Shown one piece after another: positions 1 through 58,924 of a DNA stretch of 58,924 nucleotides (its first letter is position 1; every line of letters begins with the position of its first letter). The DNA is taken from the NCBI GenBank assembly GCA_016223085.1, contig JACRPS010000011.1:304511-363434 (forward strand), read 5' to 3'. A program made the position numbers and the translations under genes. This stretch comes from Chloroflexota bacterium (GTDB lineage: Bacteria > Chloroflexota > Anaerolineae > Aggregatilineales > Phototrophicaceae). The notes under the pieces were generated by a model. That model did not search any database and was not told the origin of the DNA. It was given only the letters and a program-made list of their open reading frames with translations.

Positions 1-1
1 T

Positions 2-1759
2 CCCGATACGCTGGCCCGTTTCGCAGATTACCTGCGCGAAACTTACGGCGAGAATCTCTCGGCGCGCTACCCCGCCGCCAGCCTGACCGACTTCCTGCGC
101 GAGCAAATCACGCAGCCGCAGCCGCCGCACGCCGTTCCCGTGATTGAGGACTACCGCCGTTTTTATCGCACCTATCTGCGCGATTATGCGGCACACCTGT
201 GGGACCGAGCCAAAGCGCATGGCATGGAAGTCCCGCCCGTTGCCAACATTCATGGCTTCACCAACAGCAGCGGCGGCAGAACCTTTCCCATTGGTCTGTC
301 GCAACTGGTCGAAGTCATGGAGATGGACGGCATGGTGAGCGCCACCGATGTTTACCCCCTGTTTATCGGCGAGGGCAATTTCCACCAGCTTGTTATGGTC
401 AACGAGATGACCAGTGCCTTGCAAAACCCGCAGCAGCCGCTGTTCTCCATCGAGTTTCAGTCCGGCGGCAACCAGGATTTTAGTGGCGTGCAGTCCTCGT
501 TCTACGATTTACACAGTCGCCTGTGTATTTCCTGTGGGATGCGCGCCATCAACCACTACCTGTTTTTTGCTGGCGAAAATGACCCGATCCTCAGTCCGGT
601 GAAACGCCACGACTGGGGGCCACCGGTGCGCAAGGACGGCACACTGCGGCGGCATTATCATCGCTACGCCAAACTATCCCGCGTGCTGACCGCCTACGGC
701 GTTGATCTGGTGCGTTCGCGCCCCAAAACGGTTGCCACGATTGGCTTTTTGCTGGATGACTTTATGACCGAAGTGAACAACACCTTTACCCGCCCCGCCA
801 CCGACATCCTGACTCATCAGCGCGAGGTGGTTCTGTTCGACTTTCTGGCGCGCGGCCTGGCGCTGACGCACCGCCCCTTCGACGCGCTCGAACTTACGCG
901 CGCCCCGCTGGATGTAACACAAACGCCCGTGCTGTTTGTAATGATGGACAAGCAGTGTGATGCCGCCACGCAGCAAAAGCTGGCCGAGTATGTCCGGCAG
1001 GGCGGCAGCCTGATTCTCGCTGGGCGCATGTGTGAGGAGACGTTCGACCACACCCCCTGCACGATTTTGCGGGACGCCATCGGTATCCAAGGCATCATCA
1101 GCCAACCGCCCTTTACGCCCGCCAGCATCCGGGCTTTCGCTTACCACGACGTTCCGGTATCGTTCCTCGAAACCTATTCCGGCGATTTGGACGAGGTGTT
1201 TGCTACTTCCGACGATGGGCAGCCGGTCGGTTTCATCAACCAGGTCGGCCAGGGCCGGGTACTGGTATTCGGCGCGGAGCTGCCGGCGGACACGCTCGAC
1301 GATCTGGACATTCTGCACCAGATGGCAAACCGGATGGGCTGTCCGCCCCTGTTCACGCTCAGTGGTTGGGCCGATGTACGACTGTCGGAGGGTGACAACG
1401 GCAGTTTCCTGTTTATCAATAATTATCAGGATGACCCGATTGAAACAATCGTCACCTCTGCCGGTGTTCCCTTGTTTGGCGGCCATGCGCTCTCGCTGCC
1501 GGCGCGGCGCGGTTTCATCCTGCCGCTGGAATGGCAGCCCAGACCGGGAATATTGATTCATTATGTCACGTCCGAAATCATCGAAGTGCATGAGGAGGGG
1601 GCGCGGCTGACAATCAAAACCGAGCCGGCGGAATTCTTCGCCGAAGTGAGCCTCACCGGCTATCGCTGCGACGACTCGCTTATCGTTCAGCAGGCTGACA
1701 GGCAGCGTCTGAAGTTATACGGGCGAAATGGTTTTATCGAACTGACAGGGATTAAATAA
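2..1759 (+). CDS. Beta-galactosidase-like glycoside hydrolase (GH35/GH42 type), 5' end missing
   Basis: The frame is open from the window edge to the TAA at 1757, so the start lies outside; an internal GTG at 140 is probably not the true start. The visible ~585 residues read like the back half of a clan GH-A beta-galactosidase: NIHGF and TDVYP barrel segments, then FSIEFQSGG, whose Glu fits the nucleophile of GH35/GH42 enzymes. A following domain (FLLDDFMTEV to GGSLILAG) resembles the glutamine-amidotransferase-like domain of GH42 enzymes, and a small beta domain closes the protein. Expected role is release of galactose or a related sugar from oligosaccharides, which fits the sugar importer downstream. 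GH35 versus GH42 is not settled from reading alone. Confidence 0.75.
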   Translation, partial: PDTLARFADYLRETYGENLSARYPAASLTDFLREQITQPQPPHAVPVIEDYRRFYRTYLRDYAAHLWDRAKAHGMEVPPVANIHGFTNSSGGRTFPIGLSQLVEVMEMDGMVSATDVYPLFIGEGNFHQLVMVNEMTSALQNPQQPLFSIEFQSGGNQDFSGVQSSFYDLHSRLCISCGMRAINHYLFFAGENDPILSPVKRHDWGPPVRKDGTLRRHYHRYAKLSRVLTAYGVDLVRSRPKTVATIGFLLDDFMTEVNNTFTRPATDILTHQREVVLFDFLARGLALTHRPFDALELTRAPLDVTQTPVLFVMMDKQCDAATQQKLAEYVRQGGSLILAGRMCEETFDHTPCTILRDAIGIQGIISQPPFTPASIRAFAYHDVPVSFLETYSGDLDEVFATSDDGQPVGFINQVGQGRVLVFGAELPADTLDDLDILHQMANRMGCPPLFTLSGWADVRLSEGDNGSFLFINNYQDDPIETIVTSAGVPLFGGHALSLPARRGFILPLEWQPRPGILIHYVTSEIIEVHEEGARLTIKTEPAEFFAEVSLTGYRCDDSLIVQQADRQRLKLYGRNGFIELTGIK

Positions 1760-1760
1760 A

Positions 1761-1784
1761 AAACCCGGCTGGGATACCGGGTTT
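1761..1784 (-). terminator. Rho-independent terminator of tRNA-Leu, possibly bidirectional
   Basis: An 8-bp stem (AAACCCGG/CCGGGTTT, arms 1761-1768 and 1777-1784) with an 8-nt loop lies between the glycosidase stop and the tRNA 3' end. Read on the minus strand it is followed by a T-rich run (complement of 1752-1761), so it fits termination of the tRNA transcript. The stem could also stop the plus-strand glycosidase transcript. Confidence 0.7.
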
Positions 1785-1785
1785 G

Positions 1786-1869
1786 TGCCGAAGGTGGGAG
1801 TCGAACCCACACCCTCTTGGGAGGACTACGCCCTGAACGTAGCGCGTCTGCCAATTCCGCCACTTCGGC
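1786..1869 (-). tRNA. tRNA-Leu (anticodon CAG)
   Basis: The reverse complement folds into a class II cloverleaf of 84 nt. The acceptor stem is GCCGAAG/CTTCGGC, the anticodon stem CTACG/CGTAG encloses the loop TTCAGGG with anticodon CAG, there is a long variable arm, and the T arm is GTGGG-TTCGACT-CCCAC. The discriminator base is A and the CCA end is not encoded. A T-rich hairpin terminator follows directly. Confidence 0.95.
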
Positions 1870-1927
1870 TTGGAGTGTCGTTATTGTAGCAAAGCGCAGC
1901 CGATTGTCAATGGCCGATTCCGGGAAA

Positions 1928-1955
1928 TTCCAACCTTCCTCTGATATGTTATAAT
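1928..1955 (+). promoter_or_regulatory. Candidate sigma-70 promoter
   Basis: TATAAT at 1950-1955 is a perfect -10 match; 16 nt upstream is TTCCAA (1928-1933), a weak -35. It lies about 80 nt before the start of the SH3/serine-hydrolase gene, with a palindromic repeat in between, so the repeat would be in the leader. Confidence 0.4.
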
Positions 1956-1972
1956 GCCCGGCGGCTCAAAGC

Positions 1973-2001
1973 GTAGGGGAGGGTCTAAGACCCTCCCCTA
2001 C
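1973..2001. repeat. Palindromic intergenic repeat, copy 1
   Basis: GTAGGGGAGGGTC and its exact reverse complement are separated by TAA (13-bp stem, 3-nt loop, 29 nt). It has the same length and layout as the copy at 7473. It lies in the leader of the gene starting at 2036. Confidence 0.85.
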
Positions 2002-2035
2002 TGTCGTCAGGAATGGAGGCGCAGCAGCATCCGGT

Positions 2036-3712
2036 ATGCAACGTCTGAAGGCTTACGGGTTATTGATTTTGCTGGCGGCGATTCTGCTGCCGGTACGGGC
2101 GCAGCAGCCAACCGGCGTCACGGCGGAAGCGATTGGGCAGGCCAACCTGCGCGCCGTACCGGACGTTAACGCGGCGCTGGTCGGTCAGATTCAGGCCGGC
2201 ACCCGCTACCCGGTCGTCGGTCGCAGCGAGTTTTTCCCCTGGCTGCTCCTGGGTGACCCCGCCACCAGTCAGCCCATCGGCTGGGTGTTTGACCAGCTTG
2301 TCACGGTATTCGGCAACGTTGGCGCGGTCCCCTTCTCCACGCTGGAAGTTGGCGCGTCTGCCGTTCCAACGCAGGCCGCCAATACCACTCCAACGGCTAC
2401 GTTCGAAGTGTTTGGCGTGGCGCTGCCAACGGCGACACCGTCGGCAGCCAGCGGCGTCACCGGGCGCGTTACCGGTGAAATCAACGTGCGCTACGGGCCG
2501 GGCGTGGATTTTCCGCGCGTGGGGGTGGCGCGCGAAGGTGAAACGTTTGAAATCACCGGCTGGCATACTCAACTCCCGTGGCTGCAAATCCGCTATCCCA
2601 CCGCCCCCAACGGGTTTGGCTGGGTGGCGAAAGACCTGCTGGAAATTCAGGGGGACGTGTTCAGCCTGCCGTCCATCAGCCAGACACGCTTCGATCTGCC
2701 GACGCTGACACCAACGCTGCCGGTGGTGCAGGCCAGCACGATCTTCAGCAGCACGCCCGTGGCGGTCAGCCCGGAATTCCGTGCGCTGGGCGATCAACTG
2801 TGGGCGATGATGCTGGAAGCTGGCTTCGAGCCGGAAACCAGCCGTCTGGGGGCGCTGTTCCTGCTTGACCTGCAAACCGGCGAGGCGATCACCTTCGGCA
2901 ACCATATCGCGTTCAGCGGCATGAGTCTGAACAAAATCGCTATCCTGACGGAACTCTACGCCATGATGGACACGCCGCCGGATAACACCGAGGCCAATAT
3001 CATCGCCAGCGCCATGATTTGCAGCGAGAACACCTCGACCAACCAGATGCTGCAACTGATCGGCGGTGATGAATATCAGGGGGCGCGTGAGGTAACGGCA
3101 TTTTTGCAGAAGATGGGTTTTACCAATACCTTTCTGGTCGCGCCCTACCTGATAGACCCGAACAACATCCCAACACCGCCCTTCCCCATCGTCGCGCCGA
3201 CCACCACCGCCGATAAAAGTGTGACCCAGCCCGACCCCTGGAATCAGGCGACGGTGGATGAACTGGGCTGGCTGCTCGGCAGCGTCTACCAGTGCGCCTA
3301 CAATGAAAGCGGCCCGCTGCTGGCGATCTTCCCGGACGCCTTCACGCCGACTGAATGTCGCCAGATGCTTCATGCCATGAGTAACAATAAAATCGGCGCG
3401 CTGATCGAAGCGGGCGTGCCGGAAGGCACGCGCGTGGCGCATAAACACGGCTGGATTGACGACACGCACGGCGACGCGGGCATTGTTTTTACGCCGGGCG
3501 GTAACTTCGCGCTGGTCGTCATCCTGCACAACCCGACCTGGCTGGACTTCTCCGAGTCGTTCCCGCTGATCGCCGAAATCACCCGCGCGGTTTACAACTA
3601 CTACAACCCGACCGCGCCGCTGGCGGAAATCCGGCAGAACGACGTGCCGGAATGTAACCTGCTTGGCAATCCGCTGGTGGACGATCTGATGTCAGCGACA
3701 TTTGATGGATGA
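2036..3712 (+). CDS. Secreted SH3-domain protein with serine beta-lactamase-like hydrolase domain
   Basis: A signal peptide (residues 1-22) leads to two SH3b-like domains (about 30-110 and 140-215), a Thr/Pro linker and a DD-peptidase/class-A beta-lactamase-fold domain (about 245-550). The catalytic motifs are visible: S297-x-x-K300, S330-E-N332 in the SDN position, and K470-H-G472 where KTG is usual. The SH3 domains suggest binding to the cell surface, so a role in wall or exopolymer turnover is more likely than drug resistance. The start at 2036 gives a clean signal peptide; a GGAGG lies about 16 nt upstream, further than ideal. The KHG variant is a real departure from the family norm. Substrate unknown. 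Confidence 0.8.
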   Translation: MQRLKAYGLLILLAAILLPVRAQQPTGVTAEAIGQANLRAVPDVNAALVGQIQAGTRYPVVGRSEFFPWLLLGDPATSQPIGWVFDQLVTVFGNVGAVPFSTLEVGASAVPTQAANTTPTATFEVFGVALPTATPSAASGVTGRVTGEINVRYGPGVDFPRVGVAREGETFEITGWHTQLPWLQIRYPTAPNGFGWVAKDLLEIQGDVFSLPSISQTRFDLPTLTPTLPVVQASTIFSSTPVAVSPEFRALGDQLWAMMLEAGFEPETSRLGALFLLDLQTGEAITFGNHIAFSGMSLNKIAILTELYAMMDTPPDNTEANIIASAMICSENTSTNQMLQLIGGDEYQGAREVTAFLQKMGFTNTFLVAPYLIDPNNIPTPPFPIVAPTTTADKSVTQPDPWNQATVDELGWLLGSVYQCAYNESGPLLAIFPDAFTPTECRQMLHAMSNNKIGALIEAGVPEGTRVAHKHGWIDDTHGDAGIVFTPGGNFALVVILHNPTWLDFSESFPLIAEITRAVYNYYNPTAPLAEIRQNDVPECNLLGNPLVDDLMSATFDG

Positions 3713-3749
3713 AGTTGCCAGTGAAGAATAACAAAATAGCCTGTATATA

Positions 3750-3781
3750 CAAACGGGCAGATCGCTTAGCCTGCCCGTTTG
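3750..3781. terminator. Bidirectional terminator between convergent genes
   Basis: An 11-bp perfect stem (CAAACGGGCAG/CTGCCCGTTTG, arms 3750-3760 and 3771-3781) sits between the ends of the serine-hydrolase gene and the permease gene. Flanking bases are AT-rich on both sides, without a long T run. Confidence 0.65.
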
Positions 3782-3790
3782 TATTGCTTT

Positions 3791-3822
3791 ACTGAAAACT
3801 GGAAACTGACAACTGATAACTG
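3791..3822. repeat. ACTGAAAACT/AACTGATAACTG short direct repeat
   Basis: A run of near-repeats of the unit ACTG(A)nAACT lies directly downstream of the permease gene. Related CAGTT-type runs appear at 26625 and 33967. It is non-coding and of unknown role. Confidence 0.5.
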
Positions 3823-3825
3823 TTC

Positions 3826-4815
3826 TTAACTCTTCACGCTGCCCAGCGTCAGCCCGGAAATCAGGTATTTCGACTGCCACATAAACAGCAGCAGCACGGG
3901 CACCGTCACCAGCACCGACCCGGCAGCATACTTGCCCCAGTCGGTCTGGAACGTGCCGATCAGCTCGTTTAAGCCCAGCGGCCAGGTGGAAACGGTCTGT
4001 GCCTGCAAGATCACTTTGGCGACGATAAATTCTGACCACGACGCCAGGAAGTTAAACAGGAACACGATGGACAGCGCTGGCGTGGACAGCGGCAGGATGA
4101 TACGCCAGAAGGCTTCCATGCGGTTGCAGCCGTCCACCATCGCCGCTTCTTCCAGGTCCGGCGGGATAGTGTCGTAGTAGCCTTTCAAAATCCAGATGCT
4201 GAACGGTACGGCGGTCGAGATATACGCCAGAATCAGACCGATGACCTGGTTTGTCAGCCCCAACTGCGCCACGATCACAAAGATGGGAATGACCAGCATC
4301 CCGGCGGGAATCATCTGCGTTGTCAGCAGGAAGATCAGCGCCGGACGCCGCCCAAGGAAGCGCCACCGGCTGAAGGCATAGGCACCGGTTGCCGCGACCG
4401 CCACGCCGATCACCGACACGGTGACGGTGATGGACAGGCTGTTCCAGATCCACTGGAGGAACGGCTCTTCGTTAAACAGGTTAACGTAACTCTGGAAAGT
4501 CGCCCCCGGTGGAATGATCTCCAGCGAGCGGGACAGCAGGCCGGTGCTGGGCCGTAGCGAAATGCTGATGATTCGAAGCACCGGGTAGACCGAGATGACC
4601 GAGTACGACAGCAGAATGCCGTGAAACGGCTTCCAGACAAACAGCCCGGCCAGCGCGCCCAGCGCCAGATAACTCCAGTTCATTCCATTCAGAAGCGCAA
4701 GAATCAGACCGAGTACCACCAACCCGATAGCGATGATCTGGCGAATCTGAGTCCAGTTCAGGCCAGCCGGTGGGCGGCTGACGGCAGTGGTTGGAGTTTG
4801 CGTCAGGGTGCTCAT
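3826..4815 (-). CDS. Carbohydrate ABC transporter permease, MalG type
   Basis: This 329-residue polytopic protein carries the MalG-family EAA loop (EEAAMVDGCNRMEAFWRIILP, about residues 215-235), which docks on the ATPase. Two extra hydrophobic segments (about residues 29-64) precede the canonical six-helix core. The start codon overlaps the stop of the upstream permease by ATGA (4812-4815), a sign of translational coupling. With its partner permease and the binding protein it forms an importer for an oligosaccharide. No ATP-binding subunit is nearby, so a shared MsmK/MalK-like ATPase elsewhere is expected. Substrate is unassigned; maltose-type sugars or plant glycan fragments are both possible. 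Confidence 0.9.
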   Translation of the reverse strand: MSTLTQTPTTAVSRPPAGLNWTQIRQIIAIGLVVLGLILALLNGMNWSYLALGALAGLFVWKPFHGILLSYSVISVYPVLRIISISLRPSTGLLSRSLEIIPPGATFQSYVNLFNEEPFLQWIWNSLSITVTVSVIGVAVAATGAYAFSRWRFLGRRPALIFLLTTQMIPAGMLVIPIFVIVAQLGLTNQVIGLILAYISTAVPFSIWILKGYYDTIPPDLEEAAMVDGCNRMEAFWRIILPLSTPALSIVFLFNFLASWSEFIVAKVILQAQTVSTWPLGLNELIGTFQTDWGKYAAGSVLVTVPVLLLFMWQSKYLISGLTLGSVKS

Positions 4816-5927
4816 CGGTCGTAAATCTCCTTCAAACCGCCGCTGGTCGTAATCCAGGCAATGGCGAAGATGAACAGGATGACGAAAATCACGATGGAGA
4901 AGGCCGCCGCGAAACCGAGTTCCTGCGTCGCTGCCGTGCCAAAGGCTGCGTTGTACAGCGCCGACACCAGAATGTTGGTTTTCTCCTCCGGCCCACCCCC
5001 GGTCATGATGACGATCAGATCGAGTTTGTTAAACGTCCAGATCACGTCGAGCGTCACCGCCGGGATGAGAATCGGCTTCAGCAGCGGCATGGTGATAAAG
5101 CGGAAGCGATCCCACGCGCCCGCGCCGTCCATCTGCGCCGCCTCATAATACTCAGCGGAAATGCTTTGCAGGCCGCCCAGGAGCATCACCATGTAGAACG
5201 GGATGCCCAGCCAGATGTTGACAAACGTCACCGCGACAAAGGCCGCCACCGGGTCGCGCAGCCAGCTAACCGGCTGCAAACCGATGCTCTCCAGCAGCGT
5301 GTTCACAAAGCCGTATTCGGCGTGGAATTCCTGCTTCCAGGTCAGCGCGGTAATCACGCCGGGCAGCGCCCAGGGGATGACGATCAGCGCCCGGTAAATC
5401 CCTTTGAAGCGAATGCGCTGGTTCATAATCAGCGCCAGCGCCAGACCGCCGGAAAAATGGAAGATGACGTTCACCACCGTCCAGATGATCGTCCGTCCCA
5501 GCAGCACCGGGAACGTAGACTCTTCCGTCCGCAGCAGCCGTCCCCAGCCGACGATTTCGCCGTTCCGCACCCGGAAAAACACGTCGCTGAAATTATTGAT
5601 GGCGTAGTCCAGGCCGTACAGGTGATCGAGTTTGCAGTTGCCCCGCGCAATCGGACTGTAACAGCTAAAAGTATCCCGTTTTAAATCCGAAAAAGCCAGC
5701 AGTACGTTAAAAAAGAGCGGGTAAATCATAAAGGCCAGGATGGCAATCGCCGCCGGCGCCAGCAGCGTATACGCCAGCGCGTTCCGAACCTTCAGCACTT
5801 TTGCCAGCAGGTTATACAGCGCAAATTCCAGCGCCACCACGCCAACGATGACGCCAATAATCAGCGGGATGATTTGACGCAGCGTGTTCAGAACGAGGTC
5901 ACCCGTTAAACCACTTAGTCCTTCCAT
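4812..5927 (-). CDS. Carbohydrate ABC transporter permease, MalF type
   Basis: The 371-residue protein has an early pair of membrane segments, a periplasmic loop with two cysteines (SCY...GNC), and a C-terminal binding-protein-dependent permease domain with the EAA loop (EYYEAAQMDGAGAWDRF). The open frame extends up to 6068, but that region overlaps the end of the binding-protein gene. The ATG at 5927 has AGGAG eight bases upstream and is taken as the start. It pairs with the MalG-type protein, whose start overlaps this stop by four bases. The role is the second membrane half of the sugar importer. Confidence 0.9.
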   Translation of the reverse strand: MEGLSGLTGDLVLNTLRQIIPLIIGVIVGVVALEFALYNLLAKVLKVRNALAYTLLAPAAIAILAFMIYPLFFNVLLAFSDLKRDTFSCYSPIARGNCKLDHLYGLDYAINNFSDVFFRVRNGEIVGWGRLLRTEESTFPVLLGRTIIWTVVNVIFHFSGGLALALIMNQRIRFKGIYRALIVIPWALPGVITALTWKQEFHAEYGFVNTLLESIGLQPVSWLRDPVAAFVAVTFVNIWLGIPFYMVMLLGGLQSISAEYYEAAQMDGAGAWDRFRFITMPLLKPILIPAVTLDVIWTFNKLDLIVIMTGGGPEEKTNILVSALYNAAFGTAATQELGFAAAFSIVIFVILFIFAIAWITTSGGLKEIYDR

Positions 5928-5953
5928 ACCAATCGCTCCTGTAAATAAACGCG

Positions 5954-5978
5954 GGGTGGGGCTGTTGCTGCCCCACCC
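5954..5978 (-). promoter_or_regulatory. Intercistronic hairpin between binding-protein and permease genes
   Basis: A 9-bp GC-rich stem (GGGTGGGGC/GCCCCACCC) with a 7-nt loop lies in the 91-nt gap between the binding-protein stop and the permease start. No T run follows. Such hairpins commonly shield the upstream message or partly attenuate transcription, which lets the binding protein be made in excess over the permeases. Confidence 0.6.
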
Positions 5979-6018
5979 AACGTTTACGGTACGATCAAAT
6001 TCACTGGCGACTTCGGCG

Positions 6019-7257
6019 TTAGCCTTCGATGCACTCCTCAGCCGAAATCTGCGCCTCCGCTGCCGCATCCGCCGGGGTAACGCTGTTGCTCATCACACCT
6101 TCAAGCTGCGGACGGACCGAGTCCCACATGCAGCGCAGGGTCGGGTCAGCCGGCATACCCACGCCGGTCGTCAGGGCTTCCGCCGAGGCGGCCAGAATCG
6201 GGTTGGTTTCCGGGTCAACCGTCACTTCGGCAATCGCCGGCAGGCGGCTGGTGCCCAGCGCGTAGGCTTCCACCGCGCCGGGGTCGGTTGTCAGCCAGGT
6301 GACAAACGACTTGACGGCTTCCAGCTTGTCACCTTCCACCCCCACCGGGACGCTGATGAACTTACCGGCAGTGAAGGGCTTCGGACGCTCACCGTTGGGC
6401 AGCGCCGGCCAGGGGGCCAGACCCAGATTTTCTTCGCCAAGCGCGGGCGACTTCTCGGTGTCAAGGTACTCGGCAATCGCCCAATCGCCGTTGAGAATCA
6501 TAGCCACGCTGCCTTCTTTAAACAGGCCATCGGCGCAGGCATAATCGCATTCTTCGGGAACGATGCCTTCCTTGAACTTCAGGTCCTGCACGAACTGGTA
6601 GGCGTCAATCCACGCCTGCGAGTCCAGCACCATGTTGCCGTCGGCGTCGTATGTGCCACCGCCGAAGCCATGCACGAAGGGCAGGAACCAGAATGGCTCG
6701 TTGAGGTTATAGGCAAAGCCCTGCACGTCCGGGTTAGCTTCTTCCACCGCCTTGGCGGTTTCGATCAGTTCTTCCCACGTTTCCGGCGCTGTTTCCACCA
6801 GGCTCTTGTTGTACATCAGCATCAGGTGGTTGCCGGCGTTGGTCGGAACGCCATAGGTTTCGCCGCCGACCTGCGCCGCCGCCAGGTTGAAGGGGTACTT
6901 TTCCAGATCAAACATCTCGTCCAGCGGCTGGAGCAGCCCGGCATCCACAAACACGCCGATGGCGTCGTTCGGGCCGAGCACCATATCCGGCAGGCCAGAG
7001 CCGGCCAGACCGGCGGTCAGCAGGTCATTCCGCAGGACTTCGGTTTCCTTCTGGACGATTTCCAGCGTTGAGCCGGGGGCAAACTGGTCCGCCCATACCT
7101 GGAACTGCTCGGCCAGGAACACGTTATTGCTATCGCCATCCTGGCTCCAGATCACCAGATCAACCGCCGGTAGCTGATCCTGCGCCAGGGCAAAGCCAAA
7201 ACTGCCCAGCGCCAGCAGAACCACCAGCAACCCAAATAACATCTTGCTGTGCTTCAT
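6019..7257 (-). CDS. Sugar ABC transporter substrate-binding protein (SBP family 1)
   Basis: The 412-residue protein starts with a signal peptide (MKHSKMLFGLL...ALA, residues 1-25) with no lipobox Cys, so it is probably released or held otherwise at the surface. The body matches the MalE/family 1 fold: LVIWSQDG opening strand, GLPDMVLGPND, YGVPTNAGNHLMLMYNKSLV, and WEELIETAKAV. The ATG at 7257 has AGGAGG about 9-10 nt upstream. It is first in an operon with two permeases and probably sets substrate choice. A neighbouring beta-galactosidase-like gene and a six-hairpin glycosidase suggest a plant or microbial oligosaccharide, but the ligand cannot be read from sequence. Confidence 0.9.
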   Translation of the reverse strand: MKHSKMLFGLLVVLLALGSFGFALAQDQLPAVDLVIWSQDGDSNNVFLAEQFQVWADQFAPGSTLEIVQKETEVLRNDLLTAGLAGSGLPDMVLGPNDAIGVFVDAGLLQPLDEMFDLEKYPFNLAAAQVGGETYGVPTNAGNHLMLMYNKSLVETAPETWEELIETAKAVEEANPDVQGFAYNLNEPFWFLPFVHGFGGGTYDADGNMVLDSQAWIDAYQFVQDLKFKEGIVPEECDYACADGLFKEGSVAMILNGDWAIAEYLDTEKSPALGEENLGLAPWPALPNGERPKPFTAGKFISVPVGVEGDKLEAVKSFVTWLTTDPGAVEAYALGTSRLPAIAEVTVDPETNPILAASAEALTTGVGMPADPTLRCMWDSVRPQLEGVMSNSVTPADAAAEAQISAEECIEG

Positions 7258-7472
7258 GGAACTCTATCCTCCTAAGACTGCCTAAATTCTTTCTCGCGGT
7301 ACGGCGCCGGTTCGACATCCCGCCAGAGCGCGTCTGTCCCCCGCACCAGAACCGGGACAGTGGGGCTTGCCCCGGTTGCAAATCTTGATAGTAATGATAG
7401 CGCGGGACGCAATCACGCGCTACTAAACCGTGTTAGTTCATTTGGAGATTTTGCACGAGAGTTTAGAGAATA

Positions 7473-7501
7473 GTAGGGGCGGGTCTGAGACCCGCCCCTA
7501 C
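7473..7501. repeat. Palindromic intergenic repeat, copy 2
   Basis: GTAGGGGCGGGTC and its reverse complement flank TGA: 13-bp perfect stem, 29 nt in all. It differs from copy 1 by a compensated A/T to C/G change in both arms, so the pairing rather than the sequence is kept. Confidence 0.9.
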
Positions 7502-7608
7502 ATAACCGTTGGTGCTGGTTTTTGCTATCGCTCACCGATCATGATCTTGCTTGACCCCCTCCCGGCCTCCCCGCCGCAGGAGAGGTGCTCGCCCAATGCG
7601 CGATTGCC

Positions 7609-7630
7609 CCCTCCCCGTTGACGGGGAGGG
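7609..7630. repeat. CCCTCCCCG/CGGGGAGGG hairpin
   Basis: A 9-bp perfect stem with a TTGA loop lies downstream of the receiver gene. On the minus strand it could act as a terminator, though it is followed by no T run. It looks like a further class of short palindromic repeat. Confidence 0.5.
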
Positions 7631-7709
7631 ATGGGGAAGAGGTTAAAAAAGGCAAAAAGGGAACTGATACCACGAGTTACATAGTCCAGCAGGATTGATT
7701 CGCTCCTAA

Positions 7710-8096
7710 TCAGGCACAGGGTGTCCTGCCATACAGGTCGCGCACCTGCTGGACCGCCGCCACCAACTGCTCTGCCGGGTCGCCCTTGTAGACGAAGGCA
7801 TCGGCACCGGCGTCCAGCGCCACCTGCCGCGATTCAGCCCGCAGACTGAGGACGATAATCCGCAGCCGGGGATACAGGGAACGCAGATAGGCGATACTCC
7901 GCAGGCCGGGCAGCTTCCAGTCCAGCAGCAGCACGTCCGGCTGGTGCGCTTCGATTGCCGCCAGCAGACTGCCGCCGTCGGCCACTTCCCCCACAACTGT
8001 TACCCCTAGCCCCGGCGCAAGCTCAAGCAGCGTCCGCAGGGCATAACGCACGTCGGCCTGATCGTCCGCTACCAGGACGCGCAGTTGATCGGTCAT
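7710..8096 (-). CDS. Stand-alone response regulator receiver protein
   Basis: The 128-residue protein is one CheY-like receiver domain with no output domain. Acidic pocket D11/D12, phospho-acceptor D59 in LLLDWKLPG, the Ser switch in VLSLRAE, and the conserved Lys in VYKG are all present. The frame stays open to 8138, but the ATG at 8096 gives the usual receiver N-terminus (MTDQLRVLVADD); no start in the region has a clear Shine-Dalgarno. No histidine kinase is adjacent, so its partner is unknown. The VYKG ending and the LRAESRQVALDAGADAFV stretch are typical of NarL-type receivers that have lost the DNA-binding half. Confidence 0.85.
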   Translation of the reverse strand: MTDQLRVLVADDQADVRYALRTLLELAPGLGVTVVGEVADGGSLLAAIEAHQPDVLLLDWKLPGLRSIAYLRSLYPRLRIIVLSLRAESRQVALDAGADAFVYKGDPAEQLVAAVQQVRDLYGRTPCA

Positions 8097-8185
8097 GAGG
8101 GGAAGCCGGCCTTTCCGCATAGGTTCATGACCAACCATAGATCAGAATCGCCTCACCGTTATCCGCCAGATGAGGAGACTCGGAA

Positions 8186-8201
8186 CTGGTCAAGTGACCA
8201 G
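8186..8201. promoter_or_regulatory. Candidate operator: CTGGTCA/TGACCAG palindrome
   Basis: A 16-nt dyad (CTGGTCA-AG-TGACCAG) lies in the 157-nt gap upstream of the receiver gene. The TGGT...ACCA core resembles GntR-family operators. The two-base centre is too short for an RNA loop, so protein binding is the more likely role. No regulator gene is adjacent. Confidence 0.35.
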
Positions 8202-8253
8202 GATTTGAGTGGGAGAAGCAGTTACGGGGGACTTGCCGGGGGAGATCGGCAGA

Positions 8254-8832
8254 TTAGTGGATAACCGTTTCGTCCGCGCGCGGGTCAAACCAGTCTTCAC
8301 CCCAGAAGCGGCGGGCAATCGTCGCGCTCAGGCCATCGGCCCAATCCAGCACGCAATAGAACAGTTCCTGCGTCATCACCACATCCCGGTGAAGCTGTTC
8401 GGCCATTTCGAGCGAGGCTTCCACCATCTTCCGCAGCAGGGTGCGTTCCTTGCGCGACAGCCGGGGATTCTGATCGTGCAGGAAGCGCATCACATGTTCC
8501 AGTTCCAGCAGGTGATACCGTTCCAGGGCGTTGGCTGGTGTCAGCGGCGTCAGATCAATCTGGAAGTCATCGCGCAGCGTCCGAAGCGTGCGTTCGCGCA
8601 CGTCAAAATGATACTCGCGCAGCCCCAGCAGCCGCTGGTGCAGGTCTTCCGCCAGTTCGCGCAGCACGTCCACGCGCGGCGGGTCCTGTGTGATCTGCTC
8701 CTCAATGAAGTTCATCAGATGGTCCGGGCTGCCTTCCGTCAGGCAGCGTTCAAACAGATCCATCGCTTCGGAGCGCAGATAACTCAGTTCCGCCAGCAGG
8801 AATAACCCTTCCAACCGGGAGTTTTCGATCAT
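8254..8832 (-). CDS. Hypothetical helical protein
   Basis: The 192-residue protein is not one I recognise. It is acidic and almost entirely predicted helical, with repeated Leu/Glu-rich stretches (LVELEHVMRF-type heptads around 100-150) and no signal peptide, membrane segment or obvious catalytic motif. The ATG at 8832 is three bases after the DUF971 stop, so the two are probably made from one message and may act together. Confidence 0.6.
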   Translation of the reverse strand: MIENSRLEGLFLLAELSYLRSEAMDLFERCLTEGSPDHLMNFIEEQITQDPPRVDVLRELAEDLHQRLLGLREYHFDVRERTLRTLRDDFQIDLTPLTPANALERYHLLELEHVMRFLHDQNPRLSRKERTLLRKMVEASLEMAEQLHRDVVMTQELFYCVLDWADGLSATIARRFWGEDWFDPRADETVIH

Positions 8833-8835
8833 GGC

Positions 8836-9165
8836 TTATCTCTTTTCACCGGGACACAGACGGCGCAGGTAATCCCAGGTATACAGGCCGGTATGGTGGC
8901 CGTCATCCCATGTAGGCTGGAGGGCATAATTGCCCACCAGTTCCAGCGACTCGATCTGGTATGACCGTTTGGGCTTCAGTGTCAGAATATCGGTGGGGTC
9001 ATACTCGCGCCCCATAAACTCATGCCCGCCCCGGCACTCCACACATGGGCACGCCTCCCGCAGTTCGGACAGCGGATAGCGGCAGACCACCTCATCCTGC
9101 CACGTAATTTCCAGGTACGACTCCGGTTTATTCAGTGTGATGCCTTTTGGTCTTAATCCATTCAT
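8836..9165 (-). CDS. DUF971 (GBBH-like N-terminal) domain protein
   Basis: The 109-residue protein is a single DUF971 domain. It shows the hallmark opening (ITLNKPESYLEITWQD), the CPCVECRGG cysteine cluster, the ALQPTWDDGHHTG segment and the closing YTWDYLRRLC. In other bacteria this domain stands alone or is fused to Mrp/ApbC iron-sulfur carrier ATPases, and in eukaryotes it caps gamma-butyrobetaine hydroxylase. A metal- or cluster-related role is plausible but unproven. The gene is first in a two-gene unit, divergent from the lipoprotein gene at 9320. Confidence 0.85.
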   Translation of the reverse strand: MNGLRPKGITLNKPESYLEITWQDEVVCRYPLSELREACPCVECRGGHEFMGREYDPTDILTLKPKRSYQIESLELVGNYALQPTWDDGHHTGLYTWDYLRRLCPGEKR

Positions 9166-9258
9166 GCTGCTCTCAATTACCAGGGTGTGCCCTATGTCCC
9201 TATTTTACCACAGGCAAACGGTTATCCACCGATAATTCTACGATAACCCCGTCCGGTC

Positions 9259-9286
9259 TTGCAGACAATAGGGTGTTTGATACAAT
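9259..9286 (+). promoter_or_regulatory. Candidate sigma-70 promoter of the lipoprotein gene
   Basis: TTGCAG (9259-9264), a 16-nt spacer and TACAAT (9281-9286) precede the lipoprotein ATG at 9320, which has GGAG about 8 nt upstream. The expected leader is about 27 nt. Confidence 0.55.
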
Positions 9287-9319
9287 CGGACAGGCGAAGA
9301 TTAACCACCGGAGTCCTTC

Positions 9320-9970
9320 ATGCGTTATCGTCTGTTTCTGTGTCTGGCTTTGCTGTCTGTCCTGCTGGTCAGTGGATGCCAGGGGCCGCCGCCTACTCAG
9401 TATGTCCTCGTTGTGACGGCCACTCCCCTCCCGGCAGGCGGTGCAGCCACATCCGAAACGCCGGCAGAAACGCAACAGGTAGCTGCTGCCGTCACCGGAA
9501 CAGCGACAACTTCCCCCACTCCATCATCTAGCGCCACGCCGGATAGCCGCCCCACCGCTACCGTCGGCCAGATTCAGGTCGCGGAGCAGGTGTTTGAACA
9601 CGGGCGCATGTTGTGGATTCAGCCGCGCCGCCAGATATGGGTGATGATTGACAGCGGCGAGGGGCGTGGCAAGTGGCTGATTTTTGACGACACCTTTACC
9701 GAGGGCGAACCGGAATCCGACCCGGACCTGACACCCCCACCGGGTAAATATCAGCCGGAGCGTGGCTTTGGCAAGCTGTGGCGCACCAACCAGGAAGTGA
9801 ATGATGCGCTGGGCTGGGGCGTGACGCCGGAATTTGGCTACGTCAGCAATTACGAGTATCATCCTGGCGGAACGGTTGATGCGCTCGCGCCCGGCTATCA
9901 CATCCTGTTCAGTCTGTACCAGGAACGCTTCCGCTTTAACGAAGCTGACGGCACTTGGCAGAAGGAGTGA
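9320..9970 (+). CDS. Lipoprotein of unknown function
   Basis: The 216-residue protein has a lipoprotein signal peptide ending LVSGC (Cys20), followed by a Thr/Ser/Pro-rich linker to about residue 80. The globular part (about 85-216) is rich in Trp and Gly, with RMLWIQPRRQIWVMIDSG and LGWGVTPEFGYVSNYEYHPGG. I recognise no named family, though Chloroflexota genomes carry many surface lipoproteins of this layout. It lies 30 nt upstream of the six-hairpin glycosidase and may share its message. Confidence 0.75.
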   Translation: MRYRLFLCLALLSVLLVSGCQGPPPTQYVLVVTATPLPAGGAATSETPAETQQVAAAVTGTATTSPTPSSSATPDSRPTATVGQIQVAEQVFEHGRMLWIQPRRQIWVMIDSGEGRGKWLIFDDTFTEGEPESDPDLTPPPGKYQPERGFGKLWRTNQEVNDALGWGVTPEFGYVSNYEYHPGGTVDALAPGYHILFSLYQERFRFNEADGTWQKE

Positions 9971-10000
9971 CCGCGCGGCGCTCTACAAGGTGGGGATTTC

Positions 10001-12409
10001 ATGACCAAGCTACGCCGCTGGCAGTTGAATGCTACTGACCCGCTTTCGCTGCAACTGGCCGCCGATGCGCGGCTGTGCCCCACCGATTACACCGACGATC
10101 AGGCCTGGGAACTGACACTCGGTACGCTGGACTCGCCCGCGCTGGTGCTGGCGACCCGCTATGGCGGGCGCGCCGGGCTGGTCAGCCTGCTGCCGATGTG
10201 GAATCACGATGGCCGCGCCTTTTACCAGGCGCAGGCTTACGCCAAACCACCCTACGTTACCGGCTTCGCCCCCGGCTATCTGCGCGTGCAGGCCACGCTC
10301 ACGTCGCAACTGGCACTGCAAGCCGAATACTGGGTGATGGAATCCCACGCGGTCGGCGCGCGGTTTACCGTCGCCAACGCCCATGTCGAACCGACGACCG
10401 TGCGGCTCGACCTGTTCGCGCACATCGGCATGAGCGGCAAGGAAATGCCGCCCCGTCTGCTGCCGCTGCCCGGTGGAGAAAGCGCGCTGCACCTCGGCAA
10501 AATCGGCAACCTGCATCCGGTCGTCGCGCTGGCCGGCGCATCGGCCACCGACGCTGACAACCCCCTGGTCACACCCAAAATCGGGCGCACGGTCACGATA
10601 GAAGGCCGGCAGAAAGCCGTTTTCCAGTGGGTCCACGCCGGGCTGCACAGCCCGAACGAATCCCTGACGCTGGCGCAACACTGGCTGAAACAGGACTGGG
10701 ACAAATATTTTAAACGTATCGAGCAGGCGGCGGAAGCCCTGCCGGACATCGAAACCGGCGACGCTGACCTGGATGCCACGATTGCGTTTTCCACGCAGCA
10801 GTTGGTACACAGCGCGCTCAAGCCCGCGCGCAGCCTGCCGTATCATTCGTTTGTAGCCGTGCGTGGGCCGGGACGCGGCTTCAGCCCGCGCGGCGACGGC
10901 AGCGACCATGACCGCGCCTGGAGCGGCCAGACACCGACGCTGGCGTATCTGGCGGCGCTGGGGCTGGCTTCGATTGACGCGACAATCGCGCAGGGCATCG
11001 TCCGCAACTATCTGGCGGTCCAGCAGCCGGACGGCTGGATTGACTGGAAACCCGGCCTCGCCGGGCAGCAGCAGGGCAGCCTGTGCCTGCCGATTCTGGC
11101 GCGGCTGGCATGGGGTATCTTCCAGTACACGGAAGATACACCGTTCCTGCACGAAGTTTTCCCTGGCCTGCTGAAGTTCTTTGATCGCTGGCTGAAGCTC
11201 GACGCCGACGGTGATGGCCTGCCCGAATGGCAGAACGAGCCGCAGACCGGCTACGTCTTTTTTCCAACGTTCGCCGTGTGGCAGCCCTGGGGACAGAAAG
11301 CCGACATCCGCCTGGTTGAAACACCCGATCTGTTGGCGTACCTGTTGTCGGAAGCCAAGAGCCTGAAGGAAATCGCCTATTTTCTACGGAACGACGAGGC
11401 TGAAAAACAGCTTAACGAAGCAGTCACGCGGCTGCAAACGGCGCTGGACAGCCTGTGGCACGAAGGCCGTTATGCCTACCGCGACCGGGACAGCCATCTC
11501 ACGACAACCGGCAGACCGATCATCACCGACGCGCGAGGCGAAGAATTCTTCCCCGCCGAAGACCTGACGCCGCCCAACCGCGTCATCATCGAAATCTCCG
11601 GTGGCGTGAACCTGACCCCCCGTGTGACTCTCAAACTCGATGGCGTAGACGCAAACGGCCAGCCGATCAGCGAAACGGCGACGCAAGCTGATTTCATCTG
11701 GGTGCACAGTCGGGGCGCGTACACCAGCCGCACCGTCTTTGCCCGCCTTGACCGCGTGACGCTGGAAGGGCTAAGCCGTGTCTACCGTGTGGACATCAGC
11801 AGCGTTGATACGACTCGGCTGGACATCAACGCGCTGCTGCCGCTGTGGTCAGCGGGGATTCCGCCGGAACGGGCGACCGCGCTGGCTGCGCTGCTGACCG
11901 ACCCGGCACACTTCTGGCGACCGACCGGCGTGACGATGTGCTCCGCCACCGACCCCAATTTTGACCCCTCCAACGCCGATGGCTGCGGCGGCGTGTGGCC
12001 GTTCTGGCTGACCCTGCTGGGTGAAGGGCTGATCGAATACAACCAGCCGGACGTGGCCGCCGACATGCTCAAGCGACTGCTGGCCGCCCAGACTGCCAGT
12101 CTTAAGGAACAGAAAACCCTGTCCGAGTTTTACCATAGTGATGAGAGTCACGGGCTGGGCGAACCGGGGAATATCGGCGGATTCGTTCCGTTACACCTGC
12201 TGCTGCGGGTGATCGGCGTGCGGGTGATTTCGGCGCGGAAGGTCTGGACCGGCGGCCCGTTTGTCTGGGGGGCGCCGGTGGCGGTACGGCAGCACGGTGT
12301 AGTTGTCCGGCGCAGCCCGGACGGCACGCGCGTGGAATTCCCAACCGGGCACGTGGTCGAACTGGCAAACGATAGCTGGCAGGAAGTGATTGACCCCAAA
12401 CTCGCCTGA
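10001..12409 (+). CDS. Six-hairpin (alpha/alpha)6 glycosidase-like protein
   Basis: The 802-residue protein has a beta-sandwich N-terminal half (to about 250) and an (alpha/alpha)6 toroid. The region PDGWIDWKPGL, the metal-loop-like DADGDGLPEWQNEPQTG and the late LSEFYHSDESHGLGEPG are typical of the GH63/GH15-like six-hairpin superfamily. A beta insert of unknown role (about 515-600) splits the barrel. No signal peptide is seen, so a cytoplasmic role in processing imported sugars is likely. It follows the lipoprotein gene by 30 nt. Exact GH family and substrate are not certain; GH63-like alpha-glycosidases are the closest reading. Confidence 0.7.
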   Translation: MTKLRRWQLNATDPLSLQLAADARLCPTDYTDDQAWELTLGTLDSPALVLATRYGGRAGLVSLLPMWNHDGRAFYQAQAYAKPPYVTGFAPGYLRVQATLTSQLALQAEYWVMESHAVGARFTVANAHVEPTTVRLDLFAHIGMSGKEMPPRLLPLPGGESALHLGKIGNLHPVVALAGASATDADNPLVTPKIGRTVTIEGRQKAVFQWVHAGLHSPNESLTLAQHWLKQDWDKYFKRIEQAAEALPDIETGDADLDATIAFSTQQLVHSALKPARSLPYHSFVAVRGPGRGFSPRGDGSDHDRAWSGQTPTLAYLAALGLASIDATIAQGIVRNYLAVQQPDGWIDWKPGLAGQQQGSLCLPILARLAWGIFQYTEDTPFLHEVFPGLLKFFDRWLKLDADGDGLPEWQNEPQTGYVFFPTFAVWQPWGQKADIRLVETPDLLAYLLSEAKSLKEIAYFLRNDEAEKQLNEAVTRLQTALDSLWHEGRYAYRDRDSHLTTTGRPIITDARGEEFFPAEDLTPPNRVIIEISGGVNLTPRVTLKLDGVDANGQPISETATQADFIWVHSRGAYTSRTVFARLDRVTLEGLSRVYRVDISSVDTTRLDINALLPLWSAGIPPERATALAALLTDPAHFWRPTGVTMCSATDPNFDPSNADGCGGVWPFWLTLLGEGLIEYNQPDVAADMLKRLLAAQTASLKEQKTLSEFYHSDESHGLGEPGNIGGFVPLHLLLRVIGVRVISARKVWTGGPFVWGAPVAVRQHGVVVRRSPDGTRVEFPTGHVVELANDSWQEVIDPKLA

Positions 12410-12432
12410 GCTGCACCCGGACGGATGCCAAA

Positions 12433-13464
12433 ATGCCCGACAACAATTATGCTCCGGCTTATGAGTTTTTGTTCCGCAGCACGCTCGACGGCATTCTGGT
12501 AGCCGATCAAACGCAGCTTATCCGGCAAATTAATCCGGCGGCGGCGGCGATGCTGGCGGTGACGGTGGACGAGGTGATCGGCCAATCGCCGGAGCAGATT
12601 TTCCGCCATAATCCGGCGCTGGTGAACCTGTTCACCCGTAGCGGCGACCAGATGCTCAACGTGCGCCTGCCCAAGCGCCGCATCGCGGTGGGCATCGCTA
12701 CCTCCCTGCCGGATGGCAGCCGCATGGTGCTGCTGCAGGATATCACCGAAAAGCAGGAACTGGAATCGCGGCGCGAGGCGCTGGTTTCGACCATCGCCCA
12801 TGACCTGCGCAACCCGATTTCCGCGCTGACCGGCTTTGCCGACCTGATAGATAAATTTGGTGACCTGAATCCGCAGCAGGACAAATTCCTGACCCGCATC
12901 CGGCAAACCGCGTCCAAGCTGTACGACGTGGTGGGGTCATTGGTTGATCTGGCCTGGATTGAAGCCGGGATGCCGCTGGGACACCGTCCGATTGAGCTGG
13001 GCGAGATTATCAGCCGCACGGTCAGCGAATTAAGTTCGCTGGCGCTGGAACGCCGGATGAGCATCGCCGTCTCGGTGCAGGACCCAATGCCGGTGGTGAT
13101 GGGCGACCCGGAACGCATGAAAACTGTCATTTACAACCTGCTGCACAACGCGCTGATCTACTCCGAGCCGGAACAGGCCGTCGCCATTCATGCCTGGGGT
13201 GACGAGCACGAGGCTTACGTTAGCGTGGCCGACCGGGGTATTGGCATCGCTGACGACGAACTGGAACTGATCTTCGACCGGCTCTACCGTTCCCGCGACG
13301 AGCGCGTGCGGGCTACGTCCGGCGGCGGGCTGGGACTCACAGTCGCCAAAACGATCATCACCCGGCTGGGCGGCGCGATCTGGGCATCGAGCAACCTGGG
13401 CGCGGGCAGCACCTTCACCTTCGTGCTTCCGGCAGTTCACTCCGGCGCATATGAGAAAGATTAA
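12433..13464 (+). CDS. PAS-domain sensor histidine kinase (soluble)
   Basis: Domain order in 343 residues: a PAS sensor (about 8-100), a HisKA dimerisation helix with H123 in STIAHDLRNP, and a HATPase domain (N box LLHNALIYS, G1 DRGIGIAD, G2 GGGLGL). There is no membrane segment, so it senses a cytoplasmic cue. The 3' end overlaps the GHMP kinase gene by 14 nt, which couples the two. No response regulator is adjacent; the lone receiver proteins at 7710, 29871 and 45551 are possible partners. Confidence 0.9.
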   Translation: MPDNNYAPAYEFLFRSTLDGILVADQTQLIRQINPAAAAMLAVTVDEVIGQSPEQIFRHNPALVNLFTRSGDQMLNVRLPKRRIAVGIATSLPDGSRMVLLQDITEKQELESRREALVSTIAHDLRNPISALTGFADLIDKFGDLNPQQDKFLTRIRQTASKLYDVVGSLVDLAWIEAGMPLGHRPIELGEIISRTVSELSSLALERRMSIAVSVQDPMPVVMGDPERMKTVIYNLLHNALIYSEPEQAVAIHAWGDEHEAYVSVADRGIGIADDELELIFDRLYRSRDERVRATSGGGLGLTVAKTIITRLGGAIWASSNLGAGSTFTFVLPAVHSGAYEKD

Positions 13465-14362
13465 GATCACCCTTCCCGCCACCGCCACCAGCCTGGGGCC
13501 AGGCTTAAACAGCCTGGGTCTGGCGCTTGGCCTGTACTGCACCGTCGAAGTCAGCGAACGGCGCGACGAAACGCTGCTGGTCGAAACCGAGGGCGAAGGC
13601 GCGGGGCATTACCCGGTCGGGCTGCGCCATCCGGTTGTGCTGGGCATGATGCGCGTGTTTCAGCAGCAGGAACGCGCGCCGCTGGGTCTGACCGTGCGCA
13701 TCAACAGCCGCATCCCGCCGGACAGCGGCCTGGGGGCGGAAGCGGCATTTTGGGTAGCCGGCATCATCGCCGCCAATAATATACTGAATAATCCTTACGC
13801 CCGCCCTCAGGTGCTGGAGATGGCTGCCCGCTACAGCCGCCAGCCGGACAGCGCCGTGACGACCATTCTCGGCGGGTTGACCGCCAGCCTGCTTGATGGT
13901 GATACGCTGATCTACCGCGCCTTTTCCGCCGCGCCCCTGACCGTCGCCGTCGTCCTGCCGGAACTCCACGACTACGCGGCGGAAGTGCGCCGGGGCAGGC
14001 CGGAACGCATCCCTATGGCGGATGCGCTGTACAACCTCAGCCGCGCGCCCCTGCTGGCCGAGGCGCTGCGCGCAGGCGACCTGAGCCTGATCGCCCAGGT
14101 GCTCCACGATAAACTGCGGCTGCCGCACCTCAAGCCCCATATCCCCGGCTACGACCGCGCCGTTGACGTGGCGCTGCGCACCGGCGCGGCTGCCGTCACA
14201 TTAAGCGGCGACGGCCCGGCCATAATCGCCTTTGCCGACAGCGACCACCGCCGCGTTGCTACCACAATGGAGGTGGCGTTTGAAAATGTGGGTGTCAAGG
14301 CGCGCTCCTGGGTGCTGCCGGTGGATACGCAGGGTGTCGTCGTCAGCGTGGCCGGGTCGTAA
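13451..14362 (+). CDS. GHMP kinase, homoserine kinase-like, with altered phosphate loop
   Basis: The 303-residue protein has the GHMP fold and is closest in pattern to ThrB: the opening ITLPATATSLGPGLNSLGLALGLY matches the PATxANLGPGFD start of homoserine kinases, and GAAAVTLSGDGPAIIAF matches the third GHMP motif. The second motif, normally P-x3-GLGSSxA, reads P90-D-S-G93-L-G95-A96-E97-A98, so both phosphate-contacting serines are gone. In homoserine kinase this loop holds the ATP phosphates, so activity may be changed. If active it would make O-phosphohomoserine for threonine. It overlaps the upstream kinase gene by 14 nt; no other thr gene is in the window. Confidence 0.75.
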   Translation: MRKIKITLPATATSLGPGLNSLGLALGLYCTVEVSERRDETLLVETEGEGAGHYPVGLRHPVVLGMMRVFQQQERAPLGLTVRINSRIPPDSGLGAEAAFWVAGIIAANNILNNPYARPQVLEMAARYSRQPDSAVTTILGGLTASLLDGDTLIYRAFSAAPLTVAVVLPELHDYAAEVRRGRPERIPMADALYNLSRAPLLAEALRAGDLSLIAQVLHDKLRLPHLKPHIPGYDRAVDVALRTGAAAVTLSGDGPAIIAFADSDHRRVATTMEVAFENVGVKARSWVLPVDTQGVVVSVAGS

Positions 14363-14413
14363 GACTCATCTTTCGCTCATGCAACCGGAGGATAATAAAT
14401 ACGGTTTGTCGTT

Positions 14414-14443
14414 GTAGGGGCGGGTTTCTAAACCTGCCCCTAC
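14414..14443. repeat. Palindromic intergenic repeat, copy 3
   Basis: GTAGGGGCGGGTTT and AAACCTGCCCCTAC pair with one mismatch around a CT centre (30 nt). It occupies the gap between the GHMP kinase and the ABC exporter. Confidence 0.85.
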
Positions 14444-14464
14444 GGTTATGTAAGGACTACAGCA

Positions 14465-16267
14465 ATGTTCAGGGTTAGACGTGTTCGCCGTGACCCCGCC
14501 GTCGAGGCCGAAACACCGGATGTGCCGGTGAAGTGGCGGCGCTTGATAAGCTATCTTCGCCCGTACCGCGCCCGGATGGCGCTGGCGATTCTGGCGTCGG
14601 CGGCCAGCGCCGGGTTAAGCCTGGTGTTCCCGGCGGTTATCAGCAATGTCGTGGACTCGGTGCTCAGGCACGGTGACGCCGGGCAGCTAGACCGCGTGAC
14701 CGGGCTGCTACTGGTAGTGTTTCTGCTGCGGTCGGTCACGTCGCTGCTGGAAAACTACAACCTGAACTACGTCGGTGAGCGCATCGTGGTTGACCTGGGC
14801 GTGCAGCTTTACCGCCACCTGCAAAGCCTGTCGCTTGGCTTTTTTGCCACCCGGCGCGTTGGGGAACTGGTGTCCCGCATCAGTCGCGACGTGACGGTGA
14901 TGCGCGGCGTGCTGACCAACAACGTCAACGTGCTGCTGCAGCAAAGCCTGATTATGGCCGGGTCGGTCGTCGTCATGCTGGCGCTGAACTGGCGGCTGAC
15001 GCTGTTTATTCTGGCGCTGACGCCGGTCATTATCGCCATCGGCGCGATCTTCGGTTTCTGGTTGCAGCGCAACACCACCAAAATCCAGGACGAACTGGCC
15101 GGTTCGACCGTCGTCGTCGAAGAATCGCTGCAAAACGTGCGCGAAGTGAAAAGTTTCGTGCGCGAACCATACGAGATTGAACGCTACGAAGGCGCGATCA
15201 CGCGGGCATTCCGCGCCACGCTCAGGCAGCTTCGCATCCGTTCCATCTTCGGGCCGCTGATCGCCTTCCTCGGCTTTGGCGGGCTGGCGCTGGTGCTGTG
15301 GTTCGGCGGGCGCGAAGTACTGGCAGGCCGGCTGACCGGCGGCGAACTGGTCGGCTTTTTGATCTACGGCCTGACGGTCGCCGGGGCGCTCGGTTCGATG
15401 GTCGGGCTGTACACGCAATTTCAGGAAGCATTAGGCGCGACCAAGCGAGTCTTTCAAATCCTCGATACGCCCCCTGATGTGACCGACGCGCCGGACGCGA
15501 AGCCGCTGGGCCGTGTCCAGGGGCGTATCACGTTTGATAAGGTGAGCTTCAGTTACGAGGCGCGGCAGGAAGTGCTGCACAGCATCAACCTCGACATCGC
15601 GCCCGGCGAAATCCTGGCACTGGTTGGTCCCAGCGGCGCAGGTAAAAGCACGATTTTTAACCTGATTCCCCGCTTCTACGACCCAACCGAGGGCATGGTC
15701 TGCGTGGACGGCGTGGACGTGCGCGCGGTGACGCAGGCCAGCCTGCGCGAACAAATCGGCATCGTGCCGCAGGAAACGCTGCTGTTCGGCGGCACAATCC
15801 GCGAGAACATCCGCTACGGGCGGCTGGATGCGACCGAAGATGAGATCATCGCTGCCGCCAGAGCCGCCAACGCGCACGACTTCATCCTGGAACTGCCTGA
15901 CCAGTACGAAACGATGGTGGGCGAACGCGGCATCCGTCTCAGCGGCGGCCAGCGCCAGCGGGTGGCGATTGCCCGCGCCATCCTCAAGGACCCGCGCATC
16001 CTGCTGCTGGACGAAGCCACCTCCAGCCTGGACAGCGAGAGCGAACATCTGGTGCAGGAAGCGTTAGGCCGGCTGATGCAGAACCGCACGACCGTCATTA
16101 TCGCGCACCGCCTGAGCACGACGAAAGTCGCCGACCGAATTGCCGTGCTGGATAAAGGCCAGATCATCGAACTGGGCACGCATGACGAACTGATGGCGCA
16201 GGACGGCCTGTACGCCAAACTGTACACTATGCAGTTCCGCGAGGACTGGCTCGAAGAAATGAGTTAA
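14465..16267 (+). CDS. ABC exporter, fused membrane and ATPase domains (MsbA-like)
   Basis: The 600-residue half-transporter has six membrane helices (about 35-320) and a full ATPase: Walker A GPSGAGKST (K394), ABC signature LSGGQ (492-496), Walker B ending D516-E517, and the H-loop in IIAHRLST. It would work as a homodimer. The family moves lipids, peptides or drugs outward; nothing here tells which. The ATG at 14465 has AAGGA about 9 nt upstream. It stands alone downstream of a palindromic repeat and ends against a convergent gene. Confidence 0.93.
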   Translation: MFRVRRVRRDPAVEAETPDVPVKWRRLISYLRPYRARMALAILASAASAGLSLVFPAVISNVVDSVLRHGDAGQLDRVTGLLLVVFLLRSVTSLLENYNLNYVGERIVVDLGVQLYRHLQSLSLGFFATRRVGELVSRISRDVTVMRGVLTNNVNVLLQQSLIMAGSVVVMLALNWRLTLFILALTPVIIAIGAIFGFWLQRNTTKIQDELAGSTVVVEESLQNVREVKSFVREPYEIERYEGAITRAFRATLRQLRIRSIFGPLIAFLGFGGLALVLWFGGREVLAGRLTGGELVGFLIYGLTVAGALGSMVGLYTQFQEALGATKRVFQILDTPPDVTDAPDAKPLGRVQGRITFDKVSFSYEARQEVLHSINLDIAPGEILALVGPSGAGKSTIFNLIPRFYDPTEGMVCVDGVDVRAVTQASLREQIGIVPQETLLFGGTIRENIRYGRLDATEDEIIAAARAANAHDFILELPDQYETMVGERGIRLSGGQRQRVAIARAILKDPRILLLDEATSSLDSESEHLVQEALGRLMQNRTTVIIAHRLSTTKVADRIAVLDKGQIIELGTHDELMAQDGLYAKLYTMQFREDWLEEMS

Positions 16268-16273
16268 AGACGT

Positions 16274-16348
16274 AACCCAGAGGTTCAGAGACACAGGGAT
16301 TGATGGCTTTATAATCTCTGTGCCTCTGCATCTCCGTGTCTCGGGGTT
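16274..16348. repeat. CAGAG(A/G)CACAG inverted-repeat element
   Basis: CAGAGACACAGGG (left) and CTCTGTGCCTCTG (right) pair imperfectly, flanked by AACCC and GGGTT ends. It fills the gap between the convergent ABC exporter and VWA genes, and its right end overlaps the VWA stop codon. A related unit is at 26767. Confidence 0.7.
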
Positions 16349-18476
16349 ATCTTCTGAATACTTCGTCGTTTTTGCGCTTGCGAACCGGCGGGCGCGGACG
16401 CAGGATGAAACCGACGAATAGCCCCATGCCGATCAGCACCGCAGCCAGCGGCAAACCGATCTGCGTTCGGGTGATTGCCTCCGGCGAAGACAGCGCGGCA
16501 GCTACCGTTGGTGTGAAGGTGGGCGGCAGAACGCTGACAACCGGCGCAGCGCTCCATGAAGCGCCCAGTCCTAGCGCCGCGTCTGGCGGCAGACTGCCCG
16601 GCGGAAGCACCGTCAGCGGCGCGGCGATGCCCTGTTTTTGAACCCGCGTCGTCAGCGCCGCCAGCTCGTCGCTAATCAGCCGCAGCACCAGTTCGTCCAG
16701 CCGTTCGACTGTATAATCCCCCTGCCGTCCGGCAGCCGGGTCAGCCGCCTCGCCAACATGCAGGTCAGGCCGCGCGTCGCCGGGCGCGCCGGGAACGCCC
16801 TGCTGGTACGTCAGGAAGATGAAGTGCCCCTGCGTCACCTGCGCGATCTGCCGGAAGATAAACTCGCCGATGGGCGACAGGCTGCTGGAGGCAATCGGGT
16901 GAATCTTGATACCGCGCTGCGCCGCGACCAGCATTTCCTGCGCGTAATCGTAGTCGCCGGGATAATCCAGGTGCGGCGGCGCGTCGGCCACCAGGAACAC
17001 CAGCTTGATGGTATCGTCGCCGCGCCAGCTTACGCCCTGCATCGCCTGATGCAGTGCCTCATTCAGCGACTCCGGCTCGTCGCCGCCGCCATCCGCGTAT
17101 TCACCCCGCAGGCTGGCCTGGAACGTCGCCACGTCCGGCACAAAATCGTAATTGCGCGTCACGTAGGCGTCGCCCCGGTCGCGATACGTCACCAGCCCGT
17201 AGCGCACGTCCACGTCCAGCGCGTCAATCTGCGCCGATATGCCGAGGATGTTGTTCTGCAACTGCGCCAGTTCGTCGCCCATGCTGCCAGTGGTATCCAG
17301 CAGAAACAGCACGTCCAGCCTGGTCTGCTGCTGCACACCAGCCTGCGGTAGCGTCACGTCCCAGGCCGCGCCCCGGTTGGCGTCCAGCATAAACTGCCCG
17401 GCGGCATCGCCCTTGCTGACCACCACGCGGAAAGCCGTTACGCCGCGCGACTCTGGCCACGCGTTGGGGAAAAACAGCGTTTGCCCGTTGGCTGCCGTGC
17501 GGGTTTCACTCACCAGCGTTTGGTCAGCGTAAACCTGCACCCGCGCCCCCGCTACCGGCAGGCCCTGCCCGTCGCTGACGGTGATAATCTGCCGCCCGGA
17601 TACGTCCACATCATGCACCAACGGGGCGTAATCCCGCAGAAAATTCTGCCGGTACAGCAGGTAATTGTCCCAGCGGGCGTTATCGTTGATCTCGCCCGCG
17701 CTTAGCGGGATGATGTCTACCGCTTGCGCTGGCGGCGGCAGCGGTGTGGGCGACGCCGTGAGTCCAGGCTGCGATTGTATCAGACCGGCAGTTGGCATGG
17801 CAGTTAGGTCGAACGGCAGGCTTGTCCTGGTGGGTGCCGGTGAAGCCGTAGCTGTCATTGCTGCTGCAACAGCAGTAGAAAGTTGTGAACCATCGTAAAG
17901 CGGAGTAATAGCAACCACAGTTCCAGGAACAGGCGACATCAGCACCACCGACGTTGCCACTGGCGGAACAGGCGACGAGTCAGCAGGAGGGGTCGCTGTG
18001 ATACGTGGCGCAAGTACAACCGTTGCAGAGAGCGCAGTTGGACTCATCACGGGCGTCACGCCTGTCGCTTGGACAGCGACGGCGGCAGGATTATAGGGAT
18101 TTACAATGTTGCTGAAGATATTGCCGATGGGCGGCCCCACCAGCGCCAACAGCAGCACAGATGTGCCAGCCAGCACCAGCAGCGCCGCCGCCAGCGAACC
18201 GCCTAATCGTATCCAGCGCCGCCGGGCGACGCGGTCGCTTTGAGCGCGTTTGCGCAGCGTGCTCTCAAGCCGGCGGCGAACCTGCACCTGTTCGTCGGCC
18301 ACGTCTGTAGAGAGGTCATCCTGCGCCGCCCGCGTGACCAATGCCGCCGTTTTTAACAGGTCACGCAAACGCGGCGCATGTTCGGGATAATCCCGCAGGC
18401 AGTCGTCCAGACTTTCGCCCGCCTGCATCCGGTCGAGACAGTCCGCTAGCGCGTCATGCAGCTTGTAATCAGCCAT
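16347..18476 (-). CDS. Membrane VWA-domain protein, candidate anti-sigma factor
   Basis: The 709-residue protein has a cytoplasmic N-terminus (residues 1-90: ALADCLDRMQAGESLDDCL, YPEHAPRLRDLL) of the kind found in DUF5667-like partners of ECF sigma factors. A membrane helix follows (about 91-115), then a long Thr/Pro linker, a small beta domain, and a VWA domain with an intact metal site (D394-x-T396-G-S398). A second helix and an Arg/Lys tail close it. The VWA part should lie outside the cell. The start overlaps the sigma-factor stop by 8 nt. A role holding the sigma factor at the membrane until the outer domain senses a signal fits the layout, but is inferred. Confidence 0.75.
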   Translation of the reverse strand: MADYKLHDALADCLDRMQAGESLDDCLRDYPEHAPRLRDLLKTAALVTRAAQDDLSTDVADEQVQVRRRLESTLRKRAQSDRVARRRWIRLGGSLAAALLVLAGTSVLLLALVGPPIGNIFSNIVNPYNPAAVAVQATGVTPVMSPTALSATVVLAPRITATPPADSSPVPPVATSVVLMSPVPGTVVAITPLYDGSQLSTAVAAAMTATASPAPTRTSLPFDLTAMPTAGLIQSQPGLTASPTPLPPPAQAVDIIPLSAGEINDNARWDNYLLYRQNFLRDYAPLVHDVDVSGRQIITVSDGQGLPVAGARVQVYADQTLVSETRTAANGQTLFFPNAWPESRGVTAFRVVVSKGDAAGQFMLDANRGAAWDVTLPQAGVQQQTRLDVLFLLDTTGSMGDELAQLQNNILGISAQIDALDVDVRYGLVTYRDRGDAYVTRNYDFVPDVATFQASLRGEYADGGGDEPESLNEALHQAMQGVSWRGDDTIKLVFLVADAPPHLDYPGDYDYAQEMLVAAQRGIKIHPIASSSLSPIGEFIFRQIAQVTQGHFIFLTYQQGVPGAPGDARPDLHVGEAADPAAGRQGDYTVERLDELVLRLISDELAALTTRVQKQGIAAPLTVLPPGSLPPDAALGLGASWSAAPVVSVLPPTFTPTVAAALSSPEAITRTQIGLPLAAVLIGMGLFVGFILRPRPPVRKRKNDEVFRR

Positions 18477-19041
18477 TGGTCGCCTCCGGTTCAGTCAGAA
18501 TCAGGCGCAGCGTGTCCAGCGCGCGGAATTGCAGCGATTTGATGGCGCTGACACTTTTGCCCATGATGTCGGCGGTTTCTTTCATGCTTAGTCGCTGGCC
18601 GAAGCGCAGAATCAGCACTTCCTGATGGTCGGCAGTCAGCATCCGCAGCGCGTGCCGGACGCGCTCCAGCGGGATGGTTTCGCTTAAAAACAGTTCGGGA
18701 TTGCTGTCAGTTGCGGACATCCAGTCCTCCACATCGTCCAGCGGCAGTTGCGGGCGCTCGCCATAGGTGCGGCTGATCTGATGGCGAGCGACGCTGAACA
18801 ACCAGCCGCGCAGGTTCTCGCGTGGGGCGCTTGGCCTGCCGAGGGACTCGATTAACTTCACAAACACCTCGCTCACGATGTCCTGCGCCTGGTCGCGGTT
18901 GCCCAGTTTTAAATGGGCATAGTGGTACAGCGGGGAGAAGTAACGTTCGTAGGTTTCGATCACAGCAGCCTCCTCACCCTGCCGTAGCCGCCGCAGCAAC
19001 GCATTTTCATCCACGATGTCCGGCAGAACCATCAGGAACAT
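18469..19041 (-). CDS. ECF-type RNA polymerase sigma factor
   Basis: The 190-residue protein has region 2 (YHYAHLKLGNRDQAQDIVSEVFVKLIE, then LRGWLFSVARHQISRTY) and region 4 (LTADHQEVLILRFGQRLSMKETADIMGKSVSAIKSLQFRALDTLR), with no region 1 or 3. ATG 19041 has a purine-rich AGGGGGTAGG a few bases upstream; ATG 19032 is an alternative. It is first in a two-gene unit and overlaps the membrane VWA gene. No target promoters can be named from this window. Confidence 0.92.
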   Translation of the reverse strand: MFLMVLPDIVDENALLRRLRQGEEAAVIETYERYFSPLYHYAHLKLGNRDQAQDIVSEVFVKLIESLGRPSAPRENLRGWLFSVARHQISRTYGERPQLPLDDVEDWMSATDSNPELFLSETIPLERVRHALRMLTADHQEVLILRFGQRLSMKETADIMGKSVSAIKSLQFRALDTLRLILTEPEATNG

Positions 19042-19149
19042 ACCTACCCCCTAACCGTGAGCGCCCTTCTGTGATTCATGAGTAGTATGGCACGCAAAAG
19101 GTTTCGGTGACTTTTGGCGCAGCGGCGCCGCTACGTTAAACTCTGGGAT

Positions 19150-19205
19150 TTAACGCAAAGTCATGGCGAAGCAAAGGCGCAAAGTTTGATCTTTCTTCGC
19201 GTTAA
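19150..19205. repeat. TTAACGC(A)AAG inverted element, AACGCAAAG/AAAGGCGC type
   Basis: TTAACGCAAAG (left) and CTTCGCGTTAA (right) form near-perfect inverted ends of a 56-nt element that also contains GCGAAG and CAAAGGCGC. The internal order is found again, reversed, at 26814-26843. Confidence 0.65.
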
Positions 19206-19226
19206 GTGTCTATCCATAAACCCTTG

Positions 19227-19254
19227 GTAGGGGCACGGCATGCCGTGCCCCTAC
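19227..19254. repeat. Palindromic intergenic repeat, copy 4
   Basis: A perfect 28-nt palindrome (GTAGGGGCACGGCA and its reverse complement, no loop). It lies 46 nt upstream of the SDR gene. The copy at 26702 has the same arms except for a two-base centre. Confidence 0.9.
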
Positions 19255-19300
19255 TGGCAAATAAAAGAGGTTTACGCATAGGTTCTAAATGAGGCATCTC

Positions 19301-20293
19301 ATGACCTTAACTGATAAAACGGTGCTTGTAACCGGCGCCACCGGCTTCCTGGGTGGCGCGGTGGCGCGGCGGCTGGCAGGCGAAGGCGCGCGGGTGCGGG
19401 CGCTGGTGCGGCGTCCGGGACGCGACCGTTACATCCGCGACGTACCCGGCATCGAACTGGTTGCGGGCGACATCACCGACCCTGACCGTATGAAAACGGT
19501 CGCACAGGGCTGCGACTACGTGTTCCACGTCGCGGCAGCCACCGGCGGCACGCTGGATTACCAGCGTAAGCTGAACGTAGACGGTACGCGCTACGTGATG
19601 CTGGCAGCGGCAGCAGCGCGGGTACAGCGTGTGGTACATGTCAGCACGATTGCCGTGTACGGCTATGGTTACGCGGGTGACATCACCGAGGACATCCCGC
19701 ACCAGCCGGGGCGCGTGCCGTATAATATCACCAAGTCGCAAGCCGAAGCGGTGGTGCGCGACATCGGCGCGCACCACAACGTGCCGTACAGCATCATCCG
19801 ACCCGGCATGATTTACGGCCCGCGTTCCGGCATGTGGACGCGGACGATGTTCAACCTGAGCAAACGCAAACCGACAATTTTTATCGGCGATGGCAGCGGC
19901 AGCGTCCCCTGCATTTACGTAGATGATGTGGTGGATTTGATGCTGACGCTGGCCGTTCACCCGGCGGCAGCCGGTGAAGCCTTTAACTGCGTGTCCGACC
20001 CCGCGCCCACGTGGCGCGACTTCCTCGGCGGCTATGCTCGGCTGGCCGGGCATCAAAGCTGGCTGGCGCTGCCTGCCCTGCCGCTGAAACTGGTCGCGCC
20101 GCTGGTTGAACTCATCCTCGTGCTGCGCGGCGAACCGCAGGCTGTGCCCGCGCTGCTTCCCTACATTCAGGCGTGCAAAACCTGCACAATGGACAAGGCC
20201 CGCCGGCTGTTGGGCTGGCAGCCGCAGGTGTGTCTCGATGAAGGGCTGCGCCGCTGTGAACCCTGGCTGCGGGAAGAAGGGCTGTTGCCATGA
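19301..20293 (+). CDS. NAD-dependent epimerase/dehydratase (extended SDR)
   Basis: The 330-residue protein has the Rossmann motif G12-ATGFLGG at the N-terminus and the catalytic Y141-N-I-T-K145 (YxxxK), with a Ser in VVHVSTIAVYG. An upstream ATG at 19289 is possible, but ATG 19301 is preceded by GAGG at the right distance. The pattern (VFHVAA, STIAVYGYGYAGDITED, FNCVSDPAPTWRDFL) recalls 3-beta-hydroxysteroid-dehydrogenase-like and sugar or dihydroflavonol reductase relatives. A methyltransferase starts 25 nt downstream, so the two may modify a common lipid or quinone-like molecule; that is a guess from context. Confidence 0.85.
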   Translation: MTLTDKTVLVTGATGFLGGAVARRLAGEGARVRALVRRPGRDRYIRDVPGIELVAGDITDPDRMKTVAQGCDYVFHVAAATGGTLDYQRKLNVDGTRYVMLAAAAARVQRVVHVSTIAVYGYGYAGDITEDIPHQPGRVPYNITKSQAEAVVRDIGAHHNVPYSIIRPGMIYGPRSGMWTRTMFNLSKRKPTIFIGDGSGSVPCIYVDDVVDLMLTLAVHPAAAGEAFNCVSDPAPTWRDFLGGYARLAGHQSWLALPALPLKLVAPLVELILVLRGEPQAVPALLPYIQACKTCTMDKARRLLGWQPQVCLDEGLRRCEPWLREEGLLP

Positions 20294-20317
20294 AACGGGT
20301 GCTGCCGGAATCATAAG

Positions 20318-21178
20318 ATGGAAATCCTGCTGGCCGAGGTTCTGAAACTGGCTCTGCTGGGCCTGCTGATCGCCGGGCTGATCGCGCTCGGCTGGTGGCT
20401 GCTGATCGCCAGTGAGGGCGTCTACCTGGGACGGCGCGTCGTGGTGTGGCTGTACGATCTGTACGCCCACCGCTACGACCGCGTGAAAAACTACCTGCGC
20501 GAATACGAGCATATGTACCTGGCGCAGCCAATCATGGACCGAATCGCGCCGCATCGTTCGCCGCTGGTGCTGGATGTGGCGACCGGCACGGGACGTATGC
20601 CGCTGGCGCTGCTGCGCCATGCCCATTTCCAGGGGCGGGTGATCGGCGTTGACCTCAGTCGCCGGATGCTGCGCTTCGCCGTCCGCAATCTGTATGTCTA
20701 TGACGACCGCGCCACGTTCATCTGGGCATCGGCGGAAAAGCTGCCGTTCCCGGATAACACCTTTGACGTGGTAACGTGTCTGGAGGCGCTGGAGTTTATG
20801 ACCAGCCCGCGCGCTGCGCTGGCGGAACAGGTGCGGGTGCTGCGCCCCGGTGGGCTGCTGCTGGTGACGCAGCGCATCAACACCCGTTACATGCCCGGCA
20901 AAACCTGGACGGCGGGACAGTTCCAGCAGATATTGACCGAGTTAGGCGTGCCGGATGCCGAGGCACAAATCTGGCAGGTGGACTACCGCAAAATCTGGGG
21001 ACGCAAGGCGGGCGACTCCCTTGTAACCGGCGCCCGCCCGCTGGCCGAAATCCTGCGCTGCCCCCGCTGCCGGCAGGCGCTGCTGCAACAGCAGGCCAGC
21101 GCCTGGGTCTGCCCGAACTGCGGCGCGCGAGCGACAGTCGGCGCGGACGGCGTGATTGAGTTATTTCCGGTGGAATAG
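20318..21178 (+). CDS. Membrane-anchored SAM methyltransferase with C-terminal zinc ribbon
   Basis: The 286-residue protein begins with one membrane helix (about 7-32), then a class I SAM methyltransferase domain with motif I VLDVATGTG (about 84-92), EKLPFPDNTFDVVTC and VLRPGGLLLVTQR. The tail has C248-PRC251 and C265-PNC268, a zinc-ribbon of the Trm112-like or UPF0434 type, here fused rather than separate. Start ATG at 20318 is 24 nt after the SDR stop. The anchoring helix suggests a lipid-soluble or membrane-near substrate. Substrate is not known. Confidence 0.82.
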   Translation: MEILLAEVLKLALLGLLIAGLIALGWWLLIASEGVYLGRRVVVWLYDLYAHRYDRVKNYLREYEHMYLAQPIMDRIAPHRSPLVLDVATGTGRMPLALLRHAHFQGRVIGVDLSRRMLRFAVRNLYVYDDRATFIWASAEKLPFPDNTFDVVTCLEALEFMTSPRAALAEQVRVLRPGGLLLVTQRINTRYMPGKTWTAGQFQQILTELGVPDAEAQIWQVDYRKIWGRKAGDSLVTGARPLAEILRCPRCRQALLQQQASAWVCPNCGARATVGADGVIELFPVE

Positions 21179-21250
21179 TTGTGCAAACCGGTTGCGTTTC
21201 TGCTCACCCTGCTATAAGCTGAAGGAAGCAGAAACAGCCGGGGAAGAACG

Positions 21251-21925
21251 ATGTCCCACCAGACCCATGACAGCGACGACCGCACCATCCCATCGCGCCG
21301 GTTTCCGGTTCTGTCTGACCTGCCGGAAGACCACGTTGAGGACAGCCCATCGGAACCGCTGTATCCTACCGAAGTGATTACGCGCCCGCTGCCACCCAGC
21401 GCACCCTGGCTGGTTCAGCAGCATTTTACCCAGCAGATAGACCTGGGCGCGGAACTGGCTTTCCGCTACCCGGCTCTGCCGCTGCTGTCGGTCACCCGCT
21501 TCCGCCCGTTGGACGCGCGGCACGGCGTCGCGCTGCTGGCGACCGCCGACGGCGTCGCCTCGCTGGTGGTGGACGCGGACGGCGCGAGCGGCAGCGTGGA
21601 CCTCGCGTTTTCCTTCGCCTCGGCACTGGCGCTCCACTTCCGGCTCGACCACTTGAGTACAATTGATCGCTCTGCCTGGCTGGAACGGATGCGGCGCGAT
21701 AAGGACGGCGTGGCCTTCCTGTGGAGCCAATCGCGCTGGGAGCAGGATTACCTGATCTCCGTGCTGCAAAGACGGTTTGTTAACCTGTACGCTTTTTCAC
21801 AGCAGCAGTTTACCGCCGCCGCCCGCCTGACGCCGGAGGCTGCCGGGAAGCTGTTTGACTGGCTGGAAACCCTCTGGACGCCGGGCAGCGGCGACACGCA
21901 GCCGCCGCAGTTGTTGACCTGGTAG
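21251..21925 (+). CDS. Hypothetical protein
   Basis: The 224-residue protein is not one I recognise. The first 45 residues are polar and probably disordered; the rest mixes beta-rich (LLSVTRFRPLDARHGVALLATADGVASLVVDADG) and helical segments. No signal peptide, membrane helix or catalytic motif is seen. It ends just before a palindromic repeat and a convergent gene. Confidence 0.6.
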   Translation: MSHQTHDSDDRTIPSRRFPVLSDLPEDHVEDSPSEPLYPTEVITRPLPPSAPWLVQQHFTQQIDLGAELAFRYPALPLLSVTRFRPLDARHGVALLATADGVASLVVDADGASGSVDLAFSFASALALHFRLDHLSTIDRSAWLERMRRDKDGVAFLWSQSRWEQDYLISVLQRRFVNLYAFSQQQFTAAARLTPEAAGKLFDWLETLWTPGSGDTQPPQLLTW

Positions 21926-21963
21926 CTGCTCTACTACAACCGATCTGTCGCCCCTTCGGGCTG

Positions 21964-21996
21964 CTGTAGGGACGAGGTAGTCCCTCGTCCCTACAG
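21964..21996. repeat. Palindromic intergenic repeat, copy 5
   Basis: CTGTAGGGACGAG and CTCGTCCCTACAG form a 13-bp perfect stem with a 7-nt centre. It sits between two convergent stops (21925 and 22002) and could end transcription from both sides. Confidence 0.85.
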
Positions 21997-22001
21997 GTTT
22001 G

Positions 22002-22604
22002 TTACGCCTTTTTCACCCCGCGCAGGTAGACCGCGCGCGGGTCGCGCCCGTAGGCCAGCCGCTTCGCCCATGTCGTCGGCAGTGAGCGCAGTTCACGCGC
22101 CGTCAGTGTGATAGGTGGCCGCATGTGAAACCCGTTTGCGGCCAGCACTTCCCACACTCGCTCACCGCCGGCTGCCAGCGACCAGCCGGCTTCGGCCAGC
22201 GCCCCGCCGTTGAACCGAACTTCCAGACTGGCGTTCGGGCAGGTAATCGCCTCCAAACTGGACAGCAGCGCCGGGTCGTCGGTCAGCAGCCCATCCAGCA
22301 GACTACCCCAGGGAAAGTTGATCGTCACCTGCGCCGCCAGTCCACACAGTTCAGGTGGCAGCGTCCGCGCGTTGCTGATGACAAATAGGCTGTTTGCCGG
22401 CGCGCGGCGCGAAACGTCGTGCAGGTTTTCACGGCAGGCGTCAACGCCGATGGCGAAGGCGTCCGGGCACGTCTGCGCCACGTGTCGGACGAAGCGCCCA
22501 TCGCCCGTGCCAATGTCCATGTGGATGGTGTTATAACCGGCCAGCCGTTCGGCCAGCGCCGATGCGTCCATAAACGAGGCGTGTTTGCCTCGGATGATCT
22601 CCAT
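22002..22604 (-). CDS. KamB/NpmA-like 16S rRNA (adenine-1408-N1) methyltransferase homologue
   Basis: The 200-residue protein has the SAM motif HMDIGTGDGRFVRHVA (29-43), IGVDACRENL (52-61), the catalytic-region N-F97-PWG100-SLLDGLL, and STW-like PTTWAKRLAYG (177-186). The two tryptophans W99 and W179 fall where KamB and NpmA place the pair that stacks on flipped A1408. The length (about 200-220) also fits. Enzymes of this family add a methyl at N1 of A1408 in the ribosomal A site; in producers and in acquired form this gives aminoglycoside resistance. In this genome a housekeeping or self-protection role is equally possible. The ATG has AGGAGG just upstream, partly inside a hairpin (22613-22654). 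Confidence 0.8.
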   Translation of the reverse strand: MEIIRGKHASFMDASALAERLAGYNTIHMDIGTGDGRFVRHVAQTCPDAFAIGVDACRENLHDVSRRAPANSLFVISNARTLPPELCGLAAQVTINFPWGSLLDGLLTDDPALLSSLEAITCPNASLEVRFNGGALAEAGWSLAAGGERVWEVLAANGFHMRPPITLTARELRSLPTTWAKRLAYGRDPRAVYLRGVKKA

Positions 22605-23012
22605 GCTCTCCTCCTGTTTTGTCGCGTCGTGCTGAGGGACGAAAACAAAACAGGCCGGAGGCGCGCGGGCACGGCTGCCGATAGATAGAGTACAGCAGCG
22701 TCAGGCACCGTCCAGGTCGTCGGGAGTCGGTTTTTGTCGGAATCGGGGAACAGTTAACCAGGCCCAGCGGGGCGGAGCGTTAACCGCAAAGCGAACGAGG
22801 ATTAAGGATCAACAGGGTGGCCGGGTGAGATACTTCCAGTTATGCATGTAACACCGCCGGTTGAGATGCTTATGTATGGTGATTGTATTGTAGCAGAAGC
22901 GCCGTAACGATTTCCATATAGACTGTACGCATGGCGGTGCAATTTGGTTGCTTTTTGGTTTTGTTTCTGCCATCATTAAAAAGATGACCTTCATCGTAAT
23001 AAGGAGCGCCGC
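22605..23012. other. 408-nt divergent intergenic region
   Basis: It separates the rRNA methyltransferase (minus) from the DUF255 gene (plus). Next to the methyltransferase is the SD-touching hairpin. The right part is AT-rich, with TTGAGA at 22861 and weak -10-like bases about 17 nt on, and ends with AAGGAG before the TTG start at 23013. Short frames here do not look coding. Confidence 0.6.
22613..22654 (-). promoter_or_regulatory. 5'-leader hairpin overlapping the Shine-Dalgarno of the rRNA methyltransferase
   Basis: On the minus strand CCTGTTTTGT and ACAAAACAGG (10-bp perfect stem) flank an inner TCGT/ACGA stem. The distal arm runs straight into AGGAG, so its last AGG is part of the ribosome site, nine bases before the ATG. 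Closing the hairpin would tie up part of that site. The reading as a translational switch is inference. Confidence 0.55.
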
Positions 23013-25058
23013 TTGAACCGCCTCCAGTACGAAACCAGCCCCTATCTGCGCCAGCACGCCGACAACCCGGTGGACTGGTACGCTTGGGGTGATGAAGCCT
23101 TCGCCCGCGCCAGAGCCGAAGACAAACCCATCCTCCTCAGCATCGGCTACAGTGCCTGTCACTGGTGCCACGTCATGGCCCACGAGAGTTTTGAACACGA
23201 ACCCACTGCACAGATGATGAACGATCTGTTTATCAATATCAAGGTGGACCGCGAAGAACGCCCCGACGTGGACGACATTTACATGCAGGCTGTTCAGGCC
23301 ATGACCGGACATGGCGGCTGGCCGATGACGGTGTTTCTGCTGCCGGATGGCCGCCCGTTTTACGGCGGTACGTACTTCCCGCGTGAGCCGCGTCAGGGAA
23401 TGCCGGCCTTCCGGCAGGTGCTGGCGGGGGTGGCTGATGCTTACCGCCAGCGCCGCGCCCAGGTCGAACAGGCTGCCTCTGAATTGACGGACGCGCTCCG
23501 GCGTGATTTTCTGGGTATTGGCGGCGACTCTGGCGCGATTAACGCTGAACTGCTGAACGAAGCGGCGCAGGGCATAGGGCGTAATTCCGATAAACGCAAC
23601 GGCGGCTTTGGCGGCGCGCCGAAGTTCCCGCAGCCAATGAATCTGGAATTTCTGCTACGGTCCTATGCCCGCACCGGCGACGCTAACCTGCTGCATATGG
23701 TCACGTTCACGCTGCAAAAAATGGCGCGCGGCGGCATTTACGACCAGCTTGGCGGCGGTTTCCACCGCTACAGCGTGGACGCCATCTGGTTGGTACCGCA
23801 TTTTGAGAAGATGCTGTACGACAACGCCCAGCTCAGCCGCGTCTATCTCCACATCTGGCAGATCACCCGTGACGTATTTTTCCGGCGTATCGCCGAAGAA
23901 GTTTACGATTACATCCTGCGCGAGATGACAGCGCCGGAAGGCGGCTTCTACAGCACCACCGACGCCGACAGCGAAGGCGAAGAGGGCCGGTTCTTCGTCT
24001 GGAGCGCCGACGAACTGCGCGACATACTGGGCGATGACGCCAGCGTAGCGATTGAATACTGGGGGGTGACGCCGCGCGGCAACTTTGAAGGGCACAACAT
24101 CCTCTACGTGGCCAACGATGACGCAGTGGTGGCGGAACGATTAAACCTGTCAGTTGATGACCTGCGGGCGAAAATCGCCACGATCAGGGATAAGCTGTTT
24201 GCCGTCCGGTCGCAGCGCGTCCCGCCCGGACTGGACGACAAAATCCTGACCGCCTGGAATGGTATGATACTGGCAAGCCTGGCCGAAGCCGCCCGCGTCC
24301 TCAAGCGCCCGGATTACCGTGAGGCCGCCGTGAAAAATGCCGAGTTCCTGCTGGCTGAACTGCAAAGGGATGGGCGGCTGCTCCGCACCCATAAAGACGG
24401 CGTGAGTAAAATTGACGCCTATCTGGAAGACTATGCGAATTTGATTGACGGCCTGCTGGAACTGTACCAGACGACCTTTGACGAACGCTGGTTCATCGAA
24501 GCACGGCGGCTGGCCGATCACGTTCTGGAACACTTCCCCGCGCCGGACGGCGGTTTCTACGACACCGGCGACGAACACGAAACGCTGATCGTCCGCCCGC
24601 GCAATTTGCAGGATAACGCCACGCCTTCCGGCAATTCGATGATGGCGAAGCAGTTAATCCGGCTGGCAGCTTACACCGGCGACGCCCGTTACGACGAAGC
24701 GGCGCGTAAGGCGCTCGGCCTGCTGGTGGAGGCGCTGCGCCAGGTGCCGCAGGCATTTGGCGAAGCCCTCAACGCCGCCGATATGCTGGCGAACGGGCTG
24801 GCGGAAGTGGCGGTCGTCGGCAGCCCTGCCGACCCTCGCACACTGGAACTGCTCGACGTGGTGCAGACACCCTACCGCCCCAATCTCATCACAGCCTTAG
24901 CGGCGGCCAGCGTTGAGGATGAGCATCCGATTCCGCTGCTGGCCTACCGCACGATGAAAAACGGCCAGCCGACCGTGTACGTCTGCCGGAACTTCGTCTG
25001 CCAGATGCCGGTGACCACACCCGATGAGGTGCGCAACCTACTTGATAAGGCAGGATGA
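23013..25058 (+). CDS. YyaL/DUF255 thioredoxin-fold protein (Spermatogenesis-associated 20 family)
   Basis: The 681-residue protein has the thioredoxin-like DUF255 N-terminal domain: [24 protein letters not shown] opening, C49-H-W-C52-H active site and [24 protein letters not shown] six-hairpin-like domain fills the rest (about 180-680). This matches the YyaL/SSP411 family in length and order. The start codon is TTG at 23013 with AAGGAG seven bases upstream. The function in bacteria is not established; a sugar-binding or redox role is assumed from the folds. It is followed by a hairpin repeat and the disulfide-reductase-like gene. Confidence 0.92.
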
Positions 25059-25065
25059 TTTTTTC

Positions 25066-25130
25066 AACCGCCATGACGCCAGGGACGCTAAGATTTTTCT
25101 TTTCTTGGCGCTCTCGGCGACTTGGCGGTT
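25066..25130. repeat. AACCGCC...GGCGGTT long inverted repeat
   Basis: Two 27-nt arms (25066-25092 and 25104-25130) pair with a few mismatches around an 11-nt T-rich loop. The element starts seven bases after the DUF255 stop and ends about 30 nt before the next gene's start. It could fold in the message between the two genes. Confidence 0.75.
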
Positions 25131-25160
25131 CACAGGACTTGAATAGAAAGGGGGATGGTC

Positions 25161-26612
25161 ATGTTTGATCTGATCGTACTCGGCGGCGGCCCGGCAGGCG
25201 TGACAGCGGCGCTGCGGGCGCGGGAACTGGGCGCGCGCACGGCGCTGGTGGAACGCGATAACCTGGGCGGCACCTGCACCAATGACGGCTGTGTGCCCAC
25301 CCGCGTGCTGGCGCGGGCAGCGCGCTTCATGCGTGACGCGCGCAGGTTCGCCGATTATGGTCTGGTGCTGGAAAGCCAGCCGGAAGTGGATTTTGAGCAG
25401 ATCATCCGGCGCACGCAGCATATCGTCTACCAGATTCACGAAAAGAAACAACTGCTGGACCACCTGCGCGGCGTTCAGGTGGAAGTCTACGATGACGTTG
25501 GTCCGGCGCATTTCCTAGACCCGCACCGTATCCAGCTTGAGGACGGCACAGTACTGGAAAGCCAGCGTTTTGTTCTATGTGTGGGCGGCCATCCCCGCCG
25601 TCTGCCGGTTCCCGGCGCGGAATACACCCTCACCCACAGTGACGTGTGGACGTTAAACAAGCTGCCCACCTCGGCAGTGATCGTCGGCAGCGGCGCGACC
25701 GGCTGTCAGTTCGCCTCGATCCTGAACGCCTTCGGCACACAGGTAACGCTGATGGACATCGCTCCGCGCATTCTGATCGCGGAAGATGAACTGGTGTCGC
25801 AGACGATGGCCGCCGAGTTCCGGCAGAATGGCATCGAAATTATCACCGGCATTGACGGCATCAACCGGATTGACCGCCGCGACTCATCGCTTGATCTGTT
25901 CTGCCAGCACAACGGCGTGGAACGGATGGTAACAGCGGAAGCGGTTATTCTATCGGTAGGCTGGCCGGGAAATATCGAAGGGCTGCACCTGGAAGCCGCC
26001 GGCGTCGAGGTTGAACGCAGCTACATCAAGGTCAACGACGCGCTGCAAACGACCGCGCCACACATCTACGCCGCCGGCGACATCACCGGCAGGATGATGC
26101 TGGTACAGAGCGCCAGCCGCGAGGCGCGCATCGCCGTTGAAAATGCGCTGCTGGATGGCGAACGCCGGGTGGCGCACAGTCTCGTCCCACACGGCGGCTT
26201 CACCGACCCCGAATACGGCAGTGTTGGCCCGACCGAGCAGCAGGCGCGGGAACGATATGATGTGATGACTGCCGTGATCCCTTATGCTGATCTCGACCGC
26301 GCCGTGATTGACGGCGTGCCGGAAGGCTTCTGTAAGCTGCTGATAGACCGGCAGACGCGCCTGATTATCGGGGCGCATGTGGTCGGCGAACAGGCACTGG
26401 AGATCGTGCAGATGGTGGCGACCGGTATGGCGGGCGGGCTGCGCGTCGAGCAGTTGGCGGAACTGGAAATCGCCTACCCCACGCTGGCGGCGATTGTCGG
26501 GCTGGCGGCGCGGCAAATCGTGCGCGAACTGGGCATCGTGCCGGTGGTGCAGGAGTGGCGAACGCTCAAGCTGCTGCGCGGCGCGGAATGGGAACGGCAG
26601 ACGGAGGGGTGA
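25161..26612 (+). CDS. FAD-dependent pyridine nucleotide-disulfide oxidoreductase, dihydrolipoamide dehydrogenase/MerA-like
   Basis: The 483-residue protein shows the FAD motif LGGGPAGVTAALRA, the redox disulfide C39-TNDG-C44 in GGTCTNDGCVPTRVL, the NAD(P) motif VIVGSGATGCQFA, and the second FAD motif IYAAGDITG. The C-terminal dimer domain has AYPTLAAIV where the family has xHPTLSE, so the His that activates the thiol and its partner Glu are both replaced. Electron donor and acceptor are unknown. ATG 25161 is chosen over 25155 because AAGGGGG lies six bases before it. Despite the likeness, calling it Lpd or MerA would go too far. Confidence 0.85.
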   Translation: MFDLIVLGGGPAGVTAALRARELGARTALVERDNLGGTCTNDGCVPTRVLARAARFMRDARRFADYGLVLESQPEVDFEQIIRRTQHIVYQIHEKKQLLDHLRGVQVEVYDDVGPAHFLDPHRIQLEDGTVLESQRFVLCVGGHPRRLPVPGAEYTLTHSDVWTLNKLPTSAVIVGSGATGCQFASILNAFGTQVTLMDIAPRILIAEDELVSQTMAAEFRQNGIEIITGIDGINRIDRRDSSLDLFCQHNGVERMVTAEAVILSVGWPGNIEGLHLEAAGVEVERSYIKVNDALQTTAPHIYAAGDITGRMMLVQSASREARIAVENALLDGERRVAHSLVPHGGFTDPEYGSVGPTEQQARERYDVMTAVIPYADLDRAVIDGVPEGFCKLLIDRQTRLIIGAHVVGEQALEIVQMVATGMAGGLRVEQLAELEIAYPTLAAIVGLAARQIVRELGIVPVVQEWRTLKLLRGAEWERQTEG

Positions 26613-26624
26613 GGGACGAGTGAA

Positions 26625-26653
26625 AAGTTGTCGGTTTTCAGTATTCAGTGATC
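26625..26653. repeat. AGTTGTC/GGTTTTCAGT short direct repeat
   Basis: Near-repeats of an AGTTGTC/TTTTCAGT unit follow the oxidoreductase stop. It belongs loosely with the runs at 3791 and 33967. Confidence 0.4.
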
Positions 26654-26701
26654 GGCTAAAAGTAGGTTCTCGAAAGAAATCAACGAAAAAATGTGCAACC
26701 C

Positions 26702-26729
26702 GTAGGGGCACGGCCTGCCGTGCCCCTAC
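26702..26729. repeat. Palindromic intergenic repeat, copy 6
   Basis: GTAGGGGCACGGC and its reverse complement flank CT: 13-bp perfect stem, 28 nt. The arms equal those of copy 4 (19227). Confidence 0.9.
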
Positions 26730-26766
26730 TTTAAGCAAGTGATAGGCATTATGGCGGGCTATGTTG

Positions 26767-26801
26767 TCTCTGTGTCTCCGCGCCTCTGTATCTCTGTGTT
26801 A
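26767..26801. repeat. CAGAG-type repeat, second copy
   Basis: TCTCTGTGTCTCCGCGCCTC and the following TGTATCTCTGTGTTA are the same kind of unit as the right arm at 16311-16348. It forms part of a repeat cluster upstream of the gene at 26855. Confidence 0.6.
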
Positions 26802-26813
26802 TGCTTTTCCCCC

Positions 26814-26843
26814 GCGCCTTTGCCCCTTCGCAACTTTGCGTTA
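26814..26843. repeat. GCGCCTTTG...ACTTTGCGTTA repeat, inverted copy of the 19150 element
   Basis: Read in reverse complement it gives TAACGCAAAGT, GCGAAG, CAAAGGCGC in the same order as the element at 19150. It ends 11 nt before the gene start at 26855. Confidence 0.6.
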
Positions 26844-26854
26844 CATTCTCCCCT

Positions 26855-27331
26855 ATGAATCAATCCCAATCCCCACAGGAATATTTCCGCCTCATCCTGC
26901 TCACTGTCATCGGCCAGGCCTTGCACGCGGCAGGCTACGAACTCCAGGACCGTCCGGTGCAGTGGGCGGGCGGCCTGTTCCGGTTCGCCAAACGTTTTGA
27001 CGGTGGGTTGTACGGCTTCATCGAGTTCCAGCTATTAAGTTATATCGACACGCTGTGGGCCTCTGGCAATCCCTCGCGCTTCCATGTCACGTTCGTTCGC
27101 AGCGACCAACCGACCCCGGACGCGCCATCGCGCCACCCGCGTTTTGCCCGCCGCAGCCTAAGCGCCCTGGTCGTGGAGGACTTTGGCGTGGCGATTCTGC
27201 CGGACGCCGATCACTGGTGGGAGTTCCGCACCACGCAGCAGCTTGGCAGCGCGCTGGCCGAGGCCGGCCACCTCATCGTCGGCTATGGACTGCCCTGGCT
27301 GGCCGGCGATCTCGCGCCGCCGTCGGGTTAA
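26855..27331 (+). CDS. Hypothetical protein
   Basis: The 158-residue protein is not one I recognise. It is alpha/beta in character, with a repeated Trp/Phe content (WAGGLFRFAKRFDGGLYGFIEFQLLSY) and no signal peptide or membrane helix. The open frame starts at 26801, but the first part is repeat DNA, so ATG 26855 is taken. No good ribosome site precedes it; the repeats fill that space. Confidence 0.6.
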   Translation: MNQSQSPQEYFRLILLTVIGQALHAAGYELQDRPVQWAGGLFRFAKRFDGGLYGFIEFQLLSYIDTLWASGNPSRFHVTFVRSDQPTPDAPSRHPRFARRSLSALVVEDFGVAILPDADHWWEFRTTQQLGSALAEAGHLIVGYGLPWLAGDLAPPSG

Positions 27332-27347
27332 CGTGGGGGATGCGTCA

Positions 27348-27376
27348 TTGACAGGGGCGTAGCCCGCCGCGATAAT
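27348..27376 (+). promoter_or_regulatory. Strong sigma-70-like promoter giving a leaderless mRNA
   Basis: TTGACA (27348-27353), a 17-nt spacer and GATAAT (27371-27376). The -10 ends eight bases before the ATG at 27385, so transcription should start at or within a base or two of the start codon. No ribosome site can be present. Confidence 0.7.
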
Positions 27377-27384
27377 GCTTGCCC

Positions 27385-29808
27385 ATGACAACCAACCTGA
27401 AATCCTTCCTTCCCTTCCTGCTCGTCATATCGCTGGCTGCCGGCTGCTCGTTTGGCGTGCAGCCCACGCCGATTTACGTCACCGCCACGCCGGACGCGAC
27501 GGCTGGCCCAACCGCCACGCCGACTCTCACCCCTACCCCGACATTTCCGCCCACACCCACGGTTGTGCCGGAAGTGGCGCTGCGGCTGGCCGACCGCTAT
27601 CTGGTCAACGGCTACTATGAAAACGCCGTGTATACCTACCAGACGATTCTGGCGCAGGGCGACGGCATTTCGCCGGCAACCGGCGCGGCAGCCGCCTTCG
27701 GCCTGGGGCGCGCCGCCCTGCGCGAAGGGCTGTTTGCCGATTCGGTTAACGCCCTGACGACCTTCATCAACCAGTACGGGCAGGACGGGCGCATCGCCCA
27801 GGCATATTTCCTGCGCGGCGATGCCTATATGGGTTTATCCCAATGGGCGGAAGCGCTGGCCGATTTCCAGCAGTACCTTGCCATGCGCCCCGGTATGATT
27901 GACAGTTACGTTCACGAGCGTATGGGCGACGCGCATCTGGCATTGGAACAGACACAACCGGCGCTGGATGCTTACGCCAAAGCCACCGGCGAAGGCCGCA
28001 GCCTGGTACCGGAACTGGCGCTGCGGGAGAAGGTGGCGCAGGTCTACATTCAGGCCGGGCAGCCGCAGGCTGCGCTGGCGCAGTACGACGCCATTCTGGC
28101 GGAAGCCCGTAACGTGCCTTATCGCGCCCTGATCGAATTGAACGCTGCCCAACTGCTGCTGGACAGCGGCAGCGAGGAAAACGCCCTCGCGCGGTTGCAA
28201 GCCATTTTTGAGAACTACCCGGATACGCCGCAGGCATATCAGGCCATGCAGCTACTGACCGAAAACGGCGTCGAACTTGACGACTACGCGAAAGGGCGTG
28301 TCAGTTACCTGTACGGGGATTATCAGACCGCGATTGACGCCTTCAACGCCTACACTTCGTCACACATTCTATCGGAAGTACCGGCGGAACTCTACCTGCT
28401 GCTTGGGCGCGCTTATCGGGAAATCGGCAACACAGCAGCAGCCATTACCGCTTTCCAAACGGTGATTGACCAGTACCCGACTGACCCCGCTTTTGGCGAA
28501 GCCCTGCTGGAACAGGGGCGCACCCGGTTTTTATCGAACGACATCGAAGGCGCGATTGCCCAGTATTTGCGGATTGCCGACACTTACGGCGATATTCCCC
28601 AGGCTGCCGAAGCGTTGTGGCGGGCCGGTTATCTGTACGGCACCAATGACAAGCCCGCCGAGTCACGGCAGATTTTTGAACGGCTGGCGGATAAATACCC
28701 TGATACCGAACAGGCGCGCAGCGGCCTGTTTCTGGCGGCGTCGGCGGCCTACAATCTGGATGATCTGGCTGGCGCCGAACGGCTGTATGCCCGGCTGGCC
28801 GTGACCACGACCGGCGACGATCAGGCGGCGGCGTACCTGTGGGTCGGGCGGCTGGCGCTCCAGCGCGGCGATGAGCAGACCGCGCAGCAGGCATTCCAGC
28901 AGGCGGTCGCTGCCGCGCCGGACAGCTACTTCGCGGCGCGTGCGCAGGATATTCAACTGGGGCGCGAGCCGTTTGCGCCGCCGGCGCAGGTACAGTTTGA
29001 ATTCGACGAGGCGGCACAGTTGGCCGAGGCGGAAAACTGGCTGCGCCAGAAGTTCGCGGTCGAGCAGGAAGGCAGCCTGTGGCAGCTTTCACCGCCGCTG
29101 CAGGCCGACCCGCGCCTGATTCGTGGCAACGAATTGTGGGCCGTCGGCGCGAACGAAGAAGCCGAGGTCGAATTTGGCGACGTGATTGAGGCCAATAAGG
29201 ACAACGCCCTCACCTCGTTCCAGCTTGCCGTTTTCCTGCGGGGCATCGGCGCGTACCAGCCATCTATCCTGGCGGGTGCAAACGTGATTCGCGCGGCACA
29301 GGTCGGCACGCTGGAAGCGCCGCCGTTTATCGCCCGGCTGCGCTACCCGGTTTATTATCTGGACGTGGTGCTGGACGCGGCGCAGCGCCAGGACATAGAC
29401 CCGCTGCTGCTGTTTTCGCTCATCCGGCACGAGAGCCTGTTTGATACCTACGCGACAGCCGCCGCCGGCGAAAAAGGGCTGACGCAGGTCATCCCCAGCA
29501 CCGGCGAATACATCGCGCAGCAGCTTGAGTGGCCGAATTACCAGCACAGCGATCTGTTCCGGCCTTACGCCGGGGTGGAATTTGGGGCGTATTTTCTGGC
29601 AGAGAACCTGCGGCGGTTTGACAACAACGTGATCGCGGCGCTGGCCGGTTACAATGCCGGGCCGGGACGGGCAGCAAGCTGGCTGGAACTGTCCGGCGGT
29701 GACCCTGACCTGTTTATGACGACCATCACCATTGCCAGCACCCGTACCTACGTGGAACGCATCTACGGTTTTTATAACATTTACCGCGCCCTGTACGGCG
29801 TGGCGTAA
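27385..29808 (+). CDS. Lipoprotein with TPR repeats and lytic transglycosylase (SLT) domain
   Basis: The 807-residue protein has a lipobox (SLAAGC), a Thr/Pro linker (about 30-60), a long run of TPR-like helices (about 65-560), and a soluble lytic transglycosylase domain at the end. E683 in LIRHES is the catalytic acid, with GLTQVIPSTGEYIA, ALAGYNAGPGRAASWL and TRTYVERIYGFY after it. It is laid out like Slt70, whose helical ring is replaced here by TPRs. It cleaves peptidoglycan between MurNAc and GlcNAc. TTG at 27379 is possible, but the ATG at 27385 fits the promoter just before it. Confidence 0.9.
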   Translation: MTTNLKSFLPFLLVISLAAGCSFGVQPTPIYVTATPDATAGPTATPTLTPTPTFPPTPTVVPEVALRLADRYLVNGYYENAVYTYQTILAQGDGISPATGAAAAFGLGRAALREGLFADSVNALTTFINQYGQDGRIAQAYFLRGDAYMGLSQWAEALADFQQYLAMRPGMIDSYVHERMGDAHLALEQTQPALDAYAKATGEGRSLVPELALREKVAQVYIQAGQPQAALAQYDAILAEARNVPYRALIELNAAQLLLDSGSEENALARLQAIFENYPDTPQAYQAMQLLTENGVELDDYAKGRVSYLYGDYQTAIDAFNAYTSSHILSEVPAELYLLLGRAYREIGNTAAAITAFQTVIDQYPTDPAFGEALLEQGRTRFLSNDIEGAIAQYLRIADTYGDIPQAAEALWRAGYLYGTNDKPAESRQIFERLADKYPDTEQARSGLFLAASAAYNLDDLAGAERLYARLAVTTTGDDQAAAYLWVGRLALQRGDEQTAQQAFQQAVAAAPDSYFAARAQDIQLGREPFAPPAQVQFEFDEAAQLAEAENWLRQKFAVEQEGSLWQLSPPLQADPRLIRGNELWAVGANEEAEVEFGDVIEANKDNALTSFQLAVFLRGIGAYQPSILAGANVIRAAQVGTLEAPPFIARLRYPVYYLDVVLDAAQRQDIDPLLLFSLIRHESLFDTYATAAAGEKGLTQVIPSTGEYIAQQLEWPNYQHSDLFRPYAGVEFGAYFLAENLRRFDNNVIAALAGYNAGPGRAASWLELSGGDPDLFMTTITIASTRTYVERIYGFYNIYRALYGVA

Positions 29809-29827
29809 ACCGATTACAAGCAAAAAA

Positions 29828-29848
29828 AGCGCACCTCCACGGTGCGCT
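29828..29848 (-). terminator. Rho-independent terminator of the receiver gene
   Basis: An 8-bp stem (AGCGCACC/GGTGCGCT) with a 5-nt loop is followed, on the minus strand, by seven Ts (complement of 29822-29828). It lies between the transglycosylase stop and the receiver stop. It may also end the plus-strand message. Confidence 0.85.
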
Positions 29849-29870
29849 CAACCGTTCCGGTCGCAGGCGG

Positions 29871-30254
29871 TTAAACTTCGGCGCCGTTCTGCCCCAGCAT
29901 GGAGCGAACTTTGGCAACCAGGTCGTGATGCAGAATCGGCTTGGGCAGATAGTCGTTCGCGCCGGCTTCAATCCCGCGCATGATGCTTTCGGCATCCCCC
30001 CGCGCGGACAGAATCAGAATCGGCGTCCCGCCCGTGTCCTGCCGGTCGCGGATGACCTTGCACAACTCGATACCATCCATACCCGGCATCATCACATCCA
30101 GGATAATCATATCGGGCGTGTTTTGATCGAGCACGGTCAGCGCCGATTTCGCATCCTTGGCTTTTAAGACCCCAAAACCACCACGTTCAAGCATAATTCC
30201 GATCAGCGTTAAAGCGCCAATCTCGTCGTCCACGACCAGAATATGCTTTTTCAT
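29871..30254 (-). CDS. Stand-alone response regulator receiver protein
   Basis: The 127-residue protein is a single receiver domain: D9/D10 acid pair, phospho-acceptor D53 in IILDVMMPGMDG, Ser in LILSARGD, and Lys in YLPKPI. It lacks an output domain. The frame is open to 30266, but ATG 30254 has GGAGG five bases upstream. A terminator follows its stop. The partner kinase is not adjacent. Confidence 0.92.
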   Translation of the reverse strand: MKKHILVVDDEIGALTLIGIMLERGGFGVLKAKDAKSALTVLDQNTPDMIILDVMMPGMDGIELCKVIRDRQDTGGTPILILSARGDAESIMRGIEAGANDYLPKPILHHDLVAKVRSMLGQNGAEV

Positions 30255-30308
30255 GCATTCCTCCACAGGGTATTTGACGGCTTCCTGGGCACCGTTGGCG
30301 TTCAGTCC

Positions 30309-30336
30309 ATTTTAGACACAGAATGATTAAGACAAA
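30309..30336 (-). promoter_or_regulatory. Weak candidate promoter of the receiver gene
   Basis: On the minus strand TTTGTC (30336-30331), 16 nt, then TAAAAT (30314-30309), about 55 nt before the start. The -35 match is poor. Confidence 0.3.
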
Positions 30337-30543
30337 CCCCTAAATTCATTACTGCTTTATTTTACCATTAGGTGTAAAGCCTGTGCAATAAAGATTTCTC
30401 ACGTTTCCTCAATTCACGGCATTGTAACACGCGCAAGCAGGCAGGACAAATGTCACCAGCGGTTAATTCATCATGCTACTTTTCTCCCACCTCTGCGTAT
30501 ATTATATGGGCGCAGTCGCTAAACAAGTCAGGAGATTTGAATT

Positions 30544-31458
30544 ATGCAGCCCGATACCGCCATTTGTGTCGAGCATGTCTCGAAAAGCTACGGCAGCTTT
30601 CGTGCGGTGAGCGATCTCAGTTTCGAAGTGTACCGGGGCGAAATCTTTGCCATGTTAGGGCCAAACGGCTCCGGCAAAACTACCACGATGCGTATGATTC
30701 TGGACATCCTGAAGCCGGATACCGGCACAATCACCGTGCTGGGCGGCCCGCTGACGGACGCAACCAAGGACAAAATCGGCTACCTGCCGGAAGAGCGCGG
30801 CCTGTACCGCAATGTTCGTGTGCTGGAGATGATGGAATACCTGGGCACGCTCAAGGGCCTTTCGACCGCGGAAGCCCGCCGCCGCAGCCAGGCCATGCTG
30901 GAACGGCTTGATCTGGCCGAACATGCCAAAAAGAAGGTGAACGAACTGAGTAAGGGTATGCAGCAGAAAATCCAGTTCGCCGTCACCGTGCTGCACGACC
31001 CGGAACTGATTATCATTGACGAGCCGTTTTCCGGCCTTGACCCGGTGAACACGCTGGCGCTGAAGGACCTGCTGCTGGAGTTCCGCCAGAAGGGCGGCAC
31101 GGTTGTGATGAGCACCCACCAGATGTGGCAGGTCGAGGAAATGGCCGACCGGCTGCTGATGATTCACCAGGGCCAGCAGAAGCTATACGGGGCGGTAGAC
31201 GCCATCCGTCAGCAGTATGCCCTGCATGCGATTGTGGTCGAAGGTCAGGGTGACTGGAAGACGCTGCCCGGTGTGGAGCGCGTCGAACTGACTGAAAACG
31301 GGCGTAAAGCTGCCCTGCTCCACCTCGCGCCGCAAACAACGACCGACGAGGTGCTGGCGGCAATTGCCCTGAACAAAAACATGAGCATCGAACGGTTTGA
31401 GCTGGCGGTGCCGAGCCTGAACGACATCTTCATCCGCGTCGTGGAGGACGAACGATGA
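30544..31458 (+). CDS. ABC transporter ATP-binding protein, NatA type
   Basis: The 304-residue ATPase has Walker A GPNGSGKTT (39-47, K45), signature LSKGMQQ, Walker B LIIIDEPFSGLD and H-loop STH, then a C-terminal DUF4162-like extension (about 215-304). It is first of three genes that overlap by ATGA, with two ABC-2 permeases after it. NatA-type exporters move sodium or unknown small molecules out; the substrate here is not known. The TATATT/TATTAT bases near 30498 may be its -10. Confidence 0.92.
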   Translation: MQPDTAICVEHVSKSYGSFRAVSDLSFEVYRGEIFAMLGPNGSGKTTTMRMILDILKPDTGTITVLGGPLTDATKDKIGYLPEERGLYRNVRVLEMMEYLGTLKGLSTAEARRRSQAMLERLDLAEHAKKKVNELSKGMQQKIQFAVTVLHDPELIIIDEPFSGLDPVNTLALKDLLLEFRQKGGTVVMSTHQMWQVEEMADRLLMIHQGQQKLYGAVDAIRQQYALHAIVVEGQGDWKTLPGVERVELTENGRKAALLHLAPQTTTDEVLAAIALNKNMSIERFELAVPSLNDIFIRVVEDER

Positions 31459-32708
31459 ACAAGGTTCTGACCGTCGCCCGGCGCGAATACCTCTACAATC
31501 TCAGGCGCCCGGCCTTCCTGTTTGCCGTCTTCGGCGTGCCGCTGTTCACACTGGTCCTGTGGGTGGTCATCTTCGCGCTGACCGCCTCCAGCGAGGACAA
31601 CGCGCGGCAGCTTGGTCAGGTCGGCTACGTTGACCGGTCCGGCGTGCTGGCGAACCCGGTGTACCCGGAAGAGGCTGCCGACCTGTTTGTTCCCTATTCA
31701 GACGAAACTGCCGCCCGGCAGGCGCTGGACGACAAAACGATTGGCGCGTATTTTGTCGTGCCGGACAACTACCTGCCAACCGGCGAAATTACGATCTACA
31801 GCTACTCCGGTATCCCTGAGGCGCTAAACGATACGATTGACACGCTGATGGTACAGAATATCAGCCGGCAGGTTGGCGCGAACGTGTCGCTGGAGCGCAT
31901 TCAGGACCCGGTTGACATGACTGTTCACGTCGTGGATAGTGGTCGTGATCTGACCGAAGCCAATATCCCCGCGCTGATCCTGATGCCGCTGGCGTTCGCC
32001 CTGCTGTTTATGATGTCGTCCGGCGTGACCAGTGGCTTCCTGATGAACGGAGTGGTTGAAGAAAAGACCAACCGCATTATGGAAATCCTCATAACCAGCA
32101 TCACCCCCATGCAAATGCTGCTGGGCAAGGTGATTGGCCTGGGGCTGCTGGGGCTGACACAGATGGTTGTCTGGGGCGCAGGTATCGTGCTGCTGATTAC
32201 CTTCGGCCAGACCGTTCCAGCACTGAAGGGCATTGTTGTGCCCACCGACCTGATGCTGGTGTTCTTCGTCTACTTTGTCCTCAGCTACTTCCTGCTGTCG
32301 AGTCTGATGGCTGGCATCGGCGCGGTGGTGGGGTCGGAACAGGAAAGCCGCCAGATTTCGTCCATCGTATCGCTGCTGTGGGTGCTGCCGTTTTTCTTCT
32401 TCGCCAGCTTCCTCAGCGATCCCAATGGCACGGTGCCGCTGATTTTAACGCTGGTGCCATTCACCGCGCCGACGACCGTCCTCATGCGCATGGGTTTCGC
32501 TGCCGTGCCTACGTGGCAGCTTGTACTCAGTCTGGCGATTCTGCTGGTGACCGCGATTGTCACCGTCTGGGCATCGGCGCGGCTGTTCCGCTGGGGGTTG
32601 CTGCGCTACGGCAAGCGCATCAGTTTGCGTGATCTGCTGCGCGTCATTCGCCGCTCACCGGAAGCCGACATCAGTGTGGCGCACAGCGCCCAGGAGGCAG
32701 CACGATGA
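31455..32708 (+). CDS. ABC-2 type permease (NatB-like), first paralogue
   Basis: The 417-residue protein has one N-terminal membrane helix (about 20-45), a large outer domain, then five or six helices from about 170 on. EEKTNRIMEILITSITPMQMLLGKV is the family signature. ATGA overlap joins it to both neighbours. It is similar in length and motifs to the next gene, so the membrane part is probably a heterodimer. Confidence 0.9.
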   Translation: MNKVLTVARREYLYNLRRPAFLFAVFGVPLFTLVLWVVIFALTASSEDNARQLGQVGYVDRSGVLANPVYPEEAADLFVPYSDETAARQALDDKTIGAYFVVPDNYLPTGEITIYSYSGIPEALNDTIDTLMVQNISRQVGANVSLERIQDPVDMTVHVVDSGRDLTEANIPALILMPLAFALLFMMSSGVTSGFLMNGVVEEKTNRIMEILITSITPMQMLLGKVIGLGLLGLTQMVVWGAGIVLLITFGQTVPALKGIVVPTDLMLVFFVYFVLSYFLLSSLMAGIGAVVGSEQESRQISSIVSLLWVLPFFFFASFLSDPNGTVPLILTLVPFTAPTTVLMRMGFAAVPTWQLVLSLAILLVTAIVTVWASARLFRWGLLRYGKRISLRDLLRVIRRSPEADISVAHSAQEAAR

Positions 32709-33964
32709 CCCGCCATATCCTCCAGGTCTTTGTCTACGAACTGCGGCGCAATCTGCGGCGCAAGGGTTTCCTGTTCACCACCTTTGGCATCCCGCTGCTG
32801 GGCTTTATCCTGTTCTACGGCTACCAGGCGGTTAACAACCTGACCAGCCAGAACGCGGACAGCGATCCGGCAGCGGAGATCATCGGCAGCGACCAGTTCC
32901 AGAATATCAACAGGGCCGGCTACGTGGATTTATCCGGCCTGTTCCCCGAACCCGGCACTGACCTGAAAGCCATCCTCACGCCTTATCCGGACGAAGCCAG
33001 CGCGAAAGCGGCGCTGGAAGCGGGTGAAGTGGATGTGTATTACGTCATCCCGCCGGATTATCTCGAAACCGGTGACGTGACACTCGTGATGCCGAAGTTT
33101 TCGCTTGGACAGGCGACGGACGCGCCGATTCGGCAGTTGATCCTCAGCCATCTGGCCGAAGATGTAAATCAGGATGTGTTCTACCGATTGGTAGACCCAA
33201 CCAACATCCGCGAGATTAACCTCCAGCGCGATGCCACCGGCGAAACCGCCTCCAACTTCGACGCGGATTTTATCGTCGTGTACGTGTTCGCGCTGGCGCT
33301 GATGATGAGCGTGTTTGTCACCAACGGCTACCTGATGCAGACCATCATCGAGGAGAAGGAAACGCGGCTGATCGAAATCCTGATCTCCGATATGCCCCCA
33401 ACGCAGCTTCTCGCCGGGAAAATCCTGGCGCTGGGCCTGCTGGGGCTGCTGCAAATCGTGGTGTGGGTGACCGCGCTGACGCTGCTGGCGAATGTCGCTA
33501 CCGGCAACGCCATTCCGACGCTGGCGGCCATCGCCAACATCTCGCTGCCGCCTGATCGCGTGCTGCTGCTGTTGGTGTACTTCATCTTCGGCTACCTGTT
33601 CTTCGCGGCGGCCTACGGTATGGTCAGCGCGATTTCCACCACGATGCAGGAAGGGCCGCAGTACGCGGTCATCTTCACGCTGCCGGCGGTGATTCCGCTG
33701 TACTTCCTGGGGCTGTTTATCGAATCGCCGGATGCGGCGCTGCCGACGTTCCTGAGCATCTTCCCGGTCACCTCGCCTATGGGTATGGTGATGCGCATTT
33801 CGATCACCACCGTTCCGGCGTGGCAAATCCTGCTCAGTCTGGCGCTGCTGGTTACGCTGGACGTGGTGATGATCTGGCTGGCGGGGCGGATGTTCCGCGT
33901 CAATACACTACTCGCCGGGCAAACGCCGAAGCTGCGCGACATTCCGAAGCTACTGGGGGGGTAG
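32705..33964 (+). CDS. ABC-2 type permease (NatB-like), second paralogue
   Basis: The 419-residue protein repeats the layout of its neighbour: N-terminal NLRRKGFLFTTFGIPLLGF helix, outer domain, then EEKETRLIEILISDMPPTQLLAGKI and several helices. It evidently arose by tandem duplication with the upstream gene. It shares the ATPase encoded at 30544. Confidence 0.9.
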   Translation: MTRHILQVFVYELRRNLRRKGFLFTTFGIPLLGFILFYGYQAVNNLTSQNADSDPAAEIIGSDQFQNINRAGYVDLSGLFPEPGTDLKAILTPYPDEASAKAALEAGEVDVYYVIPPDYLETGDVTLVMPKFSLGQATDAPIRQLILSHLAEDVNQDVFYRLVDPTNIREINLQRDATGETASNFDADFIVVYVFALALMMSVFVTNGYLMQTIIEEKETRLIEILISDMPPTQLLAGKILALGLLGLLQIVVWVTALTLLANVATGNAIPTLAAIANISLPPDRVLLLLVYFIFGYLFFAAAYGMVSAISTTMQEGPQYAVIFTLPAVIPLYFLGLFIESPDAALPTFLSIFPVTSPMGMVMRISITTVPAWQILLSLALLVTLDVVMIWLAGRMFRVNTLLAGQTPKLRDIPKLLGG

Positions 33965-33966
33965 TT

Positions 33967-33996
33967 AGTTGCCAGTTGCCGGTTTCCAGTTGCCAG
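33967..33996. repeat. AGTTGCCAGTTGCC short direct repeat
   Basis: The units AGTTGCC, AGTTGCC, TTTCC, AGTTGCC follow one another directly after the permease stop. It is the clearest member of the CAGTT-type runs (others at 3791 and 26625). Confidence 0.6.
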
Positions 33997-34105
33997 AAGA
34001 AAAGCCGGTTGGAAACGGAAGCAGTCAATGGGGCGGGGATTAAACTACTCGCCCTGTTTGTTCTGCGGCAAGTATGTTTGATAAGAGATTCTTTCGCTGA
34101 AAGGC

Positions 34106-34459
34106 TTAAGACAAGGGAATATACGATACCTTATCTTTCCATTCGGCTGGATTACTGGCCTCTATGATAAGGATGAGTTCATCAATAGCTACTCCTATCG
34201 GTACTGTGTCGCGAATTTCAAAGACTCCCGGCACTGGCAATCCAGCTTTGACCCGTTCGTAAGCAAAACCAACCCTCGTCTCCACATCGTGAGTGAGTAA
34301 TATTCGTTCTTCTTTCGCCGCCCATTCAAGTAGAATCGGGTCTTCTGCTCCGCTGATTTCCGTGTCCTGTGCCCGCACAACATCCAGATCAGGCTTTACA
34401 CGCAACAGCCCACGCAAAATACGATTATCAAAATTCTCGTCAGCAAGGAAGCGCATCAT
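34106..34459 (-). CDS. DUF5615 PIN-like protein, probable toxin of a toxin-antitoxin pair
   Basis: The 117-residue protein opens MMRFLADENFDNRIL, the DUF5615 signature with the first acidic metal ligands, and continues with the acidic DTEISGAEDPILLEWA and LLTHDVETR segments of the PIN-like family. These proteins are thought to be RNases. Its start overlaps the DUF433 stop by ATGA. The gene pair matches the usual DUF433-DUF5615 order. Activity is not shown. Confidence 0.88.
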   Translation of the reverse strand: MMRFLADENFDNRILRGLLRVKPDLDVVRAQDTEISGAEDPILLEWAAKEERILLTHDVETRVGFAYERVKAGLPVPGVFEIRDTVPIGVAIDELILIIEASNPAEWKDKVSYIPLS

Positions 34460-34803
34460 TCCGACTTTCGCTGTTGTGCTTCCCGCCGCGCCAGCAACCG
34501 GGCGCGTATACCTGCCATCTCCGGGTGTCGTGCTTCCACCGCGCGCCTCACGGTTTCAGCCCGTTTTTCACGCTCGCGGATATAAGCAGCCACTTCGTCC
34601 TGATGACGTAAATAATAGGCAATCACATCATAGACATCAGCCAACGAAACTGCCGGATAAGCGATTACGATCTCCTCGGCTGACATACCACGATTGAACG
34701 CATGAACAATGGTGTCCAGCGTGACGCGCGTACCACCTACCCGAATAACCCCCTCGGCGCTTAACGCGATAGGCACAGTTTCAATCTGAGGAGTCGTAAT
34801 CAT
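34456..34803 (-). CDS. DUF433 protein, probable antitoxin
   Basis: The 115-residue protein has the DUF433 core GVIRVGGTRVTLDTIVHAFNRGMSAEEIVIAYPAVSLADVYDVIAYYLRH, a helix-turn-helix-like domain, followed by a charged helical tail that could bind the toxin. It precedes and overlaps the DUF5615 gene. It probably binds both its own promoter and the toxin. Confidence 0.88.
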   Translation of the reverse strand: MITTPQIETVPIALSAEGVIRVGGTRVTLDTIVHAFNRGMSAEEIVIAYPAVSLADVYDVIAYYLRHQDEVAAYIREREKRAETVRRAVEARHPEMAGIRARLLARREAQQRKSE

Positions 34804-34869
34804 AGGCGAGCCTCCGGCAGAAATACCAGGGGCAGGTGGGTATCCCCTGCCCCATTCATCACTAAACAG

Positions 34870-37446
34870 TTACGTCGCCCAGGTAATCAGCCCCGGCATA
34901 AACGGTGAGCGCAGGTAGGGATGGTACGGCAGCACCCGCACTGACAGGCCGCGTTCGCCGCTGGTATTGTACGCCAGCTTGGAAGTGAACTTGTAAGCGC
35001 CATCCTCACCTTTGCCAACCGGCTGCATGTCAATCACGCCGCCGTTCTGCCCGTTGATCTCGCCACGCGTGGTCAGGTCGCCCCAGTACAACTGTACGCG
35101 CACGTCCTCCGGCTTGAGCTGCCCCAGGTCAACCAGCGCGTTCACCTCGATCTCCGTCCCTACCTTCACCAGCCGGGGCGGGATGTCCACGCTGCGGATT
35201 TTCACCTGCTTCCAGGCGTTTTCGATCTTTTCACGCCACTCGGCGTATTCCAATCCGTTTTCGAGGTGGTCTTCAAACAGCTTCAGGCTGTTTTCGTAGT
35301 TGGGCATATACATGCGCTGCGTGTACTCCTGCACCATGCGCTGGGTATTGAAGTACGGCGCGAGCGTCCGCATACTGGTTTTCATCTTGGCAATCCACTC
35401 GCGCGGCAGGCCGTCGCGCCCGCGATTGTAAAACAGCGGGATGATGTCCTGCTCCAGAATGTTGTACAGCGCCTGGCTTTCGATATAGTTCTGGTGCTCC
35501 CATTCCTCGTCCGGGTACTCCTCGCCCCGGCCAATCGCCCAGCCGACTTCCGGCGAGTACCCTTCCGCCCACCAGCCGTCGAGGATGCTGCAATTCAGAC
35601 CGCCGTTGTAGATGACCTTCATGCCGCTGGTGCCGCTGGCTTCCTTCGGGCGCTGCGGTGTGTTCAGCCATACATCCACGCCCTGGATTAGATGCCGCGC
35701 GATGTTCATGTCGTAATTTTCGAGGAACACAATCGCGTGGCGGAAATCCGGGCCGCGCGCGATGTTCACGATCTGGCGAATCAGTTCCTTGCCGCCGGTG
35801 TCGTGCGGGTGCGCCTTGCCGGCGAAGATGACCTGCACCGGGCGATCCGGGTCATTCAGAATCCGTTTCAGGCGTTCCAGGTCACGGAACAGCAGCGTGG
35901 CGCGTTTGTAGGTGGCGAACCGCCGCGCAAAGCCGATGGTCAGCGCATCGGGATTCAGCACTTCCTCGGCATCTTCAATCGCGCTCTGCGACGCGCCCCG
36001 GTTGCTTAACTGCTGGCGCAGCCGCTGCCGCGTAAAGGCCACCAGCCGCTCGCGGCGGCGTTCGTGGGTGCGCCACAGTTCGGCATCCGGCACACCATCA
36101 ATCCCCTGCCAGACTTCGGGCCGCGCTTCTTCGGTGCGCCACGACGGGTCAAGATAGCGATCAAGCAGCGTACCCATTTCGCGGCTGGTCCACGTCTGCA
36201 CGTGCACGCCGTTGGTGATCGCTTCTACCGGCACTTCACGCTCCGGCACGCCGGGATACAGCCACTGCCACATCCGCCGCGACACCTCGCCGTGCAGCTT
36301 GGCGACGCCGTTGGCCTGCGCTGCCGTGTTCAGCGCCAGCACCGCCATCGAAAACAGTTCATATGTACCCATATTTTCGCGCCCCAGATCAAGGAACTGG
36401 TCGCGCGAGAGGCCCAGGCTGCGGTAGTAATCGGTGAAGTGTTCGTCCATCAGGTCGAAGCCGAAGCGTTCCAGCCCTGCCGGTACGGGGGTGTGGGTGG
36501 TGAAGATGTTGCCCGCCGCCGTGATTTCCCGTGCCTGCTGGAAGGTCAGCTTGTTTTCGCCCATCAACTGCCGGATACGTTCCAGCGCCAGGAACGCCGA
36601 ATGTGGCTCGTTGATATGGCAGATTTGTGGGCGCAGCCCCAGCACGTCCAGCGCGCGGATACCGCCGATACCCATCAGGATTTCCTGCCGGATGCGGGTG
36701 CGGCGGTCGCCGCCGTACAGCCGGTCGGTCAGGTTGCGGTCTTCCTCACGCGGGTTGTCGGGGATATTGGTATCGAGCAGGAACAGCGGCACGCGGCCAA
36801 CCTGCACTTTCCAGATTTGCGCGAACAGCTCCCGCCCCGGCAGCGGCACGCTGATTTTGATCGGCGTGCCATCGGCTTTCATTTGCAGTGTCACCGGCAG
36901 ATTGGCGTAGTCGTTGATCGGGTACAGTTCCTGCTGGTAGCCATCGGCGTTCAGGTACTGCTGGAAATAACCTTCCTGATACAGAATGCCCACACCCACC
37001 AGCGGCAGCCCCAGGTCGCTGGCGCTTTTCAGGTGGTCGCCGCTGAGGACACCCAGACCACCAGAGTAGTTCTGCAAACATTCGGTGATGCCAAACTCCA
37101 TCGAGAAGTAGGCGATGATCGGCTTTGGCAGGTGGCCGTAGTGCGTCTCATACCACGTATTTTCCCGTTTGTTCATGTACGTGTCGAACGCATCGCACAC
37201 GGCGCGGTAGTGCGCCATGTAGGCCGGGTCGTTACACACGGCTTCCAGCCGCTCCTGGCTCACCCGCCCCAGCAGCCAGACCGGGTTATGGTTGGTTTCT
37301 TCCCACAGGTCGCGGTCGAGGCGGCGAAACAGGGCAATGGTTTCATGGTCCCACGCCCACCGCAGATTCATGGCCAGTTCTTGCAGCCGCCGCAGCGGTC
37401 CCGGCAAGTTCGGGACAACGTTAATTCGGGCGACAGGTTTAATCAT
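34870..37446 (-). CDS. glgP: Alpha-glucan (glycogen) phosphorylase, short GT35 type
   Basis: The 858-residue enzyme belongs to the compact phosphorylase branch (opening LPGPLRRLQELAMNLRWAWDHE). The pyridoxal-phosphate Lys is K610 in SGTSGMKVIYNGG. FGITECLQNYSGGLGVLSGDH and the glucan-site AISNG-like TNGVHVQTW are in place. It releases glucose-1-phosphate from glycogen. ATG 37446 has AGGAG about 8 nt upstream. It is divergent from the CBM48 gene and lies in a glycogen cluster, so both making and breaking the polymer are coded here. Confidence 0.93.
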   Translation of the reverse strand: MIKPVARINVVPNLPGPLRRLQELAMNLRWAWDHETIALFRRLDRDLWEETNHNPVWLLGRVSQERLEAVCNDPAYMAHYRAVCDAFDTYMNKRENTWYETHYGHLPKPIIAYFSMEFGITECLQNYSGGLGVLSGDHLKSASDLGLPLVGVGILYQEGYFQQYLNADGYQQELYPINDYANLPVTLQMKADGTPIKISVPLPGRELFAQIWKVQVGRVPLFLLDTNIPDNPREEDRNLTDRLYGGDRRTRIRQEILMGIGGIRALDVLGLRPQICHINEPHSAFLALERIRQLMGENKLTFQQAREITAAGNIFTTHTPVPAGLERFGFDLMDEHFTDYYRSLGLSRDQFLDLGRENMGTYELFSMAVLALNTAAQANGVAKLHGEVSRRMWQWLYPGVPEREVPVEAITNGVHVQTWTSREMGTLLDRYLDPSWRTEEARPEVWQGIDGVPDAELWRTHERRRERLVAFTRQRLRQQLSNRGASQSAIEDAEEVLNPDALTIGFARRFATYKRATLLFRDLERLKRILNDPDRPVQVIFAGKAHPHDTGGKELIRQIVNIARGPDFRHAIVFLENYDMNIARHLIQGVDVWLNTPQRPKEASGTSGMKVIYNGGLNCSILDGWWAEGYSPEVGWAIGRGEEYPDEEWEHQNYIESQALYNILEQDIIPLFYNRGRDGLPREWIAKMKTSMRTLAPYFNTQRMVQEYTQRMYMPNYENSLKLFEDHLENGLEYAEWREKIENAWKQVKIRSVDIPPRLVKVGTEIEVNALVDLGQLKPEDVRVQLYWGDLTTRGEINGQNGGVIDMQPVGKGEDGAYKFTSKLAYNTSGERGLSVRVLPYHPYLRSPFMPGLITWAT

Positions 37447-37645
37447 CCAGTGATCTCCTGATAAATGCGTGTAGTAGCGCGATTATGCCTCGCAAAGTTT
37501 GAAGCATAGCCATTTCAGGCTAATTTGGCAAACTTGCTCAAACATAAACGATTAAATTTTATTAAATGTAGCTGTTTTCCGGCATGGGGCTATGCTACAA
37601 TCGGCGCAAGCTGAATCTGAGCCGGGCAAAAGGAGAACAGCCGGT

Positions 37646-37942
37646 ATGCTGAAGAAGCAGGTATTAAAGAGTAAACCCGTCTGCAAAGTGACGTTCACGT
37701 TGCCGGAAGCCGTCAAAGCTGAATCCGCGTATCTGGTGGGTGATTTTAACAACTGGGACGAAAAAGCCACCCCGATGAAGAAACTCAAGAACGGGCACTT
37801 CAGCGTGACGCTGGAGTTGGACAAAAACCGCGAGTACCAGTTTCGTTATCTGGTGAACGGCACGGAATGGCACAACGATTGGCACGCCGACAAGTACGTG
37901 CCCAACCCCTTCAGCGGCGACAATTCCGTTGTGACAACCTAG
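37646..37942 (+). CDS. Stand-alone CBM48/AMPK-like glycogen-binding domain protein
   Basis: The 98-residue protein is just one CBM48 (isoamylase N-terminal) domain: VTFTLPEAVKAESAYLVGDFNNWDE, then KNGHFSVTLELDKNREYQFRYLVNGTEWHNDWHADKYVPNPF. The domain binds alpha-glucan through its aromatic residues. ATG 37646 has AAGGAG about 10 nt upstream, and TACAAT at 37596 may be the -10. It is divergent from GlgP, with which it may act as a separate glucan-binding partner. Confidence 0.9.
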   Translation: MLKKQVLKSKPVCKVTFTLPEAVKAESAYLVGDFNNWDEKATPMKKLKNGHFSVTLELDKNREYQFRYLVNGTEWHNDWHADKYVPNPFSGDNSVVTT

Positions 37943-37976
37943 CTATTCTAGCCCGCTTCAACGTTCAATCAGGATG

Positions 37977-38007
37977 CAAACGCCCGGCAGTTAACACCGG
38001 GCGTTTG
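37977..38007. terminator. Bidirectional terminator between convergent genes
   Basis: An 11-bp perfect stem (CAAACGCCCGG/CCGGGCGTTTG) with a 9-nt loop lies between the CBM48 and DUF3536 stops. ATTTT follows on the plus strand. Confidence 0.75.
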
Positions 38008-38011
38008 ATTT

Positions 38012-39433
38012 TCACCGTTTTAGCAGGTCAAGCTGAAATTCTTCCAGCACGCTGTGCAGGATGTCGGTGCCGCTCACCGGGCTGTTGGCGGAGCGCACCA
38101 CCGCCATATCCAGCGGGAAGCGGTCGTTTAAGTCCTGCCCGCTGGCCTGCTGCGCCAGTGTCAGCGCCGCCGCCGCGCAGGCCACCGCGTAACGCGGCTG
38201 GCGGCTGTCCAGCCGGTTATCGGTGAAGGTGTAACTGTTGTACATGCGCTGCGCCAGCCGTTCCGCCAGGAACAACTGCTTCAACTGTTGGCGATGCCCG
38301 ATGCTGATCTTCGGGATGTGTTCGCTGATGAAGTCGTCGGCATCCACCGTACCGACGATCACCGGCGCGTACCGGTCGCGCAGTTCCCAGGGGTCCACGC
38401 CATACGAACGCACCAGTTCTTCATACACCCGGTCCACTTCGCTGGCGGCGTTATCCAGCGCGCGCCGCAGCGCCCCTTTCCAGGTGGTGTCCTGATGCGC
38501 ATCGGCAAAGCCGGTCAGCCACTGCGTCAGCCCTTCGTAGTTGCCCCAGCTTGTTAATTCCCTGATCTGTACCGTTTGTGTCGGCGGATGCTGGACAAAA
38601 TACTGGTCGAGCGTGGTGATCTGGTAGCCGGCGCGGGACGCTTCGTATTTCACCAGCCAGTACAAAAATTCTTCCTCACCGGCGAAGTGGTGGCCGAAGG
38701 TTTCACCCGCCGTCGCCAGCAGTACCAGCGGCCCGATGTTTTTCCGCGCCGGGCCAAGTACCTGGTCTACCCAGCGGCCCGCGCCGCCCAGGTTGTGAAT
38801 GTTAAACGAGATTTGCGCCGATAGTTCATCGTTGCGCACAAACACGGCCATGGTCGCGCCGTTACCCAGCGCCACGTTAAACGGCCCCGCCCCCGCGCCG
38901 GGTGACCAGTCCTGAATCTGCTTGGCCGCCAGCACCGTATACTGGATGCCCGCCTCGCGCAGCAGGCGCAGCGTTTCCAGGTCTACCGCCAGCTCCGGCA
39001 GCCAGAAGCCAAGCGGCTGGCGACCAAATCGCTCCTCGAACGCCGACACGCCCCAGAAAACCTGCGTTCGTTTATCGCGCTTGCGCGCCAGTGGCAGGAT
39101 GATGTGATTGTACGCCGTCGCCAGCGCATTCCCCGCCGGCGCTTGGGTAGCATAGGCTTCCCTGTCGGCATTCACAATCGTTTCGTATACGTCGTGGGCG
39201 TTCACTTCCAGCCACTTCACCAGTGCTTCGGAGAAGCTGTAACTGATGAAGCTGAAGTTGCCGCGTTCGGCGTTCGGGCGGTAGGAAGTCGCCGTGATGC
39301 GCTCGTTCCAGTTCTGGAACGGCGCCGCTTCCGGTTCGACCACCTGGCCGGGGGGACTCTCCAACGGGTTGCCACGCGGCGGCTGGCTGAAATGCCCGTG
39401 CACGCACAGGCAGCTTCGTTCAAATTTGGACAT
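38012..39433 (-). CDS. GH57-family protein with DUF3536
   Basis: The 473-residue protein has the GH57 opening HGHFSQPPRGNP (12-23) and the nucleophile-region FWLPELAVDLETL with E147, then DUF3536-type sequence (about 285-473). The frame reaches 39490, but ATG 39433 has GGAGG a few bases upstream. GH57 enzymes act on alpha-glucans as amylases, transferases or branching enzymes; DUF3536 members have no settled activity. Place next to glgC-glgA suggests glycogen work. Confidence 0.88.
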   Translation of the reverse strand: MSKFERSCLCVHGHFSQPPRGNPLESPPGQVVEPEAAPFQNWNERITATSYRPNAERGNFSFISYSFSEALVKWLEVNAHDVYETIVNADREAYATQAPAGNALATAYNHIILPLARKRDKRTQVFWGVSAFEERFGRQPLGFWLPELAVDLETLRLLREAGIQYTVLAAKQIQDWSPGAGAGPFNVALGNGATMAVFVRNDELSAQISFNIHNLGGAGRWVDQVLGPARKNIGPLVLLATAGETFGHHFAGEEEFLYWLVKYEASRAGYQITTLDQYFVQHPPTQTVQIRELTSWGNYEGLTQWLTGFADAHQDTTWKGALRRALDNAASEVDRVYEELVRSYGVDPWELRDRYAPVIVGTVDADDFISEHIPKISIGHRQQLKQLFLAERLAQRMYNSYTFTDNRLDSRQPRYAVACAAAALTLAQQASGQDLNDRFPLDMAVVRSANSPVSGTDILHSVLEEFQLDLLKR

Positions 39434-39556
39434 CGTCCCCTCCTCGTTAAATATAGTTTCCAGACCGAGGCGTCTGTGCCCGATTTGCATCTAGCTTAAT
39501 CACCTGCGCGCCCCACCGCGCAGTGACAAAATGCCGGGAAACGCAGCGGGACATCA

Positions 39557-40819
39557 TCACTTTTTCTTGTAACCGATGGTTGTATTGCTCGGCACGATCT
39601 TGTTGGTGTACGCCGCAAAATCCTCCAGCCGCAAATCCGTGCCCAGCACTGCACTGTGACCAATGGTGTACCCTGCCGGCACGTGCGTATTTTTGCCGAC
39701 ACAGGTGATGCCCAGTTCGCCCATTTCCAGGATTTTGCCAACGTGAGCGTTGTGGCCGATCACCACGATTTTGTCGAGGATGCAGCGTTCCACCACCGCG
39801 CCGGCCTCGATGTACGTGTCCGTCAGCACGATGGACTCGCGCACGACGGCGTTTGGTCCCACGTACACCCCCGGCGACAGCACCGAGTTTTCCACCAGTG
39901 CGCCTTCCGATATCACCGACCCGTCGGTGATGAGGCTGTTTTTGACGGTCGCGCCGGTATGGATATGCACGGGCGGACGTTCCTCGCTGCGGGTGTGAAT
40001 GACCCACGTCCGGTCATTCAGGTTGAGCGACGGCGGCGACGCAATCAAATCCATGTGCGCTTCCCAGTAGGCATCAATCGTCCCCACGTCTACCCAGTAC
40101 CCGCCGTAGGGATAGGCGTAGACGTTCATGCCCTCGATCACCATGCGTGGGATAATGTCCTTGCCGAAGTCGTGATTCGACGCCCTGCGCTTCTGGTCTT
40201 CCTGTATCTGCTGCTCCAGCACGGCATAGTTAAACACGTACACGCCCATACTGGCCAGGTTACCGGGTGGGTTGGCCGGTTTTTCAACAAACTCGCGCAC
40301 GCGGTAATCATCGTCCACGTCGAGGATACCATACCGGCTGGCCTCGTCCATCGGCACGCGGATGGTGCAAACCGTCGCGTCGGCCTTCCGCTCGCGGTGG
40401 AACTGAATCAGCACGTCGTAGTCCATCTCGTAGATGTGATCGCCTGAGAGAATGAGCACGTAATCAGGCCGCCCGCGCCGCACGAAGTTTAAGTTCTGCG
40501 CCACCGCATCCGCCGTGCCGGCATACCAGTCAGTATCCGCCCGCCCCTTGTACGGCTGCAAAATCTGCACGCCGCCGGTGAATGAACGATCCAGATCCCA
40601 GGGACGCCCGCGCCCAATGTGGTCGTTAAGGCTGTGCGGGCGATACTGCGTCAGAATCAGCACGTCAAAAATGTTGGAGTTGACGCAGTTGCTTAACGTG
40701 AAATCAATAATGCGGTACTTCCCGGCAAACGGCACCGCCGGTTTGGCGCGTTTGGCAGTTAACGTCACCAGACGTGTGCCTTCGCCGCCGGCCAGAATGA
40801 CAGCTTTTACTTTTGCCAT
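39557..40819 (-). CDS. glgC: Glucose-1-phosphate adenylyltransferase
   Basis: The 420-residue enzyme shows the nucleotidyltransferase motif GGEGTRL (11-17) with [20 protein letters not shown], the substrate loop [23 protein letters not shown], and a left-handed beta-helix at the end. It makes ADP-glucose, the donor for GlgA. Its start lies 13 nt inside the end of glgA, so the two are coupled. Allosteric type cannot be told by eye. Confidence 0.95.
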
Positions 40820-42285
40820 GAAAATCCACCTCGTCTTTTGATAAGCGCCTTGCGATAAACTTCAATATACTGCCGGGCACTGTTGTCCCAGCTAAAGTCG
40901 CGCTGCATCGCCCGGCGCTGCATCCGCTGCCACGCGTCACGCCGGCTGTGGAAGGTGTCCAGCGCCCACAGCACCGTGTTATACAGCGCTTCGGCCTCCT
41001 CCCACTGGAAGACAAAGCCCGTGCCGCGCTCCGCCGGGCCGTTGTCGTAATTTTCAACCGTATCGGCCAGTCCGCCGGTTTCCCGCACCACCGGCAGCGC
41101 ACCGTAGCGCATCGCCAGCATCTGGCCGATACCGCACGGCTCGTAATGGCTGGGCATCAGAAACAGATCACAGCCAGCATAAATCCGCTGCGCCAGCGCA
41201 GCGTTATAACCGATGTATGTGCGCGCCCGCCACCAGTAATCCTGCCCCAGCCGGGAGAACTGGCGGTCGTACTCCGGTTCGCCTGACCCCAGGCCGATGA
41301 ACTGCACGTCGGTGCTGCCCAGCAGCCGCCGCAACGCCGGAATCAGCAGGTCAATGCCCTTCTGCTGCACTAGCCGGGTTACGATGCCCAGCACGGCCAC
41401 ATCGTCGCGCACTTCCAGCCCGAAGTCGGTTTGAAGCTGGCGCTTGTTCGGCGGGCGATTTTCCACGAAGTTATCGGCGTTGAAGTTTGAGACAATCAGC
41501 GGGTCAGTGGCTGGGTTCATCGCCTCGGTATCAATGCCATTCAGGATACCCACCAGATCGTTCACGCGTGTGCGAATCAGGCCATCGAGGCCGTAACCCA
41601 TGTACGGGTACTGGATTTCGACGGCGTAGCGCGGGCTGACCGTCGTCAGCATGTCCGAATAGGCGATGGCAATCGCCATCAGGTTATTGGTTAAATCCTG
41701 GTACACCAGATCGGGCTGGTGGCGACCGGGCACGCCGAGTTCCCACAGCCAGCCGCCGGCATGGTCGCCCTGATACGCCAGGTTGTGGATGCTGAGGATG
41801 GAGGCCACCTGCGCCCAGGTCGGGTAATGGCGGCTTTCGTGCAGCAGGAACGGCACCAGACCGGTATGCCAATCGTTGACGTGGAACACATCCGGGAACC
41901 AGTCTTCGCGCCCGCGCAGTTCCCAGGCAACCGCCATCGTCGCCTGGCTGAAGAAGATAAAACGTGGTACGTCCCATTCCCACGTGCTGTAGACCTGATT
42001 TTCGTCACCAAAGAACGGCCAGCCCTGAATGAAATAATACGGCACACCCTGGTAGACGGTTGAATACACCTGCACGTTCACCGTGCCGGTGCGGCGCGGG
42101 AATGGAAACGAAAACAGCGGCGTGATGTGATAGCGTTCGGAGTCAATGTAGCCGTAGTACGGCAGCATCACGCGGGCATCTACCCCCAGCTGGCGCAGCG
42201 CCGCCGGCAGACTCCCGACCACATCGGCCATGCCGCCTACCTTCGCAAACGGCGCGGCTTCCGCGCTGACAAACAGGACATTCAT
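40807..42285 (-). CDS. glgA: Glycogen synthase (GT5)
   Basis: The 492-residue enzyme starts [27 protein letters not shown], with the ADP-glucose KVGG loop at 15-18, and has [11 protein letters not shown] and the late [36 protein letters not shown] at 42291 is possible; the ATG is taken. The gene overlaps glgC by 13 nt. A palindromic repeat lies between it and the branching enzyme. Confidence 0.94.
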
Positions 42286-42320
42286 GTTCAACGGGTTTGC
42301 CCCCTTGTGTTTTTGCGCGC

Positions 42321-42345
42321 AGGGCGCACGGCTGTGCGCCCCTAC
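42321..42345. repeat. Palindromic intergenic repeat, copy 7, overlapping a stop codon
   Basis: AGGGCGCA and TGCGCCCCT pair around CGGCTG; the minus-strand end reads GTAGGGGCGCA like the other copies. Its GTAG contains the TAG stop of the branching enzyme gene. Confidence 0.75.
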
Positions 42346-44066
42346 GGTAGCTCTGCAAACCAGTGATAATCCACGTCCGGGAACACCTTATCCAGTTCCC
42401 AGTATTCATCGGCCAGTGCTCGGTTCGGCGCGCCGCGCTCCAGGCTGGCCGCCAGCTTCTCGAAGCGTTCGACATGCTGGTTAAAGCGCCCGATGGCGTA
42501 TTCCCGCGCCTGCCCGGTTGTGACCAGAAACGGCCAGTCGGAACTTTGCAGCAGCAGCAGTTCGCGCGCGGTCTGGTTTAAGACAGCCAGCGCATCACCC
42601 GGCGCGTCAGGAAAGGCAGCCACCAGCCGTTCCATCCGGCGTTCGGCTTCGTGAATCGGCGGCCACATCCAGTGGGTATCGGCATTGTCCCAGGTGAAAT
42701 GATTGCCCCCCGCGCCCCATGAACTTTCCGGCAGGTCCAGCACTTCCGCCGGCGGGTGGCTGGCAATGTGCTGGCTGGCGGTTGTCAGTTCGATGTCAGG
42801 ATTGCTTGCCAGCAGGCGCAGCACCTTGCCCAGCCAGTCCACCCCCTCGAACCACCAGTGACCAAACAGCTCCGTATCGTAAGCTGAGGCGATCAGACCA
42901 TACTGCCCGGTCTGCCGCTGATAATCGCGCAGCAGATCGCCCACCAGATGGGCGAAATGTTCGGCGTGCTGGTCAACCTTCTCGGCAGCCCAATCAGGAC
43001 GGTACAAATCCTTGGCCGCCAGGTCAATTTTCGTCCCCGTTACCCGCCAGTATTGCAGGCCGCTGCTGCCGGCGCGTTTGTGAAATTCGCGGTAATCAAA
43101 ATCGCCAGGGTAGCCCCAGTCCGCGCTCCACACCTGCATACCGGTGCGGTGGTCGCGCCCGATCACGGCCACGCCGGAATGGTGTTGTGCGTCCGGCCCG
43201 GCGGCAGTTTCGCTGACGTAATACGGTTGGAAGGTGGTCGCCGGACGCTCCGGCGGTGGCTGCTGTCGCGCCGGAATCACGTAGCGCCGTGTGATCGCTC
43301 CATACGGCCCCAGCACATCACCCGCCGCCACGCCCACCGGCAGGCCGCCGGTGATAGTGTGCGTTTCGCTGAAAAAGACTTTCAGGCCATAACGCGCCAG
43401 CCACGTTTCCAGTCCGGGACGAACGCGACCATCGGCGGACACGTAAGCCGGACGGTAGGCGCACTCCGGCAGCCAGATCGCCGTCGGCGGGCGGCCAAAG
43501 CAGCGTTCGTAACTCTGCGCCGCCGTTTTAAGTTGCGCGGCAATCGAACTGTCGCGGCTGAGCAGCGGCAGGTACCCGTGTGTGGCCGCGCTGGTGATGA
43601 TTTCGAGATACCCGTCATCCTGCAGCCGCCGGAACGCGCCGATAATGTCACGGCTGAAGCGGTCACGGAAGGCGCGCTGCACCGCCTCATACCGGCGCTG
43701 GTACCACTCCGCCAGATAACGCAGATGCAGGTCAGGCGAATCCGGTGCAGCGCCATCGCTGAAGAAGGAGATATCCTGCCGCGCGGCTTCAACACGGTCA
43801 TTCAGATACTGGTCAAAATGATCGAGGACGATCGGGTCGGTTAGCTGTTCCGCCAGCACGGGGGTGATGCTCAGTGTCAGGCGGAAGGGCACGCCGTCGT
43901 CTTTCAGATCGTAGAGCGTTTGCAGCAGGGGGATATAGGTTTCGCTGGTGGCTTCGTGAATCCACTCCTCACCATGCGGCCAGCGCCCCGCCAGACGCGC
44001 ATAGGGCAGATGGGTGTGTAAGACAAACGTGAAAGCTCCAATCGCACCCAAACCGTTTCGCTCCAC
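42342..44066 (-). CDS. GH57 1,4-alpha-glucan branching enzyme
   Basis: The 574-residue protein is a GH57/DUF1957 branching enzyme: opening FTFVLHTHLPYARLAGRWPHGEEW, nucleophile E201 in IWLPECAYRP, and acid/base D397 in IASAYDTELFGHWWFEGVDWL. It would form alpha-1,6 branches in the glycogen that GlgA makes and takes the place of the GH13 GlgB, of which there is none here. The start is GTG at 44066; no strong ribosome site is seen. Its stop codon lies within a palindromic repeat. Confidence 0.92.
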   Translation of the reverse strand: MERNGLGAIGAFTFVLHTHLPYARLAGRWPHGEEWIHEATSETYIPLLQTLYDLKDDGVPFRLTLSITPVLAEQLTDPIVLDHFDQYLNDRVEAARQDISFFSDGAAPDSPDLHLRYLAEWYQRRYEAVQRAFRDRFSRDIIGAFRRLQDDGYLEIITSAATHGYLPLLSRDSSIAAQLKTAAQSYERCFGRPPTAIWLPECAYRPAYVSADGRVRPGLETWLARYGLKVFFSETHTITGGLPVGVAAGDVLGPYGAITRRYVIPARQQPPPERPATTFQPYYVSETAAGPDAQHHSGVAVIGRDHRTGMQVWSADWGYPGDFDYREFHKRAGSSGLQYWRVTGTKIDLAAKDLYRPDWAAEKVDQHAEHFAHLVGDLLRDYQRQTGQYGLIASAYDTELFGHWWFEGVDWLGKVLRLLASNPDIELTTASQHIASHPPAEVLDLPESSWGAGGNHFTWDNADTHWMWPPIHEAERRMERLVAAFPDAPGDALAVLNQTARELLLLQSSDWPFLVTTGQAREYAIGRFNQHVERFEKLAASLERGAPNRALADEYWELDKVFPDVDYHWFAELP

Positions 44067-44120
44067 GAAATTCGTAAAGACACATGGGGGATTGTAACGT
44101 TTTGCTCGCTAAAGGCCAAA

Positions 44121-45350
44121 TCACGCCGGCGGATTAATCGGCAGCACCATCGTGAAGATGCTGCCCTGCCCCTGCTCGCTGCGCACCGTCAAATACCCCC
44201 CGTGCGCTTCTGTCACTGACCGCGCTACAAACAGGCCCTGCCCCAGCCCGCGCGGGTCGAGCAGCTTACCGCTGGACGTGCGCGGTTCGCCCCGGTAAAA
44301 CCGCTCGAAGATGTGCGGCAGGTCTTTCTTGGAAATACCCACGCCGGTGTCCACCACCTGAATCGTCACCCGCTTGGCATCGCTGCCGCTTGCCATGACG
44401 ATGATGTGCCCGCCCGGTTCGGTATAGCGAATTGCGTTCTGTAACAGGTGCCCCAGCGCCCAGCGCAGCCGCTGGTCATCCCCCACCACCTGCAATCGTT
44501 CCACGTCGCGCAGCATCACCGCCACGTCCAACTGCGCCCGCTTCACCTCCGGCGTCACGCCGTTGACCACGTTCCAGATCAGTTCTTCCAGATTGACCGG
44601 GTCGTGGCGGATGCTGAACGCCTGCGCGCTCATCTCGCTGATGTCCAGCAGTTCCACAATCATCCGGTCGAGAATGTCTACGTTGCGGCTGAGCGTTTCG
44701 AGGAAGCGGCGGTTCGGCGGGCGGTCGCCGGGCTGGTTCATAATCACGTCGCTCATGCCCTTGATGACCGCCATCGGCGTCCGCAGTTCGTGCGAAATCG
44801 CCGTCACAAACTCGTTTTTGAGCCGGTCGGAGAGCGCGTCACGGGTGACGTCGCGCAGCACGATCAACGTGCCCAACCGCTGCCCCCGGCTGTCAGCAAC
44901 GGCGGCCACCTGCGCGCCCAGAATCATGTTGTTGACCTGAATGCGCGTTGGTTCGCCCAGCGGCGCGAGTTCAGACTCCACCTGTGTCACGTCGCGGTAA
45001 GCGTTAAACAGTGTGCCCAGTTCGCTCTCCCAGATGTCCTTGCGGCTGCCGATCAGCCGTTTGGCGGCGGCATTCACCAGCACGATGCGCCCATCCAAGT
45101 CCTGCATGATGATACCTTCGCTGATGGTGGCGAGGATGCTGTTCAGGCGCTCAATCTCCAGGTCGCGCCGTTTAATGGCGCGCTGCAACTGCCGGTTGCG
45201 CTCAGCCAGATCAGGCACGGCGGGTTTACCGGGCGTGTTTGACCGCAGCCGCAGCCCCTGATACAGCCGGCTGAATAACCGCTCGGTGGCCGTCCCCAGG
45301 CTGTTCACCCGGTTGATCGCCCCACTGACTTCACGTGCATCGTTGGTCAT
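44121..45350 (-). CDS. PAS-domain sensor histidine kinase (soluble)
   Basis: The 409-residue protein has a coiled N-terminus, a PAS domain (about 65-170), HisKA with H187 in AISHELRTP, and HATPase with NAIRYTE, DTGVGISKKD and GLGQGLFV. There is no membrane segment. The frame is open to 45419; ATG 45350 with AGGTAG nearby is chosen. It is divergent from the receiver gene at 45551, with an inverted repeat between, so that receiver is its best candidate partner. Confidence 0.9.
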   Translation of the reverse strand: MTNDAREVSGAINRVNSLGTATERLFSRLYQGLRLRSNTPGKPAVPDLAERNRQLQRAIKRRDLEIERLNSILATISEGIIMQDLDGRIVLVNAAAKRLIGSRKDIWESELGTLFNAYRDVTQVESELAPLGEPTRIQVNNMILGAQVAAVADSRGQRLGTLIVLRDVTRDALSDRLKNEFVTAISHELRTPMAVIKGMSDVIMNQPGDRPPNRRFLETLSRNVDILDRMIVELLDISEMSAQAFSIRHDPVNLEELIWNVVNGVTPEVKRAQLDVAVMLRDVERLQVVGDDQRLRWALGHLLQNAIRYTEPGGHIIVMASGSDAKRVTIQVVDTGVGISKKDLPHIFERFYRGEPRTSSGKLLDPRGLGQGLFVARSVTEAHGGYLTVRSEQGQGSIFTMVLPINPPA

Positions 45351-45368
45351 AACGCTACCTGTGTCACC

Positions 45369-45394
45369 GTCAGAACATGGTGTTATGTTCCGAC
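45369..45394. promoter_or_regulatory. Candidate operator: GTCaGAACAT-N6-ATGTTCcGAC
   Basis: Ten-base arms with one mismatch flank six bases in the 200-nt gap between the kinase and receiver genes, 19 nt from the kinase start. The GAAC/GTTC spacing is ten, not the four of a LexA site. TATACT at 45453 may be a -10. Confidence 0.45.
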
Positions 45395-45550
45395 AACGTA
45401 AAATTTTCGATATATCCACCGGCCTTTATGCTGTCGGTGTTCTTCATTTCAGTATACTAGACATAGCCGCTGCGGCGAAAGTTGCCGAAATCGGCGCATA
45501 AAATTATGATTGGGTTATGACTCGGTTTGCAGCGTGACAAGGAGTCGAAT

Positions 45551-45991
45551 TTGTCTACGTGGATGGTGGTGGAAGACGAGCCGGATATTTACGAAGTGCT
45601 GCTCGCCATGTTTGAAATGTGGGGGATCGAGGGGGTGGCCTTCGTGGATGGTGAGGAAGCAGTTGCCTGGATTGACGATGTAAACAACAAACGCTTCCAG
45701 GGCGAACTGCCGGAGCTGGCACTGCTGGACATCCGCCTGCCCGGCGCGTTCAGCGGCCCGATGGTGGGCGAAAAACTGCGCCAGAGTCCCATCCTGAACA
45801 ATATCGCCATCGTGCTGACGACGGCCTACCGGCTGACACCGGACGAGGAGAAGGAAGCCATCGAACAGGCCGGCGCGGACAAGCTGATGTACAAACCGCT
45901 GCCCCGTTTTAACGAACTCCAGCACGTGCTGGAAGAAGTGATCGCGCTGCGCCGCGCCAAGGTTCCCCAGCCGCCGAACGGGCAGAAGTAG
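45551..45991 (+). CDS. Response regulator receiver protein
   Basis: The 146-residue protein is a receiver domain: E8/D9 acid pair, phospho-acceptor D60 in ALLDIRLPG, Thr in IVLTTAY, Lys in LMYKPLP. The start is TTG at 45551 with AAGGAG about 6 nt upstream. It leads a five-gene unit (spacings 6, 7, 3 and 4 nt) with AddB and AddA. It carries no DNA-binding domain, so it would act through protein contact. Confidence 0.88.
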   Translation: MSTWMVVEDEPDIYEVLLAMFEMWGIEGVAFVDGEEAVAWIDDVNNKRFQGELPELALLDIRLPGAFSGPMVGEKLRQSPILNNIAIVLTTAYRLTPDEEKEAIEQAGADKLMYKPLPRFNELQHVLEEVIALRRAKVPQPPNGQK

Positions 45992-45997
45992 GCGGTT

Positions 45998-46744
45998 ATG
46001 GACAACGTTGCGCCTGCGCGGGCACTGGCTCGCCGTTCGTACAATCTGCTGCAACTGGCGTTTGTGGTCGTCGCCATCGGTATCTTTATCAGCATTGTCG
46101 CGCTGCTGGGTTTTGCCATCCCGCCGATTCCGCCGAGTCATCCTCAGTTTGGTCTGTTCAGCTTTGGCCGCACTGCCCTGCTTATCATCGGTATCGCCGT
46201 TGGCCTGCTTGGTCTGGGCATGGCGGTCCGCGCCTTCACCCGCCGTCAGGATAACAATCTGGCGCTGATCGCGGGGGATTATCTGGCACCGCTGTTTGAC
46301 AACCAGTACAGTTTTGTCCGTAACATCAACCGCCCCGGCCTGGGTTACATTGATGCCGTCATGATCGGGCCGCCGGGTGCGCTGGTGTTCCGTATCGTGG
46401 ACAATACCGGCAATCTCGCCAACGAAGCCGCCGAGTGGATGAAACAGAACGCCGCCGGCGAATGGGTACCGCTCGGTTTCAGCCCGACGCGGCAGGCCGT
46501 TGAGGATGTGGACCATCTGCGCACTTACCTCGAAAAACGCGGTCTGGATGTGCCCGTGTTTGGCGTCGTGGTATTTATCGGCGACGAATCCACCGTCACC
46601 ATCGCGGAGCGCGCGCCGGTAGTGCCGGTCAGCCACCTCAACACCCTCGTTCGCAACCTGCAACCCAACTATCTCGCCAACCCGAACCGCATCCCCCACA
46701 GCGTGGTCAGCCGGGTGCGCCGGCTGCTGCTTGATGAGGCCTGA
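45998..46744 (+). CDS. Membrane protein with NERD-like domain
   Basis: The 248-residue protein has two membrane helices (about 18-42 and 58-80) and a cytoplasmic domain that resembles NERD (nuclease-related): GLGYIDAVMIGPPGALVF with D119. Where NERD has E-x-K the sequence reads F-R-I-V (131-134), so nuclease activity is doubtful. It lies six bases after the receiver and seven before addB. The family call is moderate; it could be a scaffold that places the helicase-nuclease at the membrane, which is inference. Confidence 0.6.
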   Translation: MDNVAPARALARRSYNLLQLAFVVVAIGIFISIVALLGFAIPPIPPSHPQFGLFSFGRTALLIIGIAVGLLGLGMAVRAFTRRQDNNLALIAGDYLAPLFDNQYSFVRNINRPGLGYIDAVMIGPPGALVFRIVDNTGNLANEAAEWMKQNAAGEWVPLGFSPTRQAVEDVDHLRTYLEKRGLDVPVFGVVVFIGDESTVTIAERAPVVPVSHLNTLVRNLQPNYLANPNRIPHSVVSRVRRLLLDEA

Positions 46745-46751
46745 ACGTTAC

Positions 46752-49700
46752 ATGAGAACGCAACTGCTGCTGATGCCGGTGGGGGCTGGCAAAACGGCGT
46801 TTGCGCTGGACGCGCTGCTGGATACGCTGCACCCCCAGCCGTTCGCCCGCGCCTGGGTGCTGCTGCCCAATACCCGTCAGGAAGACTCCTTCCGCCAGCG
46901 GCTCGTCAGCCATCCCGATGCCCGCCGTGTCTACTTTAACGTCGAGTTTTTCAGTTTCTACACGCTGTACCAACGCCTGCTGGACATGGCTGGCAACCCG
47001 CAGCGCCAGCTTGACCCGACTGCCCGTTTCCGCCTGCTGCGGAACATTCTGGCGCAGCTTCAGCGCGAGAACCGCCTGCGCGTCTATGGGCAGATTGCCC
47101 ATACGCCCGGCTTTGTTGAAATCGTGGCGGAGTTTATTTACGAACTCAAATACAACCTCATCTATCCTGACGCTTTCGCCGCCAGTGCCGGGACGGACAA
47201 GGACCGTGACCTGGCGCTGATTTACGACACGTATCAGAACCAGCTTCAACAGCACGAACTGGTAGACCGCGAGGGGGAAGGCTGGCTGGCGCTGGAAGCG
47301 CTGGAAGACAATCCGTACCTCGCCGCTAACGTGGCGCTGCTGCTGGCGGACGGCTTCGACCAGTTTAACCCGCTGCAGGCCCGGCTGCTGGCGCTGCTGG
47401 CGGCGCAGGCCGGGCGCACCATCATCACCCTGCCGACCGCGCCGGACGATACCGTAGGCCGCCGTTTCCATCAGGCGATTGAACATCTGCGCGCCGCGTT
47501 TGACGAATACGAAGTGCCGCTGCGCGTGGAACCGGTTGAGCCGGGTTACACCCACGACCGTCACCCGGCGCTGAACCATCTGCTCGCCGCCAGCTTTACG
47601 CCCGACATCACGCCGCGCCCATCGGACGGCTGCCTGACGCTGATCGAAGCGCCCAACCCGGCGCAGGAGGCCGGCGCGGTGCTACGGCGTGTCAAGCGCC
47701 TGCTGCTGTCCGGCAGCCAGCCCGATGACATCATACTCGCGGTGCGCGACTGGGACCGCTACGGGCCGCATCTGGCGCAGGCCGCGCGTGGTTACGGCGT
47801 GCCGGTCGCGTTGCATTACGGCGAACCGCTGGCGGATAACCCCGCCATGATCGCCCTGCTGAACCTGCTCGAACTGTCCACCTTCGATTTCCGGCGGCGC
47901 AGCCTGATTGATGTGCTGCGGTCGCCCTACTTTACGATTCCCGGTCTGGACAGTACCGAAGTTGATCTGTTGGAACGCCTGAGCCGGGCGCAGCGTGTCA
48001 CTGGCGGCAGAGCCATGTGGCTGGAAGCGATTCGGCTGGCGGCTACCGTGACACCGGAGGATGATGAAACCGAACCGTTCACGCTCGACCCCGCCGCCGC
48101 CGAAGCCATAACGGCTGCGCTCACCACTTTTTTTGCTGGCGTGACGCCGCCGCCAGAAAGTTCGCTGGTGGACTACGTGGCATGGCTGGAACGGCTGATC
48201 GGCCCGGACACCGCGCCTGACCCGGATGATGACCCGGTAGCCAGCAGCGGCGGTTATACGGTAAACCTGCTGCGCGGTATTCGGAGCGCCGCGAACGGCG
48301 ATGTCGTCGGTCGCGACCTGACCGCGATGGCCGAACTGAAACGTATTTTGCGCAGTCTGCTGTCGGCGCAGCTATTGTTGCAGGCGCTTGGGGAAGACCC
48401 CCGCCTGGACTGGCGGGCGTTTCTGGACGAACTGAAGCGGAGCATCAACCGCGCCCGCATCGAACGCCGCCACAACCGCGCCGGGCGGGTGCTGGTGACA
48501 ACCGTCGAAAACGCGCGCGGCCTGCCGCACCTGCACGTGTTTATTCTCGGCCTGTCGGAAGGTATCTTCCCCGCGCCCACGCCGGAAGACCCGCTGTACC
48601 TGGACAGCGAACGTCGGGCGCTGGCGGCGAAGGGCATCCCGCTGGAAACCCGTGCCGAACGCGCCGCCGATGACGGCCTGTTTTACGAACTGCTTGGTCT
48701 GGCGCGGGTTTCGCTCACCCTCTCGCGCCCAACGGTGCAGGACGGCGCGCCCTGGCCGGAAAGCCACCTGTGGCGGCGCGTCAAACGGGTGTTCAGCGAC
48801 GCCGACGACCTGGTGCAGCAGAGTCGCATTGGTTTGGGTGGCGTGGTTCCGGCGGGGGATGTGGCCTCACCGGTTGAGGCCGCGCTGGCGGTGGCCGCCG
48901 GCCTCAACCAGTCGCCGCCGGATAATGGTGTGATCGGCCTGTACAACTGGCTGGCAGCCGCGCATGATGCTCACTGGCGGCACATCTGCGCCGGGCGAAA
49001 CATCGAACTGGCGCGTATGTCCCGCGCTCCCCACGACCGCTACACCGGGCGGCTGCGCGACCCGCGGCTGCTGGCGTGGGCAGCCGACGAACTTGGCCCG
49101 CGCCGCGTGTGGAGCGCCAGCCAGTTCAACGACTACGGCACCTGCGGCTTCCGCTTCTTCGCCAAACGGCTGCTAAAGCTGGAGGCGATGGAAGAGCCTG
49201 AAGAAGGTACCGACCGACTGCAATGGGGACTCATCAACCACAAAATCCTCGAAGAGACCTACGGCCACCTTGCCCGCCTCAGCGTCACGATCATGCCGGA
49301 AAACACCGATCTGGCGATTGAAATTCTGCACGACGTGGCCGCCGGCGTGCTGCGCGCCGCGCCGGCACGTTACGGCTTTCGCGCGTCCGCCCTGTGGCAG
49401 CAGGAACAGGCTGCGCTGGTGCGGAAACTGGAAGCCTTCGTCCGGCTTGACTTTTCCGACGATGCACCGATTTCGAAGAAGTTCGACAGCCCGCTGCCGC
49501 GCCAGCCTTATCGTCAGGAAGTACCGTTTGGCACGAACGGGCAGGAAACGATCACCCTGACACTCGGCGGGGAACGGCTGCGCCTGCGTGGGCAGATTGA
49601 CCGCATGGACCGCGTGGGTGATACCGTGATTCTGGTGGATTACAAAACCGGCAGCACGCCAATTCCACGCTCGGAAATGGAACGCGGGCGCAACTTCCAG

Positions 49701-50015
49701 ATGATGCTGTACCTGCGGGTGGCGCAGGAATTGCTGCGAGTTGACCCCGACCCGGACAAACCGACAGCCGTAACTGGCGGCGCGTTTTATCACCTCGGCA
49801 CCCGTAAACTCAGCGGCGATATGCGCCTGGCCGATGAAGACGATGCCGCCGCGCTCGAAGCGGCACAGGAACTTCTGGCGCGTTACATCCGCCAGGCGCG
49901 CCGGGGCAATTTTGCCGTCCATCCCAACAAGGCAGACGGAAGCTGCGTCCATTACTGTGACTTCAGCCGCATGTGCCGCGTCGGGATGGTTAACCGCTTC
50001 AAACGCGAGGGCTAG
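46752..50015 (+). CDS. addB: AddB-type helicase-nuclease subunit
   Basis: The 1087-residue protein has an N-terminal Walker A (GAGKT, K14), UvrD-like helicase remains, and a C-terminal nuclease: D950 in RGQIDRMD and D963-Y-K965. Four cysteines for an iron-sulfur cluster frame the nuclease: C798, C1065, C1069, C1075, with x3 where x2 is common. It makes, with AddA, an end-processing complex for recombination repair. ATG 46752 is chosen; TTG 46731 and ATG 46734 would overlap the gene before. AddA follows after 3 nt. Confidence 0.88.
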   Translation: MRTQLLLMPVGAGKTAFALDALLDTLHPQPFARAWVLLPNTRQEDSFRQRLVSHPDARRVYFNVEFFSFYTLYQRLLDMAGNPQRQLDPTARFRLLRNILAQLQRENRLRVYGQIAHTPGFVEIVAEFIYELKYNLIYPDAFAASAGTDKDRDLALIYDTYQNQLQQHELVDREGEGWLALEALEDNPYLAANVALLLADGFDQFNPLQARLLALLAAQAGRTIITLPTAPDDTVGRRFHQAIEHLRAAFDEYEVPLRVEPVEPGYTHDRHPALNHLLAASFTPDITPRPSDGCLTLIEAPNPAQEAGAVLRRVKRLLLSGSQPDDIILAVRDWDRYGPHLAQAARGYGVPVALHYGEPLADNPAMIALLNLLELSTFDFRRRSLIDVLRSPYFTIPGLDSTEVDLLERLSRAQRVTGGRAMWLEAIRLAATVTPEDDETEPFTLDPAAAEAITAALTTFFAGVTPPPESSLVDYVAWLERLIGPDTAPDPDDDPVASSGGYTVNLLRGIRSAANGDVVGRDLTAMAELKRILRSLLSAQLLLQALGEDPRLDWRAFLDELKRSINRARIERRHNRAGRVLVTTVENARGLPHLHVFILGLSEGIFPAPTPEDPLYLDSERRALAAKGIPLETRAERAADDGLFYELLGLARVSLTLSRPTVQDGAPWPESHLWRRVKRVFSDADDLVQQSRIGLGGVVPAGDVASPVEAALAVAAGLNQSPPDNGVIGLYNWLAAAHDAHWRHICAGRNIELARMSRAPHDRYTGRLRDPRLLAWAADELGPRRVWSASQFNDYGTCGFRFFAKRLLKLEAMEEPEEGTDRLQWGLINHKILEETYGHLARLSVTIMPENTDLAIEILHDVAAGVLRAAPARYGFRASALWQQEQAALVRKLEAFVRLDFSDDAPISKKFDSPLPRQPYRQEVPFGTNGQETITLTLGGERLRLRGQIDRMDRVGDTVILVDYKTGSTPIPRSEMERGRNFQMMLYLRVAQELLRVDPDPDKPTAVTGGAFYHLGTRKLSGDMRLADEDDAAALEAAQELLARYIRQARRGNFAVHPNKADGSCVHYCDFSRMCRVGMVNRFKREG

Positions 50016-50018
50016 CCT

Positions 50019-53000
50019 GTGGAACTGACCGCCGAACAACGCACCGCTATTTACACCCATGACCGCAATCTCATCGTCGTCGCTGGCGCGGGTTCGGGCA
50101 AAACGCACGTCCTGGTGGAACGTTATCTCTCACTGCTGGATGCGAACCGCAACTGGCCGCTGACTGCGCTGGTGGCGATCACCTTCACCCGCAAGGCGGC
50201 GCAGGAAATGCGCGACCGTGTGCGCCGCGAACTGGAACGCCGCCGCGACAGCGCGCCGGACGAGCCGTGCTGGTCGGACTGGCTTGCCAGCGTGGACAGC
50301 GCCCGGATTGATACGATTCATGGCTTGTGCGCCAGTATCCTGCGCGCCAATGCCGCCGAAGCCGGGGTTGACCCCAAATTTGAGGTGCTGGAAGAAGTTG
50401 AAGCATGGCTGCTGCTGGAAGACGCAATCGAGCAGGTGTTGCAAACCGTCGTCAGTGAGGATGACGCCTGCGCCGCGCTGCTGCTGGAATACGGCGCAGA
50501 CACTGTTCGGAAGGCGCTGGAACACCTGATAACCGCCGACATCACCGACCCGCCGCCTGACCCGTTCGCGGAATGGCAGCGCCGGTGGGACGCCGGTTTC
50601 GCCCGCGCCCTGGACAACCTCACTGCCGATGCGGCCTTCTGGAACGCCGCCAACTGGTCACCGGAACGGTGGCCGGATGAGGACTGCGGCGACCGGCTGC
50701 TGGCTGTCTGGCGCGCCTGCTGGGACGCGCTGGCCGTTCTCGACCAGCGGGCGGACGGCGCTGCCTGTCTGGAAGCGTTAAAAACACTGAAAGCGATTAA
50801 AACCAACATCGGCAGCGCTGTCAACTGGGGCTGTAAAGACACGCTGGATGAGGCCAAAGCCGCGCTGCAATCATTACGCCAGACTGCCTGCGCGCTGCTG
50901 GATGTCATCGGCGACCCGCCGGGCGACCTTGATCGCCGCGCTGCCGGGTTTATGCCGCTGTGGTGTACGCTCATCCGGCGGACGCAGCAGACCTACCGGG
51001 ATATGAAGCAGGCAAACGGGGTGCTGGATTTTGACGACCTCGAACGCCTGACCTGCCGCCTGCTGGCAGAGCATCCGGCGGTGTGCGCCCGCTACCGGAA
51101 CGCCGAGTTTAAACATCTGCTGGTGGACGAGTTTCAGGATACCAACGCGGCGCAGTGGGAGATCGTGCGGCATCTGGCCGACCCGGCGCAGCCCGGTAGC
51201 CTGTTTGTCGTGGGTGACGAAAAGCAGTCCATTTACCAGTTCCGGGGTGCGGATGTGAGTGTGTTCGGCCATGTGCGCCAGGTAATTGTGGACACGGGCG
51301 GCAGCGCCGTGCCGCTGGCACAGTCGTTCCGTGCGCACCGCCGGCTGGTGGAGTGTTTCAACCACGTGTTCGCCCACGTGCTGCAAAAAGACCCGGCCAG
51401 CCCGGTCGCCGACTACGAAGTGGAATTCGGTAACGGCATGACCGCCTTCCGCGCCGAAGCCCCTGCCGACACGCCCGCGCTGGAACTGCTGCTGCTCAAC
51501 AAAAGCCTGCTGGACGGCGACGATAAAGCCGATACCTGCCGCCGCTGGGAGGCGTATGAGATCGCCGCTTATCTGCGCTGCGCTGTTGGTGCGGATGGTC
51601 AGCCGCCGCGCCGGGTGTACGACAAACAGACCCGCTCGCACCGCGCTATGCACTACGGTGACGCCGCCATCCTGTTCCAGTCTACGACCCATATTACCCT
51701 GTACGAAGACGCGCTGAAGGCTGCCGGCGTGCCGTATGTCACCGTCGCCGGGCGCGGCTATTACAGCCGTCAGGAAGTCTGGGACGTGCTCAACCTGCTG
51801 ACGGCGTTGCACAACCCTGCCGACAGTCTGGCGCTGGCGGCGGCGCTGCGGTCGCCGCTGTTTAACCTCAGCGATGACGCGCTGCTGGCGCTGCGGCTGT
51901 GCCGTGATGACAGCGGCCAGCGGCTGTTGTGGGATGCGCTGGACAGCGCCGACCACGTGCCCGATGACGAGTTGCCACTGGTCGCGTTTGCGCGGGACAC
52001 GCTGCGAAGTCTGCGCGGGCTGGCCGGTCGCATCACGATTGCCGAACTGCTGCGCGAAATCCTGGCGCAAACCGGCTACCTTGCCACGCTCACCGCCCTG
52101 CCGGACGGCGCGCGGCGGCGCGGCAACGTCGAAAAGCTGCTGGAAAAGGCGCAGGCCAGCGGCCAGGTGATGCTGGGCGCGTTCTCGCAGTATTTGCGCG
52201 ATTTAAGCGAACGCGAAGCGCGCGAGGGCGAAGCGTTGGTAGACACCCAGGGCGCGGTCACGCTGATGACCGTCCACGCCAGCAAGGGGCTGGAATTCCC
52301 GCTGGTTGTGCTGGCGAACGCCGACTGGGAACGCTCGTTTTATGGCGGCGCAGCAGTGCTGCACCATCCGGATCACGGCCTGACGTGTAAGGTTTACAAC
52401 CCCGTTAAAGAAAAACTGGAAGGCGGCTTTGCCCACACACAGGCGGAAACGCTGCTGCGCCGGCGCGAGGAAACCGAACGCAAGCGCCTGCTGTACGTCG
52501 CGGCCACGCGAGCGCAGGATTATCTGCTGGTCAGCGGCCAGATCGCGCAGTACCAGAATGGCAATTGGAAGCTGGGCGGCTGGCTGAACTGGCTGTGGCA
52601 GGGGCTTGGCCTGGATGGAGTCGCACCGCAGACAAGCACCTTGAATCACTACGCCTGGGGCGCGGTCAGCCTGACCGTTCCGCAGCAGGTTCCCCCACCC
52701 GAAGCCCTACTGCGTGGCGATGAACCGGCGGACACCGCCTGGAACCACGATGCAGTGCAGCAGGGCAAACCGCTGTCGGACACGATCCAGCCGCCGCTGC
52801 TGCTCCAGCCCGTGCCCGTTGTAGCGGACGCCCCGGCCCGTCACCTGACGGCCACGCAGCTTGCCGACTTGGGCAGCGCACCCTACGACACCTACTTCCG
52901 CGACCGCTTCCGGCGCGGCGTCCTGCACGATGCCCCGGCGCGCATTGATACGGTCAGCGCGCCGAAGGGGGATGTTTCGCTCCGGCTGGTCGGTGACATC

Positions 53001-53561
53001 GTGCATAAGGTGCTGGGCATGGACAGGCCGCCGGGCTGGTGGCAGGCGCCGGACGAGCGCGACAACCTGAACCGGATTTTGCGCAGTTATGCCTGGCAGC
53101 TTGGCGTGGTGGTGCCCCGGCAACAGCAAATCGCCATCATGGAAGCGCGCCGCTTGCTGGACCGGTTTATCGAGAGTGATGTCTACCATCGGCTCAGCGC
53201 GGCGCAAACGCTGTTCCGCGAACTTCCGTTTGTGTATCGCAGTGATAAACGTATCATTCATGGCGTTTTGGATGTATTATTCCATTCTAACGATTCGTGG
53301 ACTATCATTGATTATAAAACCAGCTATGTGCGCGATTACCTGGGTGACTCGACTGCCATCTACCACCACGCCCGGCGCTATCACCTGCAAGTGGGTGTGT
53401 ACGCCGCAGCCGCGCGCCAGCAACTGGACGGCATTACCCCGAACGTGTATATTCATTACATTCGTTACGGTCAGACAGTCCGGGTCGAAACCAACGAATG
53501 GGAATCTGCCCTCGCTAGACTAGAGGTTTATATCGGGGATTTACTGTTGAGTCGGGAATAA
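50019..53561 (+). CDS. addA: AddA-type helicase-nuclease subunit (UvrD-like plus PD-(D/E)xK)
   Basis: The 1180-residue protein has Walker A GAGSGKT (K28), TFTRKAAQEMRDRV, DEFQDTN, FVVGDEKQSIYQFRGAD, TVHASKGLEFPLVVLAN, YVAATRAQDYL, and a C-terminal nuclease with D1085 in HGVLDVLF and D1098-Y-K1100. It is the 3'-5' helicase motor and a nuclease of AddAB. The start is GTG at 50019. About 100 nt around the nuclease site (53231-53330) are near 36% GC against about 60% around it. Confidence 0.92.
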   Translation: MELTAEQRTAIYTHDRNLIVVAGAGSGKTHVLVERYLSLLDANRNWPLTALVAITFTRKAAQEMRDRVRRELERRRDSAPDEPCWSDWLASVDSARIDTIHGLCASILRANAAEAGVDPKFEVLEEVEAWLLLEDAIEQVLQTVVSEDDACAALLLEYGADTVRKALEHLITADITDPPPDPFAEWQRRWDAGFARALDNLTADAAFWNAANWSPERWPDEDCGDRLLAVWRACWDALAVLDQRADGAACLEALKTLKAIKTNIGSAVNWGCKDTLDEAKAALQSLRQTACALLDVIGDPPGDLDRRAAGFMPLWCTLIRRTQQTYRDMKQANGVLDFDDLERLTCRLLAEHPAVCARYRNAEFKHLLVDEFQDTNAAQWEIVRHLADPAQPGSLFVVGDEKQSIYQFRGADVSVFGHVRQVIVDTGGSAVPLAQSFRAHRRLVECFNHVFAHVLQKDPASPVADYEVEFGNGMTAFRAEAPADTPALELLLLNKSLLDGDDKADTCRRWEAYEIAAYLRCAVGADGQPPRRVYDKQTRSHRAMHYGDAAILFQSTTHITLYEDALKAAGVPYVTVAGRGYYSRQEVWDVLNLLTALHNPADSLALAAALRSPLFNLSDDALLALRLCRDDSGQRLLWDALDSADHVPDDELPLVAFARDTLRSLRGLAGRITIAELLREILAQTGYLATLTALPDGARRRGNVEKLLEKAQASGQVMLGAFSQYLRDLSEREAREGEALVDTQGAVTLMTVHASKGLEFPLVVLANADWERSFYGGAAVLHHPDHGLTCKVYNPVKEKLEGGFAHTQAETLLRRREETERKRLLYVAATRAQDYLLVSGQIAQYQNGNWKLGGWLNWLWQGLGLDGVAPQTSTLNHYAWGAVSLTVPQQVPPPEALLRGDEPADTAWNHDAVQQGKPLSDTIQPPLLLQPVPVVADAPARHLTATQLADLGSAPYDTYFRDRFRRGVLHDAPARIDTVSAPKGDVSLRLVGDIVHKVLGMDRPPGWWQAPDERDNLNRILRSYAWQLGVVVPRQQQIAIMEARRLLDRFIESDVYHRLSAAQTLFRELPFVYRSDKRIIHGVLDVLFHSNDSWTIIDYKTSYVRDYLGDSTAIYHHARRYHLQVGVYAAAARQQLDGITPNVYIHYIRYGQTVRVETNEWESALARLEVYIGDLLLSRE

Positions 53562-53565
53562 GGGT

Positions 53566-54534
53566 ATGCTGTCACGTCTAACCGGTCAATTACCAGCCTG
53601 GGCGCGTTACGACCACCCCGTGACGCGCTACGAACTGGGCAAAACGCGGCTGCTGCCGCGCCGCGCCCAACTGCTCCGCGCCGCCGGGGTTATCCTGCTC
53701 GGCGTGTTGTTATTTGGTGGCGGTTATATCATCGCCACCGGCTTCTTCCAGAACCCGCCAGGTCAGAACCTGACCGAAGCCGCCATGTCCATTCTGTTCT
53801 GGCCGCTGCTGGTGATTCAGATCGTCATGCAGATCGCGGCCCTGGCGCTCACGGTGAACACCGTCGCCGAACAGAAGCGCCGCCAGGCGTGGGACAACCT
53901 GCGCTCGACGGCGGGCGGCGTCAACCTGACGCTGCGCATCCGCTGGGCGTCGGTTTATTACCGGCTGCGCGGCCTGCTGGCGGTGGTCGTGGTGGTGCGC
54001 CTGCTGTTGATCTTCGGGATTCTCTACGATCTGACAGCGTTCCAGGGCAAATACATTGACCTGCTGGTGAACGGCATCACGCCGGAAATATCGCCGCTGG
54101 TGGGCGCGCTGCTGCTGGCCTTCCTGATGACCGCCTCGCTGCTGCTGCCGCTGACCAGCCTGGGTCTGAGCGCCGCTATCGGCCTGCTGTTTTCGGTCTG
54201 GATTCAGCAGCGCACCTACAGCACGCTCGCGCTGATCGTCGGCATCTTTGCCCGCACGGCGCTGGCGGTCGCGCTACTCATTGGCGCGACGCAGTTTATC
54301 CAGGGCCGGCTTACCATCCCTGACCCCGCCGCCTGGCTGCTGATGGGCGGCTTCGCTGCCTTCAGCGACTGGGGTATGTCCTTCCTCAACCTGGGTTTCT
54401 TCAGCGAAATCTGGGCGTCCATCCCCTTTGGCATCTTCCTCGGTGTCGCGCTGCTGCTGTTTGCCATCCTGCAATCGGCCCTGACCGAGTGGGTGCTGAC
54501 GCTGGCAGTGCGGCTGGCCGAGCGCAACGGCTGA
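53566..54534 (+). CDS. Polytopic membrane protein of unknown function
   Basis: The 322-residue protein has about seven or eight membrane helices and a short basic cytoplasmic N-terminus and loop (EQKRRQAWDNLRST). I recognise no named family; some segments recall ABC-2 permeases without the signature. It starts four bases after addA, so it is likely made with it. Confidence 0.75.
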   Translation: MLSRLTGQLPAWARYDHPVTRYELGKTRLLPRRAQLLRAAGVILLGVLLFGGGYIIATGFFQNPPGQNLTEAAMSILFWPLLVIQIVMQIAALALTVNTVAEQKRRQAWDNLRSTAGGVNLTLRIRWASVYYRLRGLLAVVVVVRLLLIFGILYDLTAFQGKYIDLLVNGITPEISPLVGALLLAFLMTASLLLPLTSLGLSAAIGLLFSVWIQQRTYSTLALIVGIFARTALAVALLIGATQFIQGRLTIPDPAAWLLMGGFAAFSDWGMSFLNLGFFSEIWASIPFGIFLGVALLLFAILQSALTEWVLTLAVRLAERNG

Positions 54535-54550
54535 TTTGCCGTACAATATC

Positions 54551-54585
54551 CTGTAGGGGCAAACCGGCGGTTCGCCCCTGCACAG
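54551..54585. repeat. Palindromic intergenic repeat, copy 8
   Basis: CTGTAGGGGCAAACC and GGTTCGCCCCTGCACAG pair with mismatches around GGC (35 nt). It fills most of the gap before the haloperoxidase-like gene. Confidence 0.75.
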
Positions 54586-54614
54586 GTCTGCAAAAAACTT
54601 CGGGAGCAACGGTT

Positions 54615-55940
54615 ATGAGAATACGTTATACCGCCGCGCTGCTGCTGGCGCTGGTGATGTTATGCCTGCCGGTCAGCAGCCGCGCGCAGGATACTGTTTC
54701 GACTGTATCCCAGCCGGCGACCGAGCAGGACCCGGCGCTGGCCGTTCAGTGGATGCAGTTCCTCTACGACCGCATTCAGGCAGAAGGCTGGACGCCGCCG
54801 GCAGCCTCCCGGCTGTATGCCTATGCTGGCATTGCGCTGTACGAGGCGGTTCACCCTGGTATCCCGGACTCCTTTACCATGAGCCGACAGCTCAATTCCA
54901 TGCCGGATATGCCCGCCATTGACCCCAACACCGTTTATGATTGGCCAACGGTCGCCAACGGCGCGCTGTCCACGCTGCTCACCGGCCTGCTTAAGCCGGA
55001 GTCGGCGCAGCCAATCAGTCTGCTGCGGCAGACGCAGCGCAACGACCGTGCCCGCACCGTTGAGGCGGAGGTGATCGAACGGTCGCTGGCATTTGGCAAC
55101 AGCATCGGCGACCGGCTGCTGGTCTGGGCCAGCGGCGACAATTACGACGCCACCCGCGATCTGCCCTACGAGCCGATGACTGGCGACTCATCCTACTGGG
55201 TGTATACCGAAGCAAACATGAAAGCCAGCGAACCACACTGGGGCATGATCCGTCCATTTGCGCTCTATACGCCGGATAGCTGCGCCGTGCCCCTGAAGAT
55301 GCCGTTTGCTACCGACCCGGATTCCACTTTTTACCGGCAGGCGCTGGAAGTGATGACCGTCGGCAAAAACCTGACGCCGGAGCAGAAAGACATCGCCCGG
55401 CGCTGGGTGGATACGCCGAAAGGCAGCGGCACGCCCGCCGGTCACTGGGTGCTGATCGAAAACCAGCTTGTGGACGTGCTTGATCTTGACCTGGGCATGG
55501 CATCCATGATGTATGGGCTGGTGGGCATCAGCCTGGGGGATGCGTTTATCGCTGCCTGGTCGTGGAAGTACCAGCACCCGCTGCTGCGCCCGGTCACGTA
55601 TATCCAGGAGTACATTGACCCAACCTGGACCTCGTTTGTCGAAACGCCGGGTTTTCCCGAATACCCGTCCGGCCATTCGGTCGTATCGGCGGCGGCGGCG
55701 GAAGTCCTGACAACCATGTTTGGAACGGTCGCCTTTACCGACCGTTCCAGCCGGCGGCTCGGCTTTGACGACCGGTCGTATACGTCCATTGAAGCAGCGG
55801 CTTACGAAGCAGCCATCTCACGGCTGTACGGGGGGATTCACTTCCGCGCCGGCATCGAAAACGGCCTGAAGATGGGCCGCTGCGTAGGACAAAATGTGCT
55901 TAGATTCGTGCGACTGCGCCCCATCCCACAGGGGGAATAA
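54615..55940 (+). CDS. Secreted vanadium-dependent haloperoxidase/PAP2-family protein
   Basis: The 441-residue protein has a signal peptide (1-22) and all three motifs of the family: K318-x6-R325-P, P351-S-G-H354, and S402-R403-x5-H409. These hold vanadate or phosphate. The long helical N-terminal half (MQFLYDRIQAEGWTPPAASRLYAYAGIALYEA) is like that of vanadium chloroperoxidase relatives. The function could be halide oxidation or phosphatase work outside the cell. The frame reaches 54489, but ATG 54615 gives the signal peptide. Confidence 0.85.
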   Translation: MRIRYTAALLLALVMLCLPVSSRAQDTVSTVSQPATEQDPALAVQWMQFLYDRIQAEGWTPPAASRLYAYAGIALYEAVHPGIPDSFTMSRQLNSMPDMPAIDPNTVYDWPTVANGALSTLLTGLLKPESAQPISLLRQTQRNDRARTVEAEVIERSLAFGNSIGDRLLVWASGDNYDATRDLPYEPMTGDSSYWVYTEANMKASEPHWGMIRPFALYTPDSCAVPLKMPFATDPDSTFYRQALEVMTVGKNLTPEQKDIARRWVDTPKGSGTPAGHWVLIENQLVDVLDLDLGMASMMYGLVGISLGDAFIAAWSWKYQHPLLRPVTYIQEYIDPTWTSFVETPGFPEYPSGHSVVSAAAAEVLTTMFGTVAFTDRSSRRLGFDDRSYTSIEAAAYEAAISRLYGGIHFRAGIENGLKMGRCVGQNVLRFVRLRPIPQGE

Positions 55941-55952
55941 TCCCCAAATAAC

Positions 55953-55980
55953 GTACGGACACGCAATTGCGTGTCCGTAC
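55953..55980. repeat. Palindromic intergenic repeat, copy 9 (variant)
   Basis: A perfect 28-nt palindrome with arms GTACGGACACGCAA. It has the length and GTA...TAC ends of the others but different middle bases. It lies between convergent stops. Confidence 0.8.
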
Positions 55981-55993
55981 CGGGTTAGCTGGT

Positions 55994-57160
55994 TTACGCT
56001 GCCCTGGTAAAGGTCAGCACGCCGCCATCGTAGGTGATCTGAAGCTGGTCACCCGTGATCTGGAACGCGGACGCCGTGTTCAGCGCGTTGAAAAACGCCG
56101 TTTCCTGGTCCATGACCGGCTGCTCACAGGCGATCAGGGTGGTAGCAACATCGCGGAACGAGATCACGTTGGCGTTGTACTCAAACGAGCCGCCAAACGT
56201 GTTGCAGCCTCCACTGCCCGTGACGCCGGTTGTAGCAAACGTCAGCGTGACCGGCGCGTTGGGCAGCGCCGCCGTCGGCGCATCCACCGGCCCCCACGAT
56301 ACCAGCGTCCACGTCCCCGCCAGACCGCCCAGCGTCGGGTCGGTGGTAGTATCAGTCGGCGTGGCTTCCGGCGTGGCGGCGGGATTTGCCATATCCAGGA
56401 AGGTCAGCGACAGCAGCACCGGCTCCAGCGCCGACGGCGCCGGCGTGAACGCTTCCTCGCCGGCCTCGTTCAACTGCTGAACGCTCTGGTTGTAGTATTC
56501 CGCCGCGTTGAAGGTCGTTGGGTCGAAGGCCTCCAGTTCCGCCGGGAACAGGGTGGTGTCAATGTTCAGGATGGCCGAGACGTAATACTGCCCATCCTGG
56601 CTAAGGCCCTGGAAGGTGTAGATGAACTCACCGCCGGTGAAGGGACTCACGTCCTGGCGGTAAACCGTGATGTAGGAAATGCCGCTCATCGCCGGGGTGT
56701 CCACGTACTGGACACGGGCGCGGATGACCTGCCCGGCAGCGATGGCAGGCAGAAACGGCAGCGTCTGGCCGCTGCCATCGTCGGCCACCGTCATGTATGG
56801 CGTCAGGTCAGGCCGGTCATTGAGCAGGGTTTGAAGCTGCTGGAGCGCGGCTTCGGCTTCGGCATTTCCGGCTAGATCCGCCGTCCGGTAGACTGTCAGC
56901 ACCGCGCCCTGGTCAAACAGACTCTGCGGCGCGGCGGGGAAGCCGTTATACAGATAAAAGCGCGTGTGCGGCGCTTCCGGCGGGAACGTCGTTTCATCAC
57001 CCCCTGCGTACTGGACGATGTTAACATTAGTTGCCAGCGCGGACGGCAGGCTAAACGTGACACCATCGAATGTGACCTGCGTCAGCCCCGTGTCCTGGGC
57101 CAGCGCCGGGAATGCGAACGCCAGTAGCAGCAGGGCGAGAATGAGCCACTTGAACCGCAT
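55994..57160 (-). CDS. Secreted protein with META (HslJ-like) domain
   Basis: The 388-residue protein has a signal peptide (1-21), a beta-rich N-terminal domain of unknown type (about 25-255), a Thr/Pro linker (PEATPTDTTTDPT), and a META domain at the end: LAGTWTLVSWG, VTGSGGCNTFGGSFEYN, RDVATTLIACEQPVMDQETAFFNAL. META domains occur in secreted proteins, some of them protease inhibitors or stress proteins. ATG 57160 has GAGGAGG about 9 nt upstream; the frame extends to 57193. Confidence 0.85.
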   Translation of the reverse strand: MRFKWLILALLLLAFAFPALAQDTGLTQVTFDGVTFSLPSALATNVNIVQYAGGDETTFPPEAPHTRFYLYNGFPAAPQSLFDQGAVLTVYRTADLAGNAEAEAALQQLQTLLNDRPDLTPYMTVADDGSGQTLPFLPAIAAGQVIRARVQYVDTPAMSGISYITVYRQDVSPFTGGEFIYTFQGLSQDGQYYVSAILNIDTTLFPAELEAFDPTTFNAAEYYNQSVQQLNEAGEEAFTPAPSALEPVLLSLTFLDMANPAATPEATPTDTTTDPTLGGLAGTWTLVSWGPVDAPTAALPNAPVTLTFATTGVTGSGGCNTFGGSFEYNANVISFRDVATTLIACEQPVMDQETAFFNALNTASAFQITGDQLQITYDGGVLTFTRAA

Positions 57161-57198
57161 ACGATAAACCTCCTCATGTGGAAATCCAGCCACCAGAC

Positions 57199-57227
57199 AG
57201 CATACATTATTTATTTCTTTATTTCAA
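57199..57227 (-). promoter_or_regulatory. Candidate sigma-70 promoter of the META-domain gene
   Basis: On the minus strand TTGAAA (57227-57222), a 17-nt AT-rich spacer, and TATGCT (57204-57199). The start codon is about 38 nt downstream of the -10. Confidence 0.6.
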
Positions 57228-57391
57228 CATACGCTAATTACACGTCTGCCTGATGCTCGCCTGACGCATTACCGACGCACCTGCTTTGCTTTCCAGGCAC
57301 AGCCTGACGAGGCGACCTGGCAGGTCACCCCTACAGGGAGCGCAGCAAATTAGTTTCGGCTTGGTTGCAAATGGAAACAGGGGTATTGCCA

Positions 57392-57420
57392 GTCGGGACA
57401 TGGGGACACCATGTCCCGAC
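57392..57420. repeat. Palindromic intergenic repeat, copy 10 (variant)
   Basis: GTCGGGACATGG and CCATGTCCCGAC form a 12-bp perfect stem with a 5-nt loop, just after the CARDB lipoprotein stop. Confidence 0.75.
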
Positions 57421-57434
57421 GACCTCAGCGGAGA

Positions 57435-58592
57435 TTACTGTTTGGTGACGTTCACCAGAATGCTGCCCATGTTGTTCACTTCGCTGACCTCGGTCACATT
57501 ATTGTTGCTGTCTGTCGTGACACGCAGCTCATACGTGCCTGCCGCGTTAAACGTCACGTTGACCGTCAGCACAATGGTGACTCCGGGGTCGAGGTTGGAG
57601 ACTACCCCCAGATCAGCATCTAGTCCGCCCGGCAGGACAATCCGGTTGCTGAACGAGCCGGATGGCCCGGTGCCCAGATTGCTGATCGTCACGGCGTACT
57701 GCTTCACCACCTCAGTTGAGCCGGACGGAATCGTGACGTTGGTATCGCCGCTAATGGTGGTCACAATCAGGTCGGCGCGCCCCGGTGTCGCCGTCGCTGG
57801 CGGTGTGAACGTGGGTGGCGGCGTGAAGGTCGGGAACGGCGTCGGCGGTATAAAGGTCGTCGGTGTGGCGGTCGGCACAAACACCGGTACGTTGAAGCAG
57901 TTCCCATACAGCGCAACGTATTTCTCGCTGGTGTTGGCCGGATTGTGGGCCGCCACCCAGCCGATACGTCCGCCATACTGCACCTGGAACCAGTCATTCG
58001 CGCCGGTCCGCCCGATAATCGGCGCGACGGTGCCGGCGTTCAGCAGCAGGATTTGCTGCGTGTTGACGCTGGGGCCGCTGCGCAGCCGCAGGCCGACGTT
58101 CGTCAGCAGGCGGCAAGTGGGGTCGTTCGGGTCAATGATCGGCACGCTTGTCTGGCGCGGCACGGTGGCCGTGACCTGCGCCTGGTTGCGGCGTACGTTA
58201 ATCGTCACCGACACGGGGTCGCTGGCAATCGCGCCGCGATAGGCGATCAGTTGCAGCGTGACCTGGCCTTCGCTACGCGGCGTGTAATCCAGCAGCACGT
58301 CGAAGTTCGTTTGCCCGGATGGCGACTCCGACGAAATGGTTTTGACGATTTGATCGTTGGCAAGCAGTTGGACGCGTGTCACACCGACGGCATCGCGGGC
58401 GTTGGCCGTAACAAACATCTGGGTGCCAACTACCACTTCATCACCCTGTTTCGGCGCGGTGATGGACACAACCGGTTTGCCGCCGGGGTTGATGGTGGGT
58501 ACGATGATCGGTTCGTCGGTCTGCGGCTGGGCTGTCAGGTTGCAGGCGCTTAACATCAGGAGCAGGAGGACTACCAGTAAACGAGGGCGCAT
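57435..58592 (-). CDS. Lipoprotein with Ig-like, SH3 and CARDB domains
   Basis: The 385-residue protein has a lipobox (LMLSAC), an Ig-like beta domain (about 35-130: VVSITAPKQGDEVVVG), an SH3b domain (about 155-235: NVGLRLRSGPSVNTQQILLLNAGTVAPIIGR), a Pro/Thr-rich linker, and a CARDB domain (about 280-385). It has no enzyme motif and is likely a surface adhesin or wall-binding protein. ATG 58592 has GGGAG upstream; the open frame goes to 58688. Confidence 0.85.
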   Translation of the reverse strand: MRPRLLVVLLLLMLSACNLTAQPQTDEPIIVPTINPGGKPVVSITAPKQGDEVVVGTQMFVTANARDAVGVTRVQLLANDQIVKTISSESPSGQTNFDVLLDYTPRSEGQVTLQLIAYRGAIASDPVSVTINVRRNQAQVTATVPRQTSVPIIDPNDPTCRLLTNVGLRLRSGPSVNTQQILLLNAGTVAPIIGRTGANDWFQVQYGGRIGWVAAHNPANTSEKYVALYGNCFNVPVFVPTATPTTFIPPTPFPTFTPPPTFTPPATATPGRADLIVTTISGDTNVTIPSGSTEVVKQYAVTISNLGTGPSGSFSNRIVLPGGLDADLGVVSNLDPGVTIVLTVNVTFNAAGTYELRVTTDSNNNVTEVSEVNNMGSILVNVTKQ

Positions 58593-58721
58593 GGGAATCT
58601 CCCAGTGTTGGTTTTCATCGAGACTTACCATCATTCTAGCATCGGCGGGCAAACCGGGGCAATGCACGTTCGCCGGACGCCTGCCCACCTGCTTCCCAAC
58701 GATTCCTCACCCCGAACAAAC

Positions 58722-58743
58722 AAGCCCCACGAGAGCGGGGCTT
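58722..58743 (-). terminator. Terminator hairpin after the edge gene
   Basis: A 7-bp stem (AAGCCCC/GGGGCTT) with an 8-nt loop lies 30 nt downstream of the minus-strand stop at 58774. A short T-rich stretch (GTTTGTT) follows on that strand. Confidence 0.6.
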
Positions 58744-58773
58744 ATCAGACCAAAGCGCTGCTGGCGGCCCGCC

Positions 58774-58924
58774 TTAATCAATCGGTTCCTTGTAGATGAT
58801 GTAGCGGCCCATGTCGTCGCCCTTGCCGATGCAGGTGCCCAAATCCACCTTGAACTCGCGCCCGCCCGACACCCAGCGCAAGCCCTCCTGCAGCAAGCCC
58901 TGCCCGACGAAACACACCGCCCGA
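58774..58924 (-). CDS. 3' end of an unidentified gene, cut by the window edge
   Basis: On the minus strand one frame is open from the edge to TAA at 58774-58776, coding for 49 residues (visible parts: VCFVGQGLLQEGLRW, FKVDLGTCIGKGDDMGRYIIY). A terminator hairpin follows. It is too short to name; the regular bases and terminator support a real gene. Confidence 0.55.
   Translation of the reverse strand, partial: RAVCFVGQGLLQEGLRWVSGGREFKVDLGTCIGKGDDMGRYIIYKEPID

Follow-up and report, generated by a model that had tools for sequence, protein, structure and literature searches.

In the window analysed here, a 58,924-nt stretch of a Chloroflexota genome, a receiver protein, a membrane protein of the NERD family, AddB, AddA and a polytopic membrane protein (M5) were encoded by five ORFs on one strand, with gaps of only 6, 7, 3 and 4 nt (Table 1). 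This five-gene unit and its spacings, described in an earlier note on the same DNA, proved real on re-reading the sequence. The five genes are a conserved operon built from two separable units, one comprising the stand-alone receiver and a two-TM membrane pseudo-NERD (a NERD domain lacking its active site), and the other AddB, AddA and M5. The pair and AddAB are each able to occur without the other; the AddAB–NERD link is limited to one family, and the receiver–NERD link spans the order. We consider it somewhat probable that a two-component receiver–pseudo-NERD module has been joined, in this one family, to a self-sufficient AddAB–M5 unit for co-expression.

Table 1. Genes and a putative promoter element of the operon and its flanks (window coordinates)
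Feature	Position	Strand	Evidence and remarks
Alpha-glucan phosphorylase (GlgP type)	34870–37446	-	TIGR02094 7e-262
GH57 glycoside hydrolase	38012–39490	-	PF03065 2e-25
GlgC glucose-1-phosphate adenylyltransferase	39557–40819	-	TIGR02091 449.9 bits (cut-off 424.9)
GlgA glycogen synthase	40807–42291	-	TIGR02095 520.4 bits (cut-off 328.45)
GH57 1,4-alpha-glucan branching enzyme	42342–44066	-	PF03065, PF09210
PAS histidine kinase, divergent	44121–45350	-	PAS_8, HisKA, HATPase_c; ATG start
CAGTATACTA, -10-like palindrome (AGTATACT)	45450–45459		Divergent intergenic region, kinase/receiver
Stand-alone receiver	45551–45991	+	Response_reg 1.4e-11 (Pfam), 146 aa
Membrane pseudo-NERD	45998–46744	+	NERD 2e-7; gap of 6 nt after receiver
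AddB	46752–50015	+	ATG start; gap 7 nt; ADDB_N 3e-23, PDDEXK_1 2e-34
AddA helicase-nuclease	50019–53561	+	GTG start; gap 3 nt; UvrD-helicase, PDDEXK_1, TIGR02785 7e-121
M5, polytopic membrane protein, predicted ABC-2 permease-like fold	53566–54534	+	Gap 4 nt; AF2 pLDDT 83.4
PAP2/vanadium-haloperoxidase-like protein	54615–55940	+	PAP2 1.5e-8; sixth gene in some relatives

The receiver ORF started with TTG, behind AGGAG, and the aligned start codon in relatives was TTG (26/32) or GTG (6/32). Residues D9, E10, D60, T91 and K115 were invariant in 29 sequences, such that the acidic pocket, the phospho-accepting Asp, the Thr and the Lys were all present. By Pfam the 146-aa protein consisted of a receiver domain only, with no DNA-binding output domain. 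Six long response-regulator ORFs, considered as candidates for receivers with further fused domains, also gave a receiver alone in Pfam and were discarded. The histidine kinase was confirmed as divergent from the operon; a GTG at 45419 was a possible alternative start, and no hydrophobic or TM segment was found by hydropathy.

Inverted repeats (13-nt arms, 85%; 10-nt arms, 90%) were present between the kinase and receiver genes. Such a shared repeat had been pointed out in the earlier note and does exist, but it is short and its sequence is not preserved among the four closest relatives; it therefore carries no weight and was rejected as a regulatory site. CAGTATACTA was identical in the window and these four relatives (5/5) and is a probable promoter element; a AAGGAGTCGAA-(T/C)TTG start region was also kept in all five.

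The product of the second gene matched the Pfam NERD model (PF08378) with 31.9 bits (gathering score 22.1), as did 35 of 36 relatives at E 0.01 or better. Its AlphaFold (AF2) model (pLDDT 88.8) contained helices at residues 7–40 and 51–81, both TM segments by hydropathy, and a compact alpha/beta domain from about residue 87. Arginines flanked the TM pair, ahead of helix 1 and behind helix 2, which fits a NERD domain on the inner, cytosolic side of the membrane.

When 82 NERD loci were aligned with six different canonical NERDs, the canonical active-site residues E89, D117, E132 and K134 were found to be lost in all 82, being replaced mostly by A, Y, R and V/L/T, and D119 was the sole active-site residue retained (82/82). 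The loss of E-x-K that had been read from the window protein was thereby confirmed (E132 or K134 kept in 0/82), and the Pfam score, the motif alignment and the matches of its relatives bore out its assignment as a NERD protein. D119, G127, G138 and W147 were common to all 82 proteins and the canonical references, and two residues were specific to the family (E143 in 74/82 and D170 in 77/82). The family thus resembles NERD proteins in sequence, predicted fold and these four common positions, but lacks throughout the Glu of motif I, one Asp and E-x-K, and has two N-terminal TM helices and the conserved residues E143 and D170 of its own. Replacement of four residues together with new conserved positions suggested a new role rather than decay, and the pseudo-NERD is probably a repurposed binding platform. 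The domain was slightly acidic (14 K/R vs 17 D/E).

Comparison of the NERD sequence with solved structures gave one weak match, to the TM part (E 0.13), and Foldseek gave nothing at E 0.001 or better (best, EndoMS, 0.025). The VIA rows included Cdn1, Can2, EndoMS, McrBC and a Holliday-junction enzyme, which we take to be PD-(D/E)xK proteins, at Z 6.8–8.6, a range the tool calls common; the top three structure-search rows covered the TM hairpin only. Since these scores lie in the common range, the fold assignment rests on Pfam and the motif alignment. In a class-wide search of 298 genomes with a cut-off of E 1e-10, the NERD protein was detected in 86, strongly only in this order. Aligned NERD references from elsewhere keep E-x-K; two of the weak matches, L092 and L094, do not (rows L089, L093, L097, L098 and L100, representing wrong ORFs, were left out).

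AddB retained Walker A, the nuclease DYK and four Cys residues (invariant in nine AddB proteins), which presumably bind an iron-sulphur cluster, and AddA retained Walker A and DYKT; the DYKT motifs of AddB and AddA were located at 963 and 1098, respectively. Both proteins had the expected domains, including the nuclease domains (ADDB_N and PDDEXK_1; UvrD and PDDEXK_1). The NCBI equivalog cut-offs were missed (addB, 157.7 of 903.7 bits; addA, 405.1 of 707.65 bits), but these models are named for Gram-positives, so the shortfall concerns naming and not function. As the ATPase and nuclease motifs and the four Cys residues are kept, we take AddAB to be an ordinary housekeeping break-repair enzyme. 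The pair resembles known AddAB helicase-nucleases in these motifs, but differs in its operon partners, its sub-cut-off equivalog scores and its Cys spacing (C-x3-C-x5-C).

No Pfam family was found for M5 of the window, and scattered weak single matches were obtained among 18 relatives. Its predicted structure resembled the ABC-2 permease NosY (7znq_y; Z 13.4, rmsd 4.3, 227 aligned), a Z of about 13 being, for a helical protein, only borderline informative by the standard of the tool; the best Foldseek E was 0.037. The matching structures were ABC transporters by name almost throughout and spanned most of the chain. M5 is thus predicted to have an ABC-2 permease-like fold, but, unlike the case for such permeases, visual inspection of the operon, and of the two genes on either side at seven loci with distant homologues, revealed no ABC ATPase.

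Occurrence of the genes was surveyed in 41 relatives, including the genome of the window itself. These were MAGs of 86–100% completeness, so single absences are soft; the closest named database records were likewise MAGs, from Aggregatilineales and further Anaerolineae (Chloroflexota). NERD was detected in 36, M5 in 31 and AddB, with a single query, in 27; an AddB profile matched 29/41, two of them being fragments that were not counted (G017 and G027; E 4e-4 and 6e-4). Among the 16 genomes outside family f1, NERD was present in 12, nine of which had no AddB by profile, and in eight of these nine (the exception being G036) a receiver lay within two genes of NERD.

A total of 120 NERD loci were mapped, of which 84 were distinct and 82 remained once two canonical NERDs were dropped. 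An unrooted tree divided them into 46 and 36 rows (SH-aLRT 97). AddB lay within two genes after NERD in 42/46 loci on one side and 0/36 on the other, with a median gap of 6 nt (range -4 to 154, n=41), some genes overlapping. Median NERD identity on the AddB-linked side was 41%, and for AddB to stay next to NERD so consistently at such divergence is beyond chance. This retention exceeds the need of loose co-expression, unless addBA has no promoter of its own. On the AddB side, AddA followed AddB in 31/34 loci, M5 followed AddA in 24/28 and PAP2 followed M5 in only 11/24, indicating that synteny decays beyond the fifth gene. The expectation that the genes stay together in relatives was therefore borne out within one family but not outside it.

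Across the order, 80 loci could be evaluated for the receiver, and in 63 it was separated from NERD by no more than two genes (39/45 on the AddB side and 24/35 on the other); L162 was a further case, by BLAST only. Where a divergent kinase could be judged, one was found within four genes in 36/41 loci on the AddB side and 12/32 on the other, and a second, divergent receiver in 25/41 and 9/32, respectively, although this receiver was missing from the window and the four relatives closest to it. In other lineages, the gene downstream of NERD varied: glgP lay within two genes in eight loci, and in family f8 the neighbour encoded a protein of about 460 aa, the single example scanned containing LysM. 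In two f8 genomes (G031 and G037) the nearest response regulator was distant from NERD. The conspicuous AddAB link being confined to one family and the receiver–NERD link being order-wide, the locus illustrates the limits of gene order as a guide.

Rooting of the tree on canonical NERDs made the 36 rows sister to 45 of the 46, and AddB-linked L162 took the basal position, where it was flagged for its long branch. The NERD–AddB join may have been gained in the family, or may be ancestral and lost on the other side; with L162 basal, the two units are not called older than the operon.

Separation of the units was seen directly in several genomes. AddB-AddA-M5 lay about 12 kb from NERD in G033 (L058) and on a different contig in G330 (L197). 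The NERD–AddB link was broken in 4/46 loci: AddB was elsewhere in the genome for L053 and L114, no AddB was found for L129, in which NERD directly preceded M5, and only an AddB fragment was found for L049. In G248, AddB-AddA was divergent to glgA, glgC and glgP, with no kinase, receiver or NERD at the locus, and a search of this genome for NERD and receiver found neither. In L191, L193 and L194 there was no receiver between kinase and NERD, yet NERD-AddB-AddA was intact, which favours a tie between NERD and AddB.

In L196 the receiver and NERD were parts of one 425-aa ORF, uninterrupted by stops or Ns and located upstream of AddB and AddA. The fusion matched Response_reg (2.7e-10), NERD (3.9e-4, just below the gathering score) and the family profile (181.5 bits). 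It was seen in 1 of 31 genomes, the other 30 having stops or separate pieces among the matches listed, and in this one genome a stop codon may have been lost by error. The receiver and pseudo-NERD look like a functional pair.

The kinase gene was flanked by a glycogen cluster (Table 1). A glycogen gene was located within 9 kb in 26/46 loci on the AddB side and 16/36 on the other; seven and five loci, respectively, had complete flanks yet no glycogen gene, and 13 and 15 were not judgeable. The position of this cluster next to the kinase hints at carbon or energy state as the signal, and glycogen synthesis is the best lead for what the platform controls.

In the reading that we favour, the soluble PAS kinase would phosphorylate the stand-alone receiver, the receiver would bind the membrane-anchored pseudo-NERD, and the latter would act as a membrane platform facing the cytosol. 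In one family both units would be co-transcribed and are probably translationally coupled, and AddAB would work on its own, produced alongside the signalling pair. As the units are joined and probably co-transcribed and coupled, the repair enzyme would be made together with the signalling pair; AddAB-M5 would share the operon for expression, perhaps for more.

The earlier note had proposed a signal-controlled DNA-end-processing complex at the membrane; in the form considered here, the pseudo-NERD, together with M5, would hold AddAB and the receiver would act as a switch. The adjacency of NERD and AddB in 42/46 loci on one side of the tree, their short or overlapping spacing and the survival of this adjacency in the three loci that lost the receiver speak for it; the NERD domain, a nuclease fold with D119 kept, could also retain DNA affinity, and an ancestral join would be compatible with the rooted tree. 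However, receiver–NERD occurs without AddAB in eight relatives outside f1 (8/9 of those with NERD and no AddB), G248 has AddAB without NERD or receiver, the link is broken in the four loci described above and the NERD domain is slightly acidic. A conserved operon and a receiver-linked, membrane-anchored NERD fold without active site thus stand, but a dedicated complex for DNA ends is not supported, and we regard it as rather unlikely. A more specific version, in which the phosphorylated receiver gates a pseudo-nuclease docking platform that captures AddAB, giving end repair at the membrane tuned to glycogen or energy state, appears less plausible still; if true, it would be a new output type for two-component systems. 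Another view is neutral operon joining, in which the signalling pair is unrelated to the addBA-M5 genes downstream of it, and these have lost their own promoter and are retained for expression only. It would account for the two sides of the NERD tree being separated by one change and for the lineage-dependent downstream neighbours of NERD (AddB, glgP or the f8 protein), but the link has departed in just four loci although median identity is down to 41%, and AddB is kept in three loci that lost the receiver; such neutral joining is likewise rather unlikely.

Defence or DNA uptake, also suggested in the earlier note, is highly improbable. A NERD-subtype endonuclease is reported as a component of a defence system that is rare and found mainly in Chloroflexota (PMC12458937), but in a PADLOC search for known defence proteins the receiver, NERD and M5 were unmatched, and AddB and AddA matched mainly helicase (GajB) and nuclease models, via shared domains. 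Searches of phage, plasmid and viral collections found no relative of the NERD protein, and the recurrent position beside glycogen genes argues against this role. A mobile origin was considered for the NERD protein only and set aside, nothing specific having come from phages, plasmids or viral contigs.

The pair itself may be compared with known systems. No receiver–NERD pair was found described in the literature searched at the level of titles and abstract openings. To our knowledge, hardly any function is known for NERD proteins, and among bacterial NERDs we have encountered experimental work on SmdA of Staphylococcus aureus only. In the sections of its description used here, SmdA is, like the present protein, a membrane-anchored NERD without several of the most conserved NERD residues, and is required for cell morphology (PMC9040797). 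It differs in having one TM helix and in being monocistronic and conserved in Staphylococcaceae, and these sections mention no neighbouring receiver or AddAB (PMC9040797). The family described here combines a NERD domain without active site, conserved residues of its own and a likely phospho-receiver partner, with which it once forms one polypeptide. It would be a concrete, testable case of a nuclease fold turned signalling partner, and of a two-component system with an output other than DNA binding or a known enzyme.

A precedent for the other half of the arrangement exists in an alphaproteobacterium. In the Brucella bvrR/bvrS operon, as far as the excerpted account goes, addB-addA were co-transcribed with a two-component pair, as demonstrated by RT-PCR (PMC9491525). 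That operon is of another phylum and has 16 genes, with addB/addA far downstream of the pair; BvrR is a transcriptional regulator, and the gene table as excerpted contains no NERD (PMC9491525). It resembles the present operon in placing addB-addA within a two-component operon.

The receiver and the membrane pseudo-NERD protein, encoded by separate genes in the operon, were found as a single natural fusion ORF in one genome (G215). In five f8-type loci (L145, L147, L151, L155 and L157), NERD was flanked by a methyltransferase-like gene (judged by eye) and a gene for a ~460-aa protein, the latter with a gap of 1 nt in four of the five; no receiver adjoined NERD in these loci. At L129, M5, the operon's fifth protein, came directly after NERD, and AddB was not found in that genome. 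A different NERD-like family of the class (L092 and L094, ~237 aa) had T-V-K at the place of E-x-K, perhaps a second independent loss of this motif.

The glycogen cluster adjoining the kinase kept an identical gene order in many relatives. Distant M5 homologues in f6 adjoined a gene that, judged by eye, resembled one for glycogen debranching; this neighbourhood may be a second link to glycogen. Two of four ABC-2-like membrane proteins in a tandem array, with no ABC ATPase seen between them, matched M5 weakly, and the W-E/D-x-L-V-x-x-G motif was present in the array.

Coordinates of the features, within the window or mapped locus
Feature	Location	Coordinates
Phosphorylase, GH57, GlgC, GlgA, GH57 branching enzyme	window	34870-44066
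f6 site with M5 homologues beside debranching-like gene	L172	887-2875
f6 site with M5 homologues beside debranching-like gene	L173	7718-8650
ABC-2-like array	L176	3351-7686
Receiver-NERD fusion	L196	9461-10738
NERD-M5	L129	9941-11706
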